This document shows, piece after piece, positions 1-64,000 of a stretch of 64,000 bases of DNA; positions within the stretch are counted from its first letter, which is position 1, and the number at the start of each line of letters is the position of its first letter. Position numbers and translations under genes: made by a program. Origin of the DNA: a bacterium (GTDB lineage Bacteria > UBA8248); NCBI GenBank assembly GCA_022828125.1, contig JAJEJD010000024.1, positions 62,001-126,000 on the forward strand, in the 5' to 3' direction. Under the pieces are notes generated by a model. It was not told where the DNA came from. It saw only the letters and a list, made by a program, of their open reading frames with translations, and did not search any database.

Positions 1-303
1 CTGGAGGGTTTTCAGCATGTTGCGCATCAGGTCGTGCGTCATCGGTCGATGATCCACGGCTTTTTCAAGCTCCATGAGAATCGCCCGCGCCTCCGCCGGA
101 CCGATCCAGATGGGCAACAGCTTGCCCCCGATTTTCTCCCGCAGCAGCAAGACCGGCTGGTCGTTCCTCTGGTCGACCAGGATGTCCTTCACCTCGACCC
201 GGCGAAGCCCCGGGGCCGCCGCATTCGCGCTCAAGGCGTTCGCATGAGCGATGAAAGCGACAAGAACGAAAAGAGCGCCGGAAGATACCCTTTTAAGCCG
301 CAT
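1..303 (-). CDS. Secreted bifunctional-nuclease-domain (DUF151) protein, 3' end missing
   Basis: The minus-strand reading frame is open from an ATG at 303 to the window edge: 101 codons without a stop, so the C-terminus lies outside. Residues 1-28 look like a Sec signal peptide (MRLKR, a hydrophobic stretch, then ANALSANAAA). From about residue 35 the protein has the hallmarks of the BFN/DUF151 domain: VLLLREKIGGKLLPIWIGP followed by EARAI, an ELEK helix and RPMTHDLMRNML. Plant and bacterial members of this family have been linked to RNase/DNase activity, but many bacterial copies are uncharacterised. A signal peptide on this domain suggests an envelope or periplasmic role. It starts 50 bases after the secreted gene at 354-797 and is probably cotranscribed with it. 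Confidence 0.8.
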   Translation of the reverse strand, partial: MRLKRVSSGALFVLVAFIAHANALSANAAAPGLRRVEVKDILVDQRNDQPVLLLREKIGGKLLPIWIGPAEARAILMELEKAVDHRPMTHDLMRNMLKTLQ

Positions 304-353
304 GATTTAGATTCCAGATCATTTCGCCCGCCATCGTGAACCAGCGGGCTCCA

Positions 354-797
354 TCAGCGAGCAGGTTGTGTCGAGACCCGGAAAACGCATTCGGGAATCG
401 CCATGTCCACCGGCTGCTGCCCCGGTTTTTCCTCCACCTTGGTCTCGTAGATTCCGTCGCAATCCACGTCGAGCAGCGTGATGTCGTATGGATACTTGCT
501 GTCCACGTCGATGTTGATCGCGAAAATACGGTTGTTGATGGTGAGCGTTTCGAACTGAAATTCCCACTCATCCAGGTATTGCTTGATCAGGGTTTCCTCT
601 CCGGGAATTCGCCTGCTGAGGTCGCGCCGGATCCACCCGAGAAAACGAGAGCGGCTGAGTTCGGGCGTATCGAAACCCTCGGGCCTCTTCTCGATGGGGC
701 CGTCCGCATCTGCCGACGCCGCAATAACGCTTCCAGATCCCAAAAGCGCCATCGCCAGGAAAACAAGGACACAGATTCGCCCGATGCGTATCTTCAT
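354..797 (-). CDS. Secreted hypothetical protein
   Basis: A 147-residue protein. I start it at the internal ATG at 797 because the product then begins MKIRIGRICVLVFLAMALLG, a clean signal peptide ending near VIAASADADG; an AAGGG stretch precedes the start. The longer frame back to 857 would put a non-hydrophobic extension in front of the signal. The mature part is acidic and rich in short beta-like stretches (FQFETLTINNRIFAINIDVD, then TLLDVDCDGIYETKVEE). The DVDCDGIYET segment resembles a calcium-loop-like Asp repeat, but I assign no family. Two mature cysteines could form a disulfide. It lies directly upstream of the BFN-domain gene on the same strand, so both may be exported together. Confidence 0.65.
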   Translation of the reverse strand: MKIRIGRICVLVFLAMALLGSGSVIAASADADGPIEKRPEGFDTPELSRSRFLGWIRRDLSRRIPGEETLIKQYLDEWEFQFETLTINNRIFAINIDVDSKYPYDITLLDVDCDGIYETKVEEKPGQQPVDMAIPECVFRVSTQPAR

Positions 798-1041
798 CGG
801 AATCACCCTTTTCACCGAAGTAAAAACCGGCGGCTTGCCGGGTTCGAGCCATTGCATCTAGAGATTAGCATTCGCCGCGCACCGCCTTCAAGAGATGAGC
901 CCACGCCGCCCGATGCGCTTTCACTTTTCGGCCAAGCGGACTATTCTTCACATATCGGCGGACACTCATCCCGACACGAGCGGTGCATGCAGCACGCGCC
1001 TTGAGAACAACCATCATCGAAACCCCCGAGGAGAAGTCCAC

Positions 1042-1395
1042 ATGACGACGAGAGAAAGAAAAGCACGGCTCATACGGCCCGATGAACGTGAATCGGAAGG
1101 CATGGCGGGCGGCGCGAGCCACAAGGCCATCGTATCGAAAGAGGGCGAAGGCACCGACCTCACCGTCTACTACTCACTGATACAGCCGGGACAGACGCAC
1201 GACTGGCATCACCACGAGGAGGATGAGGTCATATTCTGCGTGAGCGGCACGGGGAGGTACGACTTGGACGACGGCGAGATCAACTACGGCCCCGGACAAT
1301 TCATCTTCATGCCCAAGGGCACGCGCCACTGCAACCACTGCGTGGGCACAGAAGACGTGAGGCTGGTGGCCATCTTCCAGCCGGGCCGCGAATAA
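1042..1395 (+). CDS. Cupin-domain protein
   Basis: A 117-residue single-domain cupin. The start at 1042 follows a GAGGAGAAG ribosome site by a few bases. The first cupin motif is visible as TGHDWHHHEEDEV-like residues (QTHDWHHHEEDEVIFCVSG, with the His-X-His pair and Glu that normally bind a metal). The second is the GPGQFIFMPKGTRHCNHC segment near residue 90. Small cupins of this kind act as isomerases, dioxygenases or sensors, so the substrate cannot be read from sequence. It heads a run of five same-strand genes (MmgE/PrpD, acyl-CoA ligase, crotonase, MFS) with short gaps, so it probably serves the same catabolic route. Confidence 0.85.
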   Translation: MTTRERKARLIRPDERESEGMAGGASHKAIVSKEGEGTDLTVYYSLIQPGQTHDWHHHEEDEVIFCVSGTGRYDLDDGEINYGPGQFIFMPKGTRHCNHCVGTEDVRLVAIFQPGRE

Positions 1396-1447
1396 AGGCG
1401 GCTGCTTAACGCCCCCGATAACAAAGAAGCCGCGCCGGGAGACGAAG

Positions 1448-2845
1448 ATGGACCCCATGCAGAAAATCACCGCGCATTACACGAATCTCCGCTTCGAGGA
1501 TCTGCCCGCTGAAGCCGTAGAGGCCACCAGAAGCCTCATCGTCGATACGCTCGCCTGCGCCCTGGCGGGTTCAGCTGCGCCCCTGAACCCCGAGATTATC
1601 GAACGCCACATCCGCTGGGGCGGCGCGCCCGAAGCGACGGTGCTCGTCTTCGGAGGAAAAGTACCCGCACCGACAGCGGCATGGCTGAACGCCGCCATGA
1701 TTCACTCGAACGATTTCGACGACACCGAAGACGTCACCCAGAACCACATCTTCGTGACGATTCTTCCCGCCCTCCTCGCGGCAGGCGAGAGCCTCGGGCG
1801 GGCGATGCCGGGCCGTGAGGTCATCGCCGCCCTGGCGGGGGCTGCGGACGTGACTTTGCGGTTGAACGCCGTCGTGCACAAGAGCATTCATCCGGGCTGG
1901 CTGCCCACCACAGTATTCGGCGCCGTCTCGGCCTCCATGGCCGCCGCCCGTGCTCTGGGGCTCGACGAGGAGGGAATCGCCAACGCGGCTGGCTTCGGCT
2001 ACGCGCAATCACACGGCAACCGCCAGGCGCTTCTCGACGGCACGGTCGCCAAGCGGCTCCAGCCCGCCTTCAGCGCCCGGGCGGGCGTGCACTCGGCCGT
2101 TCTGGCGCAAACCGGCGCCACCGGCCCGAGACGCATCGTGGAGGGGGCGGACGGCATCATCGAACTCTTCGGCGGCGGAGAGGGCCACCCGGACGCGCTC
2201 ACGAGAGAGCTGGGCGAAAGGTTCCACGTCACTCGGGTCGGCATGAAGCCCTACCCGAGCTGCCGGGTGTCCCATCCTCACATCAGCGCCGCTCTGGAGG
2301 CGCGCGAGCGGCTCGGTTCCTTCGAGGCGCAAGACGTCGAAAGCGTCGAGGTGTGGGCCACGCCCATCGGCCACTCGATGATCGGACAGCCGTTTCAGCT
2401 CAGGGAAAACCCCCAGGTGGACGCGCAGTTCAGCGCGCAGTGGACGACGGCGTTCTCTCTCCTGAATGGCGTGCCGCGAATCGCGCACTTCGATCCGGCA
2501 ACGATCGTCTCGGGAGCCGAGGTGATCGAACTCGCGCAGAGAACCAGGGTCCACATCTGGGAGGAAGGGAGCTTGCTGCTCACGCCCGTGCGCATCCGCG
2601 TCCGGCTCGAAGACGGGAGAGAGGCCGACGTGACGCACGACAAGATAAAGGGCTCTCCCGATTGGGCCATGACCGAAGGAGAGAGGCGCGATAAATTCTT
2701 CTCCTGCGCCGAGGCCGCAGCAGTCGGGCTCGAACCTGAACTCGTTGAGCGCGCCTTCGAAGAACTCTCCGCGCTCGAAGACTGCGCCGACATCCGGCCC
2801 GTTCTCAACCGGCTCGCCGCCTCGAAAAACCCGGTGAGCGCGTAG
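1448..2845 (+). CDS. MmgE/PrpD family protein (2-methylcitrate dehydratase-like)
   Basis: A 465-residue protein of full family length. The N-terminal all-helical region has family features: ATRSLIVDTLACALAGS, the AWLNAAMIHSNDFDDTEDV segment and GWLPTTVFGAVSASMAAARA. The C-terminal lid domain includes RVGMKPYPSCRVSHPHISAA. The family contains 2-methylcitrate dehydratase (PrpD), cis-aconitate decarboxylase and iminodisuccinate epimerase, so a (de)hydration or decarboxylation of a carboxylic acid is likely but the substrate is open. No prpB or prpC neighbour is present, which argues against the methylcitrate cycle. It starts 52 bases after the cupin gene and lies 34 bases before the acyl-CoA ligase. 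Confidence 0.9.
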   Translation: MDPMQKITAHYTNLRFEDLPAEAVEATRSLIVDTLACALAGSAAPLNPEIIERHIRWGGAPEATVLVFGGKVPAPTAAWLNAAMIHSNDFDDTEDVTQNHIFVTILPALLAAGESLGRAMPGREVIAALAGAADVTLRLNAVVHKSIHPGWLPTTVFGAVSASMAAARALGLDEEGIANAAGFGYAQSHGNRQALLDGTVAKRLQPAFSARAGVHSAVLAQTGATGPRRIVEGADGIIELFGGGEGHPDALTRELGERFHVTRVGMKPYPSCRVSHPHISAALEARERLGSFEAQDVESVEVWATPIGHSMIGQPFQLRENPQVDAQFSAQWTTAFSLLNGVPRIAHFDPATIVSGAEVIELAQRTRVHIWEEGSLLLTPVRIRVRLEDGREADVTHDKIKGSPDWAMTEGERRDKFFSCAEAAAVGLEPELVERAFEELSALEDCADIRPVLNRLAASKNPVSA

Positions 2846-2879
2846 CATTTCGACTCGGGCGACTCTATAATTTTCGCCC

Positions 2880-4463
2880 ATGAACCAAGACGACACTCCA
2901 GCCATACACCCGGGCGCGAACATCGCCTGGGCGGCGAAGAGATACGGCCCGCGTGAAGCCGTGGTGGACGGGGAGCGCCGCCTGCGTTTTTCCGACGTCC
3001 ATGATCGCAGCAAGCGGGCGGCGAACGCGCTCATCGCAAGCGGCCTCGAACCGGACGATCGCGTCGCCAAGCTGATGCGCAACCGCGCCGAGATCATCGA
3101 GATCAACTTCGGCGTCGCGATGGCGGGCGGGGCATCGCTGAATCTGCACGGGCGCAACGTCTTGAAAGAACACGTCCACATGCTGAACGATTCCGAATCC
3201 GCGTTCCTCATCCTGGACGAGGCCCACAAGGAATACGCCGAAGGGATCAGAGAAGAATGTCCGGGTCTGCGCGCCATCATCGCCGTAGGCTGGGAGGACG
3301 CGGGCGTTACCGCATACGAGGAGTGGCTGCAAAAAAGCTCAGGCCGAGAGCCCGGCGTCGTCCTCGGGCCGGACTCCCTGTTCCATCTTCACTACACCTC
3401 GGGCACGACCGGAATTCCTAAGGCGGTCGTCAACACGCACCGTACGCACGTCGCGTGGCTGGCGAAGTTTTTCAGAAACCTCGACTACCGCATGGGCGCG
3501 CAAGATTCCATGCTCCATGCGGGCCCCATGACGCACGCCTCATTCAATTTCATCGAACCCACGTTCTTAAGAGGCGCACGCAGCGTCGTCATGCCCGCGT
3601 TCGAGCCGGAGCTTTTTCTCGATATGGCGGAAAAAGAGAGGGCCACGACCACCTACCTCGTCTCCACGATGGTGCAGCGGCTCATCGAATGCGGAAAGCT
3701 CGTGAGCGCCGACCTATCGAACCTGCACACGATCACCTATGGGGCCGCTCCCATATCGGAGGAGAACTTGAGGCACGCCATCGATCAAGTCGGCCCCATC
3801 TTCCGGCAAACCTACGGGCTGACCGAAGCGCGCCAGCCCATCGCGATTCTCGACCCGTGGGATCACGTGCTGGACGGAACGCCCGGGGAGCGTGCGCGCC
3901 TCGCCTCGTGCGGGAGGGTCGCGGCGGGCGTGGAACTCGAACTCCTGGACGATGACGACCGCCCCGTCGCGGCAGGCGAGATGGGAGAGATCTGCGTCCG
4001 AGGGGACTACGCCATGGCGCGCTACTGGAACAACCCCGAAGCCACGGCGGAGACCATGCGAAACGGCTGGGTGCACACCGGGGACCTCGCGGTGGCGGAT
4101 GAGGCGGGATACCTCTACATCGTGGACCGCAAGAAGGAGATGATCATCACGGGCGGGTTCAACGTCTATCCCTCAGAAGTCGAGCGCGCCCTGTGCCGCC
4201 ACCCCGCCGTCCTGGAAGCGCTGGTGATAGGCGTGCCCGATGAGCGGTGGGGCGAGGCGGTCAAGGCGATGGTGGTGCTGCGCCCGGGGGAATCGCCCGA
4301 GCCTTCGGACATCATCGACTTCACGCAGCAGGAGATCGCGGGCTTCAAGAAACCCAGGGACATCGAGTTCCTGAGCGAAATTCCAAAGAACGCGCAGGGA
4401 AAAGTCTTAAGGCGCGAGATTCGCGAAAAACACTGGGCCGGAAGGACGCGGCGGGTGAACTAG
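2880..4463 (+). CDS. AMP-forming acyl-CoA synthetase (ligase)
   Basis: A 527-residue ANL-superfamily enzyme that would activate a carboxylic acid with ATP and CoA. Visible motifs are the P-loop-like HYTSGTTGIPKAVVNTHRTH near residue 165, TYGLTEARQ (A5 region), the WVHTGDLA motif with its adenosine-ribose Asp, VDRKKEMIITGGFNVYPSEVE at the hinge, and the catalytic Lys of NAQGKVLRREIR near the C-terminus. The family is certain. The substrate (short, aromatic or branched acid) is not readable. It sits between MmgE/PrpD and a crotonase, so the expected order is uptake by the MFS carrier, CoA activation here, then conversion by the crotonase. Confidence 0.92.
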   Translation: MNQDDTPAIHPGANIAWAAKRYGPREAVVDGERRLRFSDVHDRSKRAANALIASGLEPDDRVAKLMRNRAEIIEINFGVAMAGGASLNLHGRNVLKEHVHMLNDSESAFLILDEAHKEYAEGIREECPGLRAIIAVGWEDAGVTAYEEWLQKSSGREPGVVLGPDSLFHLHYTSGTTGIPKAVVNTHRTHVAWLAKFFRNLDYRMGAQDSMLHAGPMTHASFNFIEPTFLRGARSVVMPAFEPELFLDMAEKERATTTYLVSTMVQRLIECGKLVSADLSNLHTITYGAAPISEENLRHAIDQVGPIFRQTYGLTEARQPIAILDPWDHVLDGTPGERARLASCGRVAAGVELELLDDDDRPVAAGEMGEICVRGDYAMARYWNNPEATAETMRNGWVHTGDLAVADEAGYLYIVDRKKEMIITGGFNVYPSEVERALCRHPAVLEALVIGVPDERWGEAVKAMVVLRPGESPEPSDIIDFTQQEIAGFKKPRDIEFLSEIPKNAQGKVLRREIREKHWAGRTRRVN

Positions 4464-4523
4464 AGGCCGGCCGTTTTCATCGTCGATTCACCGGAACGAC
4501 TATTTTCAAAAAGGGGAAATGTC

Positions 4524-5306
4524 ATGGACCTGACGCAAGAGTTCGGACTCAAGACCGTGAAATACCGCAAGGAAAACAAGATCGCCTACGTCACCCTGAA
4601 CCGGCCCGACAAGCTGAACCCCCTGAGCTTCGCCACGGCGATGGAGCTCCTTCAGTGCTGGGAGGATGTGAACGACGACAAGGAGGTGTGGGTGGCGATT
4701 CTCGCGGGCGAGGGGAAATCGTTTTGCTCGGGCTGGGATCAGAACCTCGAAGAAGACGAACTCAAGATGGGTGCCGTGCGCCCCAAGGGGGTTCTCTACT
4801 GCGACCTCGACTGGATCAAGAAGCCCATCATCTGCGCGGCGCAGGGCTACGCCATCGGCGGGGGGATGAGCCTGTTCCTGGGCGCGGACGTCCGCGTGGT
4901 TTCGGAAGACGCCATGGTCGGCTACTCCCAGCCCAAGATCGGCATCATCAGCATCGGCGGGGCCATGCGCATGCCTGCGGCGATTCCGGGGCTCGCCAGA
5001 TGGTACATGTTCTCGGGCGAACTCATCGACGCGGAAGAAGCCTACCGTCTGGGCCTCGTGGTGAAGATCGCCAAGAACGGGGAACTCCTCGACACCGCAA
5101 CCGCCATGGCCGAGCAGATCATCGAGTGCTCGCCCATGACAGTGCAGCACACCAAGGAAGAGATCGCCGTGGCCGCCAACGTGTCGATGTACGAGGGCTA
5201 CCGCCTGTGCCGGCCCATCATGAACCGCTTCTACAAGACCGAAGACTACCGCGAGGGCAAGAACGCGTTCATGGAGAAACGGAAACCCGTCTGGAAGAAC
5301 TGCTGA
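4524..5306 (+). CDS. Crotonase / enoyl-CoA hydratase-family protein lacking both canonical catalytic Glu
   Basis: A 260-residue crotonase-fold protein. The N-terminal YVTLNRPDKLNPLSF segment, the oxyanion-hole Gly region (AGEGKSFCSGWDQN) and AQGYAIGGGMSLFLGADVRV are typical. In rat mitochondrial hydratase the two catalytic glutamates lie in GGGCE and QPE. Here these positions read GGGMS and QPKIG, so both are lost. The protein is therefore more likely an isomerase, hydrolase, decarboxylase or dehalogenase-type crotonase than a hydratase (inference). A GGGGAAAT-like ribosome site precedes the ATG. It is the fourth gene of the catabolic operon, 60 bases after the ligase. Confidence 0.88.
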   Translation: MDLTQEFGLKTVKYRKENKIAYVTLNRPDKLNPLSFATAMELLQCWEDVNDDKEVWVAILAGEGKSFCSGWDQNLEEDELKMGAVRPKGVLYCDLDWIKKPIICAAQGYAIGGGMSLFLGADVRVVSEDAMVGYSQPKIGIISIGGAMRMPAAIPGLARWYMFSGELIDAEEAYRLGLVVKIAKNGELLDTATAMAEQIIECSPMTVQHTKEEIAVAANVSMYEGYRLCRPIMNRFYKTEDYREGKNAFMEKRKPVWKNC

Positions 5307-5359
5307 GCAAGGGCCGACGATAAACCGGAAGATTCGCAAGTCCGCCTCCAGGAGTTGCG

Positions 5360-5398
5360 GGATGACCCGGTATGGAGGATAAGCCTTACCGGTCATCC
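5360..5398. repeat. Stem-loop between crotonase and MFS genes
   Basis: GGATGACCCGGTA (5360-5372) and TACCGGTCATCC (5387-5398) form an inverted repeat with one bulged C and a 14-base loop. No U-run follows, so it is more likely an extragenic palindromic repeat or mRNA-processing hairpin than an intrinsic terminator. It could lower carrier expression relative to the upstream enzymes. Confidence 0.55.
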
Positions 5399-5415
5399 AG
5401 AACCCGGGAGCGCGC

Positions 5416-6609
5416 ATGGTTTCATCCAGGAAAGAAAGGGAGTTCGGCCTTCGGGAAGGCTGGCTGATCATCCTCACGTGTTTCATCACCATATTCATCG
5501 CCTACACCACGGCCTTCATCCTGGGGCCCATGCTGGACGTCATGGGCCGTGACATGGACCTCTCCCTCACGGCCATGGGACAGCTTGCGGCCATCACCTT
5601 CATCCCCTGGGGGATAGGCGCGCCCCTGCTGGCGCCCATATCGGATCGCTATGGCCGAAAACCGGTGCTCATCATCGGGGTGGTGGGGCTCTCCCTCTCC
5701 AACATCGCCACCTCGTTCGCGGACGGGTATCTCGCCGTGGCGGTCTGCCGCTTCATCGCGGGACTGAGCGGCGCGCTCGTGCCGCCCACGGGGGTGGCGG
5801 TGATCGGCGACAACTTCAGGGGCCGCGCGCGCGGACTCGCCATCGGTTTCGCAACGGCGGGCGTGGCGATGGGACTGCTCGTCGGAGTCCCGGGCGTCGC
5901 GTTTTTGACGGATCACCTCGGGTGGCGTAACGCCCTTTGGATAGCGGGTCTTTTCGGCGTGGGGTTCTGCTTCTTCATGCTCCGATCGCTTCCCTCCCGA
6001 AAGCTGAGCGACGTACCCACTTCCTTTCTGGCCAGCTTCGTGTGGATGCGCCAGGGCGCCACCTGGCTCCTGCTCAGCGGCAACGTCAGCGAGCGGCTCA
6101 TGACTTCCACGTTCCTCACCTATGTATCCGTCTTTCTGATGCGCACCTTCGACGTTTCTCTCTCCACCGCGGGAAGTCTGATTACGGCGATGTCCGTGGG
6201 CGCGCTCATCGGAGGCCTGCTGGGCGGTACGCTCGCCGGCGTGAGGCGGCGCTTCCTCGTCATCACCGCCCTGGTGCTGCTCCAGGGAGAACTCCTGGCG
6301 TTTCACTTCTCGGGGCTGGGTATTCTGTCGTTGACGATAACGGCGGGCTTTCTCTTCTCGTTCTTCAGCAACTTGAGCCGTCCTATCGTAATGGATGACC
6401 TGATATCGCTCGCCCCGCAGGCGCGCGGCGCCATCATCGGCTTCTATTCGACGAGCAACCAGGTGGGCCTGTTCCTGGGCGCCTCCCTGGGCGGATTCGC
6501 CATCCAGTGGGGCGGCTTCGAGGCGCTCGGCTGGCTCGTCCTGGGAGCGGCGGTCCTCGGCGGGTGCTCCTACGCAACGAGCGCGTGGGCGTTACGGGGG
6601 AGAGGTTAG
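5416..6609 (+). CDS. Major facilitator superfamily transporter
   Basis: A 397-residue inner-membrane carrier with about twelve hydrophobic segments. The MFS motif A is visible near residue 75 as ISDRYGRKPVLIIG. RFIAGLSGALVPPTGVAVI and the repeat in the second half (SVGALIGGLLGGTLAGVRRRF) fit the family. The N-terminus is short and charged (MVSSRKEREFGLREGW). It ends the catabolic operon that starts at 1042, so it probably imports the acid activated by the ligase; export cannot be excluded. Its stop codon overlaps the first arm of the palindromic repeat cluster at 6609. Confidence 0.9.
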   Translation: MVSSRKEREFGLREGWLIILTCFITIFIAYTTAFILGPMLDVMGRDMDLSLTAMGQLAAITFIPWGIGAPLLAPISDRYGRKPVLIIGVVGLSLSNIATSFADGYLAVAVCRFIAGLSGALVPPTGVAVIGDNFRGRARGLAIGFATAGVAMGLLVGVPGVAFLTDHLGWRNALWIAGLFGVGFCFFMLRSLPSRKLSDVPTSFLASFVWMRQGATWLLLSGNVSERLMTSTFLTYVSVFLMRTFDVSLSTAGSLITAMSVGALIGGLLGGTLAGVRRRFLVITALVLLQGELLAFHFSGLGILSLTITAGFLFSFFSNLSRPIVMDDLISLAPQARGAIIGFYSTSNQVGLFLGASLGGFAIQWGGFEALGWLVLGAAVLGGCSYATSAWALRGRG

Positions 6610-6734
6610 TAGGAGCGGTTCGCGAACCGCCCCTACGGGAGCGAACGCCTCGAACGGCATCGTAGGGACAGGCCCCTGTGCCTGTCCAAAGGAAGGACAA
6701 CCACGGGGGACGGGACAATCCAAAAGGATTGTCC
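6609..6734. repeat. Cluster of three palindromes (dispersed repeat family)
   Basis: Three hairpins follow one another: 6609-6636 (GTAGGAGCGGTTCG with its complement, one mismatch), 6666-6687 (GGACAGGC, 6-base loop, GCCTGTCC) and 6713-6734 (GGACAATCC, AAAA, GGATTGTCC). The segment 6661-6707, read in reverse, closely matches 25545-25589, so these are copies of one element. The region sits between convergent genes (MFS and ThDP enzyme) and may also act as a transcription barrier. Confidence 0.75.
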
Positions 6735-6790
6735 TGCTACGGGATCCCGGCATACCCGACTTGGGGAAATACCCCGAACCGCCCGCCGCC

Positions 6791-8458
6791 CTACTTCTTC
6801 ACCGCGTCCTTGCGTCTCGGTTCGGGGAAGACGTCCTGATCGATGATCACGTCGACGACGGCGGGGCCTTCTTCCTTGAGGGCCTGGGCGTAGACGTCCT
6901 CCAAATCTTCGGGGTCTTCCACGCGGTAGCCCGCCGCGCCGAATACGCGCGCGTACTCGTCGAACCTGGGGTTGCCGATGGCGTCGGCGATGTAGCGCCC
7001 ATCGTAGAAATGCTTCTGGTAGGCGCGCTCGGAGCCTAAATTGAAGTTGTTCAGGATGACGCAGACGGTCGGCAGGTTCTCGCGCATCGCGGTCTCGAGT
7101 TCCGCCCCGTTGCACAGGAACGCGCCGTCGCCGCTGATGGTGACGACCTTCTGGTGCGGGCGCGCCAGCTTCGCCCCCAGCCCCAGGGGATATCCGATGC
7201 CGATGGCCGCCAGATCCTGCGGGGCCACCAGATTCCTGGCGCGGTCGAACCTCTGGTATTCGTATATGTAGCCCGCGGCGCTTCCTGCGTCGTTCGTGAT
7301 GATGGTGTTCTCAGGCAGGACCCTCGCGAGGGCCATCTGCGCGCGCCTGGGGTCGATGGGCTTCCCGCCGTATTCGAGAGCGCGCTCGCGGTGTTTTTCC
7401 TGCGCGTCGCGCACCGCCGCTGCCTCCGCGCGCCACGCGGGGCGCGGCGTCTTCTCCCCCAGTTCGCCGAGAACGGCCCGGAGCGCAAGGCCCGCCTCCG
7501 CGTTCATCCCCACCTCGGTGGCGAAGTTGCGACCGATGTTGTGCGGGTCCACGGCGGCGTGAATGAGCCTGGCGCTTCCGAAGAAATCGGGGCGCAGAAA
7601 CGTGGTCGAATGCGCGAGTCTCGTGCCGACGGCGAACACCACGTCCGCCGCTTCGAAAAGAGCGCGCGCCTCGGGCAGCGTTCCGCGCCCGATGGAACCC
7701 AGGAACAGGGGATGCCCGTTCGGGACCACGTCGTCCCTGCCGGTGGAGGTCATGACGGGGGCGTCGAGCGCTTCGGCGAGCGCTATCAGATCGTCGCTCG
7801 ACTCGTCCCAGAGCACGCCGCCGCCGCCGATGAGCAGGGGACGCTCGGCGGAGCCGAGCAGCGCCGCCGCCCGCGCGACCGCATCGGGGTCGGGGGCGAG
7901 CCGCGCCCGGACCGGATTCGCCGGGACTCCGTTCTCGGGATAATCCGCCGTCTCGTTCAACACGTCGCGCGGCAGGTCGACGTGCACGGGGCCGGGCACG
8001 CCGGAGGTCGCCACGTGATACGCCTCGTTGATGACGTCGAAGGCGCGCTCGGGTTTTCTCACCTGAACCGACCACTTCACCATGGGGGCGAACATGGCTA
8101 TCTGGTCGAGTTCCTGTGTGGACTCGCGGAAGGTGTCCTTCATCATGGGAGCGCCGGTGATGACCAGCACCGGGCTTTGCGCCATCATCGAATGCGCCAC
8201 GCCGGTGACGAGGTTCGTGGCTCCGGGGCCGTTCGTCGCCATGCACACGCCCACCTCTCCCGTGAGCCGCGCGTAGGCGTCCGCCATGAGGGCGGCGCTT
8301 TGCTCGTGGCGCACCGTGAGGAAGGAGATGTCCTCGCGCCCGTACATGCCGTCGAGTATCTCGATCATGCACGATCCCGCCATGCCGATTACGTGCTTCA
8401 CCCCCAGTTTCGCGAGCGCATCCGCCACCGCGTGTCCAGCCGTCATGCTCACCATCAA
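6791..8458 (-). CDS. Thiamine-diphosphate-dependent enzyme (acetolactate synthase / oxalyl-CoA decarboxylase-like)
   Basis: A 555-residue three-domain ThDP enzyme. The N-terminal PYR domain carries the proton-relay Glu in LTVRHEQSAALMADAYAR, followed by TNGPGATNLVTGVAHSM. The middle Rossmann-like domain includes RPLLIGGGGVLW. The C-terminal PP domain has the ThDP motif from SGDGAFLCNG to ILNN. Catalytic acetolactate synthase, oxalyl-CoA decarboxylase, benzoylformate decarboxylase and sulfoacetaldehyde acetyltransferase share this layout, and I cannot choose among them. No small regulatory IlvN subunit lies nearby, which argues against a biosynthetic ALS. ATGs at 8458 and 8455 are both possible. 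It follows a crotonase gene on the same strand by 116 bases. Confidence 0.88.
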   Translation of the reverse strand: MMVSMTAGHAVADALAKLGVKHVIGMAGSCMIEILDGMYGREDISFLTVRHEQSAALMADAYARLTGEVGVCMATNGPGATNLVTGVAHSMMAQSPVLVITGAPMMKDTFRESTQELDQIAMFAPMVKWSVQVRKPERAFDVINEAYHVATSGVPGPVHVDLPRDVLNETADYPENGVPANPVRARLAPDPDAVARAAALLGSAERPLLIGGGGVLWDESSDDLIALAEALDAPVMTSTGRDDVVPNGHPLFLGSIGRGTLPEARALFEAADVVFAVGTRLAHSTTFLRPDFFGSARLIHAAVDPHNIGRNFATEVGMNAEAGLALRAVLGELGEKTPRPAWRAEAAAVRDAQEKHRERALEYGGKPIDPRRAQMALARVLPENTIITNDAGSAAGYIYEYQRFDRARNLVAPQDLAAIGIGYPLGLGAKLARPHQKVVTISGDGAFLCNGAELETAMRENLPTVCVILNNFNLGSERAYQKHFYDGRYIADAIGNPRFDEYARVFGAAGYRVEDPEDLEDVYAQALKEEGPAVVDVIIDQDVFPEPRRKDAVKK

Positions 8459-8574
8459 TCCGATCTCCTTGATTACGATGAAACAAACGCGATCTCTCGC
8501 GCTCCGTTCCTCACCAATAATAAATTGTCCCTCGAGATTAGGCCCCGCGCATGCGATTCGTCAAAGGCCTCGGG

Positions 8575-9303
8575 CTATCCGACGTTTCCTTTCGCGTGTA
8601 TGGCGTTGGCGATGAGGTTCACCGCATGGTCCGCGTTCGCCTCAGGCCTCGCCGTCTCCGCAAAACGGTAGAAACTCTTGGTCGGCCTCAGCGAATCGCC
8701 GCCCAGAGAGCATAACTCCGCGCACAGACGCTCGGCCTCCAAATCCAGATCGGCGTCCGCGACCACGTGATTCACCATGCCGATGCGCCGGCCCTCTTCG
8801 GCGTCTATTTCCCGGCCCGTGATGACCATCTCGAAGCCGTGGCGCCTGTCCAGCTTCCTCGCCAGATGGCTGATGACGACCGTGGGCGGAAAGCCCTCCC
8901 TGATCTCGGGAAAGGCGATCCGCGCGGTATCGGAAGCCAGCACGAGGTCCGCGCGGCTTATGAGGCCCGCCCCCGGCCCGTAGGCGCGGCCCCTCAAGGC
9001 CGCCACCGTCACGGCGGGAGAGAACTCCAGGGCGTCGTTCATCCTCACGATCCCCCGGAAGCGCTCCCTTATCGCGTTCACGGGCGGCATCCCAGCGCCG
9101 CCGCGCACGCTCTCTCGTCCTGCGCAAAAATCCGCGCCTTCGCCGCTCAGAAGCACGACGTCGCATTCCTCGCCCGCCTGAAGGAGAGCTTGCGTGAGTT
9201 CTTCCATCATCTCGAACGTGAGGCGGTTCGCCTCGGAGGCGCGCGCGAGCGTGACGCGGCCCAGAGCATTTTCCTTCTCATACCGAACAGACGGCATTTT
9301 CAT
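8575..9303 (-). CDS. Enoyl-CoA hydratase/isomerase family protein
   Basis: A 242-residue crotonase-fold protein. VVLLSGEGADFCAGRES is the first oxyanion-hole region, and ALRGRAYGPGAGLISRADLVLASD is the second. The Glu of the usual QPE motif is kept (RIAFPEIREG), but the earlier Glu position is Gly (GPGAGL), so one of the two hydratase glutamates is missing. A hydrolase or isomerase role is as likely as hydration. It is read away from rlmD and towards the ThDP enzyme gene and is probably the first gene of that two-gene unit. Confidence 0.85.
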   Translation of the reverse strand: MKMPSVRYEKENALGRVTLARASEANRLTFEMMEELTQALLQAGEECDVVLLSGEGADFCAGRESVRGGAGMPPVNAIRERFRGIVRMNDALEFSPAVTVAALRGRAYGPGAGLISRADLVLASDTARIAFPEIREGFPPTVVISHLARKLDRRHGFEMVITGREIDAEEGRRIGMVNHVVADADLDLEAERLCAELCSLGGDSLRPTKSFYRFAETARPEANADHAVNLIANAIHAKGNVG

Positions 9304-9409
9304 CCCCTCCCCGGAACAGAACCCGGACGCTTTCTGAAATATATCCGTTCACCCTGAAATTTCCGGGATTATCGCCCGAAATCTTCCAAAAAGGAAAACG
9401 AAAAAGGGC

Positions 9410-9438
9410 TTGCAAAATTATTCGTAATTTGTTTGTAT
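9410..9438 (+). promoter_or_regulatory. Sigma70-type promoter upstream of rlmD-lexA-dinB
   Basis: TTGCAA (9410-9415) and TTGTAT (9433-9438) are separated by exactly 17 bases in an AT-rich pocket inside GC-rich DNA. An 8-base direct repeat CGTAATTT occurs at 9423-9430 (inside the spacer) and 9447-9454 (just after the -10 box), a possible repressor site. The GTG start of rlmD is at 9482. Confidence 0.5.
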
Positions 9439-9481
9439 TAAGGATGCGTAATTTTCGTTAAATGTATGTCAGGAGAACCCG

Positions 9482-10861
9482 GTGGCCATGAGTGCTCTTC
9501 TTCCGGATCAAAACGAGATCCTCCATGAAGCGCGGGTGGAGAGCATCGCTACGGGCGGGGCGGGCGTCGCCCGCCTGGGCAGGCGCGCCGTCTTCATTCC
9601 CAAAACGGCCCCCGGAGACATCGTCCGCTTCCGCATCACCAAGGAGAAGGGAAAACACCTGGTCGGCGAACTCACGGAAGTCATCCGGCCGGGTCCGGCG
9701 CGAACCGCGCCCCCGTGCGCCCATTGGAACGACTGCGGGGGATGCGCCTTACAGCATATCGATCCCACGGCTCAGGCGGAAGCCAAGAAACGAATCTTTC
9801 TCGACACCCTCGCCCGCATCGGGAAAATCATTCCGGTCGTTCCCGTGTACACCATCGCGCTCGCAGAAAACGAAAAGCGCTACCGCAGGCGCGCGCGATT
9901 TCATATACGGGGTTCGGAGATCGGCTTTTTCGCCCCCGGGACGCAGCGCCCCGTCGAGATCGAGGACTGCCTGCTGGTGGAACAGCCCATCGCCGACGCG
10001 CTCGGCCGGATCAGGCACCTCCTCCAGTCGGAACCCAAGGCGGGGAGAGTCGAAGCCGTGGAAATAACCTCCCTCGGAGAAGAGGAGGGAGCGTCCGTGG
10101 GCCTTCATCTCCATGCGGCGGGGCACCGGGAGCGCGGAAACAGCAGAATCGACCCCAGGACCCTGAGCCCCTGGAAGAAATTCGCCGAAGAAAACCACTT
10201 TCCGCTGACCACGGCCGGCAGACGCGAACCCGGGGAGCCGCCCCGCTGGCGATCCCGGTACCGGCCCGATACGGAGTACCCCGAATTATCTCTGGGCGTA
10301 TCGCCCGAATCCTTCATTCAGCCGAACCGCGCGCTGAACCAACTGCTGGTGAAAAGCGTGGTCGAAGAGTGCCGGCTGAACGATGAGACCGGCGTTTTGG
10401 ACCTCTACTGCGGGGCGGGGAACTTCTCCTTCCCGCTGGCGATGAGGGCAGGGCGCGTCCTGGGGGTCGAGGAAAATCCCCACGCCGTGGCCGACGCGGG
10501 ACTCAACCAGGAGGAGAACGGAGTCGGCAACGCGGACTTTCTCTGCCGGGGCGCCCATAAGCTCACGGAAGAGGAGGTCGTCTCGAAACTCGGCGGCGAG
10601 AGGCCTGACGTCGTCGTACTCGACCCGCCCCGAAAGGGCGCGCTCGAAGCGATACCCCTGATTGCGGCGCTCGCGCCCAGCCAAGTCGTCTACGTCTCCT
10701 GCAATCCGGCCACCTTCGCCCGCGACGCCCGCGAACTCGCCATGAGCGGCTATCGCGCCCGGGCCGCCCATGTGTTCGACATGTTCCCCCATACAGCTCA
10801 TCTGGAGATTCTTACATCGTGGACCCGGAAAGACCCTTCCGGTCCGACCCAACGATCCTGA
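9482..10861 (+). CDS. rlmD: 23S rRNA (uracil-5-)-methyltransferase, RlmD/RumA family
   Basis: A 459-residue protein with an N-terminal TRAM domain (EARVESIATGGAGVARLGRR), an Fe-S-cluster cysteine group (APPCAHWNDCGGCALQHI), the SAM-binding segment LDLYCGAGNFSFPLAMRAG and the catalytic-Cys motif VVYVSCNPATFARD near the C-terminus. This is the RumA/TrmA-type m5U methyltransferase family; members modify 23S rRNA U1939 or U747, and the exact site cannot be told. The GTG at 9482 is preferred over the ATG at 9488 because AGGAG (9471-9475) is six bases upstream. Only 14 bases separate its stop from lexA, so it appears to head a lexA-dinB transcript. Confidence 0.88.
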   Translation: MAMSALLPDQNEILHEARVESIATGGAGVARLGRRAVFIPKTAPGDIVRFRITKEKGKHLVGELTEVIRPGPARTAPPCAHWNDCGGCALQHIDPTAQAEAKKRIFLDTLARIGKIIPVVPVYTIALAENEKRYRRRARFHIRGSEIGFFAPGTQRPVEIEDCLLVEQPIADALGRIRHLLQSEPKAGRVEAVEITSLGEEEGASVGLHLHAAGHRERGNSRIDPRTLSPWKKFAEENHFPLTTAGRREPGEPPRWRSRYRPDTEYPELSLGVSPESFIQPNRALNQLLVKSVVEECRLNDETGVLDLYCGAGNFSFPLAMRAGRVLGVEENPHAVADAGLNQEENGVGNADFLCRGAHKLTEEEVVSKLGGERPDVVVLDPPRKGALEAIPLIAALAPSQVVYVSCNPATFARDARELAMSGYRARAAHVFDMFPHTAHLEILTSWTRKDPSGPTQRS

Positions 10862-10875
10862 AAGGGAGATCTCTC

Positions 10876-11493
10876 ATGTTCCTCACACGCAGGCAACGAG
10901 AAATTTACGAGTTCATCAAGGAGTTCATCGGGGCGAACGGCTATGCGCCCTCCATCGTGGAGATCGGCAAGCACTTTCACCTCACCTCGCCCGCCACGGT
11001 GCACAAGCATCTTCAGAACATCGCGGAAAAAGGCCTCATCAAGAGAAGCTGGAACAGAAGCCGGGCCATCGAACTCATACCGGGTTCCGACACCATCGCC
11101 GCGAGCGCCGAACCGACGCGTGTGGAGCTCCCCCTGCGCGGCATGATCGCTGCGGGCATGCCGCTCGAGGCGATAGAGGATACCGAAACCATCCCCCTTC
11201 CCTGGTCGTCCGGAGACGGCAATCTTTACGTCCTGAAAGTGAAGGGCGATTCGATGATTGAAGACCACATCCGCGACGGGGACTACGTGATCGTGGAGAG
11301 CCGAAGCAATGCGCTGAACGGCGAGACCGTGGTGGCGCTCGTGAACGGGGATTCCGCTACGCTCAAGCGCTTCTACAGGGAAGGCTCGCAAATCCGGCTC
11401 CAGCCCGCCAACGAGGCGATGGCGCCCATCATGGTGAACGAAGCGGACCTCCACATCCAGGGCGTCGTCGTGGGCGTGCTGAGAAAGTATTGA
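10876..11493 (+). CDS. lexA: LexA repressor (SOS master regulator)
   Basis: A 205-residue LexA. The N-terminal winged helix (MFLTRRQREIYEFIKEF, recognition helix SPATVHKHLQNIAEKGLIKR) is followed by the S24 autoprotease domain. The self-cleavage site is Ala93-Gly94 (MIAAGMPLEA), with catalytic Ser126 (KGDSMIEDHI) and Lys164 (DSATLKRFY). The start at 10876 has AAGGGAG 7-13 bases upstream; a longer frame to 10819 has no such site and adds non-conserved residues. The recognition helix is closer to the TVHxHL type of Gram-positive LexA than to E. coli, so the operator is probably not CTG-N10-CAG (inference). It lies directly before dinB, as in many SOS cassettes. Confidence 0.95.
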   Translation: MFLTRRQREIYEFIKEFIGANGYAPSIVEIGKHFHLTSPATVHKHLQNIAEKGLIKRSWNRSRAIELIPGSDTIAASAEPTRVELPLRGMIAAGMPLEAIEDTETIPLPWSSGDGNLYVLKVKGDSMIEDHIRDGDYVIVESRSNALNGETVVALVNGDSATLKRFYREGSQIRLQPANEAMAPIMVNEADLHIQGVVVGVLRKY

Positions 11494-11524
11494 CGCCGCC
11501 GCGTTTCGCGTGAGAGAAACGGGC

Positions 11525-12748
11525 ATGACGGGACGCCCCGAAGATCCGCCGCCGGAGTCGCCGATCCGGGATCGGCTCATCGCGCACGTGGACATGGACG
11601 CATTTTTCGTGTCCGTGGAGCGCATGGACCGGCTTGATCTCGAGAACAAGCCGGTCATCGTCGGCGGCAGCACGGGAAGGCGCGGCGTAGTCTCCGCCGC
11701 CTCTTACGAGGCGCGCGCGTTCGGCGTCCACTCGGCCATGCCCATGGCGCGCGCCAGGGAGCTCTGCCCCCACGCCGTCTACATCCAGGCGAACCACAAG
11801 AAATACGGAGAAGCCTCCCGGCGGGTGATGAAGACTTTAGGAGACTTCACGCCCGCGGTGCAGGCCGTCTCCGTGGATGAGGCGTATCTCGATTTGAGCG
11901 GAACCGAACGCCTGCACGGCCCCCCGCTGCAGACAGCCGCGAGGATCAGAGAGGCGGTCTTGCGCGAAACGAACTGCTCGGCCTCCATCGGACTGGCGTC
12001 GAGCCGCCTGGTGTCGAAAATCGCATCCGGCCTCTCGAAACCCGCGGGCATCCTGCGCGTCTACCCGGGCGGGGAGGCGGCTTTTCTGCGTCCGCTCAAG
12101 GTGAGCAAAATCCCCGGCGTGGGCAAGGTGATGGTCAAGAAACTGAACCGCCTGGGCATCTCGACGGTCGGCGATCTCGGTAACCAGTCGCTGCCCTTTC
12201 TGGAGGCGCAGTTCAAGAACTTAGGATCCGAGCTCTACCGCAAGGCGCGGGGGCTGGATGATTCCGAACTCGAACTCGAAAGCCGGCCCAAGAGCATCGG
12301 CAAGGAGACCACCTTCGCGGAAGACACCGCCGAGCGCGCGAAGCTCGAAGCGGTTCTCACTGGCCTGGCCGAGGAGGCGAGCGCGCGCGTGCGCCGAAAG
12401 GGCCTGTGCGCCAGGCACATCACCCTCAAGCTCCGGTTTTCGGACTTCACGACGCTCACGCGCTCGTTCACGCTCGAAAAACCCACCCACCTGGATAAAG
12501 AAATCATCGAACCCGCGCTCGACCTTCTGCGGCGCACCTGCGCGAAAGAGGGGGGGAACCGGAAATTCCGCCTGCTGGGCGTCTACCTCTCGGGACTCGA
12601 CGAGGCCCGCGAGCAGCCCCAGCTTTTCGAAGATGCCGGGCGCGAAAAAGAAGAGCGCCTCGTGGAGAGTCTCGACCGCATCCGCGATCGCTTTGGCCAC
12701 GAGGCCGTCTTCTCGCGCAAGAGCGTGGAGCGCATCCCGAAACCCTAG
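11525..12748 (+). CDS. dinB: DNA polymerase IV (Y-family translesion polymerase)
   Basis: About 407 residues. The palm carries the metal-binding residues: IAHVDMDAFFVSVE near residue 20 and SVDEAYLDLSG near 115. SIGLASSRLVSKIASGLSKP is the conserved finger region. The HhH motif of the thumb is KIPGVGKVMVKKLNRLGI, and a little-finger domain follows. I prefer the ATG at 11525, with GAGAG upstream, over the GTG at 11510 that lacks a ribosome site. The C-terminus shows no obvious QL(S/D)LF-type clamp motif in the last residues, although QPQLFEDAG about 40 residues from the end could serve. It is 31 bases after lexA and overlaps the convergent EamA gene by 4 bases. Confidence 0.93.
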   Translation: MTGRPEDPPPESPIRDRLIAHVDMDAFFVSVERMDRLDLENKPVIVGGSTGRRGVVSAASYEARAFGVHSAMPMARARELCPHAVYIQANHKKYGEASRRVMKTLGDFTPAVQAVSVDEAYLDLSGTERLHGPPLQTAARIREAVLRETNCSASIGLASSRLVSKIASGLSKPAGILRVYPGGEAAFLRPLKVSKIPGVGKVMVKKLNRLGISTVGDLGNQSLPFLEAQFKNLGSELYRKARGLDDSELELESRPKSIGKETTFAEDTAERAKLEAVLTGLAEEASARVRRKGLCARHITLKLRFSDFTTLTRSFTLEKPTHLDKEIIEPALDLLRRTCAKEGGNRKFRLLGVYLSGLDEAREQPQLFEDAGREKEERLVESLDRIRDRFGHEAVFSRKSVERIPKP

Positions 12749-13659
12749 AGGCGGATCAGGATCAGGATCGTCCCCAGCACCGTCATCACCGCCCCAAGCA
12801 CGAGCTTGCCCGTGATGTTCTCGCTCTCCCTCAGGAACAGGTGCGACACCGTGATCACGAGAAGCGGCTGAACCGACGTGATGGAGGTGACGCCCACCGC
12901 GTAGGTGCGCGCCATGGCGCTGCTGAACGAGGGCACGGCTATCGTCTGGCAGACGGCGGCCATGAGCATCCACTTCCAGCTCGCCTTCGGGATTTTCTCC
13001 GCCGTCTCTCTGTGAGCGAAGCCGACCGCCAGCACCCAGGCGAAGCCAAGCCCTATCCAGATGAGGAGCGCGGAGGCGGCCAGCGCGTTCATGTCGAGCG
13101 TGATGGTCCGCACCATGACGCCCGAAACGCTCCAGTTCAGCGTGGTCAGGCCCGCCGATATGTAGCCCTTGACGACATCCTTGCGCGTATGGCCCATCTC
13201 GAGGTTCGGCTGCGCGGGTGCGGAGCGCACCACCAGGTTGAGTCCCGCGATGAGGCACAACAGCCCCAGGACGATGAGAATCGTGAACGGCTCGCCCAGG
13301 AATATCGTCGCCAGAAGCGCGGTGACGGCGGGCGTGCTCGCCGCGATGGGAATGGTGCGGCTCGGCCCGATGCGCCGGATGGCGTAGTAGTAGGTGAGCC
13401 GCGAGATGGTGATCATGAAAAAGGCGGTGATCGGCAGCAATACCCAGGTTCTCGTCGACCCGGGATGAAAGGCCGAAGCCGGCAGAGTGAAGTAGATCAG
13501 AACGGAAACGAAGACCCCGTTCATCGTCGACATGCACGCCGTCGTCCGCAGGAGCGGCGCGTTCTTCATCGCCAGTCGCACGAAAAAGGAGAGGCTCGTC
13601 CAGCTCAATAGCGCCGAGGCGGCGAACAGCAGGCCCACGACATGGGTAGATAGGTTCAT
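12745..13659 (-). CDS. EamA-family (DMT) transporter
   Basis: A 304-residue inner-membrane protein with about ten hydrophobic helices arranged as two EamA repeats. The first repeat ends around SRTIPIAASTPAVTALLATIFLGEPF, and the second around ITSVQPLLVITVSHLFLRES, each with the Pro and acidic residue typical at the end of an EamA half. Such carriers move metabolites, often outward; the substrate cannot be deduced. It is one of four EamA genes in this window. Its 3' end overlaps that of dinB by 4 bases on the opposite strand. Confidence 0.85.
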   Translation of the reverse strand: MNLSTHVVGLLFAASALLSWTSLSFFVRLAMKNAPLLRTTACMSTMNGVFVSVLIYFTLPASAFHPGSTRTWVLLPITAFFMITISRLTYYYAIRRIGPSRTIPIAASTPAVTALLATIFLGEPFTILIVLGLLCLIAGLNLVVRSAPAQPNLEMGHTRKDVVKGYISAGLTTLNWSVSGVMVRTITLDMNALAASALLIWIGLGFAWVLAVGFAHRETAEKIPKASWKWMLMAAVCQTIAVPSFSSAMARTYAVGVTSITSVQPLLVITVSHLFLRESENITGKLVLGAVMTVLGTILILIRL

Positions 13660-13699
13660 AACCGCTTTCTGGTATTCTTGAAGACTTTCCGAACGGCCG

Positions 13700-14158
13700 C
13701 TATTCGGGCCGCTTCAGCGTCCAGTTGTCCGCAACGCGCGTCGCCGCGCTCATGAACAGATAGAGAATGCAGCCCGCGCGAAACTTCTCCTTCACCCGCT
13801 CCAGTTCCTCTTCCGAGCCCGCCGAGGTCACCTCTATCTCAAGCTCCACGCCGGTGACGCCCCCGTTCTCCGCGTGCGGGTCGCCGGGCGCGAAGCGCTC
13901 CATGATGAGTCTTCCCTCGATCGCGCAGTCATCGAGCGGCATGCCGACCTCTTTCGCGAACAACTCCACGTGCGCGGCGCCGCAGCCCGTCAGCGCGCCG
14001 AGCATGTACTCGGCGGGGGTGGGATGCTCGAACAGCCCGCCGCGCTCCACGGGCTCGTCACTCGAGAACTCCGGGCAATCGCGCGCCTGTATCCGCGCGC
14101 GCAAATCCCCCATCCACTGTGCGTTCGCCACCCGTGTGATGGTATTCCGTTCGTCCAT
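13700..14158 (-). CDS. OsmC/Ohr-family protein
   Basis: A 152-residue single-domain protein. The family's two conserved cysteines are in LTGCGAAHVELFAKE and KFRAGCILYLFMSA, at the expected spacing for peroxidatic and resolving thiols, and the PTPAEYMLGALTGCG run is characteristic. OsmC and Ohr proteins reduce organic hydroperoxides; this type (with an Asp/Glu-rich N-terminus) is the broader OsmC group rather than Ohr. It lies on the same strand as the EamA gene downstream (40-base gap), but a functional link is not evident. Confidence 0.88.
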   Translation of the reverse strand: MDERNTITRVANAQWMGDLRARIQARDCPEFSSDEPVERGGLFEHPTPAEYMLGALTGCGAAHVELFAKEVGMPLDDCAIEGRLIMERFAPGDPHAENGGVTGVELEIEVTSAGSEEELERVKEKFRAGCILYLFMSAATRVADNWTLKRPE

Positions 14159-14251
14159 GCCGCCGTCCTCTTCGGTTAAGGAGGAATCCGCGTGTAGCCT
14201 ACTACATCGCTCCCCCGCCGCGCCATGCGGACAGGGCGCGCGCGCAACCCC

Positions 14252-15439
14252 TCATCCCCCCTCCATCGCGCTCAGGACGGTGGATATGAAACCCAGAAAA
14301 CGAGCGCCCTCCAGAATCCGCGCGAGTGAAAAGAGGTCCGCCTCGATACCCACGTGGCGAAGGCCGCCGAACACGAAGGCTGACGCCGCCTCACCCGTTG
14401 TCTCCCGCGCGCGACTCGCCAGCAGGACGCTCTCCGACGCCGGGATGAAGGGGTCCGCGCGCCCGTGAATAAAAAACTTCTTCCCCCCGGCACCGGGAAC
14501 CACGTCGCGCATCCCCCAGCTTCCCAGGCGCTCGCGCTGCGCCGCATCCTGCCGTGCAAAAAGCGCCTCGAAGCGCTCTGGTGACTTGTTCTCCATCAGG
14601 GCGATGATCGCGCGCGCACTACCCGGCAAGCCCGTGAGCAAATCGCTTACATCCGCCGCCTCGTCCCGCCGCTTTCTCGAAACGATCGCTTCGACCCGAC
14701 CCCGGTGGGCGTCCAGGCCCAGGAGCTTCGTGTTGTAACGCAGGAAGAGCCATTTGCCGTGGCGGATGGGCAGCCCGCCGGGGAAGGCGGGCCGGCCCTG
14801 CCCGCCGCTCGTGGTGAGGTGTCTCAACACGTTCTTGAGATCGTAATAGGCGCCCACGCCGATGAAGGCGGCCACTTTCTCCCTCACCGCAGGCCTCCCC
14901 GCCGCGCGAAGGGCCGGGCCGGCGGCGAACGAAAACGCCAGAATGCTGCACCTCTCGAATGAACCCGCGCCGCCCCGCGTCATCCACGAGAATGCCCGCT
15001 CGATGCGCGAGATGTCAGTTTCCTCGGCGCGAAACCGCCTCATGCCGGGCAGATCGGGGACGAGCGCCGCAAAGCCCAGCCTCGCGAGCGACTCCGCGAA
15101 CGCTATCAGCCGATGATCCGCCTTGCCCATCGTGGCCATTCCGTGGACGAGTACGACGCACCCGCGCGGGGGCGCATCGCCCCAGCCGGGGGAATCATGC
15201 GGCGAATAGGAATCCGCCAAAACGCCGCCGAACGAAATCTCGGTTCTCCTCGGCTTTTTCGTGAGAAGCGAGAGCAAGCCCCCGCTTTGAGCGTCGATAA
15301 GCCCCTGGGCCAGCAGGAGGGAATCCACGGGGTGGCGGAAACTCGGAGAGAAACGCGATGCGACGAGCAACAGACCCAAGAGAATCAAAGCGGCAAGCGC
15401 AAGGCGCCGGAGAGTAACGAGGCGTCTTAAGATGTTCAG
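14252..15439 (-). CDS. Membrane-anchored alpha/beta hydrolase
   Basis: About 378-395 residues. The alpha/beta-hydrolase core is visible: GCVVLVHGMATMGKADHRL (oxyanion HG motif), then FAALVPDLPGMRRF, a nucleophile elbow read as LAFSFAAGPA (Ser in FSFAAG), and a late KKFFIHGRADPFIPA segment carrying the Asp region. A His near RHVGIEADLF may complete the triad. The N-terminus is one hydrophobic helix. The first standard start is TTG at 15388, but the same frame continues without a stop to a CTG at 15439 that overlaps the uvrA stop; that form would begin [20 protein letters not shown], a better signal-anchor. I give the longer extent with doubt about the start. Confidence 0.7.
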   Translation of the reverse strand: MNILRRLVTLRRLALAALILLGLLLVASRFSPSFRHPVDSLLLAQGLIDAQSGGLLSLLTKKPRRTEISFGGVLADSYSPHDSPGWGDAPPRGCVVLVHGMATMGKADHRLIAFAESLARLGFAALVPDLPGMRRFRAEETDISRIERAFSWMTRGGAGSFERCSILAFSFAAGPALRAAGRPAVREKVAAFIGVGAYYDLKNVLRHLTTSGGQGRPAFPGGLPIRHGKWLFLRYNTKLLGLDAHRGRVEAIVSRKRRDEAADVSDLLTGLPGSARAIIALMENKSPERFEALFARQDAAQRERLGSWGMRDVVPGAGGKKFFIHGRADPFIPASESVLLASRARETTGEAASAFVFGGLRHVGIEADLFSLARILEGARFLGFISTVLSAMEGG

Positions 15440-18330
15440 CCCACCACCGCTTCTTCGAAATACTTCTTCAAGAAGCTACCCGTATGCGAGCGGGGGTTCT
15501 GCGCCACCTCCCCGGGCGTTCCCTCGGCGACGACGCGGCCTCCCCGCTCGCCTCCCTCGGGGCCCAGGTCGATCACCCACTCCGCGTTTCGGATGACGTC
15601 CATATTATGCTCGACGACGACCACCGTGTTCCCCAGCCCCACGAGGCGCGTGAGCACGTTCAGCAGCCGCTCCACGTCCTGAAAGTGCAGGCCCGTCGTC
15701 GGCTCGTCCATCAGGTACATCACGTCGCGGGGCGGCTTGGCGGCCAGCTGGCCCGCTATCTTCAGGCGCTGGGCTTCGCCGCCCGAGAGCGTGCTCACGG
15801 GCTGGCCGATCCGGAGGTAGTTGAGTCCTACGTCTCTCAGGATGAGCAGCTTGTTCAGCACCGAGGGCACGTGATCGAAAAAGAGGCTGGCTTCATCCAC
15901 CGTCAGGTTCAGCACGTCGTGGATGTTCTTGCCCTTGTACCGGATTTCCATGGCCTGGGGCTTGAAGCGCCTGCCCTCGCAGTCGGGGCAGCGGATGAAG
16001 ATATCGGCCATGAAGTGCATCTCAATCTTCTGGATGCCGCTCCCGGTGCAGGACTCGCACCGCCCCCCCGCCGTGTTGAACGAGAAATGTCCGGGGCCGT
16101 AGCCCATGTTCCGCGCCAGAGGGGTTTCGGCGAACAGGCGGCGGATCGCGTCGTAGGCTTTCAAGTACGTGATGGGGTTGCTCCGGGGGCTCTTGCCGAT
16201 GGGGCTCTGGTCGAGCAATACGACCGAATCGAGCTCCTCGAAGCCCTCTATGCGCTCGAAGCGGCCGATGGCGCCCTTGCCGTCGTGGAGGATGCGCGCC
16301 AGCGCCGGATAGAGCGTGTCGTGCACCAGCGTGCTCTTGCCCGAGCCGGAGACCCCCGTGACCGCCACCAGACGCCCCAGGGGAACGTGGAGGTCCACGT
16401 GTTTCAGGTTGTTCTCCTGCGCGCCCAGCAGGGAGAGGTAGGAGCAGCTGCCGTTATCCCCGCGCTTGATCTTCCGCGGGCTGATCTCGCGCTCGCCGTT
16501 CAGGAACTTCGCCGTCGCCGACCGCTCGCACCAGTCGAGCTCTTCTCTGGGACCGGAGAAAACCACCTCGCCGCCGCGCTCGCCCGCGCCGGGGCCCAAA
16601 TCCACGACGTGGTCCGCCTCGTCGATGACGTCGCGGTCGTGCTCGACCACGAGCAGGGTATTTCCCCGGTCGACCAGGTCCTTCAGGATGCTCACCAGGC
16701 GCGCGTTGTCCCTCGGATGCAGGCCGATGGTCGGCTCGTCCAGAATGTAGAGCGTGCCCGTGAGATGCGCGCCCAGCTGGTTCGCCAGGTTGATCCGCTG
16801 GTGCTCGCCCCCGCTCAGGGTCCTGGTCTCCCTGTCGAGCGTGAGGTATTCGAGGCCCACCTTGTGGAGAAAATCGAGGCGCTCGCGCACCTGCTTCAGG
16901 ACGTCGCCCGCGCGGGCGCCCTGATCCGCCGTGAGCGGCGGCGCCTCGAAGTATTTCCTGAGCTCGCTCACCGGCATGGCGCATATATCGGCGATGGTGC
17001 GGTCGCCCAGCTTGATCCAGAGCGCCTCGGGGCGCAGGCGCGTCCCGTTGCACGAGGCGCATTTCTGCAGGCTCTGGTAGCGCCTGATCAGCACCCGCAC
17101 CCAGACCTTGTACTTCCTGCGCTTCAGCCTCTCGAAGAACCGGTATACGCCCAGAAACGACCCTGAACCCTCGAAGACCAGCTTCTTCTGGTCTTCCGGC
17201 ATCTCCTGCCAAGGGGTGTGGATGTCGAGTCCCTCGTCCCTCGCGGCATCCTGGAGCTGTTCGCCGAAATAGCGGCGGTAGCGCGGCCGCGCCCAGGGCT
17301 CCACCGCCCCCTGGGCGAGCGTCTTCCGGGGTTCGGGGATGATGAGCGATTCATCGAAACTCAGCGTGTTGCCGAACCCCCCGCATTCCTGGCAGGCGCC
17401 GTTTGGGTTGTTGAAGCTGAACGTGTGCGGGACGGGTTCCTCGAACGTATGGCCGCAGCACTCGAGCCGCTGGCTGAAGCGAAGTCTCGGCCCGTCCACG
17501 ATCTGCACCTCGGCGACGCCGCCGCCTTCGCGAAACGCCGTCTCCAGCGATTCGCCCAGGCGCGCGCGGTTTCTCGCAGAGAGCTTGAGGCGATCCACCA
17601 CCACGCGGATCGCGCGATGGTTCCGCACGGCGGGCCTCTCTTCTGCCGGCTTTTTCTTCGGGGGACGGCCCCGCCTCTTCGCCTTGGGCGCAGGTTCAGT
17701 CTCTTCTTTCAGCCTCTCGAAAAGCTGTGGGCCGATGTTCACGATCTCATCGTCCACCATCACGCGGACGTAGCCCTGCGCCATGAGGGACTTGAGTTCC
17801 CCCTCCATATCCTCCGCGTCCATCTCTCCCATCGGGAAAAGTATGAACCCTCTCGCACCCTCATGGGCGCCCAGCAGGAGCGCCACCGTGCCGTCGACCG
17901 TGGCGGGCGCGACCTCGCTCCCGCAATCGGGGCAATGGATCTTCCCGGCCTTCGCGAAGAGCAGCCGCAGGTAGTCGTAAATCTCCGACGCCGTGCCCAC
18001 CGTGGAGCGCGAATGGTTCACCGGGTTGTACTGCTCGATGGCGATGGCGGGGCTGATGCCCTCGATGTAGTCCACGTCGGGCTTGTCCACGCGCTCCAGG
18101 AACTGCCGCGCGTAGGTGGAGAGGCTCTCCACGTAGCGCCGGTGGCCCTCGGCGTAAATGGTGTCGAAGGCGAGCGAGGACTTGCCCGAACCGCTCGGGC
18201 CGGTGACGACGATGAAGTGCTCCCTCGGGAGCTTGAGGGAGATGTCTTTCAGATTGTGCTCGCGCGCGCCCTCGACCCGGATGTCTTCCATCAGGGAGAC
18301 GGCGGGGGGCGTTTCGATTCGGGTACTCAT
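15436..18330 (-). CDS. uvrA: Excinuclease ABC subunit A
   Basis: A 964-residue UvrA, slightly longer than the usual 940. Two ABC modules are complete: Walker A at 44-51 (GPSGSGKS) and again in [15 protein letters not shown], with signature motifs [16 protein letters not shown] and [15 protein letters not shown]. Zinc-binding CxxC pairs occur in [32 protein letters not shown] and CPDCEGRR. An insertion at about residues 214-235, inside the UvrB-binding region, contains RRGRPPKKK, an AT-hook-like basic motif. It acts in nucleotide excision repair with UvrB and UvrC, neither of which is in the window. Confidence 0.97.
17650..17676 (-). other. AT-hook-like insertion in UvrA
   Basis: These codons specify residues 219-227, RRGRPPKKK, matching the AT-hook core GRP flanked by basic residues. 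The surrounding segment (EEPTEP-like acidic residues, then KAKRR, then KPAEERPA) looks disordered. It lies between the first ATPase lobe and the UvrB-binding domain. An added minor-groove contact is inference. Confidence 0.6.
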
Positions 18331-18439
18331 TTCCTCGTGACGACTCTATGGGTGATGCGGGCGACAAACGAAACGATAACCCCTCAATATGATGCGGGGG
18401 GGAGGCATGTGTCAACGGGGGTGGGGCATTGGAGCAAGC

Positions 18440-18463
18440 AGGGACAGGTCGCGACCTGTCCCT
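18440..18463. repeat. 24-bp perfect palindrome (dispersed repeat family)
   Basis: AGGGACAGGTCG is followed immediately by its reverse complement. The half-site AGGGACAGG recurs in the clusters at 6665 and 25475, so this is a third copy, reduced to the core palindrome. It lies 27 bases past the stop of a dead SDR tail and between uvrA and the HicB-like gene. Confidence 0.75.
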
Positions 18464-18490
18464 ACCAGACCGCAAGACACCCTAACTCCC

Positions 18491-18541
18491 TCAAACCGCC
18501 TTGAACTTTCCCCCGTCTACCGCGATCACGCCGCCGGATGA
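18491..18541 (-). pseudogene. 3' remnant of a short-chain dehydrogenase (SDR) gene
   Basis: Reading the minus strand, the last 17 codons before a TGA at 18491 give SSGGVIAVDGGKFKAV, the exact style of an SDR C-terminus (compare YISGGVFAVDGGRLRAI in the intact SDR at 25682). Upstream of the serines nothing SDR-like is found; the frame runs into unrelated sequence. This is therefore the tail of a deleted gene. A 24-bp palindrome follows it closely. Confidence 0.7.
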
Positions 18542-18586
18542 CAGGATGAATAGGAAACGGTATTTTTGAAAGCAGGAGGACGAGTG

Positions 18587-18799
18587 ATGTTCAAGTACGA
18601 GATTATTCTCTACTGGAGCAACGCGGACGACGCTTTCGTAGCCGAAGTTCCGGAGCTTCCCGGCTGCGCCGCGCATGGCGATACCCAGGAAGACGCTCTC
18701 AAGAACATCAACCAGGCGATGGAACTCTGGATTGATACGGCGAAAGAAGCCGGCGACCCGATACCCGAACCCAAGGGCGAGCGTCTGATGCTGGCGTGA
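18587..18799 (+). CDS. HicB-like antitoxin-family protein, solitary
   Basis: A 70-residue protein with the HicB/UPF0150 partial RNase-H-like fold: EIILYWSNADDAFVAEVPEL is the first two strands, followed by PGCAAHGDTQEDALKNINQAMELWI, the hallmark helix, and a Pro-rich end (PIPEPKGERL). The start is fixed by a strong AGGAGGA six bases before ATG 18587. HicB normally neutralises a small HicA RNase encoded next to it. I find no HicA-like frame in 18331-18586 or 18800-18953. It also lacks a C-terminal DNA-binding domain. It may be an orphan antitoxin left by toxin loss, or a stand-alone protein of unknown role. Confidence 0.85.
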   Translation: MFKYEIILYWSNADDAFVAEVPELPGCAAHGDTQEDALKNINQAMELWIDTAKEAGDPIPEPKGERLMLA

Positions 18800-18858
18800 G
18801 GGTTTCCGGGCGGTTAAACACAACCTGACATTTGAATAACGGAAACAAGCACACCGCA

Positions 18859-18888
18859 CCGTCATTCCGGCGAAAGCCGGAATGACGG
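18859..18888. repeat. Perfect 13-bp hairpin with GAAA loop
   Basis: CCGTCATTCCGGC (18859-18871), GAAA, then GCCGGAATGACGG (18876-18888). Repeats of the CGTCATTCCGGCGAAAGCCGG type are common extragenic palindromes in many proteobacterial-like genomes. A partial match (GTCATTCCGGCC) occurs at 25627-25638. No U-run follows, but it could stop or slow transcription between hicB and the convergent hyuB end. Confidence 0.8.
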
Positions 18889-18953
18889 CGTAAACCACGA
18901 GAATGAGCGAATGAATCGGGGTGCTCACAACCCGATTGGCTGCTGACTTCGCC

Positions 18954-20987
18954 TCAGGCAGAATGCGTCGACTTGGGGCCCATCCCCTCGGTGATTTCAC
19001 GCACCCTGGCCTCGAGCCAGGATTCATCTATCGGCTCCGCTCCCGAGCGAGCCTCCTCGACAGCCCGCATCGCCTCGAAGCGCACATGCCGGCGAATGGC
19101 GGGGGGGATGCCCTCCGTGGCCCGGTTGACGGCCAACTGCAACTCATCCGGCCAGAACCGCTCGAACGCCTCCCGGGCGGCCCCGAACGAAAAGAGAGCC
19201 GCCTCGGAGCCGCCGCGTTCATCGGCAAGCAGCCGCCGTCGCTCGGCCGTTTCTTCTTCCAGGATTCGGCCAGCGCGGATGATCACGCCATAGACCTCCA
19301 CGGCGCTCTCTGAGGTAACCAGCCCGTCCTCGACGTCGCGCAGCACAAGCGCAGGGTCGCGCTCCCAAGGCGGGCCGAAGCCGCCGCCCCCGGCCGAGTG
19401 GACGTGGACGACGCCGCCGGCGGGAACATCGAGCACGTTTATCTTCTCAATCGGCTCGGGTTCCCCGCCGGGGGCTTGCAGGAACGCGCGTCCCGCCTCG
19501 CCCGGCCGGCCGTCTTCCCTGCCCCAGGGCTGAAAATGGAACCTCTCCAGCCCCCGGGCCGTCACCACCCCGCCGGGTACGAGAATCCGGAGGGAATAGT
19601 CCAGCCCGCACCCGCCGCGCAGCCGCCCCGCTCCCCCGGAATCGGGTTTCAGCCCGTAGCGCTCGACCAGGACGGGTATCTCAGTCTCCAAAACTTCTGT
19701 GGGGATGTTCCGGTAGAAGCCCGTGGTGAAATCGACTCCTTCGGTGCCGTCGTCGAAGGGCCGCGCCCCCGACCCGCCCACGAGAGGCTGGACGGTGCTC
19801 ACCAGGTTCGTCCCGGTGGTGAAATCAGGTGCGGACACCAGCATGATGGAACCCTGGCCGCAGCCCGCGGCCGGCATCCGCTCCCGCCAGGCGCGCGCCA
19901 GGGCGCCGAGAACGATATCGGCCACCTTGAAGAACGTGGCCTGTCTGGCGCCGCAGGGCGCGCCGGGCTCGGGGTTGAGGAGGGACCCACGCGGCGCGTT
20001 CACCTTGACGGGGCGGACAAGGCCCGAGTTGTACACCGTGTCCGGCTTGACGCTCCGCATGAAGTTGACCACGCCCATGACCAGGAGGTAGTGGCCGTCC
20101 ATGCTGTAGGAGGGGACGTTGAACGCCGCCGCCACCTGCGGGTCCGTGCCCTCGAAGTCGAGGAGCATCTCCTCGCCCCGAATCCTCAAGGTGAGGCGGA
20201 TGCGGACGTGGCGTCCCTCCGGCATCAGGTCCCCTTCCAGGTAGTCCCAGAACTCGTAGTCTCCATCGGGAACCTCCCGTATCAGCGAGCGGGCCTGGGC
20301 TTCCGCGTAATCCAGAACGTCGTCGAGCGCCGTCCGCAAGAGGTCCGCGCCGTACTTTTCGGCGAGGCCCGTGACGCGCAGTTCCGCGCGCTTGAGCGCC
20401 CCGAGCATCGCCAGCACGTCGCCCCGGTTCTTGTCCGGAATTCGGCAGTTCCGCAGGAATATCCGCAAGATGTCTTCCCGCATTTCGTCTTCGGCGACGA
20501 GCCGGGTCACCGGAATGACCACGCCTTCCTGATGCTGGTCGACGGCGGAAGGCGCGATGGATCCGGGCGCGAGCCCGCCCACGTCCGTGCAATGGATGAA
20601 GGCGACCGCGAAGCAGACGAGCTCGCCTTCGTGGTAGACGGGACGCCAGCAGAAGACGTCGAGCAGATGGGTGACCAGGCCCCTGCTCTGCTCCGGGTCG
20701 TTGGTGAACCAGACGTCGCCGGGCCGGTACGGCCCGCCGGCTTCGATCACGGCCCCGAACTTCTGGCCGACCCCTATCCAGAGCCCGATATCCACGGAGC
20801 AGGCCGCCACCTCTCCCTTGGGCGTCACCAGGGCGACGATGAAATCCTGGGTTTCCTTGACGAAGACGGTATGCCCGCAGCGGGTCAGCAGCTCGCCCAT
20901 CTCCTCCACGATCCCCTGGAACCGGCACCGGAGTATTTCCAGCAGGACGGGGTCGGAGTTCGTTCGGGGTGAAGAAGTTTCGCTCAT
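18954..20987 (-). CDS. hyuB: Hydantoinase B / oxoprolinase-type subunit
   Basis: A 677-residue protein of the HyuB/acetophenone-acetone carboxylase alpha family. Family features are DPVLLEILRCRFQGIVEEMG at the N-terminus, WFTNDPEQSRGLVTHLLDV, AFIHCTDVGGLAPGS, NVPSYSMDGHYLL and the Gly-rich PVLVERYGLKPDSGGAGRLR. With HyuA it forms an ATP-dependent amidohydrolase (hydantoin, 5-oxoproline) or a carboxylase; the substrate is unresolved. The stretch HSAGGGGFGPPWERD near the C-terminus is also conserved. Its ATG overlaps the hyuA stop (ATGA), indicating translational coupling and a heteromeric product. Confidence 0.9.
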   Translation of the reverse strand: MSETSSPRTNSDPVLLEILRCRFQGIVEEMGELLTRCGHTVFVKETQDFIVALVTPKGEVAACSVDIGLWIGVGQKFGAVIEAGGPYRPGDVWFTNDPEQSRGLVTHLLDVFCWRPVYHEGELVCFAVAFIHCTDVGGLAPGSIAPSAVDQHQEGVVIPVTRLVAEDEMREDILRIFLRNCRIPDKNRGDVLAMLGALKRAELRVTGLAEKYGADLLRTALDDVLDYAEAQARSLIREVPDGDYEFWDYLEGDLMPEGRHVRIRLTLRIRGEEMLLDFEGTDPQVAAAFNVPSYSMDGHYLLVMGVVNFMRSVKPDTVYNSGLVRPVKVNAPRGSLLNPEPGAPCGARQATFFKVADIVLGALARAWRERMPAAGCGQGSIMLVSAPDFTTGTNLVSTVQPLVGGSGARPFDDGTEGVDFTTGFYRNIPTEVLETEIPVLVERYGLKPDSGGAGRLRGGCGLDYSLRILVPGGVVTARGLERFHFQPWGREDGRPGEAGRAFLQAPGGEPEPIEKINVLDVPAGGVVHVHSAGGGGFGPPWERDPALVLRDVEDGLVTSESAVEVYGVIIRAGRILEEETAERRRLLADERGGSEAALFSFGAAREAFERFWPDELQLAVNRATEGIPPAIRRHVRFEAMRAVEEARSGAEPIDESWLEARVREITEGMGPKSTHSA

Positions 20988-23008
20988 CCGGCCGCCTCCG
21001 CGTGCAGGTTGCCCGACGGGTCGGCCCGGAAGTCGAACCCGGGCGTAACGAAAACGGTCGTGTCGTACTGAAGGAGTACGGCGGGGCCGGAGAGCCGGAG
21101 GCCGGCGGGAATTTGCGCTCTTTGGTAGACGGGAACCGAGAGCCGGCTCCCCTGATGCGTCACCTCGCGGGTCTCCACGGGCGCCGGTCGATCCGATTCG
21201 CTGAGCGAAGAGGAAGAAACGGCGGCGCCGACCACCGGGTTCGGCGCCCTGGCGAGCATTCGTATCTGCAGCACCTCGATCTCGCTCCCGGGGTCGCGGT
21301 AGCCGAAAGTCTCCTCATATCTCTGGTGGAAGGTTTCCTGATAATCCCCGTTCCCGGTCAATCCGACCATGATCTCGAACGATTGCCCCTTGTAGCGCAT
21401 ATCCGCGCTCCGCTCGAACGCCGCCGACCCGGTTTCCAAGCCCTGCTCGGTGAGCCACCTCCGGGCGGTCTCCTCCATCTCCGAGAACATCTCTTCCATC
21501 CCCTCCACATCCGAGGTGTCGGTGAGGACGCTGCGGACGAAATCCATCTGCACGTCCGCCACGGCCGCTCCCACCGCGCACATCGCGCCCGGCGCAGGGG
21601 GGATGACGAGCCTTCGGATGCCGGCTTCCGCCGCCAGCAGGAAGGCGTGGGTGGGCCCGGCGCCCCCGAAGGCCTGGAGGCTGAATTCGCGGTGGTCGAC
21701 GCCGTAGCGCGCGATCATCGGCAGGAACGAGGCGACCATGTTCGCCGTCGCGACCCGCAGGACGGCTTCGGCCGCCCGGGTCGTCTCCACGCCCAGGGCC
21801 TCGCCCAGTCCGCCTATGGCCTCTTCCGCCTGCGCCCGCGAAAGCTTCATCCGGCCGCCCAGCAGGTCGTTCTCGCCCAGTATGCCCGTTACGAGGTAGG
21901 CGTCCGTGACGGTCGGCTCCCGGCCTCCGCGTCCGTAGCACGCCGGTCCCGGATCGGCCCCCGCCGAGCGGGGGCCCACCTTCAGAACACCGTGCGGGTC
22001 GACCCACGCAATCGATCCACCACCCGCGCCGATGGTCTCGATGGCGACGGCCGGAACGAATAGCGGAAAATCCCCGATCGTGCTCTCCACGCTCACGCGG
22101 GGCCGGCCGTCGATGAGGGACATGTCAGCGCTGGTCCCTCCCATATCCAAAGTGAAGAGCTTCGCCTCGCCGGATTCCCGGACGGACTTGGCCGCCGCCA
22201 TCACACCCGAAGCGGGCCCCGAGAACATCGTGCGCACGGGAATCCGCGCCGCCTCGTCGATGGAGACCGTCCCGCCGTTGGACTGGGTGATCAGGATCGG
22301 GCAGCCGACGCCCATCGCCCGCAGGCCCTCCTCCAGCCGCCGGTAGTAGGAGCGCATGGTGGAGCCGACGTAGGCGTTCATCACGCAGACGAGCGTCCGC
22401 TCGTATTCGCGCTGCTGGGGCCACGTCTCCCACGACGCGCAGACGAAGAGCTCGGGCCAGCGTTCGGCGATGACCGCCCGGGCCGCTTGCTCATGGACCG
22501 GATTGACGCAGGAGTGCAGAAAGCTGACGGCCACCGCCGTGACGCCCGCACCCAGGAGTTCCCCGACCCCTCTCAACACAGAATCCGGCTCGAGCGGGCG
22601 CAGGACGCTCCCGTCCGCGCCGACGCGCTCCCTCACCTCCCGGACGTGGGCGCGGCGGACGAGCGGCACGGGTCTGGCCGCTTCAAAGCTGGGCGCATCG
22701 GGAAGCCGGGTCCGGCGGAGTTCCAGGACGTCGCGGAATCCTTGCGTCGTCAGAAGCCCGGTCGTCTCGCCCGTGCGCTGAATGATCGTGTTGACCGCAA
22801 GCGTAGAGCCCGCGCCGAAGTAGACGATGTCCTCGGGGTCGAGGCCTTCGCCACGGAGTCCCTCCCGCACGCCTTCCAGCACGCCGGAAACCGGCTCACC
22901 GACAGACGTGGGGACCTTGTAGACGCCCGTCCGGCCCGTGGATTCCTCCACCAGGGCCACGTCCGTAAAGGTGCCTCCGACGTCCACGCCGATCCGCCAG
23001 CCGCTCAA
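20984..23008 (-). CDS. hyuA: Hydantoinase A / oxoprolinase-type subunit
   Basis: A 674-residue ASKHA-fold protein. The N-terminus RIGVDVGGTFTDVALVEEST is the phosphate-1 motif of this ATPase family. FTLDMGGTSADMSLIDGRP is the second nucleotide motif, and FGGAGPTHAFLLAAEAGIRRLVIPP is also typical. It belongs with the hyuB gene downstream, whose start overlaps its stop by 4 bases. Together they probably cleave or carboxylate a small cyclic amide or ketone using ATP. No racemase, transporter or acetone-carboxylase gamma gene is adjacent, so no specific substrate is offered. Confidence 0.92.
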   Translation of the reverse strand: MSGWRIGVDVGGTFTDVALVEESTGRTGVYKVPTSVGEPVSGVLEGVREGLRGEGLDPEDIVYFGAGSTLAVNTIIQRTGETTGLLTTQGFRDVLELRRTRLPDAPSFEAARPVPLVRRAHVREVRERVGADGSVLRPLEPDSVLRGVGELLGAGVTAVAVSFLHSCVNPVHEQAARAVIAERWPELFVCASWETWPQQREYERTLVCVMNAYVGSTMRSYYRRLEEGLRAMGVGCPILITQSNGGTVSIDEAARIPVRTMFSGPASGVMAAAKSVRESGEAKLFTLDMGGTSADMSLIDGRPRVSVESTIGDFPLFVPAVAIETIGAGGGSIAWVDPHGVLKVGPRSAGADPGPACYGRGGREPTVTDAYLVTGILGENDLLGGRMKLSRAQAEEAIGGLGEALGVETTRAAEAVLRVATANMVASFLPMIARYGVDHREFSLQAFGGAGPTHAFLLAAEAGIRRLVIPPAPGAMCAVGAAVADVQMDFVRSVLTDTSDVEGMEEMFSEMEETARRWLTEQGLETGSAAFERSADMRYKGQSFEIMVGLTGNGDYQETFHQRYEETFGYRDPGSEIEVLQIRMLARAPNPVVGAAVSSSSLSESDRPAPVETREVTHQGSRLSVPVYQRAQIPAGLRLSGPAVLLQYDTTVFVTPGFDFRADPSGNLHAEAAG

Positions 23009-23286
23009 TGGCGTCTCCCTTCTGCGTCATGGCCGAGACCCCCCCGGATTCGGGCCGTTCGTCCGGCCTTTCCGGGCAATCCCGATTGCCTGCCTGATCA
23101 GTAGCGGCAGTATATTCCATGCGCGAGGCGGGAGAAAGATGGGGCGCATTCGTTTCAGGGGGAGACATCAATTGATCACTGATGCGAATGCGCGGGGAAG
23201 CAAGTGTTATCGGGGTGAGGGTGTTTGGACTGGTGCTAGAGTTGGAAGATTGCAAATAGAGACAAATCTCGACCTGTACTGACGGC

Positions 23287-24141
23287 TCATCTCAAACCTA
23301 GTTCTTTGAGCCATGCGTCGACTTGTCCGAAAGCGTCCTGTTGCCATTGGTCCGCAGTGCGATCACCGAGCGCGTTGGAACCTTCCACGAATTGCCGCAC
23401 GCTGGTCGGACCGAAATCATTCATGTCGCGGAATTTTTCCGAGAGCAACCGATAGCCTTCTTGCGCCGAATCGACTTCAAGAAGCGGCTTCGTTGCTTCG
23501 ACGAGAGCGTCCAGCCCGCCTGAAAAGTTGCGGACGGAGAAATAGATGTCATAGGCGTCTTTTTGTTTCAAACGATTGGCGATGGCGTATCCTTTCATGG
23601 CCAACAGCGCCGGGGTCGACGCCACGGGAATATGCACGCGATTGCGCCCACCGCCGGGCATTTCACCCTCGATGAGGACCATCTCGTAGAATTTAAGCGC
23701 GAGATCGGCGCCGTCGGCGCGCTGAACGGCGAACTCCTCGACAAGCGGCGGGATGTTCTTCGCTATCTCGACTTCGCGCGGCATGAGAAAGTCCACATCG
23801 ACGGGAATGTCAGACCCACCGCGCGCAGGCACGGAGCGCACGAGCTGAAAGCGAGGTGAATTGTCCCGTTGATCATAACCTTGCGCTTGAAGGGACTCTA
23901 CGAGCCGGGCGTATTCCCCATCGCCCAGGGCCTCGGCGTCGAGACACAGATCTACGTCCAAGGTGCCGACATGGGACATTTCAGATTCGCTCGGCAACAG
24001 CCAGGGAACGACGCCCCCGATCACCACGAACTTGCCCTGGAAACTGCCCAGGATCTGTCCGATCTCGATCAATACGGATTTGACCGCCGCAGTGGAACGA
24101 AAATCATAGTCATGGGCAAACCGCTGTTCTATTCCAGCCAC
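23287..24141 (-). CDS. Nucleotidyltransferase-fold protein, toxin candidate of an AbiE-like pair
   Basis: A 284-residue protein with a polymerase-beta-type nucleotidyltransferase core. FVVIGGVVPWLL (residues 38-49) is the GG motif, HVGTLDVDLCLD carries the two metal-binding Asp (62 and 64), and PVDVDFL supplies a third acidic strand. The later STPALLAMKGYAIANRLKQKDAYD segment has the Lys and the KDxxD pattern of AbiEii/COG4849-type proteins. AbiEii-type toxins transfer nucleotides to tRNA or other targets. The start overlaps the end of the upstream regulator-like gene by 13 bases, so both are made together. Base composition is visibly lower in GC than the flanking hyu and SDR genes, which suggests transfer. 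Confidence 0.8.
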   Translation of the reverse strand: MAGIEQRFAHDYDFRSTAAVKSVLIEIGQILGSFQGKFVVIGGVVPWLLPSESEMSHVGTLDVDLCLDAEALGDGEYARLVESLQAQGYDQRDNSPRFQLVRSVPARGGSDIPVDVDFLMPREVEIAKNIPPLVEEFAVQRADGADLALKFYEMVLIEGEMPGGGRNRVHIPVASTPALLAMKGYAIANRLKQKDAYDIYFSVRNFSGGLDALVEATKPLLEVDSAQEGYRLLSEKFRDMNDFGPTSVRQFVEGSNALGDRTADQWQQDAFGQVDAWLKELGLR

Positions 24142-25217
24142 GGGAAGGACTCCCTTGCTATATACTCGGCAGCTTCACGGTCGCGGTCATTGCCGTTCCA
24201 CAGATCGAGATAAGTGACGAGCGGGCTGGTGCAGAAAACGCCCGGCGCAGGTTCGATGGCGTCGTCGAACAAACTCTCATCCCTGAGGACACGAATGACG
24301 ACGTTCGCTCCTTTTGCGACAGACGTTAGTCTGATTGTCTCTATCAAGGCTTGAACACCAAGCTCATCAGCATAGAAATTGTATGTCCCGTCCCGGCCAT
24401 AAGGCGCGAACCATTGGGCTGCGGAATGCAATGAATAGATCGCGCGCGGGCGCTGCTGATACGGATTGAGCGCTCCCGAGAGTCGCTTTTCGAGTTCCTC
24501 ACTATGAAGATGCGTGTATCCGGTGATGCGATGACCGGACGGACGGCGATAATTCTCTCGCCAAGTTTTCAGCAGCGCGTCCGGCCGGGTGAGGACTGCG
24601 CCGTCGTCCTGTTGTTCGATCCATTCCCGCTCGAATAAAGCTTTGCGAACATTGCTCACATGACCAAGGCTTGTATTGGCTTTTTCAGCGAGGTCGGCGA
24701 CACGCCATGCGCGGCTCGGATCACGCAGCATAACGCGCAGGACAGCACCCGCTTTGGGAGTGAAAATCGACCGTAGCGCACGGGTTTCGGACTTCGGCTT
24801 ACCTGCAACAGCCCGATCGATATAGACATTATCGAAAGCGAGATGCGCGTTCCCGAAAAGATCGAGATAAGCGACATTGTGAGCTTTGCAGATTGCGCGC
24901 GACTCCAGGGACAGGTAAGGGCTGACAATCATTGGAATCAGACGCCGGCCGATATCCACATGACCCGATTGAAGCAAATGCGCCACGAAGCTTTCGAGTT
25001 GGTAGACTCCCGCACGCACGAATCGCGGCGCCCCGTTTGCTTTCACTTCGATGATGAGCGCATAGTCGACGCCGTCACGGCTCAGGTCGATCCGTCCATC
25101 GATGCCGTACTCTCGTCCGACATTCTGCTGATAGACAATCGAGCCCACCTTCACATCCGGTACATGGCAGAGCAAGTCGCGAACCGCATCGCTGGTTATG
25201 ACATCTTGCTCTTTCAT
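24129..25217 (-). CDS. AbiEi-like regulator with PD-(D/E)XK-like N-terminus and winged helix
   Basis: A 362-residue protein (369 if the first ATG at 25238 is used). Near the N-terminus, GIDGRIDLSRD followed by YALIIEVKANG gives an Asp, then a spaced Glu-X-Lys, and a later Gln (GVYQLESF): the layout of the PD-(D/E)XK nuclease core. The segment LIPMIVSPYLSLESRAICK then AYLDLFGNAHLAF matches my recollection of the AbiEi_2/COG4861 family. A winged helix follows (AWRVADLAEKANTSLGHVSN). In type IV systems AbiEi represses its own promoter. I prefer the ATG at 25217 because an 18-bp operator-like repeat covers the ATGs at 25235 and 25238. No start has a clear ribosome site. Confidence 0.75.
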   Translation of the reverse strand: MKEQDVITSDAVRDLLCHVPDVKVGSIVYQQNVGREYGIDGRIDLSRDGVDYALIIEVKANGAPRFVRAGVYQLESFVAHLLQSGHVDIGRRLIPMIVSPYLSLESRAICKAHNVAYLDLFGNAHLAFDNVYIDRAVAGKPKSETRALRSIFTPKAGAVLRVMLRDPSRAWRVADLAEKANTSLGHVSNVRKALFEREWIEQQDDGAVLTRPDALLKTWRENYRRPSGHRITGYTHLHSEELEKRLSGALNPYQQRPRAIYSLHSAAQWFAPYGRDGTYNFYADELGVQALIETIRLTSVAKGANVVIRVLRDESLFDDAIEPAPGVFCTSPLVTYLDLWNGNDRDREAAEYIARESFPWLE

Positions 25218-25229
25218 TGTTTGAGTATA

Positions 25230-25247
25230 TTTCATCATTTGCTGAAA
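25230..25247. promoter_or_regulatory. Operator-like inverted repeat 1 of the AbiE-like pair
   Basis: TTTCA, eight bases (TCATTTGC), then TGAAA. The second copy at 25294-25311 has the same 5-8-5 layout and shares the spacer end TGC. A TATAAT -10-like hexamer reads on the minus strand at 25258-25253, so this site would lie just after the start of transcription. Confidence 0.6.
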
Positions 25248-25252
25248 ATATC

Positions 25253-25258
25253 ATTATA
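25253..25258 (-). promoter_or_regulatory. -10 box of the AbiE-like operon
   Basis: A perfect TATAAT on the minus strand, between the two inverted repeats, in a very AT-rich stretch. A TTGACA hexamer lies at 25272-25267 but only eight bases away, too close to pair with it; TGAAAT at 25281-25276 is a weak -35 candidate. Confidence 0.45.
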
Positions 25259-25293
25259 ATGAAAATTGTCAAGACATTTCACTAAAAATAATA

Positions 25294-25311
25294 TTTCACC
25301 GAATGCTGAAA
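25294..25311. promoter_or_regulatory. Operator-like inverted repeat 2 of the AbiE-like pair
   Basis: TTTCA, CCGAATGC, TGAAA: same half-sites and spacing as the repeat at 25230-25247, with centres 64 bases apart. A compact related palindrome, TTTCAGTGAAA, follows at 25319-25329, and a degenerate half (TTTCACTAAAA) lies near 25278. Repeated sites flanking the -10 box fit cooperative autorepression by the winged-helix protein. Confidence 0.6.
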
Positions 25312-25408
25312 TCACCCATTTCAGTGAAAAACGCGATTGAACTCGGGGCGATCACGCCACGGTTTCTCAATCGCAGAGGGCAGTTCTCCATCGGTCGGCA
25401 ATCTCTCC

Positions 25409-25669
25409 CTGATCGGGATTGTTGAAAAACCCCCTCGGCGGGGAGGGAATCCCGATCATCGAATTGCTCACCGTAGGGACAGGCCTCCGTGCCTGTCCTA
25501 GGTCGCTCGACCTGTCCCTGCTACGGAGGGCAGGAAAATCCTCTGTGGTTGTCCTTCGTCAGGACAGGCACGGAGGCCTGTCCCTACGGTATTTCTCCAT
25601 CATCGCGAGAGGTGCTATTTTCGTTCGTCATTCCGGCCAAGGGTAATTTTTTCAACAAACCCTGATCAG
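25409..25669. mobile_element. MITE-like element with imperfect terminal inverted repeats
   Basis: The left end, CTGATCGGGATTGTTGAAAA (25409 onward), and the right end, TTTTTCAACAAACCCTGATC (to 25669), are inverted copies with a few differences. Between them are no plausible genes but a 119-bp inner element with perfect 29-bp inverted arms. The total is 261 bp. I could not identify a clear target-site duplication. It lies between the AbiE-like promoter and the convergent end of the SDR gene. Confidence 0.6.
25471..25589. repeat. Inner palindromic repeat, perfect 29-bp arms
   Basis: The arm 25471-25499 (begins CCGTAGGGACAGGCCTCCGT) is the exact reverse complement of 25561-25589. The middle contains further half-sites (GACCTGTCCCTGCTACGG). 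The 3' half, 25545-25589, closely matches the repeat at 6661-6707 in inverted orientation, and the GGGACAGG core matches the palindrome at 18440. This is the most complete copy of the dispersed family in the window. Confidence 0.85.
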
Positions 25670-25681
25670 TCGAGATTGACC

Positions 25682-26467
25682 TCAAATCGCCCTGAGCCTC
25701 CCTCCGTCGACGGCGAAGACGCCGCCCGAGATGTAGCTCGCCTCGGGCGAGGCGAGAAACGCGACCATCGCGCCGAACTCCTCGGGCTCGCCCAGGCGGC
25801 CCAGCGGCACCTCGCGCTCCACGCGGGCGACGGATTCTTCGAAGGATATCCCCAAGCGCTTCGCCAGCGACCTGCGGCCATGCAGCCCGCGCTCGGTCTT
25901 GATGACGCCGGGCATGACCACGTTCACGAGAATGTTCTCCCCGCCGAGTGCGCGCGAGAGCGATTTCGCCAGGCCGGCCACGGCGGGCCGCATGACGTTC
26001 GAAAGCAGGAGGTCGTCGATGGGTTCGCGCACCGAACTCGACAGGATGAAGAGGATTCTCCCGCCGCCGCGACCCCGCATGTGCGGCAGCGCTTCGCGCA
26101 CGAGGCGCACCGCGCTCATGACGCCTAGTTCAAAGGCGTCGAACCAGGCGTCGTCCGCCAATTCATCGAAGACGCCCCGGGGCGGGCCGCCCGCGTTCGA
26201 TACCAGAACGTCCACCCCGCCGAAATGCTCCGCCGCCCCATGAACGAACTTGCGCACGCCCTCGGTCGTGCTCACGTCCGCCGCGCAATGCCAGGTTTCC
26301 ACGCCGGTCTGTTCCGCGATGTCCGCTACGGCCGCGGCGCAGGCGGCCTCATCGCGCGCGCAGATGGCGAGGCTCGCGCCCCGCATCGCCATCTTCAAGG
26401 CCGACGCGCGGCCCAGGCCCTTGCTGCCCGCCGCCACCAGGGCGACTTTTCCTTCCATGTCACGCAT
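25682..26467 (-). CDS. Short-chain dehydrogenase/reductase-family protein without canonical YxxxK
   Basis: A 261-residue Rossmann-fold SDR. The nucleotide motif is VAAGSKGLGRASAL, AADVSTTEG supplies the cofactor Asp region and VLVSNAGGPP is the NAG motif. The catalytic Ser is present (FILSSSVREP), but the Tyr-X3-Lys position reads LLLSNVMRP, so Tyr and Lys are replaced by Leu and Asn. An SDR subgroup with LSN in this position exists and its activity is unclear. The C-terminus YISGGVFAVDGGRLRAI is normal. Cofactor binding is likely; classical dehydrogenase chemistry is doubtful. The gene stands alone, with repeats downstream and a 570-bp gap upstream. Confidence 0.87.
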   Translation of the reverse strand: MRDMEGKVALVAAGSKGLGRASALKMAMRGASLAICARDEAACAAAVADIAEQTGVETWHCAADVSTTEGVRKFVHGAAEHFGGVDVLVSNAGGPPRGVFDELADDAWFDAFELGVMSAVRLVREALPHMRGRGGGRILFILSSSVREPIDDLLLSNVMRPAVAGLAKSLSRALGGENILVNVVMPGVIKTERGLHGRRSLAKRLGISFEESVARVEREVPLGRLGEPEEFGAMVAFLASPEASYISGGVFAVDGGRLRAI

Positions 26468-27037
26468 GTGGTGTCTCCTCCGTCGCGCCCGCCGTCATGG
26501 CGGACGGAAAACGCTCGTCCCGTCACCGGAGAGTATCGAACACCCCTGGTCGGGACAATGCCGTTCTCCATGGCCACGGCGAACCCTCCCTCATCGGTCG
26601 GATTTAGCCCGTAGAGGAAAACCGGCGCGTTCTCCTTGATGATGAACAGCGCGGGCGGAGGCGCGGACCCGCTCTTGCGGAAGACCCCCCCCGCGCGCGG
26701 GGTGCCTGCAATTCCCCGCATTTGCCGTCATCGGGCATTCCCCGGCACGGGCGATAATCCCGCGCGGGAAACGGAGCGTCGAACCGGCGGGAGGAGGGGA
26801 GAAAATGGAAACGGTGATCCGGTTCGATCGGAGAGTCGCAGCCCCTCTTTTATCCGGTCGGCAAACCACAGCCGCTCCCCGGCCGTCCATTCCTCCCGCA
26901 TTGGCCGGGATGGAAACCCGCTCTTCGACCGCGTTCGACCCGCGAATCGGAATTCCCGAAAAATTCGATAAATATCGATAAATTCACGGGGTTTTCCGGT
27001 AAATTTCTGAAAATTTATAGCTTTGATATATAAGGGG
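26468..27037. other. 570-bp gene-free region
   Basis: The half near the SDR gene is GC-rich and the half near 26930-27037 is AT-rich (GATAAATATCGATAAATT, then TTGATATATAAG). Frames of 90-110 codons exist on both strands but have Arg/Pro/Gly-rich composition, no ribosome site and no recognisable motif, so I do not call genes. It presumably holds the SDR promoter and the 3' end of the next transcript. Confidence 0.5.
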
Positions 27038-27886
27038 TTATCTGGTTTTCGGCTTCGGAACCGCGATGATGTAGGTGGGCGCCGCCCGCCCCGGAATCTC
27101 GATTTCGCCCCGCACCCACAACTGCGAACTCGAGCCGCCGTCGAGGTTCATGGCGTCGCGGACGCCGAGTCCGCCCTTCGATTCGGGCAGAACGAGAAAC
27201 TCCTGAAGCTCGCACCAGGAGATGCCGCGCGTCTCGGCCTCGCTCACCAGAACGATGAGCCTGTCCTCGGCGTCGGTGCCGACGACCGTCCTCCTCGAGG
27301 CGCGCAGATATTCGCGGTAGCGGGACAGCCCCTGAACGGGCTTCCCGTCCTCGACGAGCAGAGGCCCCGCCTGGAACGCTTCGCTGGCGCCCGAACCCTC
27401 GAAGTTCTCGCGGGAAACGATTTCGGGCCGCCCGTTTTCCCGTCCTACGGTGAACACCGCTCCGTAATGCAGGAACGTCTTGCGCCCCCGATACAACACG
27501 CGGCTGTTGAACACCTTGCCGCCCGAGCGGAAATACCCCATCGGCCGCCCGTTTTCGTCATAATAGCCGGCGTTGAGAACCACGGCGGCGCCCAGCTTTT
27601 TGCCGATGGCGCCGAAGTCAACGGGTGAGAACCACTCTGATTTCTCGCGCCAGTGGAGCCTGATTTCAAAATCCTGATGCCGCAGTCGAACCGCCTTCAT
27701 CCGCGCGGTCGCGCCGTTTTCGAACCGGATTCGAACGTCCCGCGTCTCAAGTGGCAGAGATTTTTGCCGCGCCCAGCGGCCATCGCCCACGGGATGGCCC
27801 TTGAGAGGACAATCGGATGCGGCCACCAAAGGCCGGACGACCACAAGGGAGCCGACAATCAAAATCAACACCAGCAAACGCTTCAT
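27038..27886 (-). CDS. Secreted phosphodiester glycosidase-family (NAGPA-domain) protein
   Basis: A 282-residue protein with an N-terminal signal peptide (MKRLLVLILIVGSLVVVRPLVAAS). NAGPA-domain motifs are in order: AAVVLNAGYYDENGRPMGYF near 100, FQAGPLLVEDGKPVQGLS near 170, RRTVVGTDAEDRLIVLVSEA and the closing DAMNLDGGSSSQLWV. The domain is named after the uncovering enzyme that removes GlcNAc from mannose-6-phosphate; bacterial versions act on phosphodiester-linked sugars or other envelope polymers. It is exported, so it probably works in the periplasm. It lies 55 bases downstream of the gamma-glutamyltransferase gene on the same strand. Confidence 0.85.
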   Translation of the reverse strand: MKRLLVLILIVGSLVVVRPLVAASDCPLKGHPVGDGRWARQKSLPLETRDVRIRFENGATARMKAVRLRHQDFEIRLHWREKSEWFSPVDFGAIGKKLGAAVVLNAGYYDENGRPMGYFRSGGKVFNSRVLYRGRKTFLHYGAVFTVGRENGRPEIVSRENFEGSGASEAFQAGPLLVEDGKPVQGLSRYREYLRASRRTVVGTDAEDRLIVLVSEAETRGISWCELQEFLVLPESKGGLGVRDAMNLDGGSSSQLWVRGEIEIPGRAAPTYIIAVPKPKTR

Positions 27887-27941
27887 GGCGAAAAGCCCCT
27901 CAACGCCGCCAACCCCGCTTCAATCTGACTGCGCGGAATGA

Positions 27942-29564
27942 CTAGAAACCAGCCGCGCAACCATCTCTCCGGTGGTCGGAACCACCCATGAAAACGCCGT
28001 CATCCAGCCGGACGATTCCCTGTCCGCCGCCAAAGCCCTCATAGCCGCCCGCGCGGCGGACGTCATGGCCGCGTGATTCCAGCTCCCGGAGCACGGCCTC
28101 CGGCACACCGCTCTCTATCGCCACCGCCCGGCCCCCCAGAACGCGAAAACGCGGCGCTTCGATGGCCTCCTGGACGTCCATGCCGAAATCCACCATGTTC
28201 GAGAGAACCTGCACGTGGCCCTGCGGCTGCATGTCGCCTCCCATGACGCCGAAACTCATCCAGGGTTCTCCATCTTTCATCACGAAACCGGGAATGATGG
28301 TGTGCAGGGGCCGCTTCCCGGGCGCGATGCAGTTCGGGTGGCCTTCTTCCAGCACGAAGCCGCTGCCCCGGTTCTGGAGCATGATGCCCGTATCGCCCCC
28401 GGTGACGCCGGAGCCGAAATGATGGAACAAGCTGTTGATGAATGAACACATGTTGCCCCGAGAATCCGCCACGGTGAGGTAAATCGTGTCGTTCCAGGTC
28501 TCGGGAATCCCGGCTGCGGGGCTGCCGGCTTTTTCCTTATCGATGAGTTTTCGCCGCTCACCGGCATATCCTGAAGACAGCAGCCCTTTCAGGGGAACAT
28601 CCGCCTTGTCCATATCCGCGACGTAGCGATCTCTATCCGCAAAGGCGAGTTTCATCGCCTCGATCACGATGTGGAGATGATCAGCTGAACCATAACTCAT
28701 CTCCCCGAAAGGGTATGCGTCGATGAGATTCAGGCAGATCAGCGCCGTGACGCCCTGCCCCGAGGGCGGTATCTCACAAAGTTCATAGCCGCGGTAGGAT
28801 GCGCGAATCGGCTCAACCCATTCACATTTCGTGGCGGCGAAATCTTCGAGTTCGAACAAACCCCCGATTTCCTTCGTGTAGCGGACGATCTCCTCGGCTA
28901 TCGGGCCTTCGTAGAAAGCCTCACGCCCGCCATCGGCTATCATACGCAAGGATTCTCCCAGCTTCGGGTTCCGGAACCTCTCCCCAACTTTCGGCGAACG
29001 CCCTCCCGGCAGGTAGAATCGACGCGAGTATGCGCATTTTTCCAGCTTTTCCGCCTGGTTCGCCCATGCGCGGCTGATAATGGGAGAGAGAGGAAACCCG
29101 TCTTCCGCATACTGAATCGCCGGGCGAAGAAGCTCCGACATCGTTTTTTTGCCGCTGCCGCATCGCTCGTGGGCGGCGAACCAGCCATCCACCGCGCCCG
29201 GGAGGGTGCAAGAATAAATTCCCGTCTCCGGGATGGAGAACAATTCCTGGTAGCGTGGGAGCGTAGCCTTGGCCGGACTCTTTCCGCTGCCGTTCAAGCC
29301 GAGAAGTTCTTTCGTATCGGCATCCCAATAGAGCATGAACATGTCCCCGCCAATCCCTGTGGATTGCGGCTCCACTACATTCAATGCCGCGGCTGCGGCG
29401 ATGGCCGCGTCCATGGCGTTTCCGCCTTCTCTCAGTATCTGGAGACCCGCTTCTGCGGCCAGGGGCTGACTGGTCGCCACCAAACCCCCCGTGGCGAATA
29501 CAGGAGAGCGTCCTGCGGCCAGCGCCGTCCTTGTCGTCGGCTCTTTCAACACCCACTCCTTCAC
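27942..29564 (-). CDS. Gamma-glutamyltransferase family protein
   Basis: A 540-residue Ntn-hydrolase precursor. The large-subunit part has FATGGLVATSQPLAAEAGLQ, ILREGGNAMDAAIAAAAALN and VVEPQSTGIGGDMFMLYWD. The autoprocessing Thr, about residue 360, lies in WNDTIYLTVADSRGN, followed by SFINSLFHHFGSGV. RGSGFVLEEG and the oxyanion-region FGVMGGDMQPQGHVQV follow. No signal peptide is evident, unlike periplasmic E. coli Ggt, so a cytoplasmic enzyme, perhaps cephalosporin-acylase- or YwrD-like, is possible. It lies 21 bases downstream of the sugar nucleotidyltransferase gene. Confidence 0.93.
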   Translation of the reverse strand: MKEWVLKEPTTRTALAAGRSPVFATGGLVATSQPLAAEAGLQILREGGNAMDAAIAAAAALNVVEPQSTGIGGDMFMLYWDADTKELLGLNGSGKSPAKATLPRYQELFSIPETGIYSCTLPGAVDGWFAAHERCGSGKKTMSELLRPAIQYAEDGFPLSPIISRAWANQAEKLEKCAYSRRFYLPGGRSPKVGERFRNPKLGESLRMIADGGREAFYEGPIAEEIVRYTKEIGGLFELEDFAATKCEWVEPIRASYRGYELCEIPPSGQGVTALICLNLIDAYPFGEMSYGSADHLHIVIEAMKLAFADRDRYVADMDKADVPLKGLLSSGYAGERRKLIDKEKAGSPAAGIPETWNDTIYLTVADSRGNMCSFINSLFHHFGSGVTGGDTGIMLQNRGSGFVLEEGHPNCIAPGKRPLHTIIPGFVMKDGEPWMSFGVMGGDMQPQGHVQVLSNMVDFGMDVQEAIEAPRFRVLGGRAVAIESGVPEAVLRELESRGHDVRRAGGYEGFGGGQGIVRLDDGVFMGGSDHRRDGCAAGF

Positions 29565-29585
29565 AAGATGAAAGGTTTTACCGGT

Positions 29586-30653
29586 TCATGCGTCATAAAT
29601 TTTCGACTGTTCTTTGTTGTGGAGAAAAACCATCTCACACACTTCTCCGTTACCAGATGAAGCCATGGCACCAGGCCCGACGATGCATCTTTCCAAAATG
29701 GAATTCTCATCGATTATCCCGCCCGGAAAAACGATGGATTCTCGCGCCACGGCATTATTCCCAAGAGTAGCACCCGCCATGATAGCAGTGAAGGGGCCCG
29801 CTTTCGCATTTTTTCGGATGACAACATCGGGGCCCATCAAGACGGGAGGCTCAATGCTGCCCTCTCCCCATTTCATGACGGGGCCTTCTATGAATAACAA
29901 CTCCGATGGGGGCCAACTGAAATCCGGCGCGAATTCACCGGACATAACGTCCATGTTCGCCTGCAAATACCGCGACGGAGTGCCGACATCCATCCAATAG
30001 GAATCGCTCAAAACCGCTCCGATTCGAGCGTCGCTCTTCATCAACCGGGGATAAATTTGCGTTGAAATATCCGACGCCACTCCTGCAGGGATATGACTCA
30101 ACATTTCAGGAGACATGATGCTCAAACCGGTGAACATCGCCTGGCTCAGTTTCTCCCGTGGAATCCCCGGCGCGCTCGCATCTAAAAAACTTCGCAAACG
30201 CCCTGTCGCATCAAACTCGAGCACTCCATACTTTTGAGCCTCGGACGAACGCCTGAGAATAAGGGTGGCGAGGAAATCTCCTTTCTCATGATGGTCCAGC
30301 GCAGTTTTCAAATCAGCACCACACGGAGCATCCGCGTTGATGACGAAAAAAGGCTCGTTTTTCTCGCACAAAAACGCCTCCGCATTCTTGATTCCGCCGG
30401 CAGTGCCCAGAATCTCAGGCTCATGAAAATAGTGAATATGGAGGCCATGCGCATAATGGCCCAAAGCGCAGCGAATTTTCTCCGCGCCATGGTGTAAATT
30501 GACTGCGGCTTCTTTCACACCGATAGCCGCCAATTTCTCCAGCGCAAAACCGATGAGCGGCACGCCACCCAAGAGCAAAAGCGGTTTGGGGATCTCTTCT
30601 CCCAACACTCCCAATCTTTTCCCATAACCGGCCGCCATCACGAACGCCCGCAT
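29586..30653 (-). CDS. Sugar-1-phosphate nucleotidyltransferase (mannose-1-phosphate guanylyltransferase-like)
   Basis: A 355-residue protein. The N-terminal pyrophosphorylase motif is MAAGYGKRLGVLGEEIPKPL, close to GxGxRL-(x)n-PKP. EPEILGTAGGIKNAEAFL and FVINADAPCGADL carry the uridine/guanosine and metal-binding regions; the usual Asp of GD is read as NADAP. The C-terminal third has hexapeptide-like left-handed helix repeats (GPDVVIRKNAKAGPFTAIMA, then GATLGNNAVARES). It would make a nucleotide sugar for polysaccharide synthesis. No glycosyltransferase lies nearby. Base composition is lower in GC than the left part of the window. Confidence 0.85.
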   Translation of the reverse strand: MRAFVMAAGYGKRLGVLGEEIPKPLLLLGGVPLIGFALEKLAAIGVKEAAVNLHHGAEKIRCALGHYAHGLHIHYFHEPEILGTAGGIKNAEAFLCEKNEPFFVINADAPCGADLKTALDHHEKGDFLATLILRRSSEAQKYGVLEFDATGRLRSFLDASAPGIPREKLSQAMFTGLSIMSPEMLSHIPAGVASDISTQIYPRLMKSDARIGAVLSDSYWMDVGTPSRYLQANMDVMSGEFAPDFSWPPSELLFIEGPVMKWGEGSIEPPVLMGPDVVIRKNAKAGPFTAIMAGATLGNNAVARESIVFPGGIIDENSILERCIVGPGAMASSGNGEVCEMVFLHNKEQSKIYDA

Positions 30654-30721
30654 TACATGCCTCTCTCTTCACGTCCCTCACTTATGGCCTGAAATCATGA
30701 TCCTAATTGCTTTAAGGGCAA

Positions 30722-30758
30722 AACAATACCGGGCATTTGAATCCGCCCGGCTTGTTTA
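30722..30758 (-). terminator. Intrinsic terminator downstream of the XDH-type gene
   Basis: Arms AAACAA plus CCGGGC (30722-30735) pair with GCCCGG plus TTGTTT (30746-30758) around a 10-base loop. On the minus strand the stem ends in TTGTTTT. It lies 14 bases past the stop of the 30772-33102 gene and before the nucleotidyltransferase start, separating two minus-strand units. It could also act on the plus strand. Confidence 0.6.
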
Positions 30759-30771
30759 ATTATCTATGTGA

Positions 30772-33102
30772 CTACTCTGCTTCGACGCTTTCTTTATGAA
30801 TAGCCATGGCGACGCTCTCCGGCGTGATGGGCAGCTTGGTGAACCGATGACCGACGGCATCACGCACGGCATTGGAAATCGCGGCCAACGTGGGCACCAG
30901 AGAACTCTCCCCTACACCCTTCGCGCCGTAGGGCCCTGTCTCATTGGCCGCTTCCACGATAATGGTGGTGAACTCGGGAGTATCCATTGAAACAGGAATT
31001 TCATATCGGGCCAGATCCGGCGTAAGGACGCGACCATCATGCACGTCGATTTCCTCGATCAAGGCTTGTCCAAGGCCCATCTCAATGCCCCCTTGAATCT
31101 GCCCGATTACCCCTTGCGGGTTGATGGCCCGTCCCACATCATGGGCGGCGACCATACGACTCACCCAAACCTCCCCCGTGTCCGGGTCGACCGCAACGTC
31201 CGCGACCTGTACGCCATAGCTGTATACCATGAACGGCTCGCCCTCTCCGGTTTCGGGGTTAAACGTCAAGGGACCAGTGCTGAACCAGCCTTGGCCTGTA
31301 ATCTGCTTGCCGACCAAAAGCGCCTGTGAAACCACTTCGCCAAACGAGATAGAACGCTCAGGCGCGCTTTTGACGAACACTCGCCCATTCCTGAAAGCGA
31401 TGTCTTCGGCCGGCCCCTCGAGCATCTCCGCCGCTACGGGGGACAGGATATTCCGAACCTCCGCAATGGCCTCGCAAATTGCATTGCCGGGAATGGTGGT
31501 GGAACGCGAACCTGCCGTAAAACCACTCTCGGGAACGGCATCGGTATCCACCTGCATGATGCGCACGTCCTCAAAACGCACGCCCATGGCTTCCGCCGCT
31601 ATCTGGGCGAGCACCGTGTGGGAACCCTGCCCGAGTTCGATGATTCCTACACCCACCTGCACTTTTCCATCATCGGTGACATGAATCTGCGCGCCGCAGG
31701 AATCCGAGGGCGATGCGGCGCCCGTGGAATACCAAAACCCCGCCATACCACGCCCGTACAGCAGGCCTCCTCCGTTCGCGTTTTCTCTCGGATGCGGCCC
31801 AAGCGCTTTTTCCGCTTCATCGAGACAATCCATGTACCCCACACTCTGGTCCAACACCTGGCGGGTTGCAGTCGAAGAACCGAGTTTGTAGCCGTTCAAT
31901 CGCCTCAGTTCGAAGGGGTCCATTCCGAGCGAAAGAGCCAACTCGTCCATCTGGCTCTCAATCGCGAAATGAACCTGGGGAACGCCCAAACCACGCATGG
32001 CGCAGGTATTGATGTTGTTCGTGAGCACGAGATAGCCGTCGGCCCAGACGTTATCGCATTCATAAGCACCGGAGGAATGGATAATGAGCTTTTTGATGAT
32101 GCCGGGTCCTACCGCGGCGTACGGGCCTTTGTTGAGATAAATGTGGATGCGCATGGCGGTGATTTTGCCGTCTTTCCTGGCGCCGATTTTATGCTGGATC
32201 ACCGCAGGCACTCGTTTCGCCTTGCCGCCCAAGGATTCTTCCCTCGTGTAGTTGTAGATGGCGGGGCGACCTGTCTTAAGCGCGACCAAGCCCGCCCGCA
32301 TGGCGATTTCAATGGAGGTTTCCTCTTTTCCACCGAAACCACCACCCGGTGGCGTTGAGATGAACTGAATCTCGTTTTGTCCCAAACCCAGCACCGGAGC
32401 GATGACGCGCCTCACCATATGCGGGCACTGGGTGGGCCCCGTGCAGGTGATGGAGCCATCGGGGTTGGGAACCACATAACCCGCATCTGGTTCGAGATAA
32501 GCGTGATCGATGAACTGCGTTTCGTACGTATTCTCCAGAATCACGTCCGCCTCGGCGAAACCCTCTTCCACATCTCCTTTTCGGATTTTCAGGTGGGTGA
32601 GCACATTGCCTTTGGCCACCGGATGCTCCGGCTGAACAACAGGGGCATCATCTTTCAGAGCATCTTGTGTTTCGAAAACAGCCGGAAGCGCTTTGGCTTT
32701 GATTTTCACCAACCCGGCCGAAAACTCCGCCTGCTCCAGCGTGTCCGCCGCCACAATGGCCACGACATCTTGAAGTGAGTAAATACGTTTTTCCACCAAA
32801 GCCGGTTGATCGGGAATCAACATGCCGTAGAGTTTCTGGCCGGGAATGTCCTTGGCGGTCAGGACACAGGCAACGCCCGGCGCATTTCCCGCCTCGGTCG
32901 TATCGACTCGCTCCAGCGTTCCACAAGCGATGGGAGCCGTCACGGGAACAACATACAGCGGATTGACCAGTTTGTGATCTGCAGCGAATACGGGCGAGCC
33001 ATCCGCCTTGGGAGGACCATCTACTCGCGGCATGTCGGCGCCGATGAGGTCTCCATCATCATCAGGCCCGCCGAACATCTCTTGATAAAAACGTTCCGAC
33101 AT
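30772..33102 (-). CDS. Xanthine dehydrogenase-family molybdopterin-binding subunit
   Basis: A 776-residue large subunit. Family motifs are QFIDHAYLEPDAGYVVPNPD, the Gly-rich STPPGGGFGGKEETSIE (cofactor contact), NNINTCAMRGLGVPQVHFAIE, VGIIELGQGSHTVLAQIAAE and the catalytic Glu in GPYGAKGVGESSLVPTLAA. It would hydroxylate an aldehyde or N-heterocycle using Moco. The FAD and 2Fe-2S subunits normally encoded beside it are absent from both sides (PAC2 upstream, a sugar nucleotidyltransferase downstream), so its electron acceptor is unknown. The N-terminus (MSERFYQEMFGGPDDDGDL) is unusual and acidic. Confidence 0.92.
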   Translation of the reverse strand: MSERFYQEMFGGPDDDGDLIGADMPRVDGPPKADGSPVFAADHKLVNPLYVVPVTAPIACGTLERVDTTEAGNAPGVACVLTAKDIPGQKLYGMLIPDQPALVEKRIYSLQDVVAIVAADTLEQAEFSAGLVKIKAKALPAVFETQDALKDDAPVVQPEHPVAKGNVLTHLKIRKGDVEEGFAEADVILENTYETQFIDHAYLEPDAGYVVPNPDGSITCTGPTQCPHMVRRVIAPVLGLGQNEIQFISTPPGGGFGGKEETSIEIAMRAGLVALKTGRPAIYNYTREESLGGKAKRVPAVIQHKIGARKDGKITAMRIHIYLNKGPYAAVGPGIIKKLIIHSSGAYECDNVWADGYLVLTNNINTCAMRGLGVPQVHFAIESQMDELALSLGMDPFELRRLNGYKLGSSTATRQVLDQSVGYMDCLDEAEKALGPHPRENANGGGLLYGRGMAGFWYSTGAASPSDSCGAQIHVTDDGKVQVGVGIIELGQGSHTVLAQIAAEAMGVRFEDVRIMQVDTDAVPESGFTAGSRSTTIPGNAICEAIAEVRNILSPVAAEMLEGPAEDIAFRNGRVFVKSAPERSISFGEVVSQALLVGKQITGQGWFSTGPLTFNPETGEGEPFMVYSYGVQVADVAVDPDTGEVWVSRMVAAHDVGRAINPQGVIGQIQGGIEMGLGQALIEEIDVHDGRVLTPDLARYEIPVSMDTPEFTTIIVEAANETGPYGAKGVGESSLVPTLAAISNAVRDAVGHRFTKLPITPESVAMAIHKESVEAE

Positions 33103-33186
33103 TACAACCTCCGCTCATAAAAGACTCATGCTTTTCGATATGATTGAATTGATTTGCATGATTGCAAAGAAACAGTTGCCAATCGC

Positions 33187-34113
33187 TCAGTCTGACTCCG
33201 GCCCATCGGGTTTTCTCCGGAGTAAGCGCTCTATCTCATCAGCTACCTCGGCGCCGGGAGGCAGCTTTTCCTCCTCTTCCTCGGTTTCCCCGTCGAGCGC
33301 GTCCCCAAAATCAAAACCCGGAACCTCATCCGGAATCTGCCCCTTCTGAATATCCTCCACATATTTTGCAATGCGAGGATCTCTGGCGATGATTTGCTCA
33401 ACCTGTCCATCAAACGTATCGATTGCGATATCGAGATCCTCCAAGGATATTTCGAAACCACCCAAGATACTCAATTTGTCCAATAGCGCTCGCGTTGCTT
33501 TTGGGTTGGATAGAGATGCGATGTAATGCGGTACATTCACCCATAAGCTCACCGCCGGATAACCCTTATCCTGCATGAGCGTATGGATAACACCCACAAT
33601 TCCCGTAGGTCCCTCATAGCGCGTTATTTCCACGCCCGAGGGTTCGACCAATGCCGAATCGGTGGCGATAGCCATTAAACGGCTGGGTTGGGTATGTAAA
33701 TCTCCCGCGAGCAACGCTCCCATTGTCACGATCATACGCGCATCGTAGCGGCTGCCTATCGCAAGGACATCGCGGCTAAAGTATTTCCATTGCAAATGAG
33801 GTTCGGTTCCGATTCCGACAATGAGATCGCGCGCAAGACCCGGCGTTCGACAATAGAAAAATTCGTTCGGCGGCCAGGTAATTCGCCGCTCGCCGGATTC
33901 ACCAAGCTTGACGGTAGGCCTCTGATCTGCAAATTGGAAAAATTCATCCGGCTGGATTTGCGCCACCCGTTTTCCCTCGAAGTGTTGAACCAGATAACGC
34001 GCCGCCGAAGTTGCGGACTCCGCCGCATCGTTCCATCCGGAAAACGCCATGATAAGTAAAGGATCGTTGGCGTCCTCCACACTGTGGAAAAACGTAACGC
34101 CCATATTCAACAC
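33187..34113 (-). CDS. PAC2-family protein (proteasome assembly chaperone 2 fold)
   Basis: A 308-residue protein. LIMAFSGWNDAAESATSAARYLVQHF is the signature N-terminus of bacterial PAC2 proteins, followed by FYCRTPGLARDLIVGIGTEPHLQW and LWVNVPHYIASLSNPKATRALL. The C-terminal 40 residues are very acidic (DALDGETEEEEEKLPPG) and likely disordered. Bacterial PAC2 proteins have no firm role; in actinobacteria they occur near proteasome genes, but no such genes are visible here. A strong GGAGGTG ribosome site lies before ATG 34113. It is not obviously linked to the XDH gene 84 bases downstream. Confidence 0.87.
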   Translation of the reverse strand: MLNMGVTFFHSVEDANDPLLIMAFSGWNDAAESATSAARYLVQHFEGKRVAQIQPDEFFQFADQRPTVKLGESGERRITWPPNEFFYCRTPGLARDLIVGIGTEPHLQWKYFSRDVLAIGSRYDARMIVTMGALLAGDLHTQPSRLMAIATDSALVEPSGVEITRYEGPTGIVGVIHTLMQDKGYPAVSLWVNVPHYIASLSNPKATRALLDKLSILGGFEISLEDLDIAIDTFDGQVEQIIARDPRIAKYVEDIQKGQIPDEVPGFDFGDALDGETEEEEEKLPPGAEVADEIERLLRRKPDGPESD

Positions 34114-34218
34114 CTCCAGTCTGGCATCGTATTTCTAAACTTTTCCAATTCAACAGGGAGAATATACCGTCTGTACAGCTATGTTTAGGCAAGTTCCTCC
34201 CCGTGTTCGTTTCTGCCA

Positions 34219-35424
34219 TCAGTCCTCTTTTGGAAAATTCTCGCTTCCTGGTGGGTAGGTGAATAAATTGCTCCTATGCCCTTCCAACCCGGGCGTTTCC
34301 CAGGAAGGCGCTCCTCCCGATGCGGGCATTTCGCCTTGCGCCACGCCCTTTTGCAGCCTTCGCCACTCGTTTTGAAAATCCTCTGTATGCCCCCTGAAAT
34401 GCGGCATGACGTATCGTGCGAACAACTCGAGTGACGCCCTTATCTTCTGATCGGGCACCCATTCCTGCGTCGTAAGCATAAGTCCGCCGAATCCGCCTGA
34501 TTCCTCCTGTATTTTCTCTATGACCTCTATCGCGTCATCCGGGGTACCTACTATCCAGTATCTTTGCTCCGCGGCCACTTTCGGTGTGATTTCGGTGCGC
34601 GGCTGATCGGGATACGCCTCATACGCAGGTTTCAAGCCGATATCCATAAAATAATTCATGTCGCGGAGAGCATACTTTTCGATATCGGCCCACGCTTTTT
34701 CACGGCTTTCGGCAAGATGCACGTACGTGGTGATTCTCCAGTTCTCACGCGACACTTGCGTGCCGTATTTTCGCGCACATTCCTCCATATAGGGCCATTG
34801 CTCGGAGAGCGAGAGGTTATCCATGATTTTCTTGCCGCCGAAGGAGAGCAAAATCATCTCGTATCGAGCGGCCATATCGATTGCCCCACGGCTTCCCGCC
34901 GATGCGATGGCGAGCGGCATTCTGGGTTTCTGGTAGGAGCGCACCTGAAGACACACATTCCTCAACTTCCAGAATCGTCCCTCATAATCGAAAGGCTCGG
35001 ACGATTCCAGGAGTTTGACCATGATATCCACCGATTCGTTCAGCATCGGACGCAGATCGCCGGGTGGGATATCGAACAGCTTGATGTCACTTACCAGATT
35101 GCTTGGGCCCACGCCAAAAATGACGCGTCCCCTGGTGAGTTGGTCCAGAAACGCCATTCGCTCCGCCAAGTGAAACGGATGATGGAAAGGGACGCTGATC
35201 ACGGAAGTACCCAATCGAATTCGTTTCGCCTTGGCTGCTGCCATAGCGAGAGCCATCTCGGGCGCTGGAATCGTCTCCCAACCACCGGAATGGTGCTCAC
35301 CTATGTAGAATTCATCAAAGTCGAGTTCATCGGCATATTCGATGAGTGAAATATCGCGCTGATAGGCAAGCGACGGATTTTCAGAAGGGTGGTGAATTGG
35401 CATCATGAAAAAAGAAAATTTCAA
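34219..35424 (-). CDS. LLM-class flavin-dependent oxidoreductase (limonene-monooxygenase-like)
   Basis: A 401-residue luciferase-like TIM-barrel protein. MKFSFFMMPIHHPSENPSLA, DFDEFYIGEHHSGGWETIPAPE and RIRLGTSVISVPFHHPFHLAER are typical of the bacterial luciferase/LimB group, as is RVIFGVGPSNLVSDIKLFDI. Members use reduced FMN or F420 and oxygen on hydrocarbons or sulfonates. The substrate is unknown. The C-terminal 60 residues (LQKGVAQGEMPASGGAPSWE onward) look like an extended tail. The gene is divergent from typA and lies upstream of the PAC2 gene on the same strand. Confidence 0.88.
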   Translation of the reverse strand: MKFSFFMMPIHHPSENPSLAYQRDISLIEYADELDFDEFYIGEHHSGGWETIPAPEMALAMAAAKAKRIRLGTSVISVPFHHPFHLAERMAFLDQLTRGRVIFGVGPSNLVSDIKLFDIPPGDLRPMLNESVDIMVKLLESSEPFDYEGRFWKLRNVCLQVRSYQKPRMPLAIASAGSRGAIDMAARYEMILLSFGGKKIMDNLSLSEQWPYMEECARKYGTQVSRENWRITTYVHLAESREKAWADIEKYALRDMNYFMDIGLKPAYEAYPDQPRTEITPKVAAEQRYWIVGTPDDAIEVIEKIQEESGGFGGLMLTTQEWVPDQKIRASLELFARYVMPHFRGHTEDFQNEWRRLQKGVAQGEMPASGGAPSWETPGLEGHRSNLFTYPPGSENFPKED

Positions 35425-35618
35425 GGCGAATCCCCCCCAATTGAAGTGTGAACAGAAAAATCAGGAATCCATCGGGTCATAGTATCCTATTTATGAATTT
35501 CCAGCATCTCATAATTAAAAGCGAAGCCTTTCTTCTCTTGTCATCACTTTCCAATTCCTCCATTATCCCCGCGCTTTGGATTTTTTCTTCATGTTGCGAA
35601 ACTTGACGCGAGGATAAA

Positions 35619-37424
35619 GTGGCTATCACTGAACGAACCGAACTGAGAAATCTCGCCATCATCGCTCATGTCGATCACGGCAAAACCACGCTGGTGGATT
35701 CCATGCTTTGGCAAAGCGGCATCTTCCGCGAAGGGCAAGACGTAGCCGAGCGCGTACTTGATTCGATGGATCTCGAGCGGGAGAAGGGAATCACCATCAT
35801 GGCGAAAAACTGCGCCATTGATTTCAAGGGAATACGCTACAACATCGTGGACACGCCGGGCCATGCGGATTTCGGCGGCGAGGTGGAGCGCGTCCTCTCC
35901 ATGGTGGATGGCGTGATACTTTTGGTCGATGCTTCGGAAGGTCCTCTGCCGCAAACACGGTTCGTTGTCAGCAAAGCCCTGGAGCGGGAACTCCCCTTCG
36001 TCGTGGTCATCAATAAGATTGACCGCTCAGACGCCAGGCCAGAGCAAGTACTCGACGAAATCTACGATCTGTTCATCGATCTGGACGCCGGAGAAGCCCA
36101 GCTTGACTTTCCCGTGATCTACGCCGTCGCTCGTGAGGGCAAAGCTGGCCTCGGGCCCGATGCCCTCTCTCCCACACTGGAGCCCTTATTCCATACACTC
36201 CAAAGCGACATCCCTCCTCCCTCATACGACGCGGACAAACCACTTCAAATGCTCGTCTCCCGACTCGAATACGACAGCTATGTCGGCCGTCTCTCTATCG
36301 GCCGAATTTGGAATGGACAACTCAAGGCAAAGACCCAAGCCTTGGTTTTAGGGCCAAACGGGAACCAGATGAAAGGGGAGATTGCCTCTTTATTCGGCTA
36401 TGAGGGATTGAGCCGCTACCAGATGGAAGAAGCGCGCGGAGGTGATATCGTTGCCGTAGCCGGCTTGGAGCAGGTGGAAATCGGGGACACCATAGCAGAT
36501 GTGGACAACCCGGTCCCGCTTCCCGCCATCAGCGTTGATGAACCCACCATCGCCATGAATTTCAGGATCAACGATACTCCCCTGGCAGGTCGCAGCGGGA
36601 AATACCTCACTTCGCGCCAGATTCGAGAGCGACTTCTGCGGGAGGCGAGAAACAATGTGGCAATTAAAGTCGAGGAAACCAGTTCTGCGGACGCCTTGCG
36701 GGTATCCGGCCGAGGTTCTTTGCAACTCGCCGTCCTGATCGAACAACTCAGGCGCGAGCAATACGAACTCACCGTCGGCCGACCTGAAGTCATCACGCGC
36801 AAACAAGACGGCAGAATCATGGAGCCTATGGAAAACGTAGTAGTGGACATTCCGGAAGAATTCATCGGGGCCATTACACAGGGACTGGGAGCGCGCAAAG
36901 GAAAAATGACCAAAATGATCAACCATGGCAGAGGACGTGCGCGGCTCGAATTTTCCATTCCCAGTCGTGGCCTCATCGGCTATCGAAACGAATTTCTCAC
37001 CCAGACACGGGGAACAGGCATACTCACCCACATTTTCGCCGGATGGGGGGAATGGACAGGTGAACTCCCGGGCAGATCGACGGGCGCATTGATATCGGAC
37101 CGCGCGGGCAAAACTACATCTTACGCGGTGGAAAACATACAAGAGCGCGGAACTCTCTTCGTCGCGCCAACAGAAGAAGTCTATGAGGGGATGATCATCG
37201 GCGAGAACAGCCGCGAACAGGACATGTTCGTGAACATTTCAAAGGAGAAGAAACTCACCAATATCCGGGCGGCCCACGCCGACATATCCGCTCAACTCAT
37301 ACCGCCCAAACGATTCAGCCTGGAAGAAGCACTCGAGTTTTTACGCGAAGGGGAATGCCTGGAAATAACCCCCGAAATCTTCCGGTTGCGTAAAACAGAA
37401 CTAAAGGCCAGAAAACACGCCTAA
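35619..37424 (+). CDS. typA: Translational GTPase TypA/BipA
   Basis: A 601-residue GTPase of usual length. G1 is [19 protein letters not shown], switch I/G2 lies in [16 protein letters not shown]3 is [18 protein letters not shown] and G4 is [13 protein letters not shown]. The C-terminal TypA-specific domain includes [18 protein letters not shown] and the final [13 protein letters not shown]. It binds the ribosome and aids 50S assembly and stress adaptation. The start is GTG at 35619, preceded by GAGGAT. It diverges from the LLM gene and converges on the cyclophilin gene with a 4-base gap. Confidence 0.96.
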
Positions 37425-37428
37425 CGCT

Positions 37429-37926
37429 CTAGCCATCCAGTATCTTGTTCCACTCCACAATTCTGTCTTTTTGCGCTTCGAACAACTCGGAGGTGTCGCC
37501 CTCTATCTCGATTTTCTCAATCCCGTCACCTTGCTGAATGGCATCCACCACGTCCTGCCCGGAAGTGACTCGGCCAAAAACGGTATGATTGCCGTCGAGC
37601 CAGGCAGTAGGCACATGAGTGATGAAAAACTGAGAACCGTTCGTGCCCGGGCCTGCGTTCGCCATCGAGAGAACGCCTGGACCGTCATGGGGAAGATCGG
37701 GAGAGCACTCGTCTTCGAATTTGTAGCCGGGGCCACCCGTTCCAGCACCCAAAGGGCAGCCGCCCTGAATCATGAAATCAGAGATCACACGGTGAAAAAT
37801 AAGGCCATCGTAGAAACCACGCTTCGCGAGGTTCGCAAAACTGGCCACCGTCACCGGGGTTTTGTCTTCATGCAAATCGAGCCGTATCTCACCCCGGCTC
37901 GTCGTCATTACAGCAGAAAGCGCCAT
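37429..37926 (-). CDS. Cyclophilin-type peptidyl-prolyl cis-trans isomerase
   Basis: A 165-residue cytoplasmic cyclophilin without signal peptide. [20 protein letters not shown] starts the barrel, and the active-site segments are [19 protein letters not shown] (catalytic Arg in FHRV), [17 protein letters not shown] and [12 protein letters not shown]. The family assists folding by proline isomerisation. The C-terminal [20 protein letters not shown] is an add-on often seen in ppiB-like proteins. The gene is tail to tail with typA. Confidence 0.93.
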
Positions 37927-38043
37927 GAATTACTCCTTTAGAATATTTGTGGGCAAAAAACACATTGTCACTCATAGTGTACAAATTATGAACCTCATGG
38001 TGACGGCGAAGCGTAGCAGAACCATCTTTTCGGGTCTAAGACC

Positions 38044-39057
38044 TTACGGATTTCCTTTCAGCTCAAAAACCTCCGCCAAAAGTTCATAGGATTTCACTCT
38101 GGCCTCGAAGCTGTACATCACATTAACGACGACGAGTTCCTCGACCTTGTGCTCAAAAGCCAGGGCCTCGAGTCTTTTCTTGACCTGCTCAGGATCCCCG
38201 GCGATGGTTCTGCTGTCGATATCCTCAGCAAAGGCGCGCTCCATGTTCGTCCACGGATAGGCGAGCGCCTCCTCGGGCGTGGGTACGCCTCCTCCCTCGC
38301 CACGGCGGCTTCTGAGCATGACCAGAGGTCTGCTGGCCGCATGGTAGAGCGCTTCTTCTTCGCTCGACGCACAAATCACAAAAACCGCCAGACTTCCCGC
38401 GGGCTCTTTACACTTGGCTGATGGACGAAAATCCCTGCGGTACATATCCATGACCTGAACGCTGCCATAGGTGTTGATGAAATGTGCGAATGAAAAGGCA
38501 CAACCAAAATGGGCAGCGAGAATCGCGCTTTGATCCGAAGTTCCCAAGAGCCACATTTCGGGTGCTGTCTCTCCGGTGGGCATGGCGCGTATCCGGGCGA
38601 AGGGGTGATCTTCGGGCAACGACCCATCAATCCAGCCTCTAAGGTCAGAAACTTTTTGCGGGAAATCATCGTAGCGAAAACCACTCTGCTCAGGCGCCAG
38701 AGCCGCAGACGTGAGCCTGTCGGCTCCGGGGGCGCGGCCCAAACCCAAATCGATGCGGCCCGGATAGAGCGTCTCCAACACCCGGAACGATTCGGCCACC
38801 TTGAGCGCGCTGTAGTGACTGAGCATGACCCCGCCCGATCCGACGCGAATCGTCTCAGTCGTCGCGGCGATTTTGCCGATCAAAATTTCCGGCGACGTGC
38901 CCGCGAACGCCCCATGGCTGTGATGTTCCGCCAGCCAGTAGCGGTAATAGCCCAGGCGTTCGGCAACTTGCGCCAACTCGACGGTCTCGCCGATGGCGTC
39001 CGCCGCCGTTCCTCCCGATCGGACCGGAGATTGATCCAAAACGCTTAAACGAATCAT
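38044..39057 (-). CDS. LLM-class flavin-dependent oxidoreductase, MsnO8-like
   Basis: A 337-residue luciferase-fold protein. RLSVLDQSPVRSGGTAADAI, YYRYWLAEHHSHGAFAGTSP, IRVGSGGVMLSHYSALKVAE and GRIDLGLGRAPGADRLTSAA are the MsnO8/YhbW-type motifs. It probably uses FMN and oxygen; no substrate can be assigned. Length fits the family (about 330-340). It differs clearly from the longer LLM protein at 34219. It is transcribed alone, between the cyclophilin and the BON lipoprotein gene. Confidence 0.88.
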   Translation of the reverse strand: MIRLSVLDQSPVRSGGTAADAIGETVELAQVAERLGYYRYWLAEHHSHGAFAGTSPEILIGKIAATTETIRVGSGGVMLSHYSALKVAESFRVLETLYPGRIDLGLGRAPGADRLTSAALAPEQSGFRYDDFPQKVSDLRGWIDGSLPEDHPFARIRAMPTGETAPEMWLLGTSDQSAILAAHFGCAFSFAHFINTYGSVQVMDMYRRDFRPSAKCKEPAGSLAVFVICASSEEEALYHAASRPLVMLRSRRGEGGGVPTPEEALAYPWTNMERAFAEDIDSRTIAGDPEQVKKRLEALAFEHKVEELVVVNVMYSFEARVKSYELLAEVFELKGNP

Positions 39058-39097
39058 CTATTCGAAAACCACTTGAAAGCAGAATTCCGGAGAAATT

Positions 39098-39745
39098 TTA
39101 TTTCTGAATCGGTTTCACCTGAATATATTCTTCGAGATGAATCACACCCTTTGTCCCGCGAATAATCTGAAGTACCAGTTTTTTTTCAAGTTCCGTTCTT
39201 GCACGGCCGATCACGTAGACCTTGTTTCTCACCGACTGCCAGCGGTAATTCACGGAATTTACACCCTGGGTCGCCAAGAACTGGCCCTTGAGCTTGGCTT
39301 CTATCCACGCATCGCTGGCGATTCGGCTGAGCTTGACGATATCGCGCTCTACGGCCGGTTTCGTCTTCGCCACCTCACGGTTGCGTTCGACCTCGTCCGA
39401 AGAACCGAGAAGGATATGATTATATATAGCCTTGATTCTAGGGTCGCCTCGCGCAATACTTAAAACAGCTTCTCGCTTTGTCTCCGCATCCACCATGCCG
39501 GTCAACATCACCCTTCCTTCCCACACGTCCGTATTCACGTCGACAGGCAAACCACTGTCCACCCGCAAATACTCTTGCAACAAATTTGCGTGTATTTTCG
39601 CATCTTCAAGCTGCTGGTTCAGAGAGCGGTCCTCAAAGGCGCTCTTTATGCCCTTTTGGGCGACCAGAAACGCTCCGGGCACGCATCCATTTACCCATAA
39701 TGGCAAAAGCGCAATGATGAAGATGAACCTGTTGTATTTACTCAA
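39098..39745 (-). CDS. BON-domain lipoprotein
   Basis: A 215-residue protein. I start it at TTG 39745, preceded by AGAGGA, because the product then begins MSKYNRFIFIIALLPLWVNGC, a lipoprotein signal ending in a Cys. The longer frame to 40033 adds 96 basic residues with no signal. Two BON domains follow: residues about 50-110 (VDVNTDVWEGRVMLTGMVDA, ETKREAVLSIARGDPRIKAI) and 145-210 (WIEAKLKGQFLATQGVNSVN, VYVIGRARTELEKKLVLQII). BON proteins bind membrane lipids and maintain the outer membrane (OsmY, DolP). It diverges from the amidase unit. Confidence 0.8.
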   Translation of the reverse strand: MSKYNRFIFIIALLPLWVNGCVPGAFLVAQKGIKSAFEDRSLNQQLEDAKIHANLLQEYLRVDSGLPVDVNTDVWEGRVMLTGMVDAETKREAVLSIARGDPRIKAIYNHILLGSSDEVERNREVAKTKPAVERDIVKLSRIASDAWIEAKLKGQFLATQGVNSVNYRWQSVRNKVYVIGRARTELEKKLVLQIIRGTKGVIHLEEYIQVKPIQK

Positions 39746-39975
39746 GAGTTCCTCTGGAGGGCGAAGTGGAACAAAGACACTCTCTATTTTGCCCTTTGAC
39801 TTGCATGGAGGCAACCACAAGTAAAATCGAACCCTCTTCGCTCTCATACCGTTATCGACGATATCCCGCTGTTTCGATTGCAATGCCCTTTGAGAAAACG
39901 CATCATGTATCCATTCATGAATCAATCGCCACACTATCCAATGTTCATAAGGCCCTTCTTCGCTCAGGAGAAAAA

Positions 39976-40176
39976 ATGCCAATCTCAGACGATTCGTTAA
40001 AGTCCCGTTGCGAAGACGTGTTCGGTGATTCACTCGACTCCGAACGACGCTCCCTCCTCATCGCCACGATAGAAAACATGGAGAGAGGACATCCACTATT
40101 GCGGGAACACCTTTCCCCAAAAACAGAACCTGCCGGACACTCCAGATTCTTGCATTCCCTCGCGAGGGAGAAATAA
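39976..40176 (+). CDS. Small AtzG/GatC-like protein upstream of amidase
   Basis: A 66-residue protein. The ATG at 39976 follows AGGAG at 39966-39970. It is mostly helical (SERRSLLIATIENMERGHPLL) and ends with LSPKTEPAGHSRF. Size, position and the LSP-x2-E-x-A pattern near the end resemble AtzG, the GatC-like partner of the AtzE amidase (DUF4089 group). I recall the pattern and have not aligned it. Its stop is one base before the TTG start of the amidase, so the two are translationally linked, which favours a complex. Otherwise it would be an uncharacterised small protein. Confidence 0.6.
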   Translation: MPISDDSLKSRCEDVFGDSLDSERRSLLIATIENMERGHPLLREHLSPKTEPAGHSRFLHSLAREK

Positions 40177-40177
40177 A

Positions 40178-41590
40178 TTGACAAGCGACATCACGACCCT
40201 CACCGCTGCGGAAATCGTCGCACGAATCAAAGAGAGAACAATCAGTGCCGTCGAAGTCACCGAGGCGCATCTGGAACGCTCGAAAAAAACCGGGGAGGCT
40301 TTGAACTCCTGGATCAAGCTCGATTCAGAGGGCGCCCTGAAGACAGCGCAAGAAGTAGACGCCGCCATCTCCCGGGGCGACGACCCGGGGCCCATGGCTG
40401 GCGCGCCGATAGGCTTGAAAGACTTGATCGACATGGAGGGCCTGCCTACCACGGCGGGCAGCATTATCGACAAAAACAACGTCGCGGACTCGGATGCCTT
40501 GCTGGCCCGAAAGATACGCCGGGCAGGCGGCGTGATACTCGGAAAACTCAACCTGCATGAATTCGCCTTTGGCCCCACCGGGCACAACCCCCATTACGGG
40601 GATCAGAAAAATCCGTGGGATACCGAGCGGGTCACGGGAGGTTCTAGCGGCGGTTCGGGCAACAGCATTGCGACGGGCCAGGTTTCCATCGCCATCGGTT
40701 CCGACACGGGTGGGTCCATTCGGATTCCCGCATCCTTGTGCGGGGTCATCGGACACAAACCCACGCATGGGCTCGTCACGAAATCGAACTGCGCGCCGTT
40801 GTCGTGGTCGCTTGATTCCTTCGGGCCATTGGCCAGATCCGCCCGGGACTGCGCGCTCATGATGTCCGCCATCGCGGGACACGACCCGGCCGACGCCTCA
40901 TCCATCGCCTGTGAGCCACCCGACTTCATGGGGGGGCTGAACAAACCCATCGAAGAATTCCGCATCGGCCACGCGCGAGAATACTATGAACAACGCTCGG
41001 AACCGCCCGTGGCGGAAGCGGTGAACAATCTGGCCAAGACGCTTCAGGAAATGGGCGCCAAAGTTGTCGATATTGAAATACCCGATGTTGAAACTGCGTT
41101 TCATGCGGCGGCCGTGCTGATGGTAGCCGAAGCGGCGGCCGTGCACGAAAAAAACATACGAGAAAACGCGCAAGACTTTGATCCCGCGGTTCTTGAGAGA
41201 ATCAGGCCCGGTTTTTTCATTCCCGCCACATCGTATATCCAGGCGCTTCGATTCCGGGAACAATGGACGAAGCGTATCTGCAGGGAAGTATACGGTCAGG
41301 TAGACCTCGTTCTCTCCGCCGCCACGCCGATTCCCGCCGCTTTGCGCTCTCAGTCAACCGGAACGGTGCGTGGGAAAGAAGTCGAGATTCGAACGCTCAT
41401 GATCTCCTTGACGAGGCTCTGGAATTTCCTTGGTGGGCCGTCCACCGCGTTTCCATCAGGCATGAGCGAGGAGGGCTTGCCGCTTGGCGCGCAAATTATG
41501 GGCGCGCCTTTTCATGACCACCATACGCTGGCGTTGGTGCATCAACTCGAAAAAATAGGTGCGGTGAAAGTGGAAATGCCGCCTCTGTAG
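40178..41590 (+). CDS. Amidase (amidase-signature family)
   Basis: A 470-residue enzyme with a Ser-cisSer-Lys triad: Lys81 (GAPIGLKDLIDMEG), cis-Ser156 (VTGGSSGGSGNS) and nucleophile Ser180 (IGSDTGGSIRIPASLCG). It starts at TTG 40178, one base past the small upstream gene; the GAGGGAGAAA stretch inside that gene serves as ribosome site. It could be a GatA-like, AtzE-like or general amide hydrolase. No gatB is present, so tRNA amidotransferase function is unlikely; with the AtzG-like protein it is more probably a small-molecule amidase. Confidence 0.92.
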   Translation: MTSDITTLTAAEIVARIKERTISAVEVTEAHLERSKKTGEALNSWIKLDSEGALKTAQEVDAAISRGDDPGPMAGAPIGLKDLIDMEGLPTTAGSIIDKNNVADSDALLARKIRRAGGVILGKLNLHEFAFGPTGHNPHYGDQKNPWDTERVTGGSSGGSGNSIATGQVSIAIGSDTGGSIRIPASLCGVIGHKPTHGLVTKSNCAPLSWSLDSFGPLARSARDCALMMSAIAGHDPADASSIACEPPDFMGGLNKPIEEFRIGHAREYYEQRSEPPVAEAVNNLAKTLQEMGAKVVDIEIPDVETAFHAAAVLMVAEAAAVHEKNIRENAQDFDPAVLERIRPGFFIPATSYIQALRFREQWTKRICREVYGQVDLVLSAATPIPAALRSQSTGTVRGKEVEIRTLMISLTRLWNFLGGPSTAFPSGMSEEGLPLGAQIMGAPFHDHHTLALVHQLEKIGAVKVEMPPL

Positions 41591-41604
41591 CGTGAAAAGC
41601 CGCT

Positions 41605-42861
41605 TTATTCCGGCCTGGATCCGTCCGGACCCATCGGGAATTTCTCGCAAAGCGAGCGTACGTCTTCCCTTACCGAGGCGATACGCGCTTCATCCGTAAT
41701 ATCGGCCAGCACGTCGGCTATCCAATCGCCCACGACTTTCATCTCGGCCTCTTTCATGTGGCGCGAAGTCAACGCGGGCGTCCCGACGCGGATCCCGCTC
41801 GTGAAAGCCGGTTTTCTGGTGTCGAAAGGAATCGCGTTTTTATTCACCGTGATTCCCGCCTGGCCCAGGGCGGCTTCCGCCTTCTTGCCGCTGAAACCGG
41901 CCTCACGCAGATCGAGTAGAATCAGGTGATTATCCGTGCCGCCCGAGACGAGATGGATTCCGCGTTCCAAGAGTGCATTCGCGAGCGCCTTTGCATTTTT
42001 CACAATCTGCTCTGCATAGGCCCTGAACTCCGGGGTATTTGCCTCCTTGAACGCCACCGCCTTGGCTGCGACGACGTGCATCAAGGGTCCGCCTTGAAGG
42101 CCGGGGAAAACAGCTTTATTCATCTCGGTCGCGTAGTCTTCGTCGCAAAGAATCATCCCGCCGCGAGGACCCCGGAGCGTCTTGTGCGTTGTGGTCGTGA
42201 CAATCTGGGCATGGCCCGCAGGGCTGGGGTGCGCGCCGCCGGCGATGAGACCCGCAACATGGGCGATATCCGCCATCACCACGGCGCCCACCTCATCTGC
42301 AATCTCCCTGAAGCGCGCATAATCGATGGACCGCGGATACGCGCTCGCCCCCACGACGATGATTTTGGGACGGTGCTCCTTGGCCTGGCTTTCCACTTCG
42401 TCAAAATCGATGACGTGGTTTTCGGGGTCTACGCCATACGCCACCACCTTGAACCACCGCCCCGAGAAAGTGACAGGATGCCCATGGGTCAGGTGGCCAC
42501 CATGCGAGAGGTTCATCCCCAAAAGCGTATCGCCCGGCTCCAGTAGACCGTAATACACCGCGGCGTTCGCCTGGGCGCCGCTGTGCGGCTGCACGGAGGC
42601 ATGATCCATGTCGAAAAGAGCCTTCGCCCGTTCGATGGCGAGGGATTCGGCCACGTCTACGAACTGACACCCGCCATAGTAGCGCCTTCCCGGAAATCCC
42701 TCCGCATATTTGTTCGTCATCACGCCGCCTACCGCTTCCATCACCGCCTGGCTCACATAGTTCTCCGAAGCGATGAGTTCGAGCTCGTCCGCCTGACGTT
42801 CTCTTTCATCTTCCATGGCGGCGAAAATATCGGGATCTTTCAGCGCAAGTGCCGATGACAT
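41605..42861 (-). CDS. glyA: Serine hydroxymethyltransferase
   Basis: A 418-residue PLP enzyme that interconverts serine and glycine with tetrahydrofolate. [39 protein letters not shown], the [15 protein letters not shown] segment and the PLP-lysine motif [19 protein letters not shown] are all intact, as is [15 protein letters not shown]. Length is standard. It is tail to tail with the amidase (14-base gap) and divergent from the DUF3151 gene. No glycine riboswitch or PurR-like box is evident in 42862-43027. Confidence 0.97.
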
Positions 42862-43027
42862 CGAGTGGAACCTCCAGACTTTTTATTCAGGCGTGGGGAA
42901 TGTTACGGAACATCTCGGGCGGATTGAAGCTAACAAACCGACCTCGGGACGTCAATATCAAACGGCAAATGCGCCATCATGACATAAGACATATAATGAC
43001 ATCCGAAAACTTTACGAAAAGGAATTG

Positions 43028-43495
43028 ATGATGCCGAATGAAACCGATGATTTGCTCGACATCTCCTCAGGCGGGATTCCCAGCACATCGCTTCCGCCGG
43101 AGCCAGAGGAACTCGATGCGTTGGATTCGCTTTGCGATGCCATTTTATCGAGCGAGGAAAACCGCGGACCATCTATGGAGAAACTGCAAAGCCTCGTGGC
43201 TCGATACCCGGACACCTTATCCGGCTGGGTGGCCATGGGGCGGATTGCACTCGCAAACGAAGAGACGATTAGCGCATACGCCTACTTCCGGGTCGCCTAC
43301 CACAGAGGGCTGGACAAGGCCCGCGCCTCGGGCTGGCGCGGCGATGGACGCATTCCCTGGGAAATCCCGGCCAATCAGCCGTTTTTGCGCGCCGTTCACG
43401 GTTTGGCGCAATGCGCCGAAGCCATCGGAGAATCCGACGAGGCGAAACGATGCCGTGAATTTTTGGGCATGCTCGACCCGAATCATCCGTTTTAA
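43028..43495 (+). CDS. DUF3151-family protein
   Basis: A 155-residue protein; AAGGA five bases before ATG 43028 supports the start (TTG 43025 and ATG 43031 are alternatives). After an acidic N-terminus the core reads YPDTLSGWVAMGRIALANEE, then AYAYFRVAYHRGLDKARASG, then GRIPWEIPANQPFLRAVHG and AQCAEAIGESDEAKRCREFL, the DUF3151 layout (tetratricopeptide-like helices). Family function is unknown. It is best known from actinobacteria, so its occurrence beside Gram-negative envelope genes is notable. Confidence 0.75.
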   Translation: MMPNETDDLLDISSGGIPSTSLPPEPEELDALDSLCDAILSSEENRGPSMEKLQSLVARYPDTLSGWVAMGRIALANEETISAYAYFRVAYHRGLDKARASGWRGDGRIPWEIPANQPFLRAVHGLAQCAEAIGESDEAKRCREFLGMLDPNHPF

Positions 43496-43602
43496 CGAGA
43501 CGATTTCAATAAAGGTGGTAAAGCTTCTCTGTAGTATCTCAGGGCAGATGCTAAATTTCATGAGAAGGGAAAACATATCCGTTATCAGATTACGCTGTCC
43601 TT

Positions 43603-43929
43603 TCATCCCCCCATGTATTGTCCCATCAAGAGGACGAGGTCGCCTTCTTTCATCTCGGAATCGAGCGTGTGATGAATGCCCAAGAGCGCATCGTTTACGG
43701 CAATTTCGAGGTGTTCGGCCAGTTGGCCGGTGCCGTTGTGCCATAGCGCTTCATCCAGGGACCTGTAGCGTCGGCTCATCTTTTTGAGAACGTCGCGAAG
43801 CGTGGCGCCTTCAGGAACCTCCTCATCGAAAACCTTGCGCTCGTTCCCGTCACCGCCCACGAAAGTCGACGCCCAGGAGATGAACTCCAGCCGGACACGA
43901 ATTCCTTTGACGCTTTTCGTCTCGTTCAT
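43603..43929 (-). CDS. MoaD/ThiS-family sulfur-carrier-like protein
   Basis: A 108-residue beta-grasp protein. The start at 43929 follows AGGGG; the frame to 43950 would need a TTG. EEVPEGATLRDVLKKMSRR and LEIAVNDALLGIHHTLDSEM fit MoaD, and the protein ends in GQYMGG, with the C-terminal Gly-Gly needed for thiocarboxylation. It is the last gene of the AOR operon, 27 bases after the oxidoreductase. MoaD-like AorD proteins accompany tungsten AORs, probably for cofactor delivery or assembly. Confidence 0.85.
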   Translation of the reverse strand: MNETKSVKGIRVRLEFISWASTFVGGDGNERKVFDEEVPEGATLRDVLKKMSRRYRSLDEALWHNGTGQLAEHLEIAVNDALLGIHHTLDSEMKEGDLVLLMGQYMGG

Positions 43930-43956
43930 CGCGTCATCCCCTGACTTCAAGGTGAG

Positions 43957-45849
43957 CTATACGTTCGCACCCCATAGCGCCTCGGCGACATCTTCCAGAT
44001 CGAGCTCGCGCAAAAGTTCGGGTTTGGGGCGGCCCGTCTCCCTGTCGTAGCCGGCCGTCTCGTACCAGATATCGAGCATTTTATCCCATTGATCCATGAT
44101 CGAAACGCCCGCGATCGGTCCATCCACCGGCGTGGAACCATACCGCTTGGATGGCTTTTCGACTTCAGGCCCAATGCCGCAGCGCAAGTTGAACGCGCGC
44201 ATCAAGGCGTTGATGCGCCGGCCGGTCTGCATCGCTTCATCCTTGTCCACGTCCCAACCGGTAGCCGCCTGAATCGATCGACATAAAACGTCCATCGGCG
44301 CGCGCGTAGTGAACACGCACGCCCCTAGGGAATCCTCATACGCGCGTCGGCCCCTGAGACCGCCCACATGCTTGGGCACCGCCTCTGCGTCCTGTGGGTG
44401 CACACGCGCGGGCAGGTCGTAATCCGTCGGGAAAACCGGGGGAGCCGTATCCATCGTTCCGCCCGAACCCGTGCAGGTATCGATCATTTCCTCCCAGCGG
44501 GAGCGGTGGTCGTGCCCCCTCGGAGAATTTCCGACTTCCGTGTAAATAGCGCAATCCTGCGCCTCGCCGCCGAGTTTCTCCGCCGCGAGTTTCGTTCCCT
44601 CGGCCAGGAGGTCGCCCATGCCTTCGCGCTTGCAGATCATCTCGAGCAATCTGTTGGCCCCGTCGATATCGCCCCACTCCAGGCGGAAGCCCAGATCCTG
44701 ATCCGTGATGTAGCCCTTTTGCTGACACTCCATCACCCAGCCGCACAGCCAGCCGAACTCGTTCACGTCCACACATGCGCGATCGAGCTGGGTGTTCATC
44801 CAGGTGACCTGCTGCGGGTCCGTGGCGCCAATCGTCCAGCCCGCGCCCGACCATCCCTCGTACTCGGGCTCGTCAACCACCTGCCCCTTATAAGGACCCG
44901 AGGAGATGACCTGCATGTGGCAATGGTGCATGCCGCACGCGCTGCACTGATGGCCCCGGTGGTCGAAACCCTCGCGCAGGCCGTTGGCCTCCCATTGCTT
45001 CGTTTCGACTTCCTCGGGCCATACGTTCGTCGTGTAGTTTCGAATCGGGAGCGCCCCCATGCCTTGCAAGTTCCGGACGCCGCCGAGGGTACCGTACAGG
45101 TACAACCCCTTGGTGGAGGGATCGGTCTGGAGGCTGTGGGCGATATCGTCCGCCGCGGCAAAGAGCGCTTTGGGATGGGCTGCGGCGACTCCCTTCGTTC
45201 CGCGCTCGATAGCCACCGCCTTCACCTTTTTCTTGCCCATTACGGCCCCGCAACCGTTCTTGCTCGCCACGTGGCCGTAATCCCCCTGTATAGCGGAGAA
45301 GCGCACGAGGTTCTCGCCCGCGGGCCCGATGCTGTAGACGCTCAAATTATGGCCGCTCAAATTCAGCGTCTTCTCGAGCGATTGCTGTGTCTCCCAGGTG
45401 TCCTGGCCCAGCAACCCGGAGGCGTCGCGAAGCTCCACCCCGTCATCGCGAATGTGGAGATAAACCCAATCGGGCGATTCTCCCTGAAAGACGATAGCGT
45501 CATAGCCGCAATACTTGATGTTCGCGCCGAAAAATCCGTTTGCCTGGGTGTTGGTCGCGCCGTTGGTCATCGCGCCCCGCGTCACCACGGTGAGCCCGCC
45601 CGTTCCCCAGACCGGCAGACCCGCCAGAGGGCCCGTAGCCAGAACGAGGCGGTTTTCGGGATGATCCCAACCAACCTCGGGCGGCACTTCTTCCCACAAA
45701 ATCTTGGCGCCCAGGCCTGCGCCGCCCACCCATTTTCTGCGGTCTGCGACATCGAATTTCTCTCCCCAGGTCTTCCCGCTCGAGAGATCGACCCTGAGGA
45801 TTTCTCCTGCATATGCGTAATCAGTCAAGACATCGACCTCCTTGTTCAT
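43957..45849 (-). CDS. Tungsten-type aldehyde:ferredoxin oxidoreductase family catalytic subunit
   Basis: A 630-residue AOR. The N-terminal domain has AGEILRVDLSSGKTWGEKFD and WVGGAGLGAKILWEEVPP. TRGAMTNGATNTQANGFFGA and FSAIQGDYGHVASKNGCGAV are family motifs. Fe-S ligands would be Cys302, Cys305, Cys310 (QCSACGMHHC) and Cys511 (EDSLGACVF). The first three are spaced CX2CX4C, not the CX2CX3C of Pyrococcus AOR. It oxidises aldehydes to acids, or reduces acids, with a W-bispterin cofactor. Its ATG overlaps the stop of the FAD subunit gene, indicating a coupled complex. Aromatoleum aorABCDE has the same parts in different order. Confidence 0.9.
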   Translation of the reverse strand: MNKEVDVLTDYAYAGEILRVDLSSGKTWGEKFDVADRRKWVGGAGLGAKILWEEVPPEVGWDHPENRLVLATGPLAGLPVWGTGGLTVVTRGAMTNGATNTQANGFFGANIKYCGYDAIVFQGESPDWVYLHIRDDGVELRDASGLLGQDTWETQQSLEKTLNLSGHNLSVYSIGPAGENLVRFSAIQGDYGHVASKNGCGAVMGKKKVKAVAIERGTKGVAAAHPKALFAAADDIAHSLQTDPSTKGLYLYGTLGGVRNLQGMGALPIRNYTTNVWPEEVETKQWEANGLREGFDHRGHQCSACGMHHCHMQVISSGPYKGQVVDEPEYEGWSGAGWTIGATDPQQVTWMNTQLDRACVDVNEFGWLCGWVMECQQKGYITDQDLGFRLEWGDIDGANRLLEMICKREGMGDLLAEGTKLAAEKLGGEAQDCAIYTEVGNSPRGHDHRSRWEEMIDTCTGSGGTMDTAPPVFPTDYDLPARVHPQDAEAVPKHVGGLRGRRAYEDSLGACVFTTRAPMDVLCRSIQAATGWDVDKDEAMQTGRRINALMRAFNLRCGIGPEVEKPSKRYGSTPVDGPIAGVSIMDQWDKMLDIWYETAGYDRETGRPKPELLRELDLEDVAEALWGANV

Positions 45850-47168
45850 GAAGAAATGGCTATTTCATGCGCAGATATCGACGGACGCCCCAAAACGGTT
45901 TCCGGCAGCAAGCCGCCCGCGGCGCCCGAGGCCAGGAATGCACGCTTCACGTCGAATGGATTCTCGCGTAAATGCTCCTTCCACTCCAAGATATCCACCC
46001 CCGTATACACGAGACCCTTCAGCATCCCCACGTCGTTCGTCGTCCAGATTTCCCGGGTCTTCCCCAGGATGATCGCGCCGGTCAGCCTCCCACCGTGGAA
46101 CAGGAGCTTTCTGTAGGCGGGCCGCTCTGGCCGCACAGCCTCGAAGACTTCGGCATCCGCATCATCCCAGGCGCCGAAGCTCGCGATCTCCATATCGAGC
46201 ACGTCCACGATGTTCATGAGCAGACTGCCCTTATACGCCACTTCCTGGCCGGCCATGTTGGCCGCCGCCACGCGGCCATGCTGCATGGCGGTGGGTTCGA
46301 TGGCGTGTACGACCTTCTCGCCGGTGACCGCGTCGGGGCCTTCCGCGATATCTCCCGCCGCGTAAATGTTCTCCACGTTCGTGCGACAATGCTCGTCCAC
46401 CAGAATGCCCTGGTTGGTCTCGAGGCCGCTGCCCGCCACCCAATCGATGTTGGGCTTGATGCCCGTGGCCATGATGACCAGGTCGACCTCCAAATCGGGA
46501 CCTTCCTTGAATTTGAGGAGTTTCGCATCCCCTTTGTCCTCGATGGAGGTCACTTGCGTCGAGGTTCTCACTTCCACGCCTCGCTCGTTCAGCCAATCTT
46601 GAACGATTCCGGCGCCCGTATCGTCTATCATGCGCGGCAGAATGCGGGATTCGAGCTCCACGACGGTGAGCTTCACGCCCTGATTCACCAGGGCGTTCAG
46701 AATCGTAAAGGCGATGAATCCCGCGCCGATCATCGCCACGCGGGCGCCTTCGCCTACGCCGGACGCCACGGCGCGCGCCTGGGGAAACGTCCAGAAGCTG
46801 TGCACGTTCTTCCCGTCCGCACCGGGTACCGGGGCCTTCACAGCAGAGGAACCCGTGGCGATTAGAAGGTTGTCGTATTCAATCTCATCGCCCCCCTCGA
46901 GGATGAGCTTGCCCGCGGATGCGTCGATTCTCTCGGCGCGCGCGCCGAGCCTCGCATCCACGTTCAGAGCAGCGAGCTTGGGAGGAGAGGCGATATAGAC
47001 GTGTGATTCCGCAATGTCCCGCGCCAGGTAATAGGGCAATACCATCCGAGAATACGGCGTCTCGTCCGCGACGAGGACGATCTCGGAATCTCCTTGATCC
47101 AGTTCCCTGAGGGTGGTGATGGCATTCCAGCCGGCGGTTCCGCCGCCCACGATGACGTGTCTGGCCAT
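45846..47168 (-). CDS. FAD-dependent NAD(P)H oxidoreductase subunit of the AOR complex
   Basis: A 440-residue pyridine-nucleotide-disulfide-type flavoprotein. The FAD motif is HVIVGGGTAGWNAITTLREL, the NAD motif is VAMIGAGFIAFTILNALVNQ and the second FAD contact is NIYAAGDIAEGPDAV. No redox-active CxxC pair is present, as in rubredoxin/ferredoxin reductases and AorC. It would pass electrons between ferredoxin and NAD. It starts 2 bases after the ferredoxin gene and overlaps the AOR start by 4 bases. The C-terminal extension (from about 330) is similar to NirB/rubredoxin-reductase tails. Confidence 0.9.
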   Translation of the reverse strand: MARHVIVGGGTAGWNAITTLRELDQGDSEIVLVADETPYSRMVLPYYLARDIAESHVYIASPPKLAALNVDARLGARAERIDASAGKLILEGGDEIEYDNLLIATGSSAVKAPVPGADGKNVHSFWTFPQARAVASGVGEGARVAMIGAGFIAFTILNALVNQGVKLTVVELESRILPRMIDDTGAGIVQDWLNERGVEVRTSTQVTSIEDKGDAKLLKFKEGPDLEVDLVIMATGIKPNIDWVAGSGLETNQGILVDEHCRTNVENIYAAGDIAEGPDAVTGEKVVHAIEPTAMQHGRVAAANMAGQEVAYKGSLLMNIVDVLDMEIASFGAWDDADAEVFEAVRPERPAYRKLLFHGGRLTGAIILGKTREIWTTNDVGMLKGLVYTGVDILEWKEHLRENPFDVKRAFLASGAAGGLLPETVLGRPSISAHEIAISS

Positions 47169-47170
47169 GA

Positions 47171-47650
47171 TCAGAGCACCCCCGCAAGCGGTCCGGCAGG
47201 CGATTTCGCCCGCTCCGCGGCAAAGGGCCCGACCCAGTCGGTCTTATCGGCCTCCTCAAAAACGATGGCGTCTGTGGGACACACGGACGCGCACGCGGGG
47301 TTACCACCGCACAAGTCGCACTTGAACGCCTTGTGGGTGTCGATGTCATAGAACATCGTTCCATAGGGACAGGCGATGGTGCAGAGCTTACAGCCCACGC
47401 AAATGTCATCCGCCACGTCCTTCGCCCCGGCCGGCGAGATGCCGATCGCCTCGACCGGACACGCCGTCAGGCACCATGCCTCGTCACACTGAGGACAGGT
47501 ATAAGGCGCATAGCTCGTATGACCTTCGAAAGCAGAAACCCGGATGACAGCCTTCGAGGGCTGAAACGTCCCCGTCTGCTCGTATGAGCACGCGAGTTCG
47601 CATCGCATGCAACCCGTACATTTTTCGGGAATGATCTTGAGTATTTTCAT
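47171..47650 (-). CDS. Four-cluster ferredoxin subunit of the AOR complex
   Basis: A 159-residue iron-sulfur protein. The start at 47650 gives MKILKIIPEKCTGCMRCELA; GGGGGTGCG lies just upstream, and the longer frame to 47758 has a non-conserved leader. Sixteen cysteines fall in four groups: CTGCMRCELAC, CPQCDEAWCLTACP, CVGCKLCTIACP and CDLCGGNPACASVCP, a DmsB/HycB-like layout for four [4Fe-4S] clusters. It is the first gene of the AOR operon and probably wires the tungsten subunit to the flavoprotein. Confidence 0.93.
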   Translation of the reverse strand: MKILKIIPEKCTGCMRCELACSYEQTGTFQPSKAVIRVSAFEGHTSYAPYTCPQCDEAWCLTACPVEAIGISPAGAKDVADDICVGCKLCTIACPYGTMFYDIDTHKAFKCDLCGGNPACASVCPTDAIVFEEADKTDWVGPFAAERAKSPAGPLAGVL

Positions 47651-47773
47651 CGCACCCCCACGATTTTTGGTAGGGTTCCCCGCATCGCATCTCACCAATT
47701 TTGATGCGGAAAACACATCTTTGAAATGATGAAGACGGGCGCATTCTCGCAGACACAAACGACCCCGGTCAAA

Positions 47774-47791
47774 CGAAAATCCCGATTTTCG
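47774..47791 (-). terminator. Possible terminator hairpin
   Basis: CGAAAATC and GATTTTCG form an 8-bp stem around a 2-base turn, 14 bases past the EamA stop. The loop is too tight to be ideal and no separate U-run follows, though the stem itself ends in a T-run on either strand. It may separate the EamA unit from the AOR operon. Confidence 0.35.
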
Positions 47792-47804
47792 CTCGCGTGG
47801 AACG

Positions 47805-48686
47805 TCAACCGCCCGACGTCACCAGAACAGCTCCCGCCACGACGATGAGCGTTCCCACCACCAGACGCTTCGTGATGACTTCCAGGTCGCGCAGCAGCAT
47901 CACCGACAGCAAAAGAACGAAAATCGGGGTCATGCGAACGAGCGGGGAAATCACCGCGAGTTGCCCGTCGCGCAGTGAGGTCCAGAACAGCACGGCGGAG
48001 AATAACCCAAACACGCCCGCCGGAATGCAAGCAACGGCGAGCTGCAAATTCCATTGAAATTTCTGGGCTTGGGAGGCGAAGCGCGAAGAAGCCAACAAAC
48101 CCACGTTGGCTATCAGTGTGGCCACCAGAATTCCCAGCCAGGGCGCATTCATGGCGGCCAGTCCGGCTTTTCGGAGATAGGGCGTGACGCTGAACGCCGC
48201 CATCGCGATGAAAGCGAAGGTGTAACGCTTCAGCGAATACTCTCCCGTTATCCGCTCGCCGGTGAGCCAGATCATCCCGATGACGATGAGCAAGATTCCC
48301 AGCCAGACGCCGGAGTCGGGGCGCTCGCCCAGAATCAGCACGCCCATCAGCGCCGAACCGATGGGAGTCGCCGCCACAAGCGCATTCGTTCTGCTCACCC
48401 CGACGTACTCACTCGAGCGAAGAGCGCTGTAGCGCGCTATGAGATTCCCCACCAAACCCGTGAAGAGAAATAAGATGAGAGCCGCCACCCAATCGCCTTC
48501 ATAGATATCGAACGATGGCGAGAAAAAGACGGCGAGGACCGCCATCCACCCATTCACCCAAAAAATAATGGTGATCGCCGAGGCGCGTTCGAGCAGTCTG
48601 CGAACGAGTATTTGATTGCATGCGAACAAAAAGGCACCCAGCAAAGCACGAAACTCAGGCGGCGCCTCCACAATCAAATTTCCCAT
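47805..48686 (-). CDS. EamA-family (DMT) transporter
   Basis: A 293-residue inner-membrane carrier with ten hydrophobic segments in two EamA repeats. GVSRTNALVAATPIGSALMG then VLILGERP closes the first half, and AVISPLVRMTPIFVLLLSVM then LRDLEVITKRLV the second. The ATG at 48686 follows GAGGTG and gives MGNLIVEAPPEFRALLGAFL; the longer frame to 48710 is less natural. Substrate unknown. It lies downstream of another EamA gene on the same strand, perhaps as a pair of related carriers. Confidence 0.85.
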   Translation of the reverse strand: MGNLIVEAPPEFRALLGAFLFACNQILVRRLLERASAITIIFWVNGWMAVLAVFFSPSFDIYEGDWVAALILFLFTGLVGNLIARYSALRSSEYVGVSRTNALVAATPIGSALMGVLILGERPDSGVWLGILLIVIGMIWLTGERITGEYSLKRYTFAFIAMAAFSVTPYLRKAGLAAMNAPWLGILVATLIANVGLLASSRFASQAQKFQWNLQLAVACIPAGVFGLFSAVLFWTSLRDGQLAVISPLVRMTPIFVLLLSVMLLRDLEVITKRLVVGTLIVVAGAVLVTSGG

Positions 48687-48740
48687 TTCACACCTCACGA
48701 ACCACCACAAAAGCGCGGCCTACTCAAAATGAATGAGCAC

Positions 48741-49625
48741 CTATCTGCCCAATACGATCAGAACGGCGCCCTCCACGGCAAGTAGCCCCCCGGCGATCAC
48801 CCGCAAATTGATGCGCTCGAGCCTTTGATAAAAGACCCAGGAAAACAAGATCAGGAATAAAATGGAGAGCCGGTTTATCGGGATCACCTCTATGAGCTTT
48901 CCGTTTTTGATGGCGAGCCAAAAGCAGTACGCCGAAATAACGTTGAAAAATCCTCCGATGAGAACCAAGCACAAGCTCTTTTGATTCCAGGTCCTGGGGT
49001 TGAGTTCATGATTTTCGACGAACGGTATGGAGCCGAGTTGGAGAAGCGCGCCCGCGAGCGCCGTGGTGGCGATACCGAAAGCGGGCGAGGGAATCGTCTG
49101 AAAAGCGAGCTTGCGCAAGGGCGGGGCGAAGGAGAAGAAAAAAGCGCCCAGGAGCGGCAGAAGATAGTACCAGAGCGGAGCGCGCCTTCCCTTCTCGCCT
49201 CTCTCCTGCACCAGTAGTATCGCGCCCAACACGATGGCGAAAGTGCCCAGGGCGATCGGGAAGGTCATCGTCTCGCCGAAAAGGAGCATCGCCAGAAGGG
49301 CACCCCATATGGGGTAGAATTGCGCAAGAATCTGAGAACGCGCCATACCGATGAGCGTGGCCGAGATGAAGTTGATGTTTCTCGACAGGAAATGAGAGCA
49401 AAGCCCCGCCAGCACGAACCAGAATATCCCCACCAGGGGCCATTTTTCGAGACCCGCACCCAGTATGTATATGGTCGAGGCGTAGGTCACCAGCGTCAAA
49501 TTGGTCACAAAGGTGATAGCCTTCGGCCCTATCCACTGCAGGGCGCCTCGATAGATGGTTTGCGTGACTGCCAAAAAGACAGCGGACAAAAAAGACAGAA
49601 AAACCGGAGGGAGTGACTCGATCAA
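48741..49625 (-). CDS. EamA-family (DMT) transporter
   Basis: A 294-residue inner-membrane carrier with about ten helices. LAVTQTIYRGALQWIGPKAI is the first segment. RSQILAQFYPIWGALLAMLL then FGETMTF, and LIEVIPINRLSILFLILFSW, end the two repeats. It is 54 bases upstream of a second EamA gene on the same strand. The halves are related but not identical, and the proteins differ clearly, so this is not a recent duplication. It diverges from the DinB-fold gene. Confidence 0.83.
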   Translation of the reverse strand: MIESLPPVFLSFLSAVFLAVTQTIYRGALQWIGPKAITFVTNLTLVTYASTIYILGAGLEKWPLVGIFWFVLAGLCSHFLSRNINFISATLIGMARSQILAQFYPIWGALLAMLLFGETMTFPIALGTFAIVLGAILLVQERGEKGRRAPLWYYLLPLLGAFFFSFAPPLRKLAFQTIPSPAFGIATTALAGALLQLGSIPFVENHELNPRTWNQKSLCLVLIGGFFNVISAYCFWLAIKNGKLIEVIPINRLSILFLILFSWVFYQRLERINLRVIAGGLLAVEGAVLIVLGR

Positions 49626-49771
49626 AGGCTATCCAAGAGACAGAGAGATGTAACGAAGCGATAGATTCTCATTATGACACGAGAAGTCTCCACCTGAAAT
49701 CAGCGCGCACAGGAAAAACCGAATGTCACGTGTTATATTTTCAACTCCGTTTCCATTTGAGGATGTTCAAA

Positions 49772-50446
49772 ATGCCCCTCGACGCTTCAAGACCCGCTGC
49801 GGAGATTTTCTCCGAATACGCCCTGTTGCCCGAAATGTATGGCCGTGAGGTGGAGGGTCTCACCGGGGAGCAACTCGATAAAAAACAACCCGGGAAAAGC
49901 TGGGGCCTTTGGTCGATCCGCGAACAGGTCAGCCACATGGGTTATGTGAATTACAGGTGGTTTTTGCAGGTCTGGGGGAAATCCCTGTTTGGAGAGGAGT
50001 TGCCGAGGCCGAGATCCCTATACGACACGGGTGGCGCGGACCGACTCCTCGATCCCGGCCGATTCCACGAGATGGACGATCTGCTCGCAGCTTATGAAGA
50101 CGGCTGCCGGCTGGCTCTGGACATTCTCAAAAACGAAACCCTCGAATCACTGCGGGAAAAAACCAAAATCAGAGAAGTTCCCCGAAACTACGAATGGCCC
50201 TCCGGTGATCGGTATATCGACTGGATTGAAAACGTGGTGCTCAAAATCCACCCAGACGGCTTTTGGCGAGACAAGAAAAAAGACAACGTTTTTCATTACA
50301 ACCTGGAGTGGACATTTCGCCATGTGCTCTGGGAGGGATACGCCCACCTCAAAACCATCCAGGCGCACAAACAAGCGCAGGGAATCGAAGCGAAGATAGC
50401 GCTGGATGAGGGCGTGGGCTATCTCGCAGCACTCACCTGGGAGTGA
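49772..50446 (+). CDS. DinB-fold (four-helix, metal-dependent) protein
   Basis: A 224-residue protein. The ATG at 49772, nine bases after GAGG, gives MPLDASRPAAEIFSEYALLP; the long upstream frame to 49613 is unlikely to be translated. GKSWGLWSIREQVSHMGYVN carries the first metal His, and TFRHVLWEGYAHLKTIQ the later His pair, as in DinB/YfiT/DUF664 thiol- or metal-dependent enzymes. This fold is unrelated to polymerase DinB. Its function is open (thiol transferase, dechlorinase-like). Its 3' end overlaps the convergent LOG gene by 14 bases. Confidence 0.72.
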   Translation: MPLDASRPAAEIFSEYALLPEMYGREVEGLTGEQLDKKQPGKSWGLWSIREQVSHMGYVNYRWFLQVWGKSLFGEELPRPRSLYDTGGADRLLDPGRFHEMDDLLAAYEDGCRLALDILKNETLESLREKTKIREVPRNYEWPSGDRYIDWIENVVLKIHPDGFWRDKKKDNVFHYNLEWTFRHVLWEGYAHLKTIQAHKQAQGIEAKIALDEGVGYLAALTWE

Positions 50447-50975
50447 GCATCGACTGCACCAGTCCCTCGGGCGCGTCGTCGACCGTGAAGGAATCCAGGA
50501 TTTTCTCCGAGATGAAACCTTCTTCGTTCATGTGGCGAAAAAATGCCAGCAAAGGATCATAATAGCCGCGAATGTTGAGCAGGCCGACGGGCTTGTCGTG
50601 GTACCCGAGTTGAAGCCATGTGAGCATCTCCATGGTCTCCTCCAGCGTGCCCAGCCCCCCTGGCAATGCGATGAAGCCCTCGGACAGTTCCGCCATTAAC
50701 GCTTTTCTCTCGTGCATCGTGCGTACGACGCGAAGTTCGGTGATCCCCTCATGGGCGACTTCCATGTCCATCAACTTATCGGGGATCACGCCGGTGATCT
50801 CGCCTCCTTTCTCGATAACGGCGTCGGCCAGAACGCCCATGAGCCCGATTCCCCCAGCGCCATACACCACGCCGATTCCACGCGCGCCCAAGGCATGGCC
50901 TAAGGTTCGCGCCGCTTCTTGGTATTCGGTTCGTACCCCTTTCGATGATCCTGCAAAAACGCATATCCTCTTCAA
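50433..50975 (-). CDS. LOG-family protein (TIGR00730, nucleotide-5'-monophosphate nucleosidase)
   Basis: A 180-residue Rossmann-fold enzyme. RICVFAGSSKGVRTEYQEAA opens the domain, YGAGGIGLMGVLADAVIEKG follows, and the substrate signature ERKALMAELSEGFIALPGGLGTLEETME is intact (R, PGGLGTLEE). Such enzymes release N6-modified adenine (cytokinin) or cleave AMP-like nucleotides. I start at TTG 50975, six bases after GGAGG, which gives MKRICVFAGSS. The longer frame adds an Arg/Pro-rich, unconserved leader. Confidence 0.9.
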   Translation of the reverse strand: MKRICVFAGSSKGVRTEYQEAARTLGHALGARGIGVVYGAGGIGLMGVLADAVIEKGGEITGVIPDKLMDMEVAHEGITELRVVRTMHERKALMAELSEGFIALPGGLGTLEETMEMLTWLQLGYHDKPVGLLNIRGYYDPLLAFFRHMNEEGFISEKILDSFTVDDAPEGLVQSMLTPR

Positions 50976-51099
50976 CAAAATTCCTCCCCGCCGGGTCGGC
51001 GCCCAGGCGGGGCTCGACATCTTCCGGCTTTCACTTTTCATGGAGACACGCTACCTCCATTGGCGTCAGACATATTACTACCGCTACACTCCTTTCGCC

Positions 51100-51828
51100 A
51101 TGAAAATACTCATCTGGAACATCATGCACGGCGGCGGCGGCCGGGCACCCGCCATCGTGGAGTACATTCGTAGTGGAAATCCCGATATCGCCATTCTGAC
51201 AGAATTTCGGGGCACTCCGCCCAGCCGGGAGATCGCCTTCCGCATCGAGGAGTTGGGACTGCCCTACCAGCTAAGCACGGCATCCGAAAGCAAACCGGCT
51301 AAAAACGCTCTTCTCCTCGCCTCGTGCTGGCCGCTCAAGCGCATTCACTGGAAGAGGCCGCCCGAGCCGGCAGAACGCCGCCTGCTCGCTCACGTCCGCG
51401 CGCCCGCGTCCATCGCCATCGCCGCCGTACACGTACTTAATCGAGTCAGTGGAAAAAAATATCCCTTCCTGGATGCGATTCGCGATTTAGCGCTTCGCTG
51501 GCGCGGTGGCGGCGCGATTGTGGCGGGCGATTTCAACACCGGGCGAATCGGCGAGGACGAGAGCGTGAAATGCTTCAACAGGCGCGAAGACGACTTCATG
51601 ACAACCATGTCGGAAGCGGGCTGGACGGACGCGTACCGCAGCGTCAACGGACAAAAACGCGCCTATACCTGGCGCGCACCCGGCGGTGGAGGGAGCTTCC
51701 GCCTGGATCACGCGTTCATCAATCGATGTGCGCAAGGCAGGCTGCTTGACGCGCGCATCGACTGGGTGAAGGGCGACCCGAGGCCGCCGAGCGATCACGC
51801 CGCCTTGTGGATTACGTTGAAAGATTGA
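51100..51828 (+). CDS. Endonuclease/exonuclease/phosphatase (EEP) family protein
   Basis: A 242-residue EEP-fold protein. MKILIWNIMHGGGGRAPAIV has the WN catalytic start. PDIAILTEFRGTP supplies the acidic metal ligand. GGGAIVAGDFNTGRIGEDES is the GDFN motif. SFRLDHAFINR and PPSDHAALWITL supply the late Asp-His pairs. The full catalytic set is present, so metal-dependent phosphodiester hydrolysis is expected; nuclease, sphingomyelinase or inositol phosphatase activity cannot be separated. No signal peptide is evident. The start lacks a clear ribosome site. Confidence 0.85.
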   Translation: MKILIWNIMHGGGGRAPAIVEYIRSGNPDIAILTEFRGTPPSREIAFRIEELGLPYQLSTASESKPAKNALLLASCWPLKRIHWKRPPEPAERRLLAHVRAPASIAIAAVHVLNRVSGKKYPFLDAIRDLALRWRGGGAIVAGDFNTGRIGEDESVKCFNRREDDFMTTMSEAGWTDAYRSVNGQKRAYTWRAPGGGGSFRLDHAFINRCAQGRLLDARIDWVKGDPRPPSDHAALWITLKD

Positions 51829-51880
51829 TTCCGATAGTAGTAGATGAAGGCTACTCTTTTGAACGGACGGGAGAAAAGCC

Positions 51881-53059
51881 GTGAGCAGACCCCTTGAGGG
51901 CGTCAAAATTTTGGACCTGACCCGCCTCGTCTCGGGCGGGATGTACGGCATGCAACTGGCCGACGCCGGCGCCGATGTGGTCAAGGTCGAAGCCCCGGGC
52001 CATGGCGATACGCTGCGGGCATGGAACCCTTATTGGTGGAAGGTCTATGGCCGCGGAAAGCAATCCATCACGGTAAACCTCGCCACATCGCGAGGTCAAG
52101 ACCTCATCCGAAAGCTGGCGGCGGAGGCGGACGTTCTCGCCGAGAATTTTTTCGTCGGCAAACTCGAATCCTGGGGCCTTGGGCCGGAGGATCTATGGAA
52201 AGTGAACCCGAGACTCATCGTCGTCCGGATATCCGGATGGGGGCAGGACGGGCCTTATCGAGACAGGCCGGGCTTCGGCACCCTGGTGGAGGCGATGTCC
52301 GGCTTCGCCGATATGAACGGATTTCCCGACTCCCCTCCCCTGGCTCCTCCCCAGCCGCTGGCCGACATGACGGCGGCACTCCAGGGGGTCGCCTCCACCA
52401 TGTTTGCGCTCTACCACCGCGACGCTTTGGGAGGCGGCAAGGGGCAGGTCATCGATCTGGCGCTCTATGAGCCGCTCTTCACGATGCTGGGCCCACAGGC
52501 GGCCCGATATCTAATAGAAGGGAAAAAGCGCCCGCGCCTGGGCAATCGCTCCGAAAACTCGGCGCCCAGAAACATCTATCCCACGAGCGACGGAAAGTGG
52601 GTGGCGATATCCGCTTCCACCCAGCCGATGTATGAGCGCCTTGCTTGTGCCCTGGGACGCGAAGACATCATCACCGACGATCGGTTCAAGAACAACGAGA
52701 CGCGCGTCGTGAACCAGGAGGCGCTCGACAAAATCGTGGCCGACGCCATAGGAAGATATAGCTGCGACGAAAACATGGATAGATTCAACGCGGGCGGCGT
52801 TACGGCGAGTCCCGTCTACGACATCGAAGACATCCTCTCGGACCCCCATTTTCAGGCAAGAAACCTGGTTCGCCACGTGCCTGACGCGGATTTCGGGGCC
52901 GTGCCCATGCAGGGCGCTTTTCCGAGAATGTCGGAGACGCCCCTCGATATCGCCTGGACGGGACCTGCCCTGGGGGAACACACCGAAAAAATACTCGGCG
53001 AATGGCTGGGAATGACGCCCCCGGAAATCGAGCGCTTGCGAAACGAAGAAGTGTTGTAA
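51881..53059 (+). CDS. CaiB/BaiF family (class III) CoA-transferase
   Basis: A 392-residue protein. The N-terminus PLEGVKILDLTRLVSGGMYG, the ADAGADVVKVEAPGHGDTLR segment and the catalytic Asp162 in PQPLADMTAALQGVASTMFA fit class III CoA-transferases. GKGQVIDLALYEPLFTMLG is also typical. It moves CoA between carboxylic acids through an Asp-acyl anhydride. GTG start at 51881, preceded by GACGGGAGAA. It could serve the CoA-dependent catabolism elsewhere in the window. Ends 4 bases before the convergent EamA gene. Confidence 0.93.
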   Translation: MSRPLEGVKILDLTRLVSGGMYGMQLADAGADVVKVEAPGHGDTLRAWNPYWWKVYGRGKQSITVNLATSRGQDLIRKLAAEADVLAENFFVGKLESWGLGPEDLWKVNPRLIVVRISGWGQDGPYRDRPGFGTLVEAMSGFADMNGFPDSPPLAPPQPLADMTAALQGVASTMFALYHRDALGGGKGQVIDLALYEPLFTMLGPQAARYLIEGKKRPRLGNRSENSAPRNIYPTSDGKWVAISASTQPMYERLACALGREDIITDDRFKNNETRVVNQEALDKIVADAIGRYSCDENMDRFNAGGVTASPVYDIEDILSDPHFQARNLVRHVPDADFGAVPMQGAFPRMSETPLDIAWTGPALGEHTEKILGEWLGMTPPEIERLRNEEVL

Positions 53060-53062
53060 AAG

Positions 53063-53905
53063 TCAGCCTCTGGAAAACAGAATCACGGACGCCGCGGCGA
53101 ATGCGACTCCCACCCCTTTTCTGAGCGTCAATTTCTCCTTCAAGAAGATGATGGCGAGCACCCCGGTCAACACGAAGCTCAACTGGGCGATGGGCGCCAC
53201 GACGACCGCCTCGCCGTAGGTGAACCCCACGGCGATGGCCACATAACTCGAAGAGGTGAGCACGCCGCAAACGAATGGGACCCATAGCGGCACGCCGCCC
53301 CTGGGCAACGGGTCTTTTTGAATGAGCACGTAAGGCACGGCCATGCAGAAGACCCCCACGCTTTGCATGGCCGTCATCATGGCGGGTTTGGCCCCCATCC
53401 CGAGTCCCAGTTTGTAGAAAAGCCCGATGACGCCGAACATGCACATGGCGCCGACCGCCAGGCCGACGGAGCGCTTATCCCCGACGGACGCCGCCACCCC
53501 GCTGCCGCCCGCCGTCACGGCGAAAGCCGCCAGAACCAGAGCGAGACCCTTGATGAGATTGACGCTCTCGCCGAGAAAGAAAATCGTGAGGGCGGCCGTT
53601 ACCGCGAAGTTCAGGCGGACGATCGGAACGAGCGCCACCGCCTCGCCCCTTCTTAAGGCGAGCAAAACGAACAGGAACGCGGTGAACGCCAGAATTCCGT
53701 TGATGAATCCAAAGGCGAGGCCCGGATTCCAGAGCAACTCCTCTCGATACCAAGCCAGGCCGAACGCGTTGGGCAGGTACGCCATGTTTTGCAGGAACAT
53801 GAAGGGCCCGCTGCGCATATCCCACTGCTGGCCCCACTTGTAGAGAAAGTCATTGACGCCGAGAAAACACAACGACATGAGCGCGAAGACGACTTCGGGC
53901 GGCAT
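53063..53905 (-). CDS. EamA-family (DMT) transporter
   Basis: A 280-residue carrier with ten hydrophobic segments. The ATG at 53905 follows GGGGAG and gives MPPEVVFALMSLCFLGVNDF; the frame to 53941 is a poor fit. VALVPIVRLNFAVTAALTIF then FLGESVNL ends the first EamA repeat, and VVVAPIAQLSFVLTGVLAII then FLKEKLTL the second. Substrate unknown. Being tail to tail with the CoA-transferase does not indicate co-regulation. Confidence 0.85.
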   Translation of the reverse strand: MPPEVVFALMSLCFLGVNDFLYKWGQQWDMRSGPFMFLQNMAYLPNAFGLAWYREELLWNPGLAFGFINGILAFTAFLFVLLALRRGEAVALVPIVRLNFAVTAALTIFFLGESVNLIKGLALVLAAFAVTAGGSGVAASVGDKRSVGLAVGAMCMFGVIGLFYKLGLGMGAKPAMMTAMQSVGVFCMAVPYVLIQKDPLPRGGVPLWVPFVCGVLTSSSYVAIAVGFTYGEAVVVAPIAQLSFVLTGVLAIIFLKEKLTLRKGVGVAFAAASVILFSRG

Positions 53906-54216
53906 ACGCGACTCCCCGGCGCGGACGTCCCTGCTCGCCACGCATACCTCTTGGCTGATGGGGGGATGAAAGCGCCCTCGATTCAGGGATGCTCCAAAGG
54001 GCAGGCTTCAAAAACCGAAAAAATGATACGGCCCCCACTCCGGCGTGTCAACGGAATGAATGAAGACGAATACCCCCATCTTCAGTAATCCGAGCGACTC
54101 GCCATAACCCCCGGGACGTAAAACATGCTATCTTGGAGTCGATAAGCCAGATAAAACCGTTACAATCCAAAAAACTGTGTGTTTTTCTTTTATCTTTCAA
54201 GTTAGGAGCCGAGAGA
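53906..54216. other. 311-bp gene-free region
   Basis: This divergent spacer separates the EamA gene from the NUDIX gene. The half near the NUDIX gene turns AT-rich, with a TACAAT (-10-like) at 54161-54166; no matching -35 at 16-18 bases was found. Nothing else is recognisable. Confidence 0.45.
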
Positions 54217-54681
54217 TTGGGGCGTGAATATCCGCTTCGCCCGATTGTCGGCGTAGGGGCCATCATCATCGAGAACGAAAACGTCCTCATCGTCCGCCGG
54301 GGGCAGCCTCCCAGAATGGGCGCCTGGAGCATTCCGGGCGGAGGCGTTCACCTGGGTGAAGACCTCGAAGAAGCCTGCATACGAGAGGTCAAGGAAGAGA
54401 CGGGCCTGGACGTGGAGATCCTCTCCGAGGGCAGGGTTTTGAACCGCGTCACCCGGGACGAATGGGGGCGGGTGCAATTTCATTACGTGCTCATCGATTT
54501 CGTGTGCCGACCCACCGGGGGCGTGCTACAGGCGGCGAGTGATATTTCGGAAGCCACGTGGGTTCCGTTGAGCGAAGTGTCTTCTTTAAGTCCGATGACG
54601 AGTGGAACGGCGGAATTCATACTGGAATCGGTCACCGCGCTCAACCCGTTGTCGCAGCAGAATAGCCGGGAAAGCATATGA
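54217..54681 (+). CDS. NUDIX hydrolase
   Basis: A 154-residue NUDIX protein. I start it at TTG 54217, eight bases after AGGAG (54204-54208), giving MGREYPLRPIVGVGAIIIEN. The NUDIX box is complete: Gly42, Glu48, Arg56, Glu57, Glu60, Glu61 and Gly63 in GGGVHLGEDLEEACIREVKE then ETGL. It hydrolyses a nucleoside diphosphate linked to another moiety; length and the RPIVGVGAII start resemble ADP-ribose or (d)NTP cleaners. Its end overlaps the ATG of the kinase-like gene by 4 bases, so the pair is coupled. Confidence 0.9.
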   Translation: MGREYPLRPIVGVGAIIIENENVLIVRRGQPPRMGAWSIPGGGVHLGEDLEEACIREVKEETGLDVEILSEGRVLNRVTRDEWGRVQFHYVLIDFVCRPTGGVLQAASDISEATWVPLSEVSSLSPMTSGTAEFILESVTALNPLSQQNSRESI

Positions 54682-55400
54682 AAGACACCGGGGAGAAACA
54701 ACCTTCGGATGAACAGTTCGCAACTCTGTTCTTGCGTCTCGCAGTTCGCGAACTCCAAACACCCGTATCTCACCTCAAAGAAAAATTTCTCGAACTGGCG
54801 GAGGAGTCAGACCCCTGGAAGGCGCGAGAGGAAATTCGGGATTTATCCGGGAACATCTATCGCTTGAGCCGCCTCATCGAAACGCTCTCCGACGCCGCCG
54901 ACATCGAAACGCGCCATGCAAACATGGAAGACACCGAGATAAATCTCGCGCATCTTTTCAGCGAACGCATCGGCAAGCGGCTTTGGAGTTTCCCTTCTTT
55001 TCGGTTTTTGCCCGAGATGCCGTCCCGGCTCGATATGTACGGCGACAGGGCAAGGCTCACCTTTCTCATTGACGATCTGCTGGATGCGGCCATTCACATC
55101 GCGCCTGAGGGTGGCATCATTTACGCGCTTCTCAGGAGAGAAAACGAACGAATCGTTTTATCGACCACCAACCGAGATGCCGAAATCCCGCCTTTTTGTT
55201 TCGATTCGTTCATCGACTGGATGGCGAAGGACCTGGAGAATCCGGGGGCGCTCCGGGGAATCGGAATCAGCCTCTACCGAAGCCATCTCACCGCCCTCAT
55301 GCTGGGCGGGCGTCTGGAGATCACAACGCCTCCCGAGGGCGGCGCATCCTTCATCGTCGAGTTCCCCGCACATCATTCACAACATTCCGATCCTCCATAG
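54678..55400 (+). CDS. Degenerate histidine-kinase-like protein (no phospho-His)
   Basis: A 240-residue soluble protein with the HisKA-HATPase layout. The H-box is read as VRELQTPVSHLK (residues 23-34), so the phosphoacceptor His is Arg24. The second helix is RLSRLIETLSDAADIE. The ATPase N-box is LIDDLLDAAIHIAPEGG, with Ala137 at the Mg-binding Asn. G1 (DxGxG) reads NRDAE near 165-169. The G2-like LRGIGISLYRSHLTALMLGG is kept. Sensor and transmembrane parts are absent. It therefore looks like a pseudokinase or scaffold, not an active sensor. It overlaps the NUDIX gene by 4 bases; no response regulator is nearby. Confidence 0.75.
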   Translation: MKDTGEKQPSDEQFATLFLRLAVRELQTPVSHLKEKFLELAEESDPWKAREEIRDLSGNIYRLSRLIETLSDAADIETRHANMEDTEINLAHLFSERIGKRLWSFPSFRFLPEMPSRLDMYGDRARLTFLIDDLLDAAIHIAPEGGIIYALLRRENERIVLSTTNRDAEIPPFCFDSFIDWMAKDLENPGALRGIGISLYRSHLTALMLGGRLEITTPPEGGASFIVEFPAHHSQHSDPP

Positions 55401-55412
55401 GAATCCATCTAC

Positions 55413-56486
55413 ATGACCGAGAAGAAGCGAATTCCAGAAGAAGCGCTCGTTCGTTTCGCCACGAAAATCATCATGGCCTTGGGAGCCAGCGAGGAGCGCG
55501 CCCGGGTGACGGCGGAAATCCTCGCAGCGGCGGACATGCGCGGAATATCGAGCCATGGCGTGGCGGGCGGGACGGGCTTGCGTGAGCTCGTAGAGCGCAT
55601 TCAAAAAGACGCCATCGATCCGAAAGCCATCCCCAGCGTTGAGCGAAACGAAAACTGGGCAATCGCCACCATGGATGCGCGAGCCGGCATCGGCCCGGCG
55701 GCGGCGATGGATGCGACCCTTCTCGCCGGCGATCTGGCGGAAGAATACGGCATCGGAAAAGTCTACGTGTACAACGCAAATCACTTCGGGGCGGCGTGCG
55801 TCTATGTGGAGGCGCTCATCGAGCGGGGTCTGGCAGGCCGCGCCACATGCACCTCCGGCGCCTGGATGAAGCCTTTCGGGGGAAACAGGATTCGGCTGGG
55901 CACGAACCCCATCGCTTGGGGAGTACCCGCGGGGGATGAGGCCATCGTCATCGACGCGGCCATGACGCAGCGCGCCGTGAGCCCGGCCATACGCGCCAGC
56001 CGCGCGGGAGAGGCGATTCCGGACGATTATTTTCTAGATGAGAACGGAGAGGTCATTTCCGGTCACGTGCCGTATGACGAATTGATCAAAGGCTCCGTTC
56101 TCCCGCTGGGGGGAATGCAGTTCGGTTACAAGGGTTCCGGACTCGCCGTGCTGGTGGACTTGGACGGCGTCATCGGCGGCGGCGCGACGGAGCATATTCC
56201 GACGCTGCGCGTCCAACCCGACGCACGCATCACCCAGACGATAGAGGCCTGGAGGCTGGACGCGCTTTATTCCATAGAGGATGCGAAGAACCGCTTGGCC
56301 GAGGCGGTGAGAGACATCAAAAACTGTGGGGGACCGGAGATGCTGCTTCCGGGAGAGCGCGAGGCGCGCAAAAAGGCGGACGCTGAGAAAAACGGCATCC
56401 CCTATGAAGCCAGCCAGTGGGACACGCTCAAAATGATAGGGGGCTGGCTGGGCGTCGAACCGCCCGAAGCCATTCCGGAGAATTGA
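55413..56486 (+). CDS. Malate/L-lactate dehydrogenase-family (Ldh/YbiC) oxidoreductase
   Basis: A 357-residue NAD(P)-dependent enzyme of the family that includes sulfolactate, ureidoglycolate and delta1-piperideine-2-carboxylate reductases. AADMRGISSHGVAGGTGLRE carries the conserved SHG region, VYVYNANHFGAACVYVEALI the active-site His, and GNRIRLGTNPIAWGVPAGDE the GTNP motif. GGMQFGYKGSGLAVLVDLDG matches the family's cofactor region. It reduces a 2-keto acid to a 2-hydroxy acid. It starts 12 bases after the kinase-like gene, so it may belong to the same transcript. Confidence 0.92.
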   Translation: MTEKKRIPEEALVRFATKIIMALGASEERARVTAEILAAADMRGISSHGVAGGTGLRELVERIQKDAIDPKAIPSVERNENWAIATMDARAGIGPAAAMDATLLAGDLAEEYGIGKVYVYNANHFGAACVYVEALIERGLAGRATCTSGAWMKPFGGNRIRLGTNPIAWGVPAGDEAIVIDAAMTQRAVSPAIRASRAGEAIPDDYFLDENGEVISGHVPYDELIKGSVLPLGGMQFGYKGSGLAVLVDLDGVIGGGATEHIPTLRVQPDARITQTIEAWRLDALYSIEDAKNRLAEAVRDIKNCGGPEMLLPGEREARKKADAEKNGIPYEASQWDTLKMIGGWLGVEPPEAIPEN

Positions 56487-56557
56487 TTCGCTGAATCAGT
56501 CGCTTTCAGAGCGACAACTCAAGAACACGCGCCGGAGTTTCACCCGTAAACTAACTT

Positions 56558-57808
56558 CTAGGCATTACGCTCCAGGCGAACGGTTTCTACCTGCCGCTCG
56601 TTCGCCGATTGTACGGTGAGCGTCCAGCCTTCCAAGGATATGCTCTCTCCCTCTTTGGGAATACGTTCGAACCGCTCCAGGAGATAGCCCGACAAAGTTT
56701 CGTAATCTCCATCGGGGACGGGCAACTCGAGCGCCTCGCGCATATCCTCGACCTCCATGCGAGCGTCGACCATGTATTGGTCCTCACCCAACTTGTGGAA
56801 CATACGGACTTCGTCGACGTCATACTCGTCAGCGATGTCGCCCACGATCTCCTCCACCAGATCCTCCATGGTCACGATGCCGGTGCAGGCCCCGTATTCA
56901 TCCACCACCACGGCCATCTTGTCCTTTCGGCTCATCAACTCATCAAGAAGACTGTCGGCGGGCTTCGTCTCCGGCACGAAGTATGCGCTTCGGATGAGAC
57001 CATCCTTATCCCTGAGGCGTCCCGAGGCGTCAGGACCCAGCCCGATAATGTCCCTCGCGTGCACGACGCCGACGATGTGGTGGAGGTTCTCCCTGTAGAT
57101 CAGAATCCTCGAGTGGCCGTCATCCTCGATTTTTTCGATTACCTCCTCCACCGTGCTCTCTTCCTCCACCGCGGAGAGGTCCACGATGGGCACCAGCACG
57201 TTTTCCATGTCCAACTCACCGAACGTGAAGATGCGTCCGATCATCTGCCGCTCGAGAACTTGCACGTCTCCGTCGCTTTGTTCTTCCATAAGAGATTCGA
57301 GTTCCTGCCGCGTGACGAAAGGAGTGCTCTCCCCATTTCGCCTTCTCAGCCCCACAACGGCGCCGATGAGCGCGCTGATGAGCCAGACCAGGGGATACAC
57401 GATCAGCCTGGCGCCCCAGACGACGCGCGCCAGCAACGGAGCGAGTGCGTCGGCGCGGGCCTGGCAATAACCCTTGGGAACCACCTCCCCGAACACCACG
57501 AGCAGCGGGATCACCAGGGCGACCGAAAGCGCCTCCCCATATGCCGGGCCGACGAAATTGATGGCCGCGATGGTGGCCAGAGAAACGTTCGTCACAAAAC
57601 TCGCGTTATGACAGGTTAGAATCGTGCCCATGAGCCATTCGGGTTTTTCCAGAAGGGCCAGGGCGAGCGAAGCGCCCCTGTTCCCTCCCTCCGCCTTGGC
57701 GCGCAGACGGGCGCGGTCCGCGGAAACGATGGCGATCTCCGCACCCGCGAACAACGCTTCCGACAGGAGAAGGATGAGGCCAATGACGATGACGGAGAAG
57801 ATATCCAA
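56558..57808 (-). CDS. CNNM/CBS-pair protein (HlyC/CorC family)
   Basis: A 416-residue membrane protein. Residues 1-180 are a DUF21/CNNM transmembrane domain (LLLSEALFAGAEIAIVSADR, VFGEVVPKGYCQARADALAP). Two CBS motifs follow (NVLVPIVDLSAVEEESTVEE; MAVVVDEYGACTGIVTMEDL). The C-terminal CorC domain ends with ISLEGWTLTVQSANERQVET. The family has been linked to Mg or Co efflux. It starts one base after the stop of a second copy of the family, so they form an operon and may act together. Confidence 0.9.
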   Translation of the reverse strand: MDIFSVIVIGLILLLSEALFAGAEIAIVSADRARLRAKAEGGNRGASLALALLEKPEWLMGTILTCHNASFVTNVSLATIAAINFVGPAYGEALSVALVIPLLVVFGEVVPKGYCQARADALAPLLARVVWGARLIVYPLVWLISALIGAVVGLRRRNGESTPFVTRQELESLMEEQSDGDVQVLERQMIGRIFTFGELDMENVLVPIVDLSAVEEESTVEEVIEKIEDDGHSRILIYRENLHHIVGVVHARDIIGLGPDASGRLRDKDGLIRSAYFVPETKPADSLLDELMSRKDKMAVVVDEYGACTGIVTMEDLVEEIVGDIADEYDVDEVRMFHKLGEDQYMVDARMEVEDMREALELPVPDGDYETLSGYLLERFERIPKEGESISLEGWTLTVQSANERQVETVRLERNA

Positions 57809-57809
57809 T

Positions 57810-59081
57810 TCAATTATCCTCCCGTCTTCGCGCGCGCACTTGAAGGACGCGGGAGCCGCTTGTCTCGGTCACCGTGAATTCCACGTTCCCCAGCCGAACC
57901 CGCTCGTTCAGCGAAGGCACATGGCCCAGCAATGTGAAGACCGCACCGCCCAGTGTGTTCGCTTCCTCGTAGTCGGGGAGTTCCCAGCCGCTCATCGCCG
58001 AGAATTCGGCCAGTGGAACACGGCCCTGGCACAGGTATGAATTTTCACTTTCCTGCGTAATCCAGGTTTCCTCGGTCTCTTCGTGTTCATCCTTGATTTC
58101 GCCGAAAATCTCCTCGAGAAGATCCGTCATCGACACCAGGCCGAGGGTGCCGCCGAACTCGTCCTGAACGATGGCGACGTGGGTCCGCTCATGCCGAAAC
58201 CGGCGGAACAGGCGGTCGAGCTTCATCCCGCCCGGAACCACGACGGGGGGCCGCAGCATCTGTTTCGTCAGGCGCTCTTCGGGACCGAATTTCTTCCGCC
58301 CCGCCTGGCGCAGAAAATCCTTGACATACAGGATGCCCACTATCTGATCCCTGTCTTGCCGGAAAATCGGAATGCGTGAATGCGTCGCCGTGCGGACGCG
58401 ATCGATCACTTCAGCGATGGGCAGGCTCATCTCCCAACACTCCAGATCCATGCGGGGCACGGCCACGTCGGATACGGTTCTGTCGTGAAAGCCGAACACG
58501 TTGTGAATGAGTTCTCGCTCACCCTCTTCGAGTTCACCTTCGGCATGACCCGCGTCCACGAGATGCAGGAATTCGTCTTCCATCAGAATGCTCTGGGAAT
58601 CGCGCGAGGGCGCTCCCATCAAGTTGAGCACTCCGTTCGCCACCCGCAAGAACATCCACCGCAGCGGCGAGATGATTCGCGCGAAGAGGGATATGGGATA
58701 CGCCAGGAATCGCGAGAACCGCTCCGGATACCGTGCCGCCAGGGATTTCGGCGTTATCTCGCCGAATATCATCAAGAGCGGCGTCATGAACACGGGCGCG
58801 AGCCACCTCTTCTCGGGCTCCAGATAAGCCACCACAACACCAGTGAACAGCGCGGAGGCGGCGATGTTCACGATTTCATTGCCCATCAATATGGAGGTAA
58901 TCAGTCGCCTGGGCCTGTCCAGAAGATCGGATATATATTCGCCGGTTCCTCCTTCCCGACGCATGGCGCGCACCCTGGGACGTGGAAGGGAGAAAAGAGC
59001 CGTTTCGCTGGCCGAGAAGCAGGCGGAGCAAAGCATGAGGAAGACGAAAGCGGCGAGCCGGAAGAGCAGGTCGGCATCCAT
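57810..59081 (-). CDS. CNNM/CBS-pair protein (HlyC/CorC family)
   Basis: A 423-residue paralogue of the next gene. The DUF21 domain includes ACFSASETALFSLPRPRVRA and FGEITPKSLAARYPERFSRF. The CBS pair contains DVAVPRMDLECWEMSLPIAE and VAIVQDEFGGTLGLVSMTDL. The C-terminal domain ends with VRLGNVEFTVTETSGSRVLQ. The acidic ESENSYLCQGRVPLAEF segment links the parts. Two different CNNM proteins side by side suggest a heteromeric or divided role in metal homeostasis. Confidence 0.9.
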   Translation of the reverse strand: MDADLLFRLAAFVFLMLCSACFSASETALFSLPRPRVRAMRREGGTGEYISDLLDRPRRLITSILMGNEIVNIAASALFTGVVVAYLEPEKRWLAPVFMTPLLMIFGEITPKSLAARYPERFSRFLAYPISLFARIISPLRWMFLRVANGVLNLMGAPSRDSQSILMEDEFLHLVDAGHAEGELEEGERELIHNVFGFHDRTVSDVAVPRMDLECWEMSLPIAEVIDRVRTATHSRIPIFRQDRDQIVGILYVKDFLRQAGRKKFGPEERLTKQMLRPPVVVPGGMKLDRLFRRFRHERTHVAIVQDEFGGTLGLVSMTDLLEEIFGEIKDEHEETEETWITQESENSYLCQGRVPLAEFSAMSGWELPDYEEANTLGGAVFTLLGHVPSLNERVRLGNVEFTVTETSGSRVLQVRARRREDN

Positions 59082-59157
59082 CAGTCAATGCCTCCCGGCT
59101 GAATGCAATGAAGATGTATTCGCCCCGGAGGTTCGGGGTCAGACGCTGGTTCTTCCG

Positions 59158-60039
59158 CTACCATGAGTCTGTCAATCTCCTCAAATAATTCCGAAACGCA
59201 GGACCGATGTCCTCACGGTCCAGAGCGAACTCGACCGTCGCCTCCAAAAAACCCAGCTTGTCGCCCGCGTCAAAGCGCTTTCCCTCATACTCATAAGCGT
59301 AAAGCCTGGTATGTTCCAGCAGGCCCCGCAACCCGTCGGTGAGCTGAATCTCTCCTTTCGCATCCGGCTTCATGCGTTCGAGGATCGGGAAAATCTCCGG
59401 CGGCAAAACGTAGCGCCCGATAATGGCGATGTCCGAGGGCGCATCTTCGGGCTTCGGTTTTTCCACCATCCCCTTGAGCGGCGTGACGCCCGGGGTGGGC
59501 GACGGTTCGCCGGAAGGATCGATGACCCCGTATTTGGAGAGCGCGTGTTTTTCCACCCGCAGCCCCGCGACCACGCCGCCGCCATGCGCGTTGAACACGC
59601 GAACCAACTGGCCGATGGCGGGCTCTTCGCTCCTGATGATGTCATCGGGCAATATGACGGCGAAAGGCTCATCACCCACGGCCGGCTTGGCGCACAAGAT
59701 CGCATGACCCAAACCCAAAGGACGCTTTTGGCGGATCGACGTAATGCGCGCTTTTTTCGAGATTTCCTCCACCACGGCCAATGACCTCTCCTCGCCCCTG
59801 TCACGCAAATAAGATTCCACCTCGAACGCGACATCAAAGTGGTCCACCATCGAAACCTTCCCGCGTCCGGTGATAAAGACGATCTCCTCGATGCCGGCGT
59901 CCAGGGCCTCCTGCACGCCGATCTGGATTTGCGGGATGTCCACGATGGGAAGCATCTCTTTGGGGATCACCTTGGTGGCGGGCAAAAACCGCGTGCCGAG
60001 CCCGGCCACGGGAAAGACAGCCTTGCGAACCCGGCTCAT
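59158..60039 (-). CDS. galU: UTP--glucose-1-phosphate uridylyltransferase
   Basis: A 293-residue GalU. VAGLGTRFLPATKVIPKEML is the nucleotide motif, EALDAGIEEIVFITGRGK is the conserved uridine-binding region, and LGLGHAILCAKPAVGDEPFA then VILPDDII hold the metal Asp. GRYVLPPEIFPILERMKPDA is characteristic. It makes UDP-glucose for polysaccharide and lipid synthesis. A GGGAACC stretch precedes the start. It stands as a single gene between the CNNM pair and ligA, on the same strand. Confidence 0.95.
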   Translation of the reverse strand: MSRVRKAVFPVAGLGTRFLPATKVIPKEMLPIVDIPQIQIGVQEALDAGIEEIVFITGRGKVSMVDHFDVAFEVESYLRDRGEERSLAVVEEISKKARITSIRQKRPLGLGHAILCAKPAVGDEPFAVILPDDIIRSEEPAIGQLVRVFNAHGGGVVAGLRVEKHALSKYGVIDPSGEPSPTPGVTPLKGMVEKPKPEDAPSDIAIIGRYVLPPEIFPILERMKPDAKGEIQLTDGLRGLLEHTRLYAYEYEGKRFDAGDKLGFLEATVEFALDREDIGPAFRNYLRRLTDSW

Positions 60040-60127
60040 GAGAAGGTTCCCATGAGAAAAAAGATGTATCGCTGCATGTGAATACGTGACATTTGATTCA
60101 GATCATAGAAAAAGGAATAAACGAAGG

Positions 60128-63218
<3,091 letters not shown>

Positions 63219-63226
63219 GAAGAAAA

Positions 63227-63256
63227 ACTCCCCGACGGCGCGTGCCGACGGGGAGT
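63227..63256 (-). terminator. Terminator-like hairpin just before the cpoB start
   Basis: ACTCCCCG (63227-63234) pairs with CGGGGAGT (63249-63256), extended inward by CGGC/GCCG. Read on the minus strand, the stem is followed by TTTTTCTTC and then the ATG at 63218. The GGGGAG inside the stem is the only sequence at ribosome-site distance (nine bases). So the hairpin can end the pal transcript and also hide the start of cpoB. Confidence 0.7.
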
Positions 63257-63285
63257 CCTTTTCTTTGCGCAGGACAGTCGGGCGA

Positions 63286-63876
63286 CTAATTCATGCCCGC
63301 CGGAATGCCGCCGATGACGTTGAACTTCGCTCGCCGGTTCTTGGCCCATCCCGCTTCATTGGAGCGCGAATCGGCAGGACGCTCTTCGCCATAGCTCACC
63401 GTATCGACTCGGGAAGACTTGACGCCGAGCGAGACGAGGTAATCCTTGGAACTCTGTGAACGCCTGTGCCCGAGCGCGATGTTGTATTCCACCGTGCCGC
63501 GCTCGTCGCAATGCCCTTCGATCTGCACCCGAATGCTGGGAAACTCCTGCAGGAAGCGTGCCTTGGCGTCCATGATCGCGCGCATGTCGGGACGGACATC
63601 CGACTTATCAAAATCAAAATACACCAGATCGTTTTCAAATTCGGCCAACGAGCGCTTGAAAGCGGCGCGCTTGCGACGACGCTCCGCCTCGGTCATGCTC
63701 ATTTCTTTTTTCATCACGGGTTTAGGAGGTTGCTTTTTTCTCACCATGGGAGCAGGCGGTTTGGGAGGTGGCAGTTCTTCCGTTTCCACGGTCTGTTTCA
63801 CGCAACCCACTGCGAACAGGAGCACCGCAGCCATCAACAAAGATTGAAAAGATTTAATACGGCCCGATAACAACAT
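63286..63876 (-). CDS. pal: Peptidoglycan-associated lipoprotein Pal
   Basis: A 196-residue lipoprotein: signal peptide to LLFAVGC, a Pro/Lys-rich linker (PPPKPPAPMVRKKQPPKPVM), then an OmpA-like domain. VYFDFDKSDVRPDMRAIMDA, IQIEGHCDERGTVEYNIALG in the form VQIEGHCDERGTVEYNIALG, and RRSQSSKDYLVSLGV are the peptidoglycan-binding motifs. It anchors the outer membrane to the cell wall in the Tol-Pal complex. The Cys in GHCDERGT is typical of Pal. It lies upstream of the CpoB-like gene, as in standard tol-pal operons; tolB would be expected beyond the right edge. Confidence 0.95.
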   Translation of the reverse strand: MLLSGRIKSFQSLLMAAVLLFAVGCVKQTVETEELPPPKPPAPMVRKKQPPKPVMKKEMSMTEAERRRKRAAFKRSLAEFENDLVYFDFDKSDVRPDMRAIMDAKARFLQEFPSIRVQIEGHCDERGTVEYNIALGHRRSQSSKDYLVSLGVKSSRVDTVSYGEERPADSRSNEAGWAKNRRAKFNVIGGIPAGMN

Positions 63877-63933
63877 TCAGACATCCCCCTCGGAGTCTCT
63901 CGTTCGTATATGTTCAGAGTGAGAAGCGTGATA

Positions 63934-63999
63934 CTACACGGAGCGGAAACTCTTCCCCTCTTCATTCATCCACTCATCCACAGGCTTACGCAGGCGAAG
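63934..63999 (-). CDS. 3' end of a gene entering from the right edge (uncertain)
   Basis: One minus-strand frame is open from the edge for 21 codons to a TAG at 63934, reading LRLRKPVDEWMNEEGKSFRS and V; the other two frames have stops. Upstream of pal one expects tolB, but this tail is not clearly TolB. Too short to assign. Confidence 0.35.
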   Translation of the reverse strand, partial: LRLRKPVDEWMNEEGKSFRSV

Positions 64000-64000
64000 T

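Follow-up and report, generated by a model that had tools for sequence, protein, structure and literature searches.

The window analysed here is a stretch of 64,000 nucleotides within a 3.9 Mb genome of 32 contigs that is ~97% complete. Four linked genes occupy its positions 43603-47650, all on the minus strand. They encode a ferredoxin (47171-47650; 159 aa with 16 Cys; a WorS / AorA-type polyferredoxin), an FAD-dependent NAD reductase (45846-47168; 440 aa; WorN / AorC-type), the catalytic subunit WorL (43957-45849; 630 aa; AFOR_N and AFOR_C), to which we also refer as the head, and a MoaD/ThiS-like protein, WorX (43603-43929; 108 aa). The last ends in Gly-Gly and its family matches lie below cut-off, ThiS at 21.4 bits being slightly under the 22.5 needed. 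The coordinates given in a first-pass annotation are reproduced, as are its junctions of 2 nt between ferredoxin and reductase, a 4-nt overlap of reductase and AOR, and 27 nt between AOR and MoaD. Its remark that the gene order is unlike that of Aromatoleum also holds, with aorABCDE described there (available part of PMC6365974) and ferredoxin, reductase, AOR and MoaD here. Scans for flanking signals were uninformative, with 2 promoter-like sites where chance predicts 2.8 and 7 terminator-like sites where it predicts 5.9.

Upstream of the operon, and ending 154 nt from the ferredoxin gene, is a gene for an EamA-type transporter, EamA2 (47805-48710, minus strand), annotated as the longest frame with a provisional start; its own transporter matches are weak, and its L039 ortholog matches PF00892. 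A second, EamA1 (48741-49625, minus strand), lies 30 nt further upstream and encodes an EamA-family transporter (PF00892, 1e-19). We note that both genes are on the operon strand and were not mentioned in the first-pass annotation.

Comparison of 54 loci (53 named relatives and the window) shows that the four-gene operon is real and that its layout is not a product of chance, as the order recurs over several phyla. The sequence upstream of the AOR match extends for 2 kb or more in 47 loci; of these, 44 have ferredoxin, reductase and AOR in this order, and L049, L077 and L078 have no such ferredoxin or reductase ahead of AOR. Seven loci have short flanks; a reductase is present in L038, L069, L070 and L074 and absent from the 1.7 kb of L076, and the flanks of L044 and L084 are too short to judge. 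A MoaD gene is found no more than 1 kb downstream in 23 of the 51 loci that have at least 400 nt on that side. An EamA gene is found upstream in 11 of 12 near-group loci (L034-L037, L039-L043, L081, L082 and the window), L081 being the one without. Leaving the window aside, a homolog of EamA2 is upstream in 10 of the 11 near-group loci that have sufficient flank. These neighbours come from a scored selection and direct searches, and some of the GC-based gene calls may be shadow frames. Open frames of ~1170 aa in L011 and L013 had the appearance of a reductase-AOR fusion, which was rejected, the two matches being in different frames.

Electron-transfer subunits and phylogeny of the catalytic subunit

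Class III tungsten oxidoreductases (WORs) are defined by WorL, WorS and WorN, with WorX the name of a ThiS-like gene (available part of PMC13328260). A WorL, a four-cluster WorS and an FAD-domain WorN are encoded here in a single cluster, and by gene content the operon is thus assigned to Class III, for which NAD+ would be the acceptor. The one Class III enzyme characterised according to the same source is that of Aromatoleum. The Aromatoleum aromaticum AOR (AorABC, 8c0z; clade 87) has the same three subunits, and its operon also carries MoaD-like genes (PMC6365974).

The electron-transfer subunits resemble those of this enzyme. Several 4Fe-4S Pfam models match the ferredoxin over cut-off, and none of its 16 Cys is missing from more than one of 46 aligned rows, the misses being gaps only, so that there are enough cysteines for four clusters. 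In the AORAa filament a C-terminal helix of AorA joins the protomers. The window ferredoxin has a conserved C-terminal tail with an invariant DW, and its structure model (pLDDT 38.9) is too low in confidence to bear on the wire-like complex suggested in the first-pass annotation. The best solved relatives of the ferredoxin and the reductase are both chains of the Aromatoleum AOR (8c0z_C, 2.8e-50, and 8c0z_E, 3.8e-79), and the reductase has Pyr_redox_2 and Rubredoxin_C Pfam matches over cut-off. Pairwise identity to Aromatoleum is 56% for ferredoxin and AorA, 39% for reductase and AorC, and 31.5% for head and AorB, whereas Aromatoleum and the electron-bifurcating enzyme 9mqx show the reverse pattern, with heads 54% and ferredoxins 43% identical. 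An Aromatoleum-type electron module thus appears to serve a far more distant head. This head may have been swapped in or may have evolved fast, and the identities fit both. A ferredoxin tree sets the window ferredoxins and AorA apart from 9mqx at just 67/99, too weak to use.

The catalytic subunit is a clear member of the AOR family, with AFOR_N at 210.2 bits (cut-off 29.8) and AFOR_C at 263.7 bits (cut-off 27). Among solved structures Pyrococcus 1aor ranks first (4.6e-82) and 8c0z third (3.8e-68), and identity to 9mqx, 1aor and 9g7j is 28-32%. An AF2 model built from a 38-row alignment has a mean pLDDT of 89.2, with weak spots at residues 297-304 (pLDDT <50), where the cluster motif starts, and 461-470 (mean 61), which include Asp467. 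The model matches seven solved AOR-family entries at VIA Z 38.6-47.1, the next row being at Z 3.7; 9mqx, 1aor and 9g7j score 45.6-47.1, ASOR (WOR5) of Pyrococcus (6x1o) 44.7 and the benzoyl-CoA reductase (BCR) subunit BamB 38.6. Genes for the bifurcating subunits of 9mqx are not part of the window operon.

In a 40-row tree the window clade (19 rows) is supported at 100/100, has a stem length of 1.43 changes per column and falls outside a group of eight rows (97/99) that includes 1aor, 8c0z, 9mqx and 9g7j; YdhV, the own-genome paralog L003 and others form long branches, whose positions are unsure. AU tests, with groups defined after the tree was inspected, reject holding the window clade with AorB (8c0z) and 9mqx (p-AU 0.0128) and tolerate it as sister to the whole AOR group (p 0.279). 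The subunit is therefore placed by its sequence in a separate clade, outside AOR sensu stricto and the bacterial AORAa, and this clade may be sister to the AOR group as a whole. The first-pass annotation had likened the genes to the Aromatoleum NAD-coupled AOR system and proposed phylogenetic placement as a check; the likeness stands for the parts and the electron chain and fails for the head, which lies outside the Aromatoleum AOR clade and is without the otherwise conserved His448. Placement in a molybdenum-type clade, which it had named as telling against its reading, is not indicated, the head having no counterpart of YdhV Cys336.

Active-site residues of the clade

The key residues of the head, in window numbering, are Cys302, Cys305, Cys310, Cys511, Thr254, Glu331, His193, His446 and Asp467. 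The published AOR second shell consists of Thr243, Glu313, Tyr427 and His448 (PMC13328260 and PMC12096430, available parts), with Glu331, Tyr443 and His464 as counterparts in the Aromatoleum AOR (PMC10413684, available part). We compared 70 clade rows (the window, L005-L020 and L034-L086, leaving out L002 and L004, which are copies of the window itself) with 61 comparators, made up of 21 rows of an earlier alignment and 40 picked down the homolog list, a portion of the whole. Row counts are non-independent, as both sets contain near-identical pairs and some genomes probably contribute two clade rows. The named-relative loci were retrieved by six short patterns, and two of these, CGMHHCHM and WEEMIDTC, lie at or near active sites, so that conservation is in part selected; L005-L020, which come from a whole-protein search instead, agree on the active-site residues.

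Two second-shell residues are kept. The Thr243 column has Thr in 69 of the 70 clade rows, with one gap (Thr in 47 and Ser in 6 of the 61 others), and the Glu313 column has Glu in all 70 (49 of 61 others). Other positions differ. His occupies both the Tyr427 column and the Arg182 column in every clade row; among the 61 others the former has 23 His and 23 Tyr, and the latter 36 Arg and 6 His. The column of Pyrococcus His448, which is His in 60 of 61 comparators, has Glu in 42 and Asp in 28 of the 70 clade rows. The alignment of this last position varies, single-sequence phmmer pairing it with Met466, and both the clade profile and MAFFT pairing it with Asp/Glu467; a conserved His is absent under either alignment, and a single row (L078) has His466. 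The second shell of the clade thus appears rebuilt, with His replacing Tyr427 and Arg182, Glu or Asp replacing His448, and the Thr and Glu retained.

The four cluster Cys are present in all 70 clade rows, in which the second and third are separated by four residues, the third being one residue later than in the comparators. The latter have Cys at the Cys295 column in 61 of 61 and a CxxC-3-C motif in 54 of 61; in the remaining 7 the first Cys differs or a double Cys is present. The column of YdhV Cys336, an extra Cys metal ligand, is a gap in all clade rows (BamB lying outside the alignment), and Glu313 is kept here, in contrast to YdhV and BamB.

Several characterised enzymes share parts of this pattern. 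In Aromatoleum AorB, His464 aligns with window Asp467 and Tyr443 with His446, and the third cluster Cys is placed one residue earlier than in the window head. The heads of 1aor, 9mqx and 9g7j keep Thr243, Glu313 and the cluster Cys in common with the window head and differ from it in the second shell. ASOR has His for Tyr427, as in the window, and the second step of its reaction is nonetheless an aldehyde oxidation (PMC12096430). It also has Tyr in place of an otherwise conserved Arg (PMC12096430), presumably at the Arg182 column, where the window has His. ASOR keeps the second His (His469) and is without the Thr, according to the available part of that source, the opposite of the window, and no NAD subunit is described for it, unlike the operon here. 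The second shell of BamB is altered as well (PMC12096430).

Candidate tungsten-supply genes, distribution and neighbouring genes

The first-pass annotation saw no tungstate uptake genes in the window, and we likewise find none among the window genes scanned, a part of the total. The genome search for tupABC that it proposed turned up a TupABC-like transporter elsewhere, with scores below the equivalog cut-offs. PF12849 has two matches in the genome. One is a PstS, which passes its NCBIfam cut-off, and the other resembles TupA (2e-72; 243.7 bits where 400 are needed). The latter is followed by a TupB-like permease (187.7 bits, cut-off 320; NF038017 over cut-off), and the adjacent ATPase reaches 109.7 bits for TupC (cut-off 400), TupC not being its best match. 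Each of the 18 phylum genomes has a TupA match, in no case over cut-off, as do 2 of 14 controls. ModA, the sole molybdenum importer searched, has no match in this ~97% complete genome and is present in 11 of the 14 controls. In the relative L073, TupABC-like genes are located between the AOR and MoaD genes on one side and a second AOR on the other.

A MoaA gene (over cut-off) is clustered with two MoeA-type genes, one of them over cut-off, and MoaE is beside a MoaD, the MoaD matches being below cut-off. A lack of bispterin-cofactor genes, which the annotation had listed as evidence against it, is thus not seen. With a TupABC-like transporter, pterin genes and no ModA match, tungsten is a plausible metal.

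Of the 18 genomes that make up the window's family, its own included, 17 encode a full-length or near full-length protein scoring >1100 bits, and the best score in 80 genomes outside the family is at most 292 bits. The phylum search covers the same 18 genomes, and the remaining one, 79% complete, has a 37-aa C-terminal match. Given this near-universal presence, the protein is probably part of core metabolism in the phylum. The nearest protein relatives (97-99%) are from uncultured genomes, including ones labelled Nitrospinae or Nitrospinota, and isolate UBA8248 is at 76%; labels of clade loci beyond the phylum include Tectomicrobia, Rokubacteria, Methylomirabilota, SAR324, Deltaproteobacteria and Chloroflexi. 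A haem-copper oxidase in the window's own genome makes an aerobic-capable host likely.

Two paralogs in the same genome were considered as explanations and rejected. L001 (C15:54150) has His at the His448 column, and its 3.6 kb locus gives no match to the window ferredoxin or reductase; L003 (C15:354627) is very diverged.

In Rokubacteria the gene has further recurrent neighbours. A homolog of tartronate-semialdehyde reductase lies downstream on the same strand, at 91 to 3650 nt, in 29 of the 32 loci whose downstream flank reaches 1 kb (33 in total; it is missing in L048, L052 and L085). Upstream, 21 loci have a homolog of 3-hydroxyisobutyrate dehydrogenase, at a distance to AOR of 2.1 to 6.8 kb. 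The two L059 proteins both exceed their NCBIfam cut-offs. Both families act on semialdehydes, so these neighbours suggest semialdehyde metabolism and hint at a semialdehyde substrate, in this lineage alone; the linkage is not seen in the window. Further downstream, many loci also have an aldo/keto reductase and a methylmalonyl-CoA epimerase-like protein.

Proposed function and alternatives

A plausible scenario, to which we give somewhat better than even chances, is that the operon encodes a three-part tungsten oxidoreductase wired to NAD, in which a head of a separate clade converts a carbonyl group to an acid. The head would carry a W-bis-pterin and one [4Fe-4S] cluster, and electrons would pass from it through four ferredoxin clusters and FAD to NAD+, or in reverse, with the MoaD-like protein assisting sulfur supply to the pterin. 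The carbonyl substrate would undergo two-electron oxidation to the acid with Glu331 as base; His446 would hold the substrate and Glu/Asp467 would stand in for the lost His, perhaps assisted by the clade-invariant His448 or His193 (window numbering). We infer the metal, the NAD partner, the direction, the assembly of the complex and the roles of the substituted residues; aldehyde oxidation by the window enzyme is likely but not secure. As a guess, the substrate is a small aldehyde already bearing a carboxylate, that is, a semialdehyde. It is also conceivable, and we put this forward tentatively with the balance somewhat against it, that the clade is a distinct tungsten class, with an Aromatoleum-type wire, a head with a carboxylate for His and a central reaction whose substrates are small and carboxylated, in hosts with haem-copper oxidases.

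An ordinary broad-range NAD-coupled aldehyde oxidoreductase resembling that of Aromatoleum, in which the active-site changes are harmless, would have the same three subunits and the retained Thr243 and Glu313; His for Tyr427 is common outside the clade (23 of 61 rows), and a position sister to the whole AOR group is tolerated. This reading sits poorly with a replaced His448 and a shifted third cluster Cys throughout the 70 clade rows, with a head far less similar to its Aromatoleum counterpart than the ferredoxin is (31.5% against 56%), and with rejection of the grouping with AorB and 9mqx, and we consider it unlikely. Those replacements raise a second alternative, as a His shared by 60 of 61 comparators is lost across the clade, which may point to another reaction, such as a BCR-like reduction or an attack on a hydroxy acid or sulfonate, linked to NADH/NAD+ through the same wire. 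The second-shell changes are fixed over several phyla, and there are precedents: BCR and WOR4 (with Trp for Tyr) have changed second shells and do not oxidise aldehydes in the available account (PMC12096430), and one characterised Class V WOR is without aldehyde activity in the part of PMC13328260 at hand. Retention of Glu313 and Thr243, the missing counterpart of the extra YdhV Cys ligand and the semialdehyde-acting families next to the Rokubacteria genes argue against it, and it is rather unlikely.

A third alternative concerns the metal under any of these reactions. MoaA, MoeA-type and MoaE proteins also serve molybdenum enzymes, and the family member YdhV seems to favour molybdenum (PMC12096430), but a native molybdenum enzyme seems improbable given the missing ModA match (the sole molybdenum importer searched) and the TupA-like matches in 18 of 18 genomes. 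We favour the tungsten-dependent, NAD-wired carbonyl oxidation set out above.

Just five of 92 WOR clades include a member of defined role (PMC13328260), and the window clade may already be among those 92. In a literature search judged by titles and abstract openings we recognised no paper on this clade and no characterised member of it, and terms for aldehyde or tungst- have no occurrences in PMC10839748, PMC10203281 and PMC10227082. With an acid throughout in place of the relay His (of the Glu-His pair), the clade provides a natural test of the mechanism proposed for aldehyde oxidation, and its presence in 17 of 18 phylum genomes and in other uncultured lineages makes a part in core metabolism there probable.

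AOR-family proteins beyond the operon

A third AOR-family protein of the window's own genome is very diverged and is encoded on another contig (locus L091, 9595-11463; G000:C15:354627), with a ferredoxin-reductase-like gene lying a few kb upstream. Its alignment is unsure because the column of His448 (Pyrococcus AOR numbering) reads Ser in the smaller alignment, and in the larger alignment the protein falls among the His rows.

Two AORs of the same clade as the window's catalytic subunit, those of loci L077 and L078 (titled Chloroflexi, Dehalococcoidia), are not preceded by ferredoxin and reductase genes. The Tyr312 position, which is otherwise conserved, is Ser in both.

Tungstate-uptake-like genes at a related locus

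Locus L073, from a genome titled Dehalococcoidia, carries an AOR of this clade with MoaD, followed by genes whose products resemble TupA and TupB, together with an ABC ATPase gene (13572-17848 of that locus), and then by a second AOR gene. Tungstate uptake is thus linked to AOR enzymes at this locus, the TupA- and TupB-like genes being flanked by AOR genes.

Other genes of the window

Two tandem EamA-type transporter genes (47805-49625, minus strand) are located upstream of the AOR operon, and further EamA genes are present at 12748-13659 and 53066-53941; all four are on the minus strand. The window also encodes a hydantoinase B and A/oxoprolinase pair (18957-23008) and two luciferase-like monooxygenases (PF00296) that lie close together, at 34222-35424 and 38047-39057. 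A putative type IV toxin-antitoxin pair is seen at 23290-25238, where the Pfam matches to AbiEii and AbiEi_2 are weak and barely above the cut-off.
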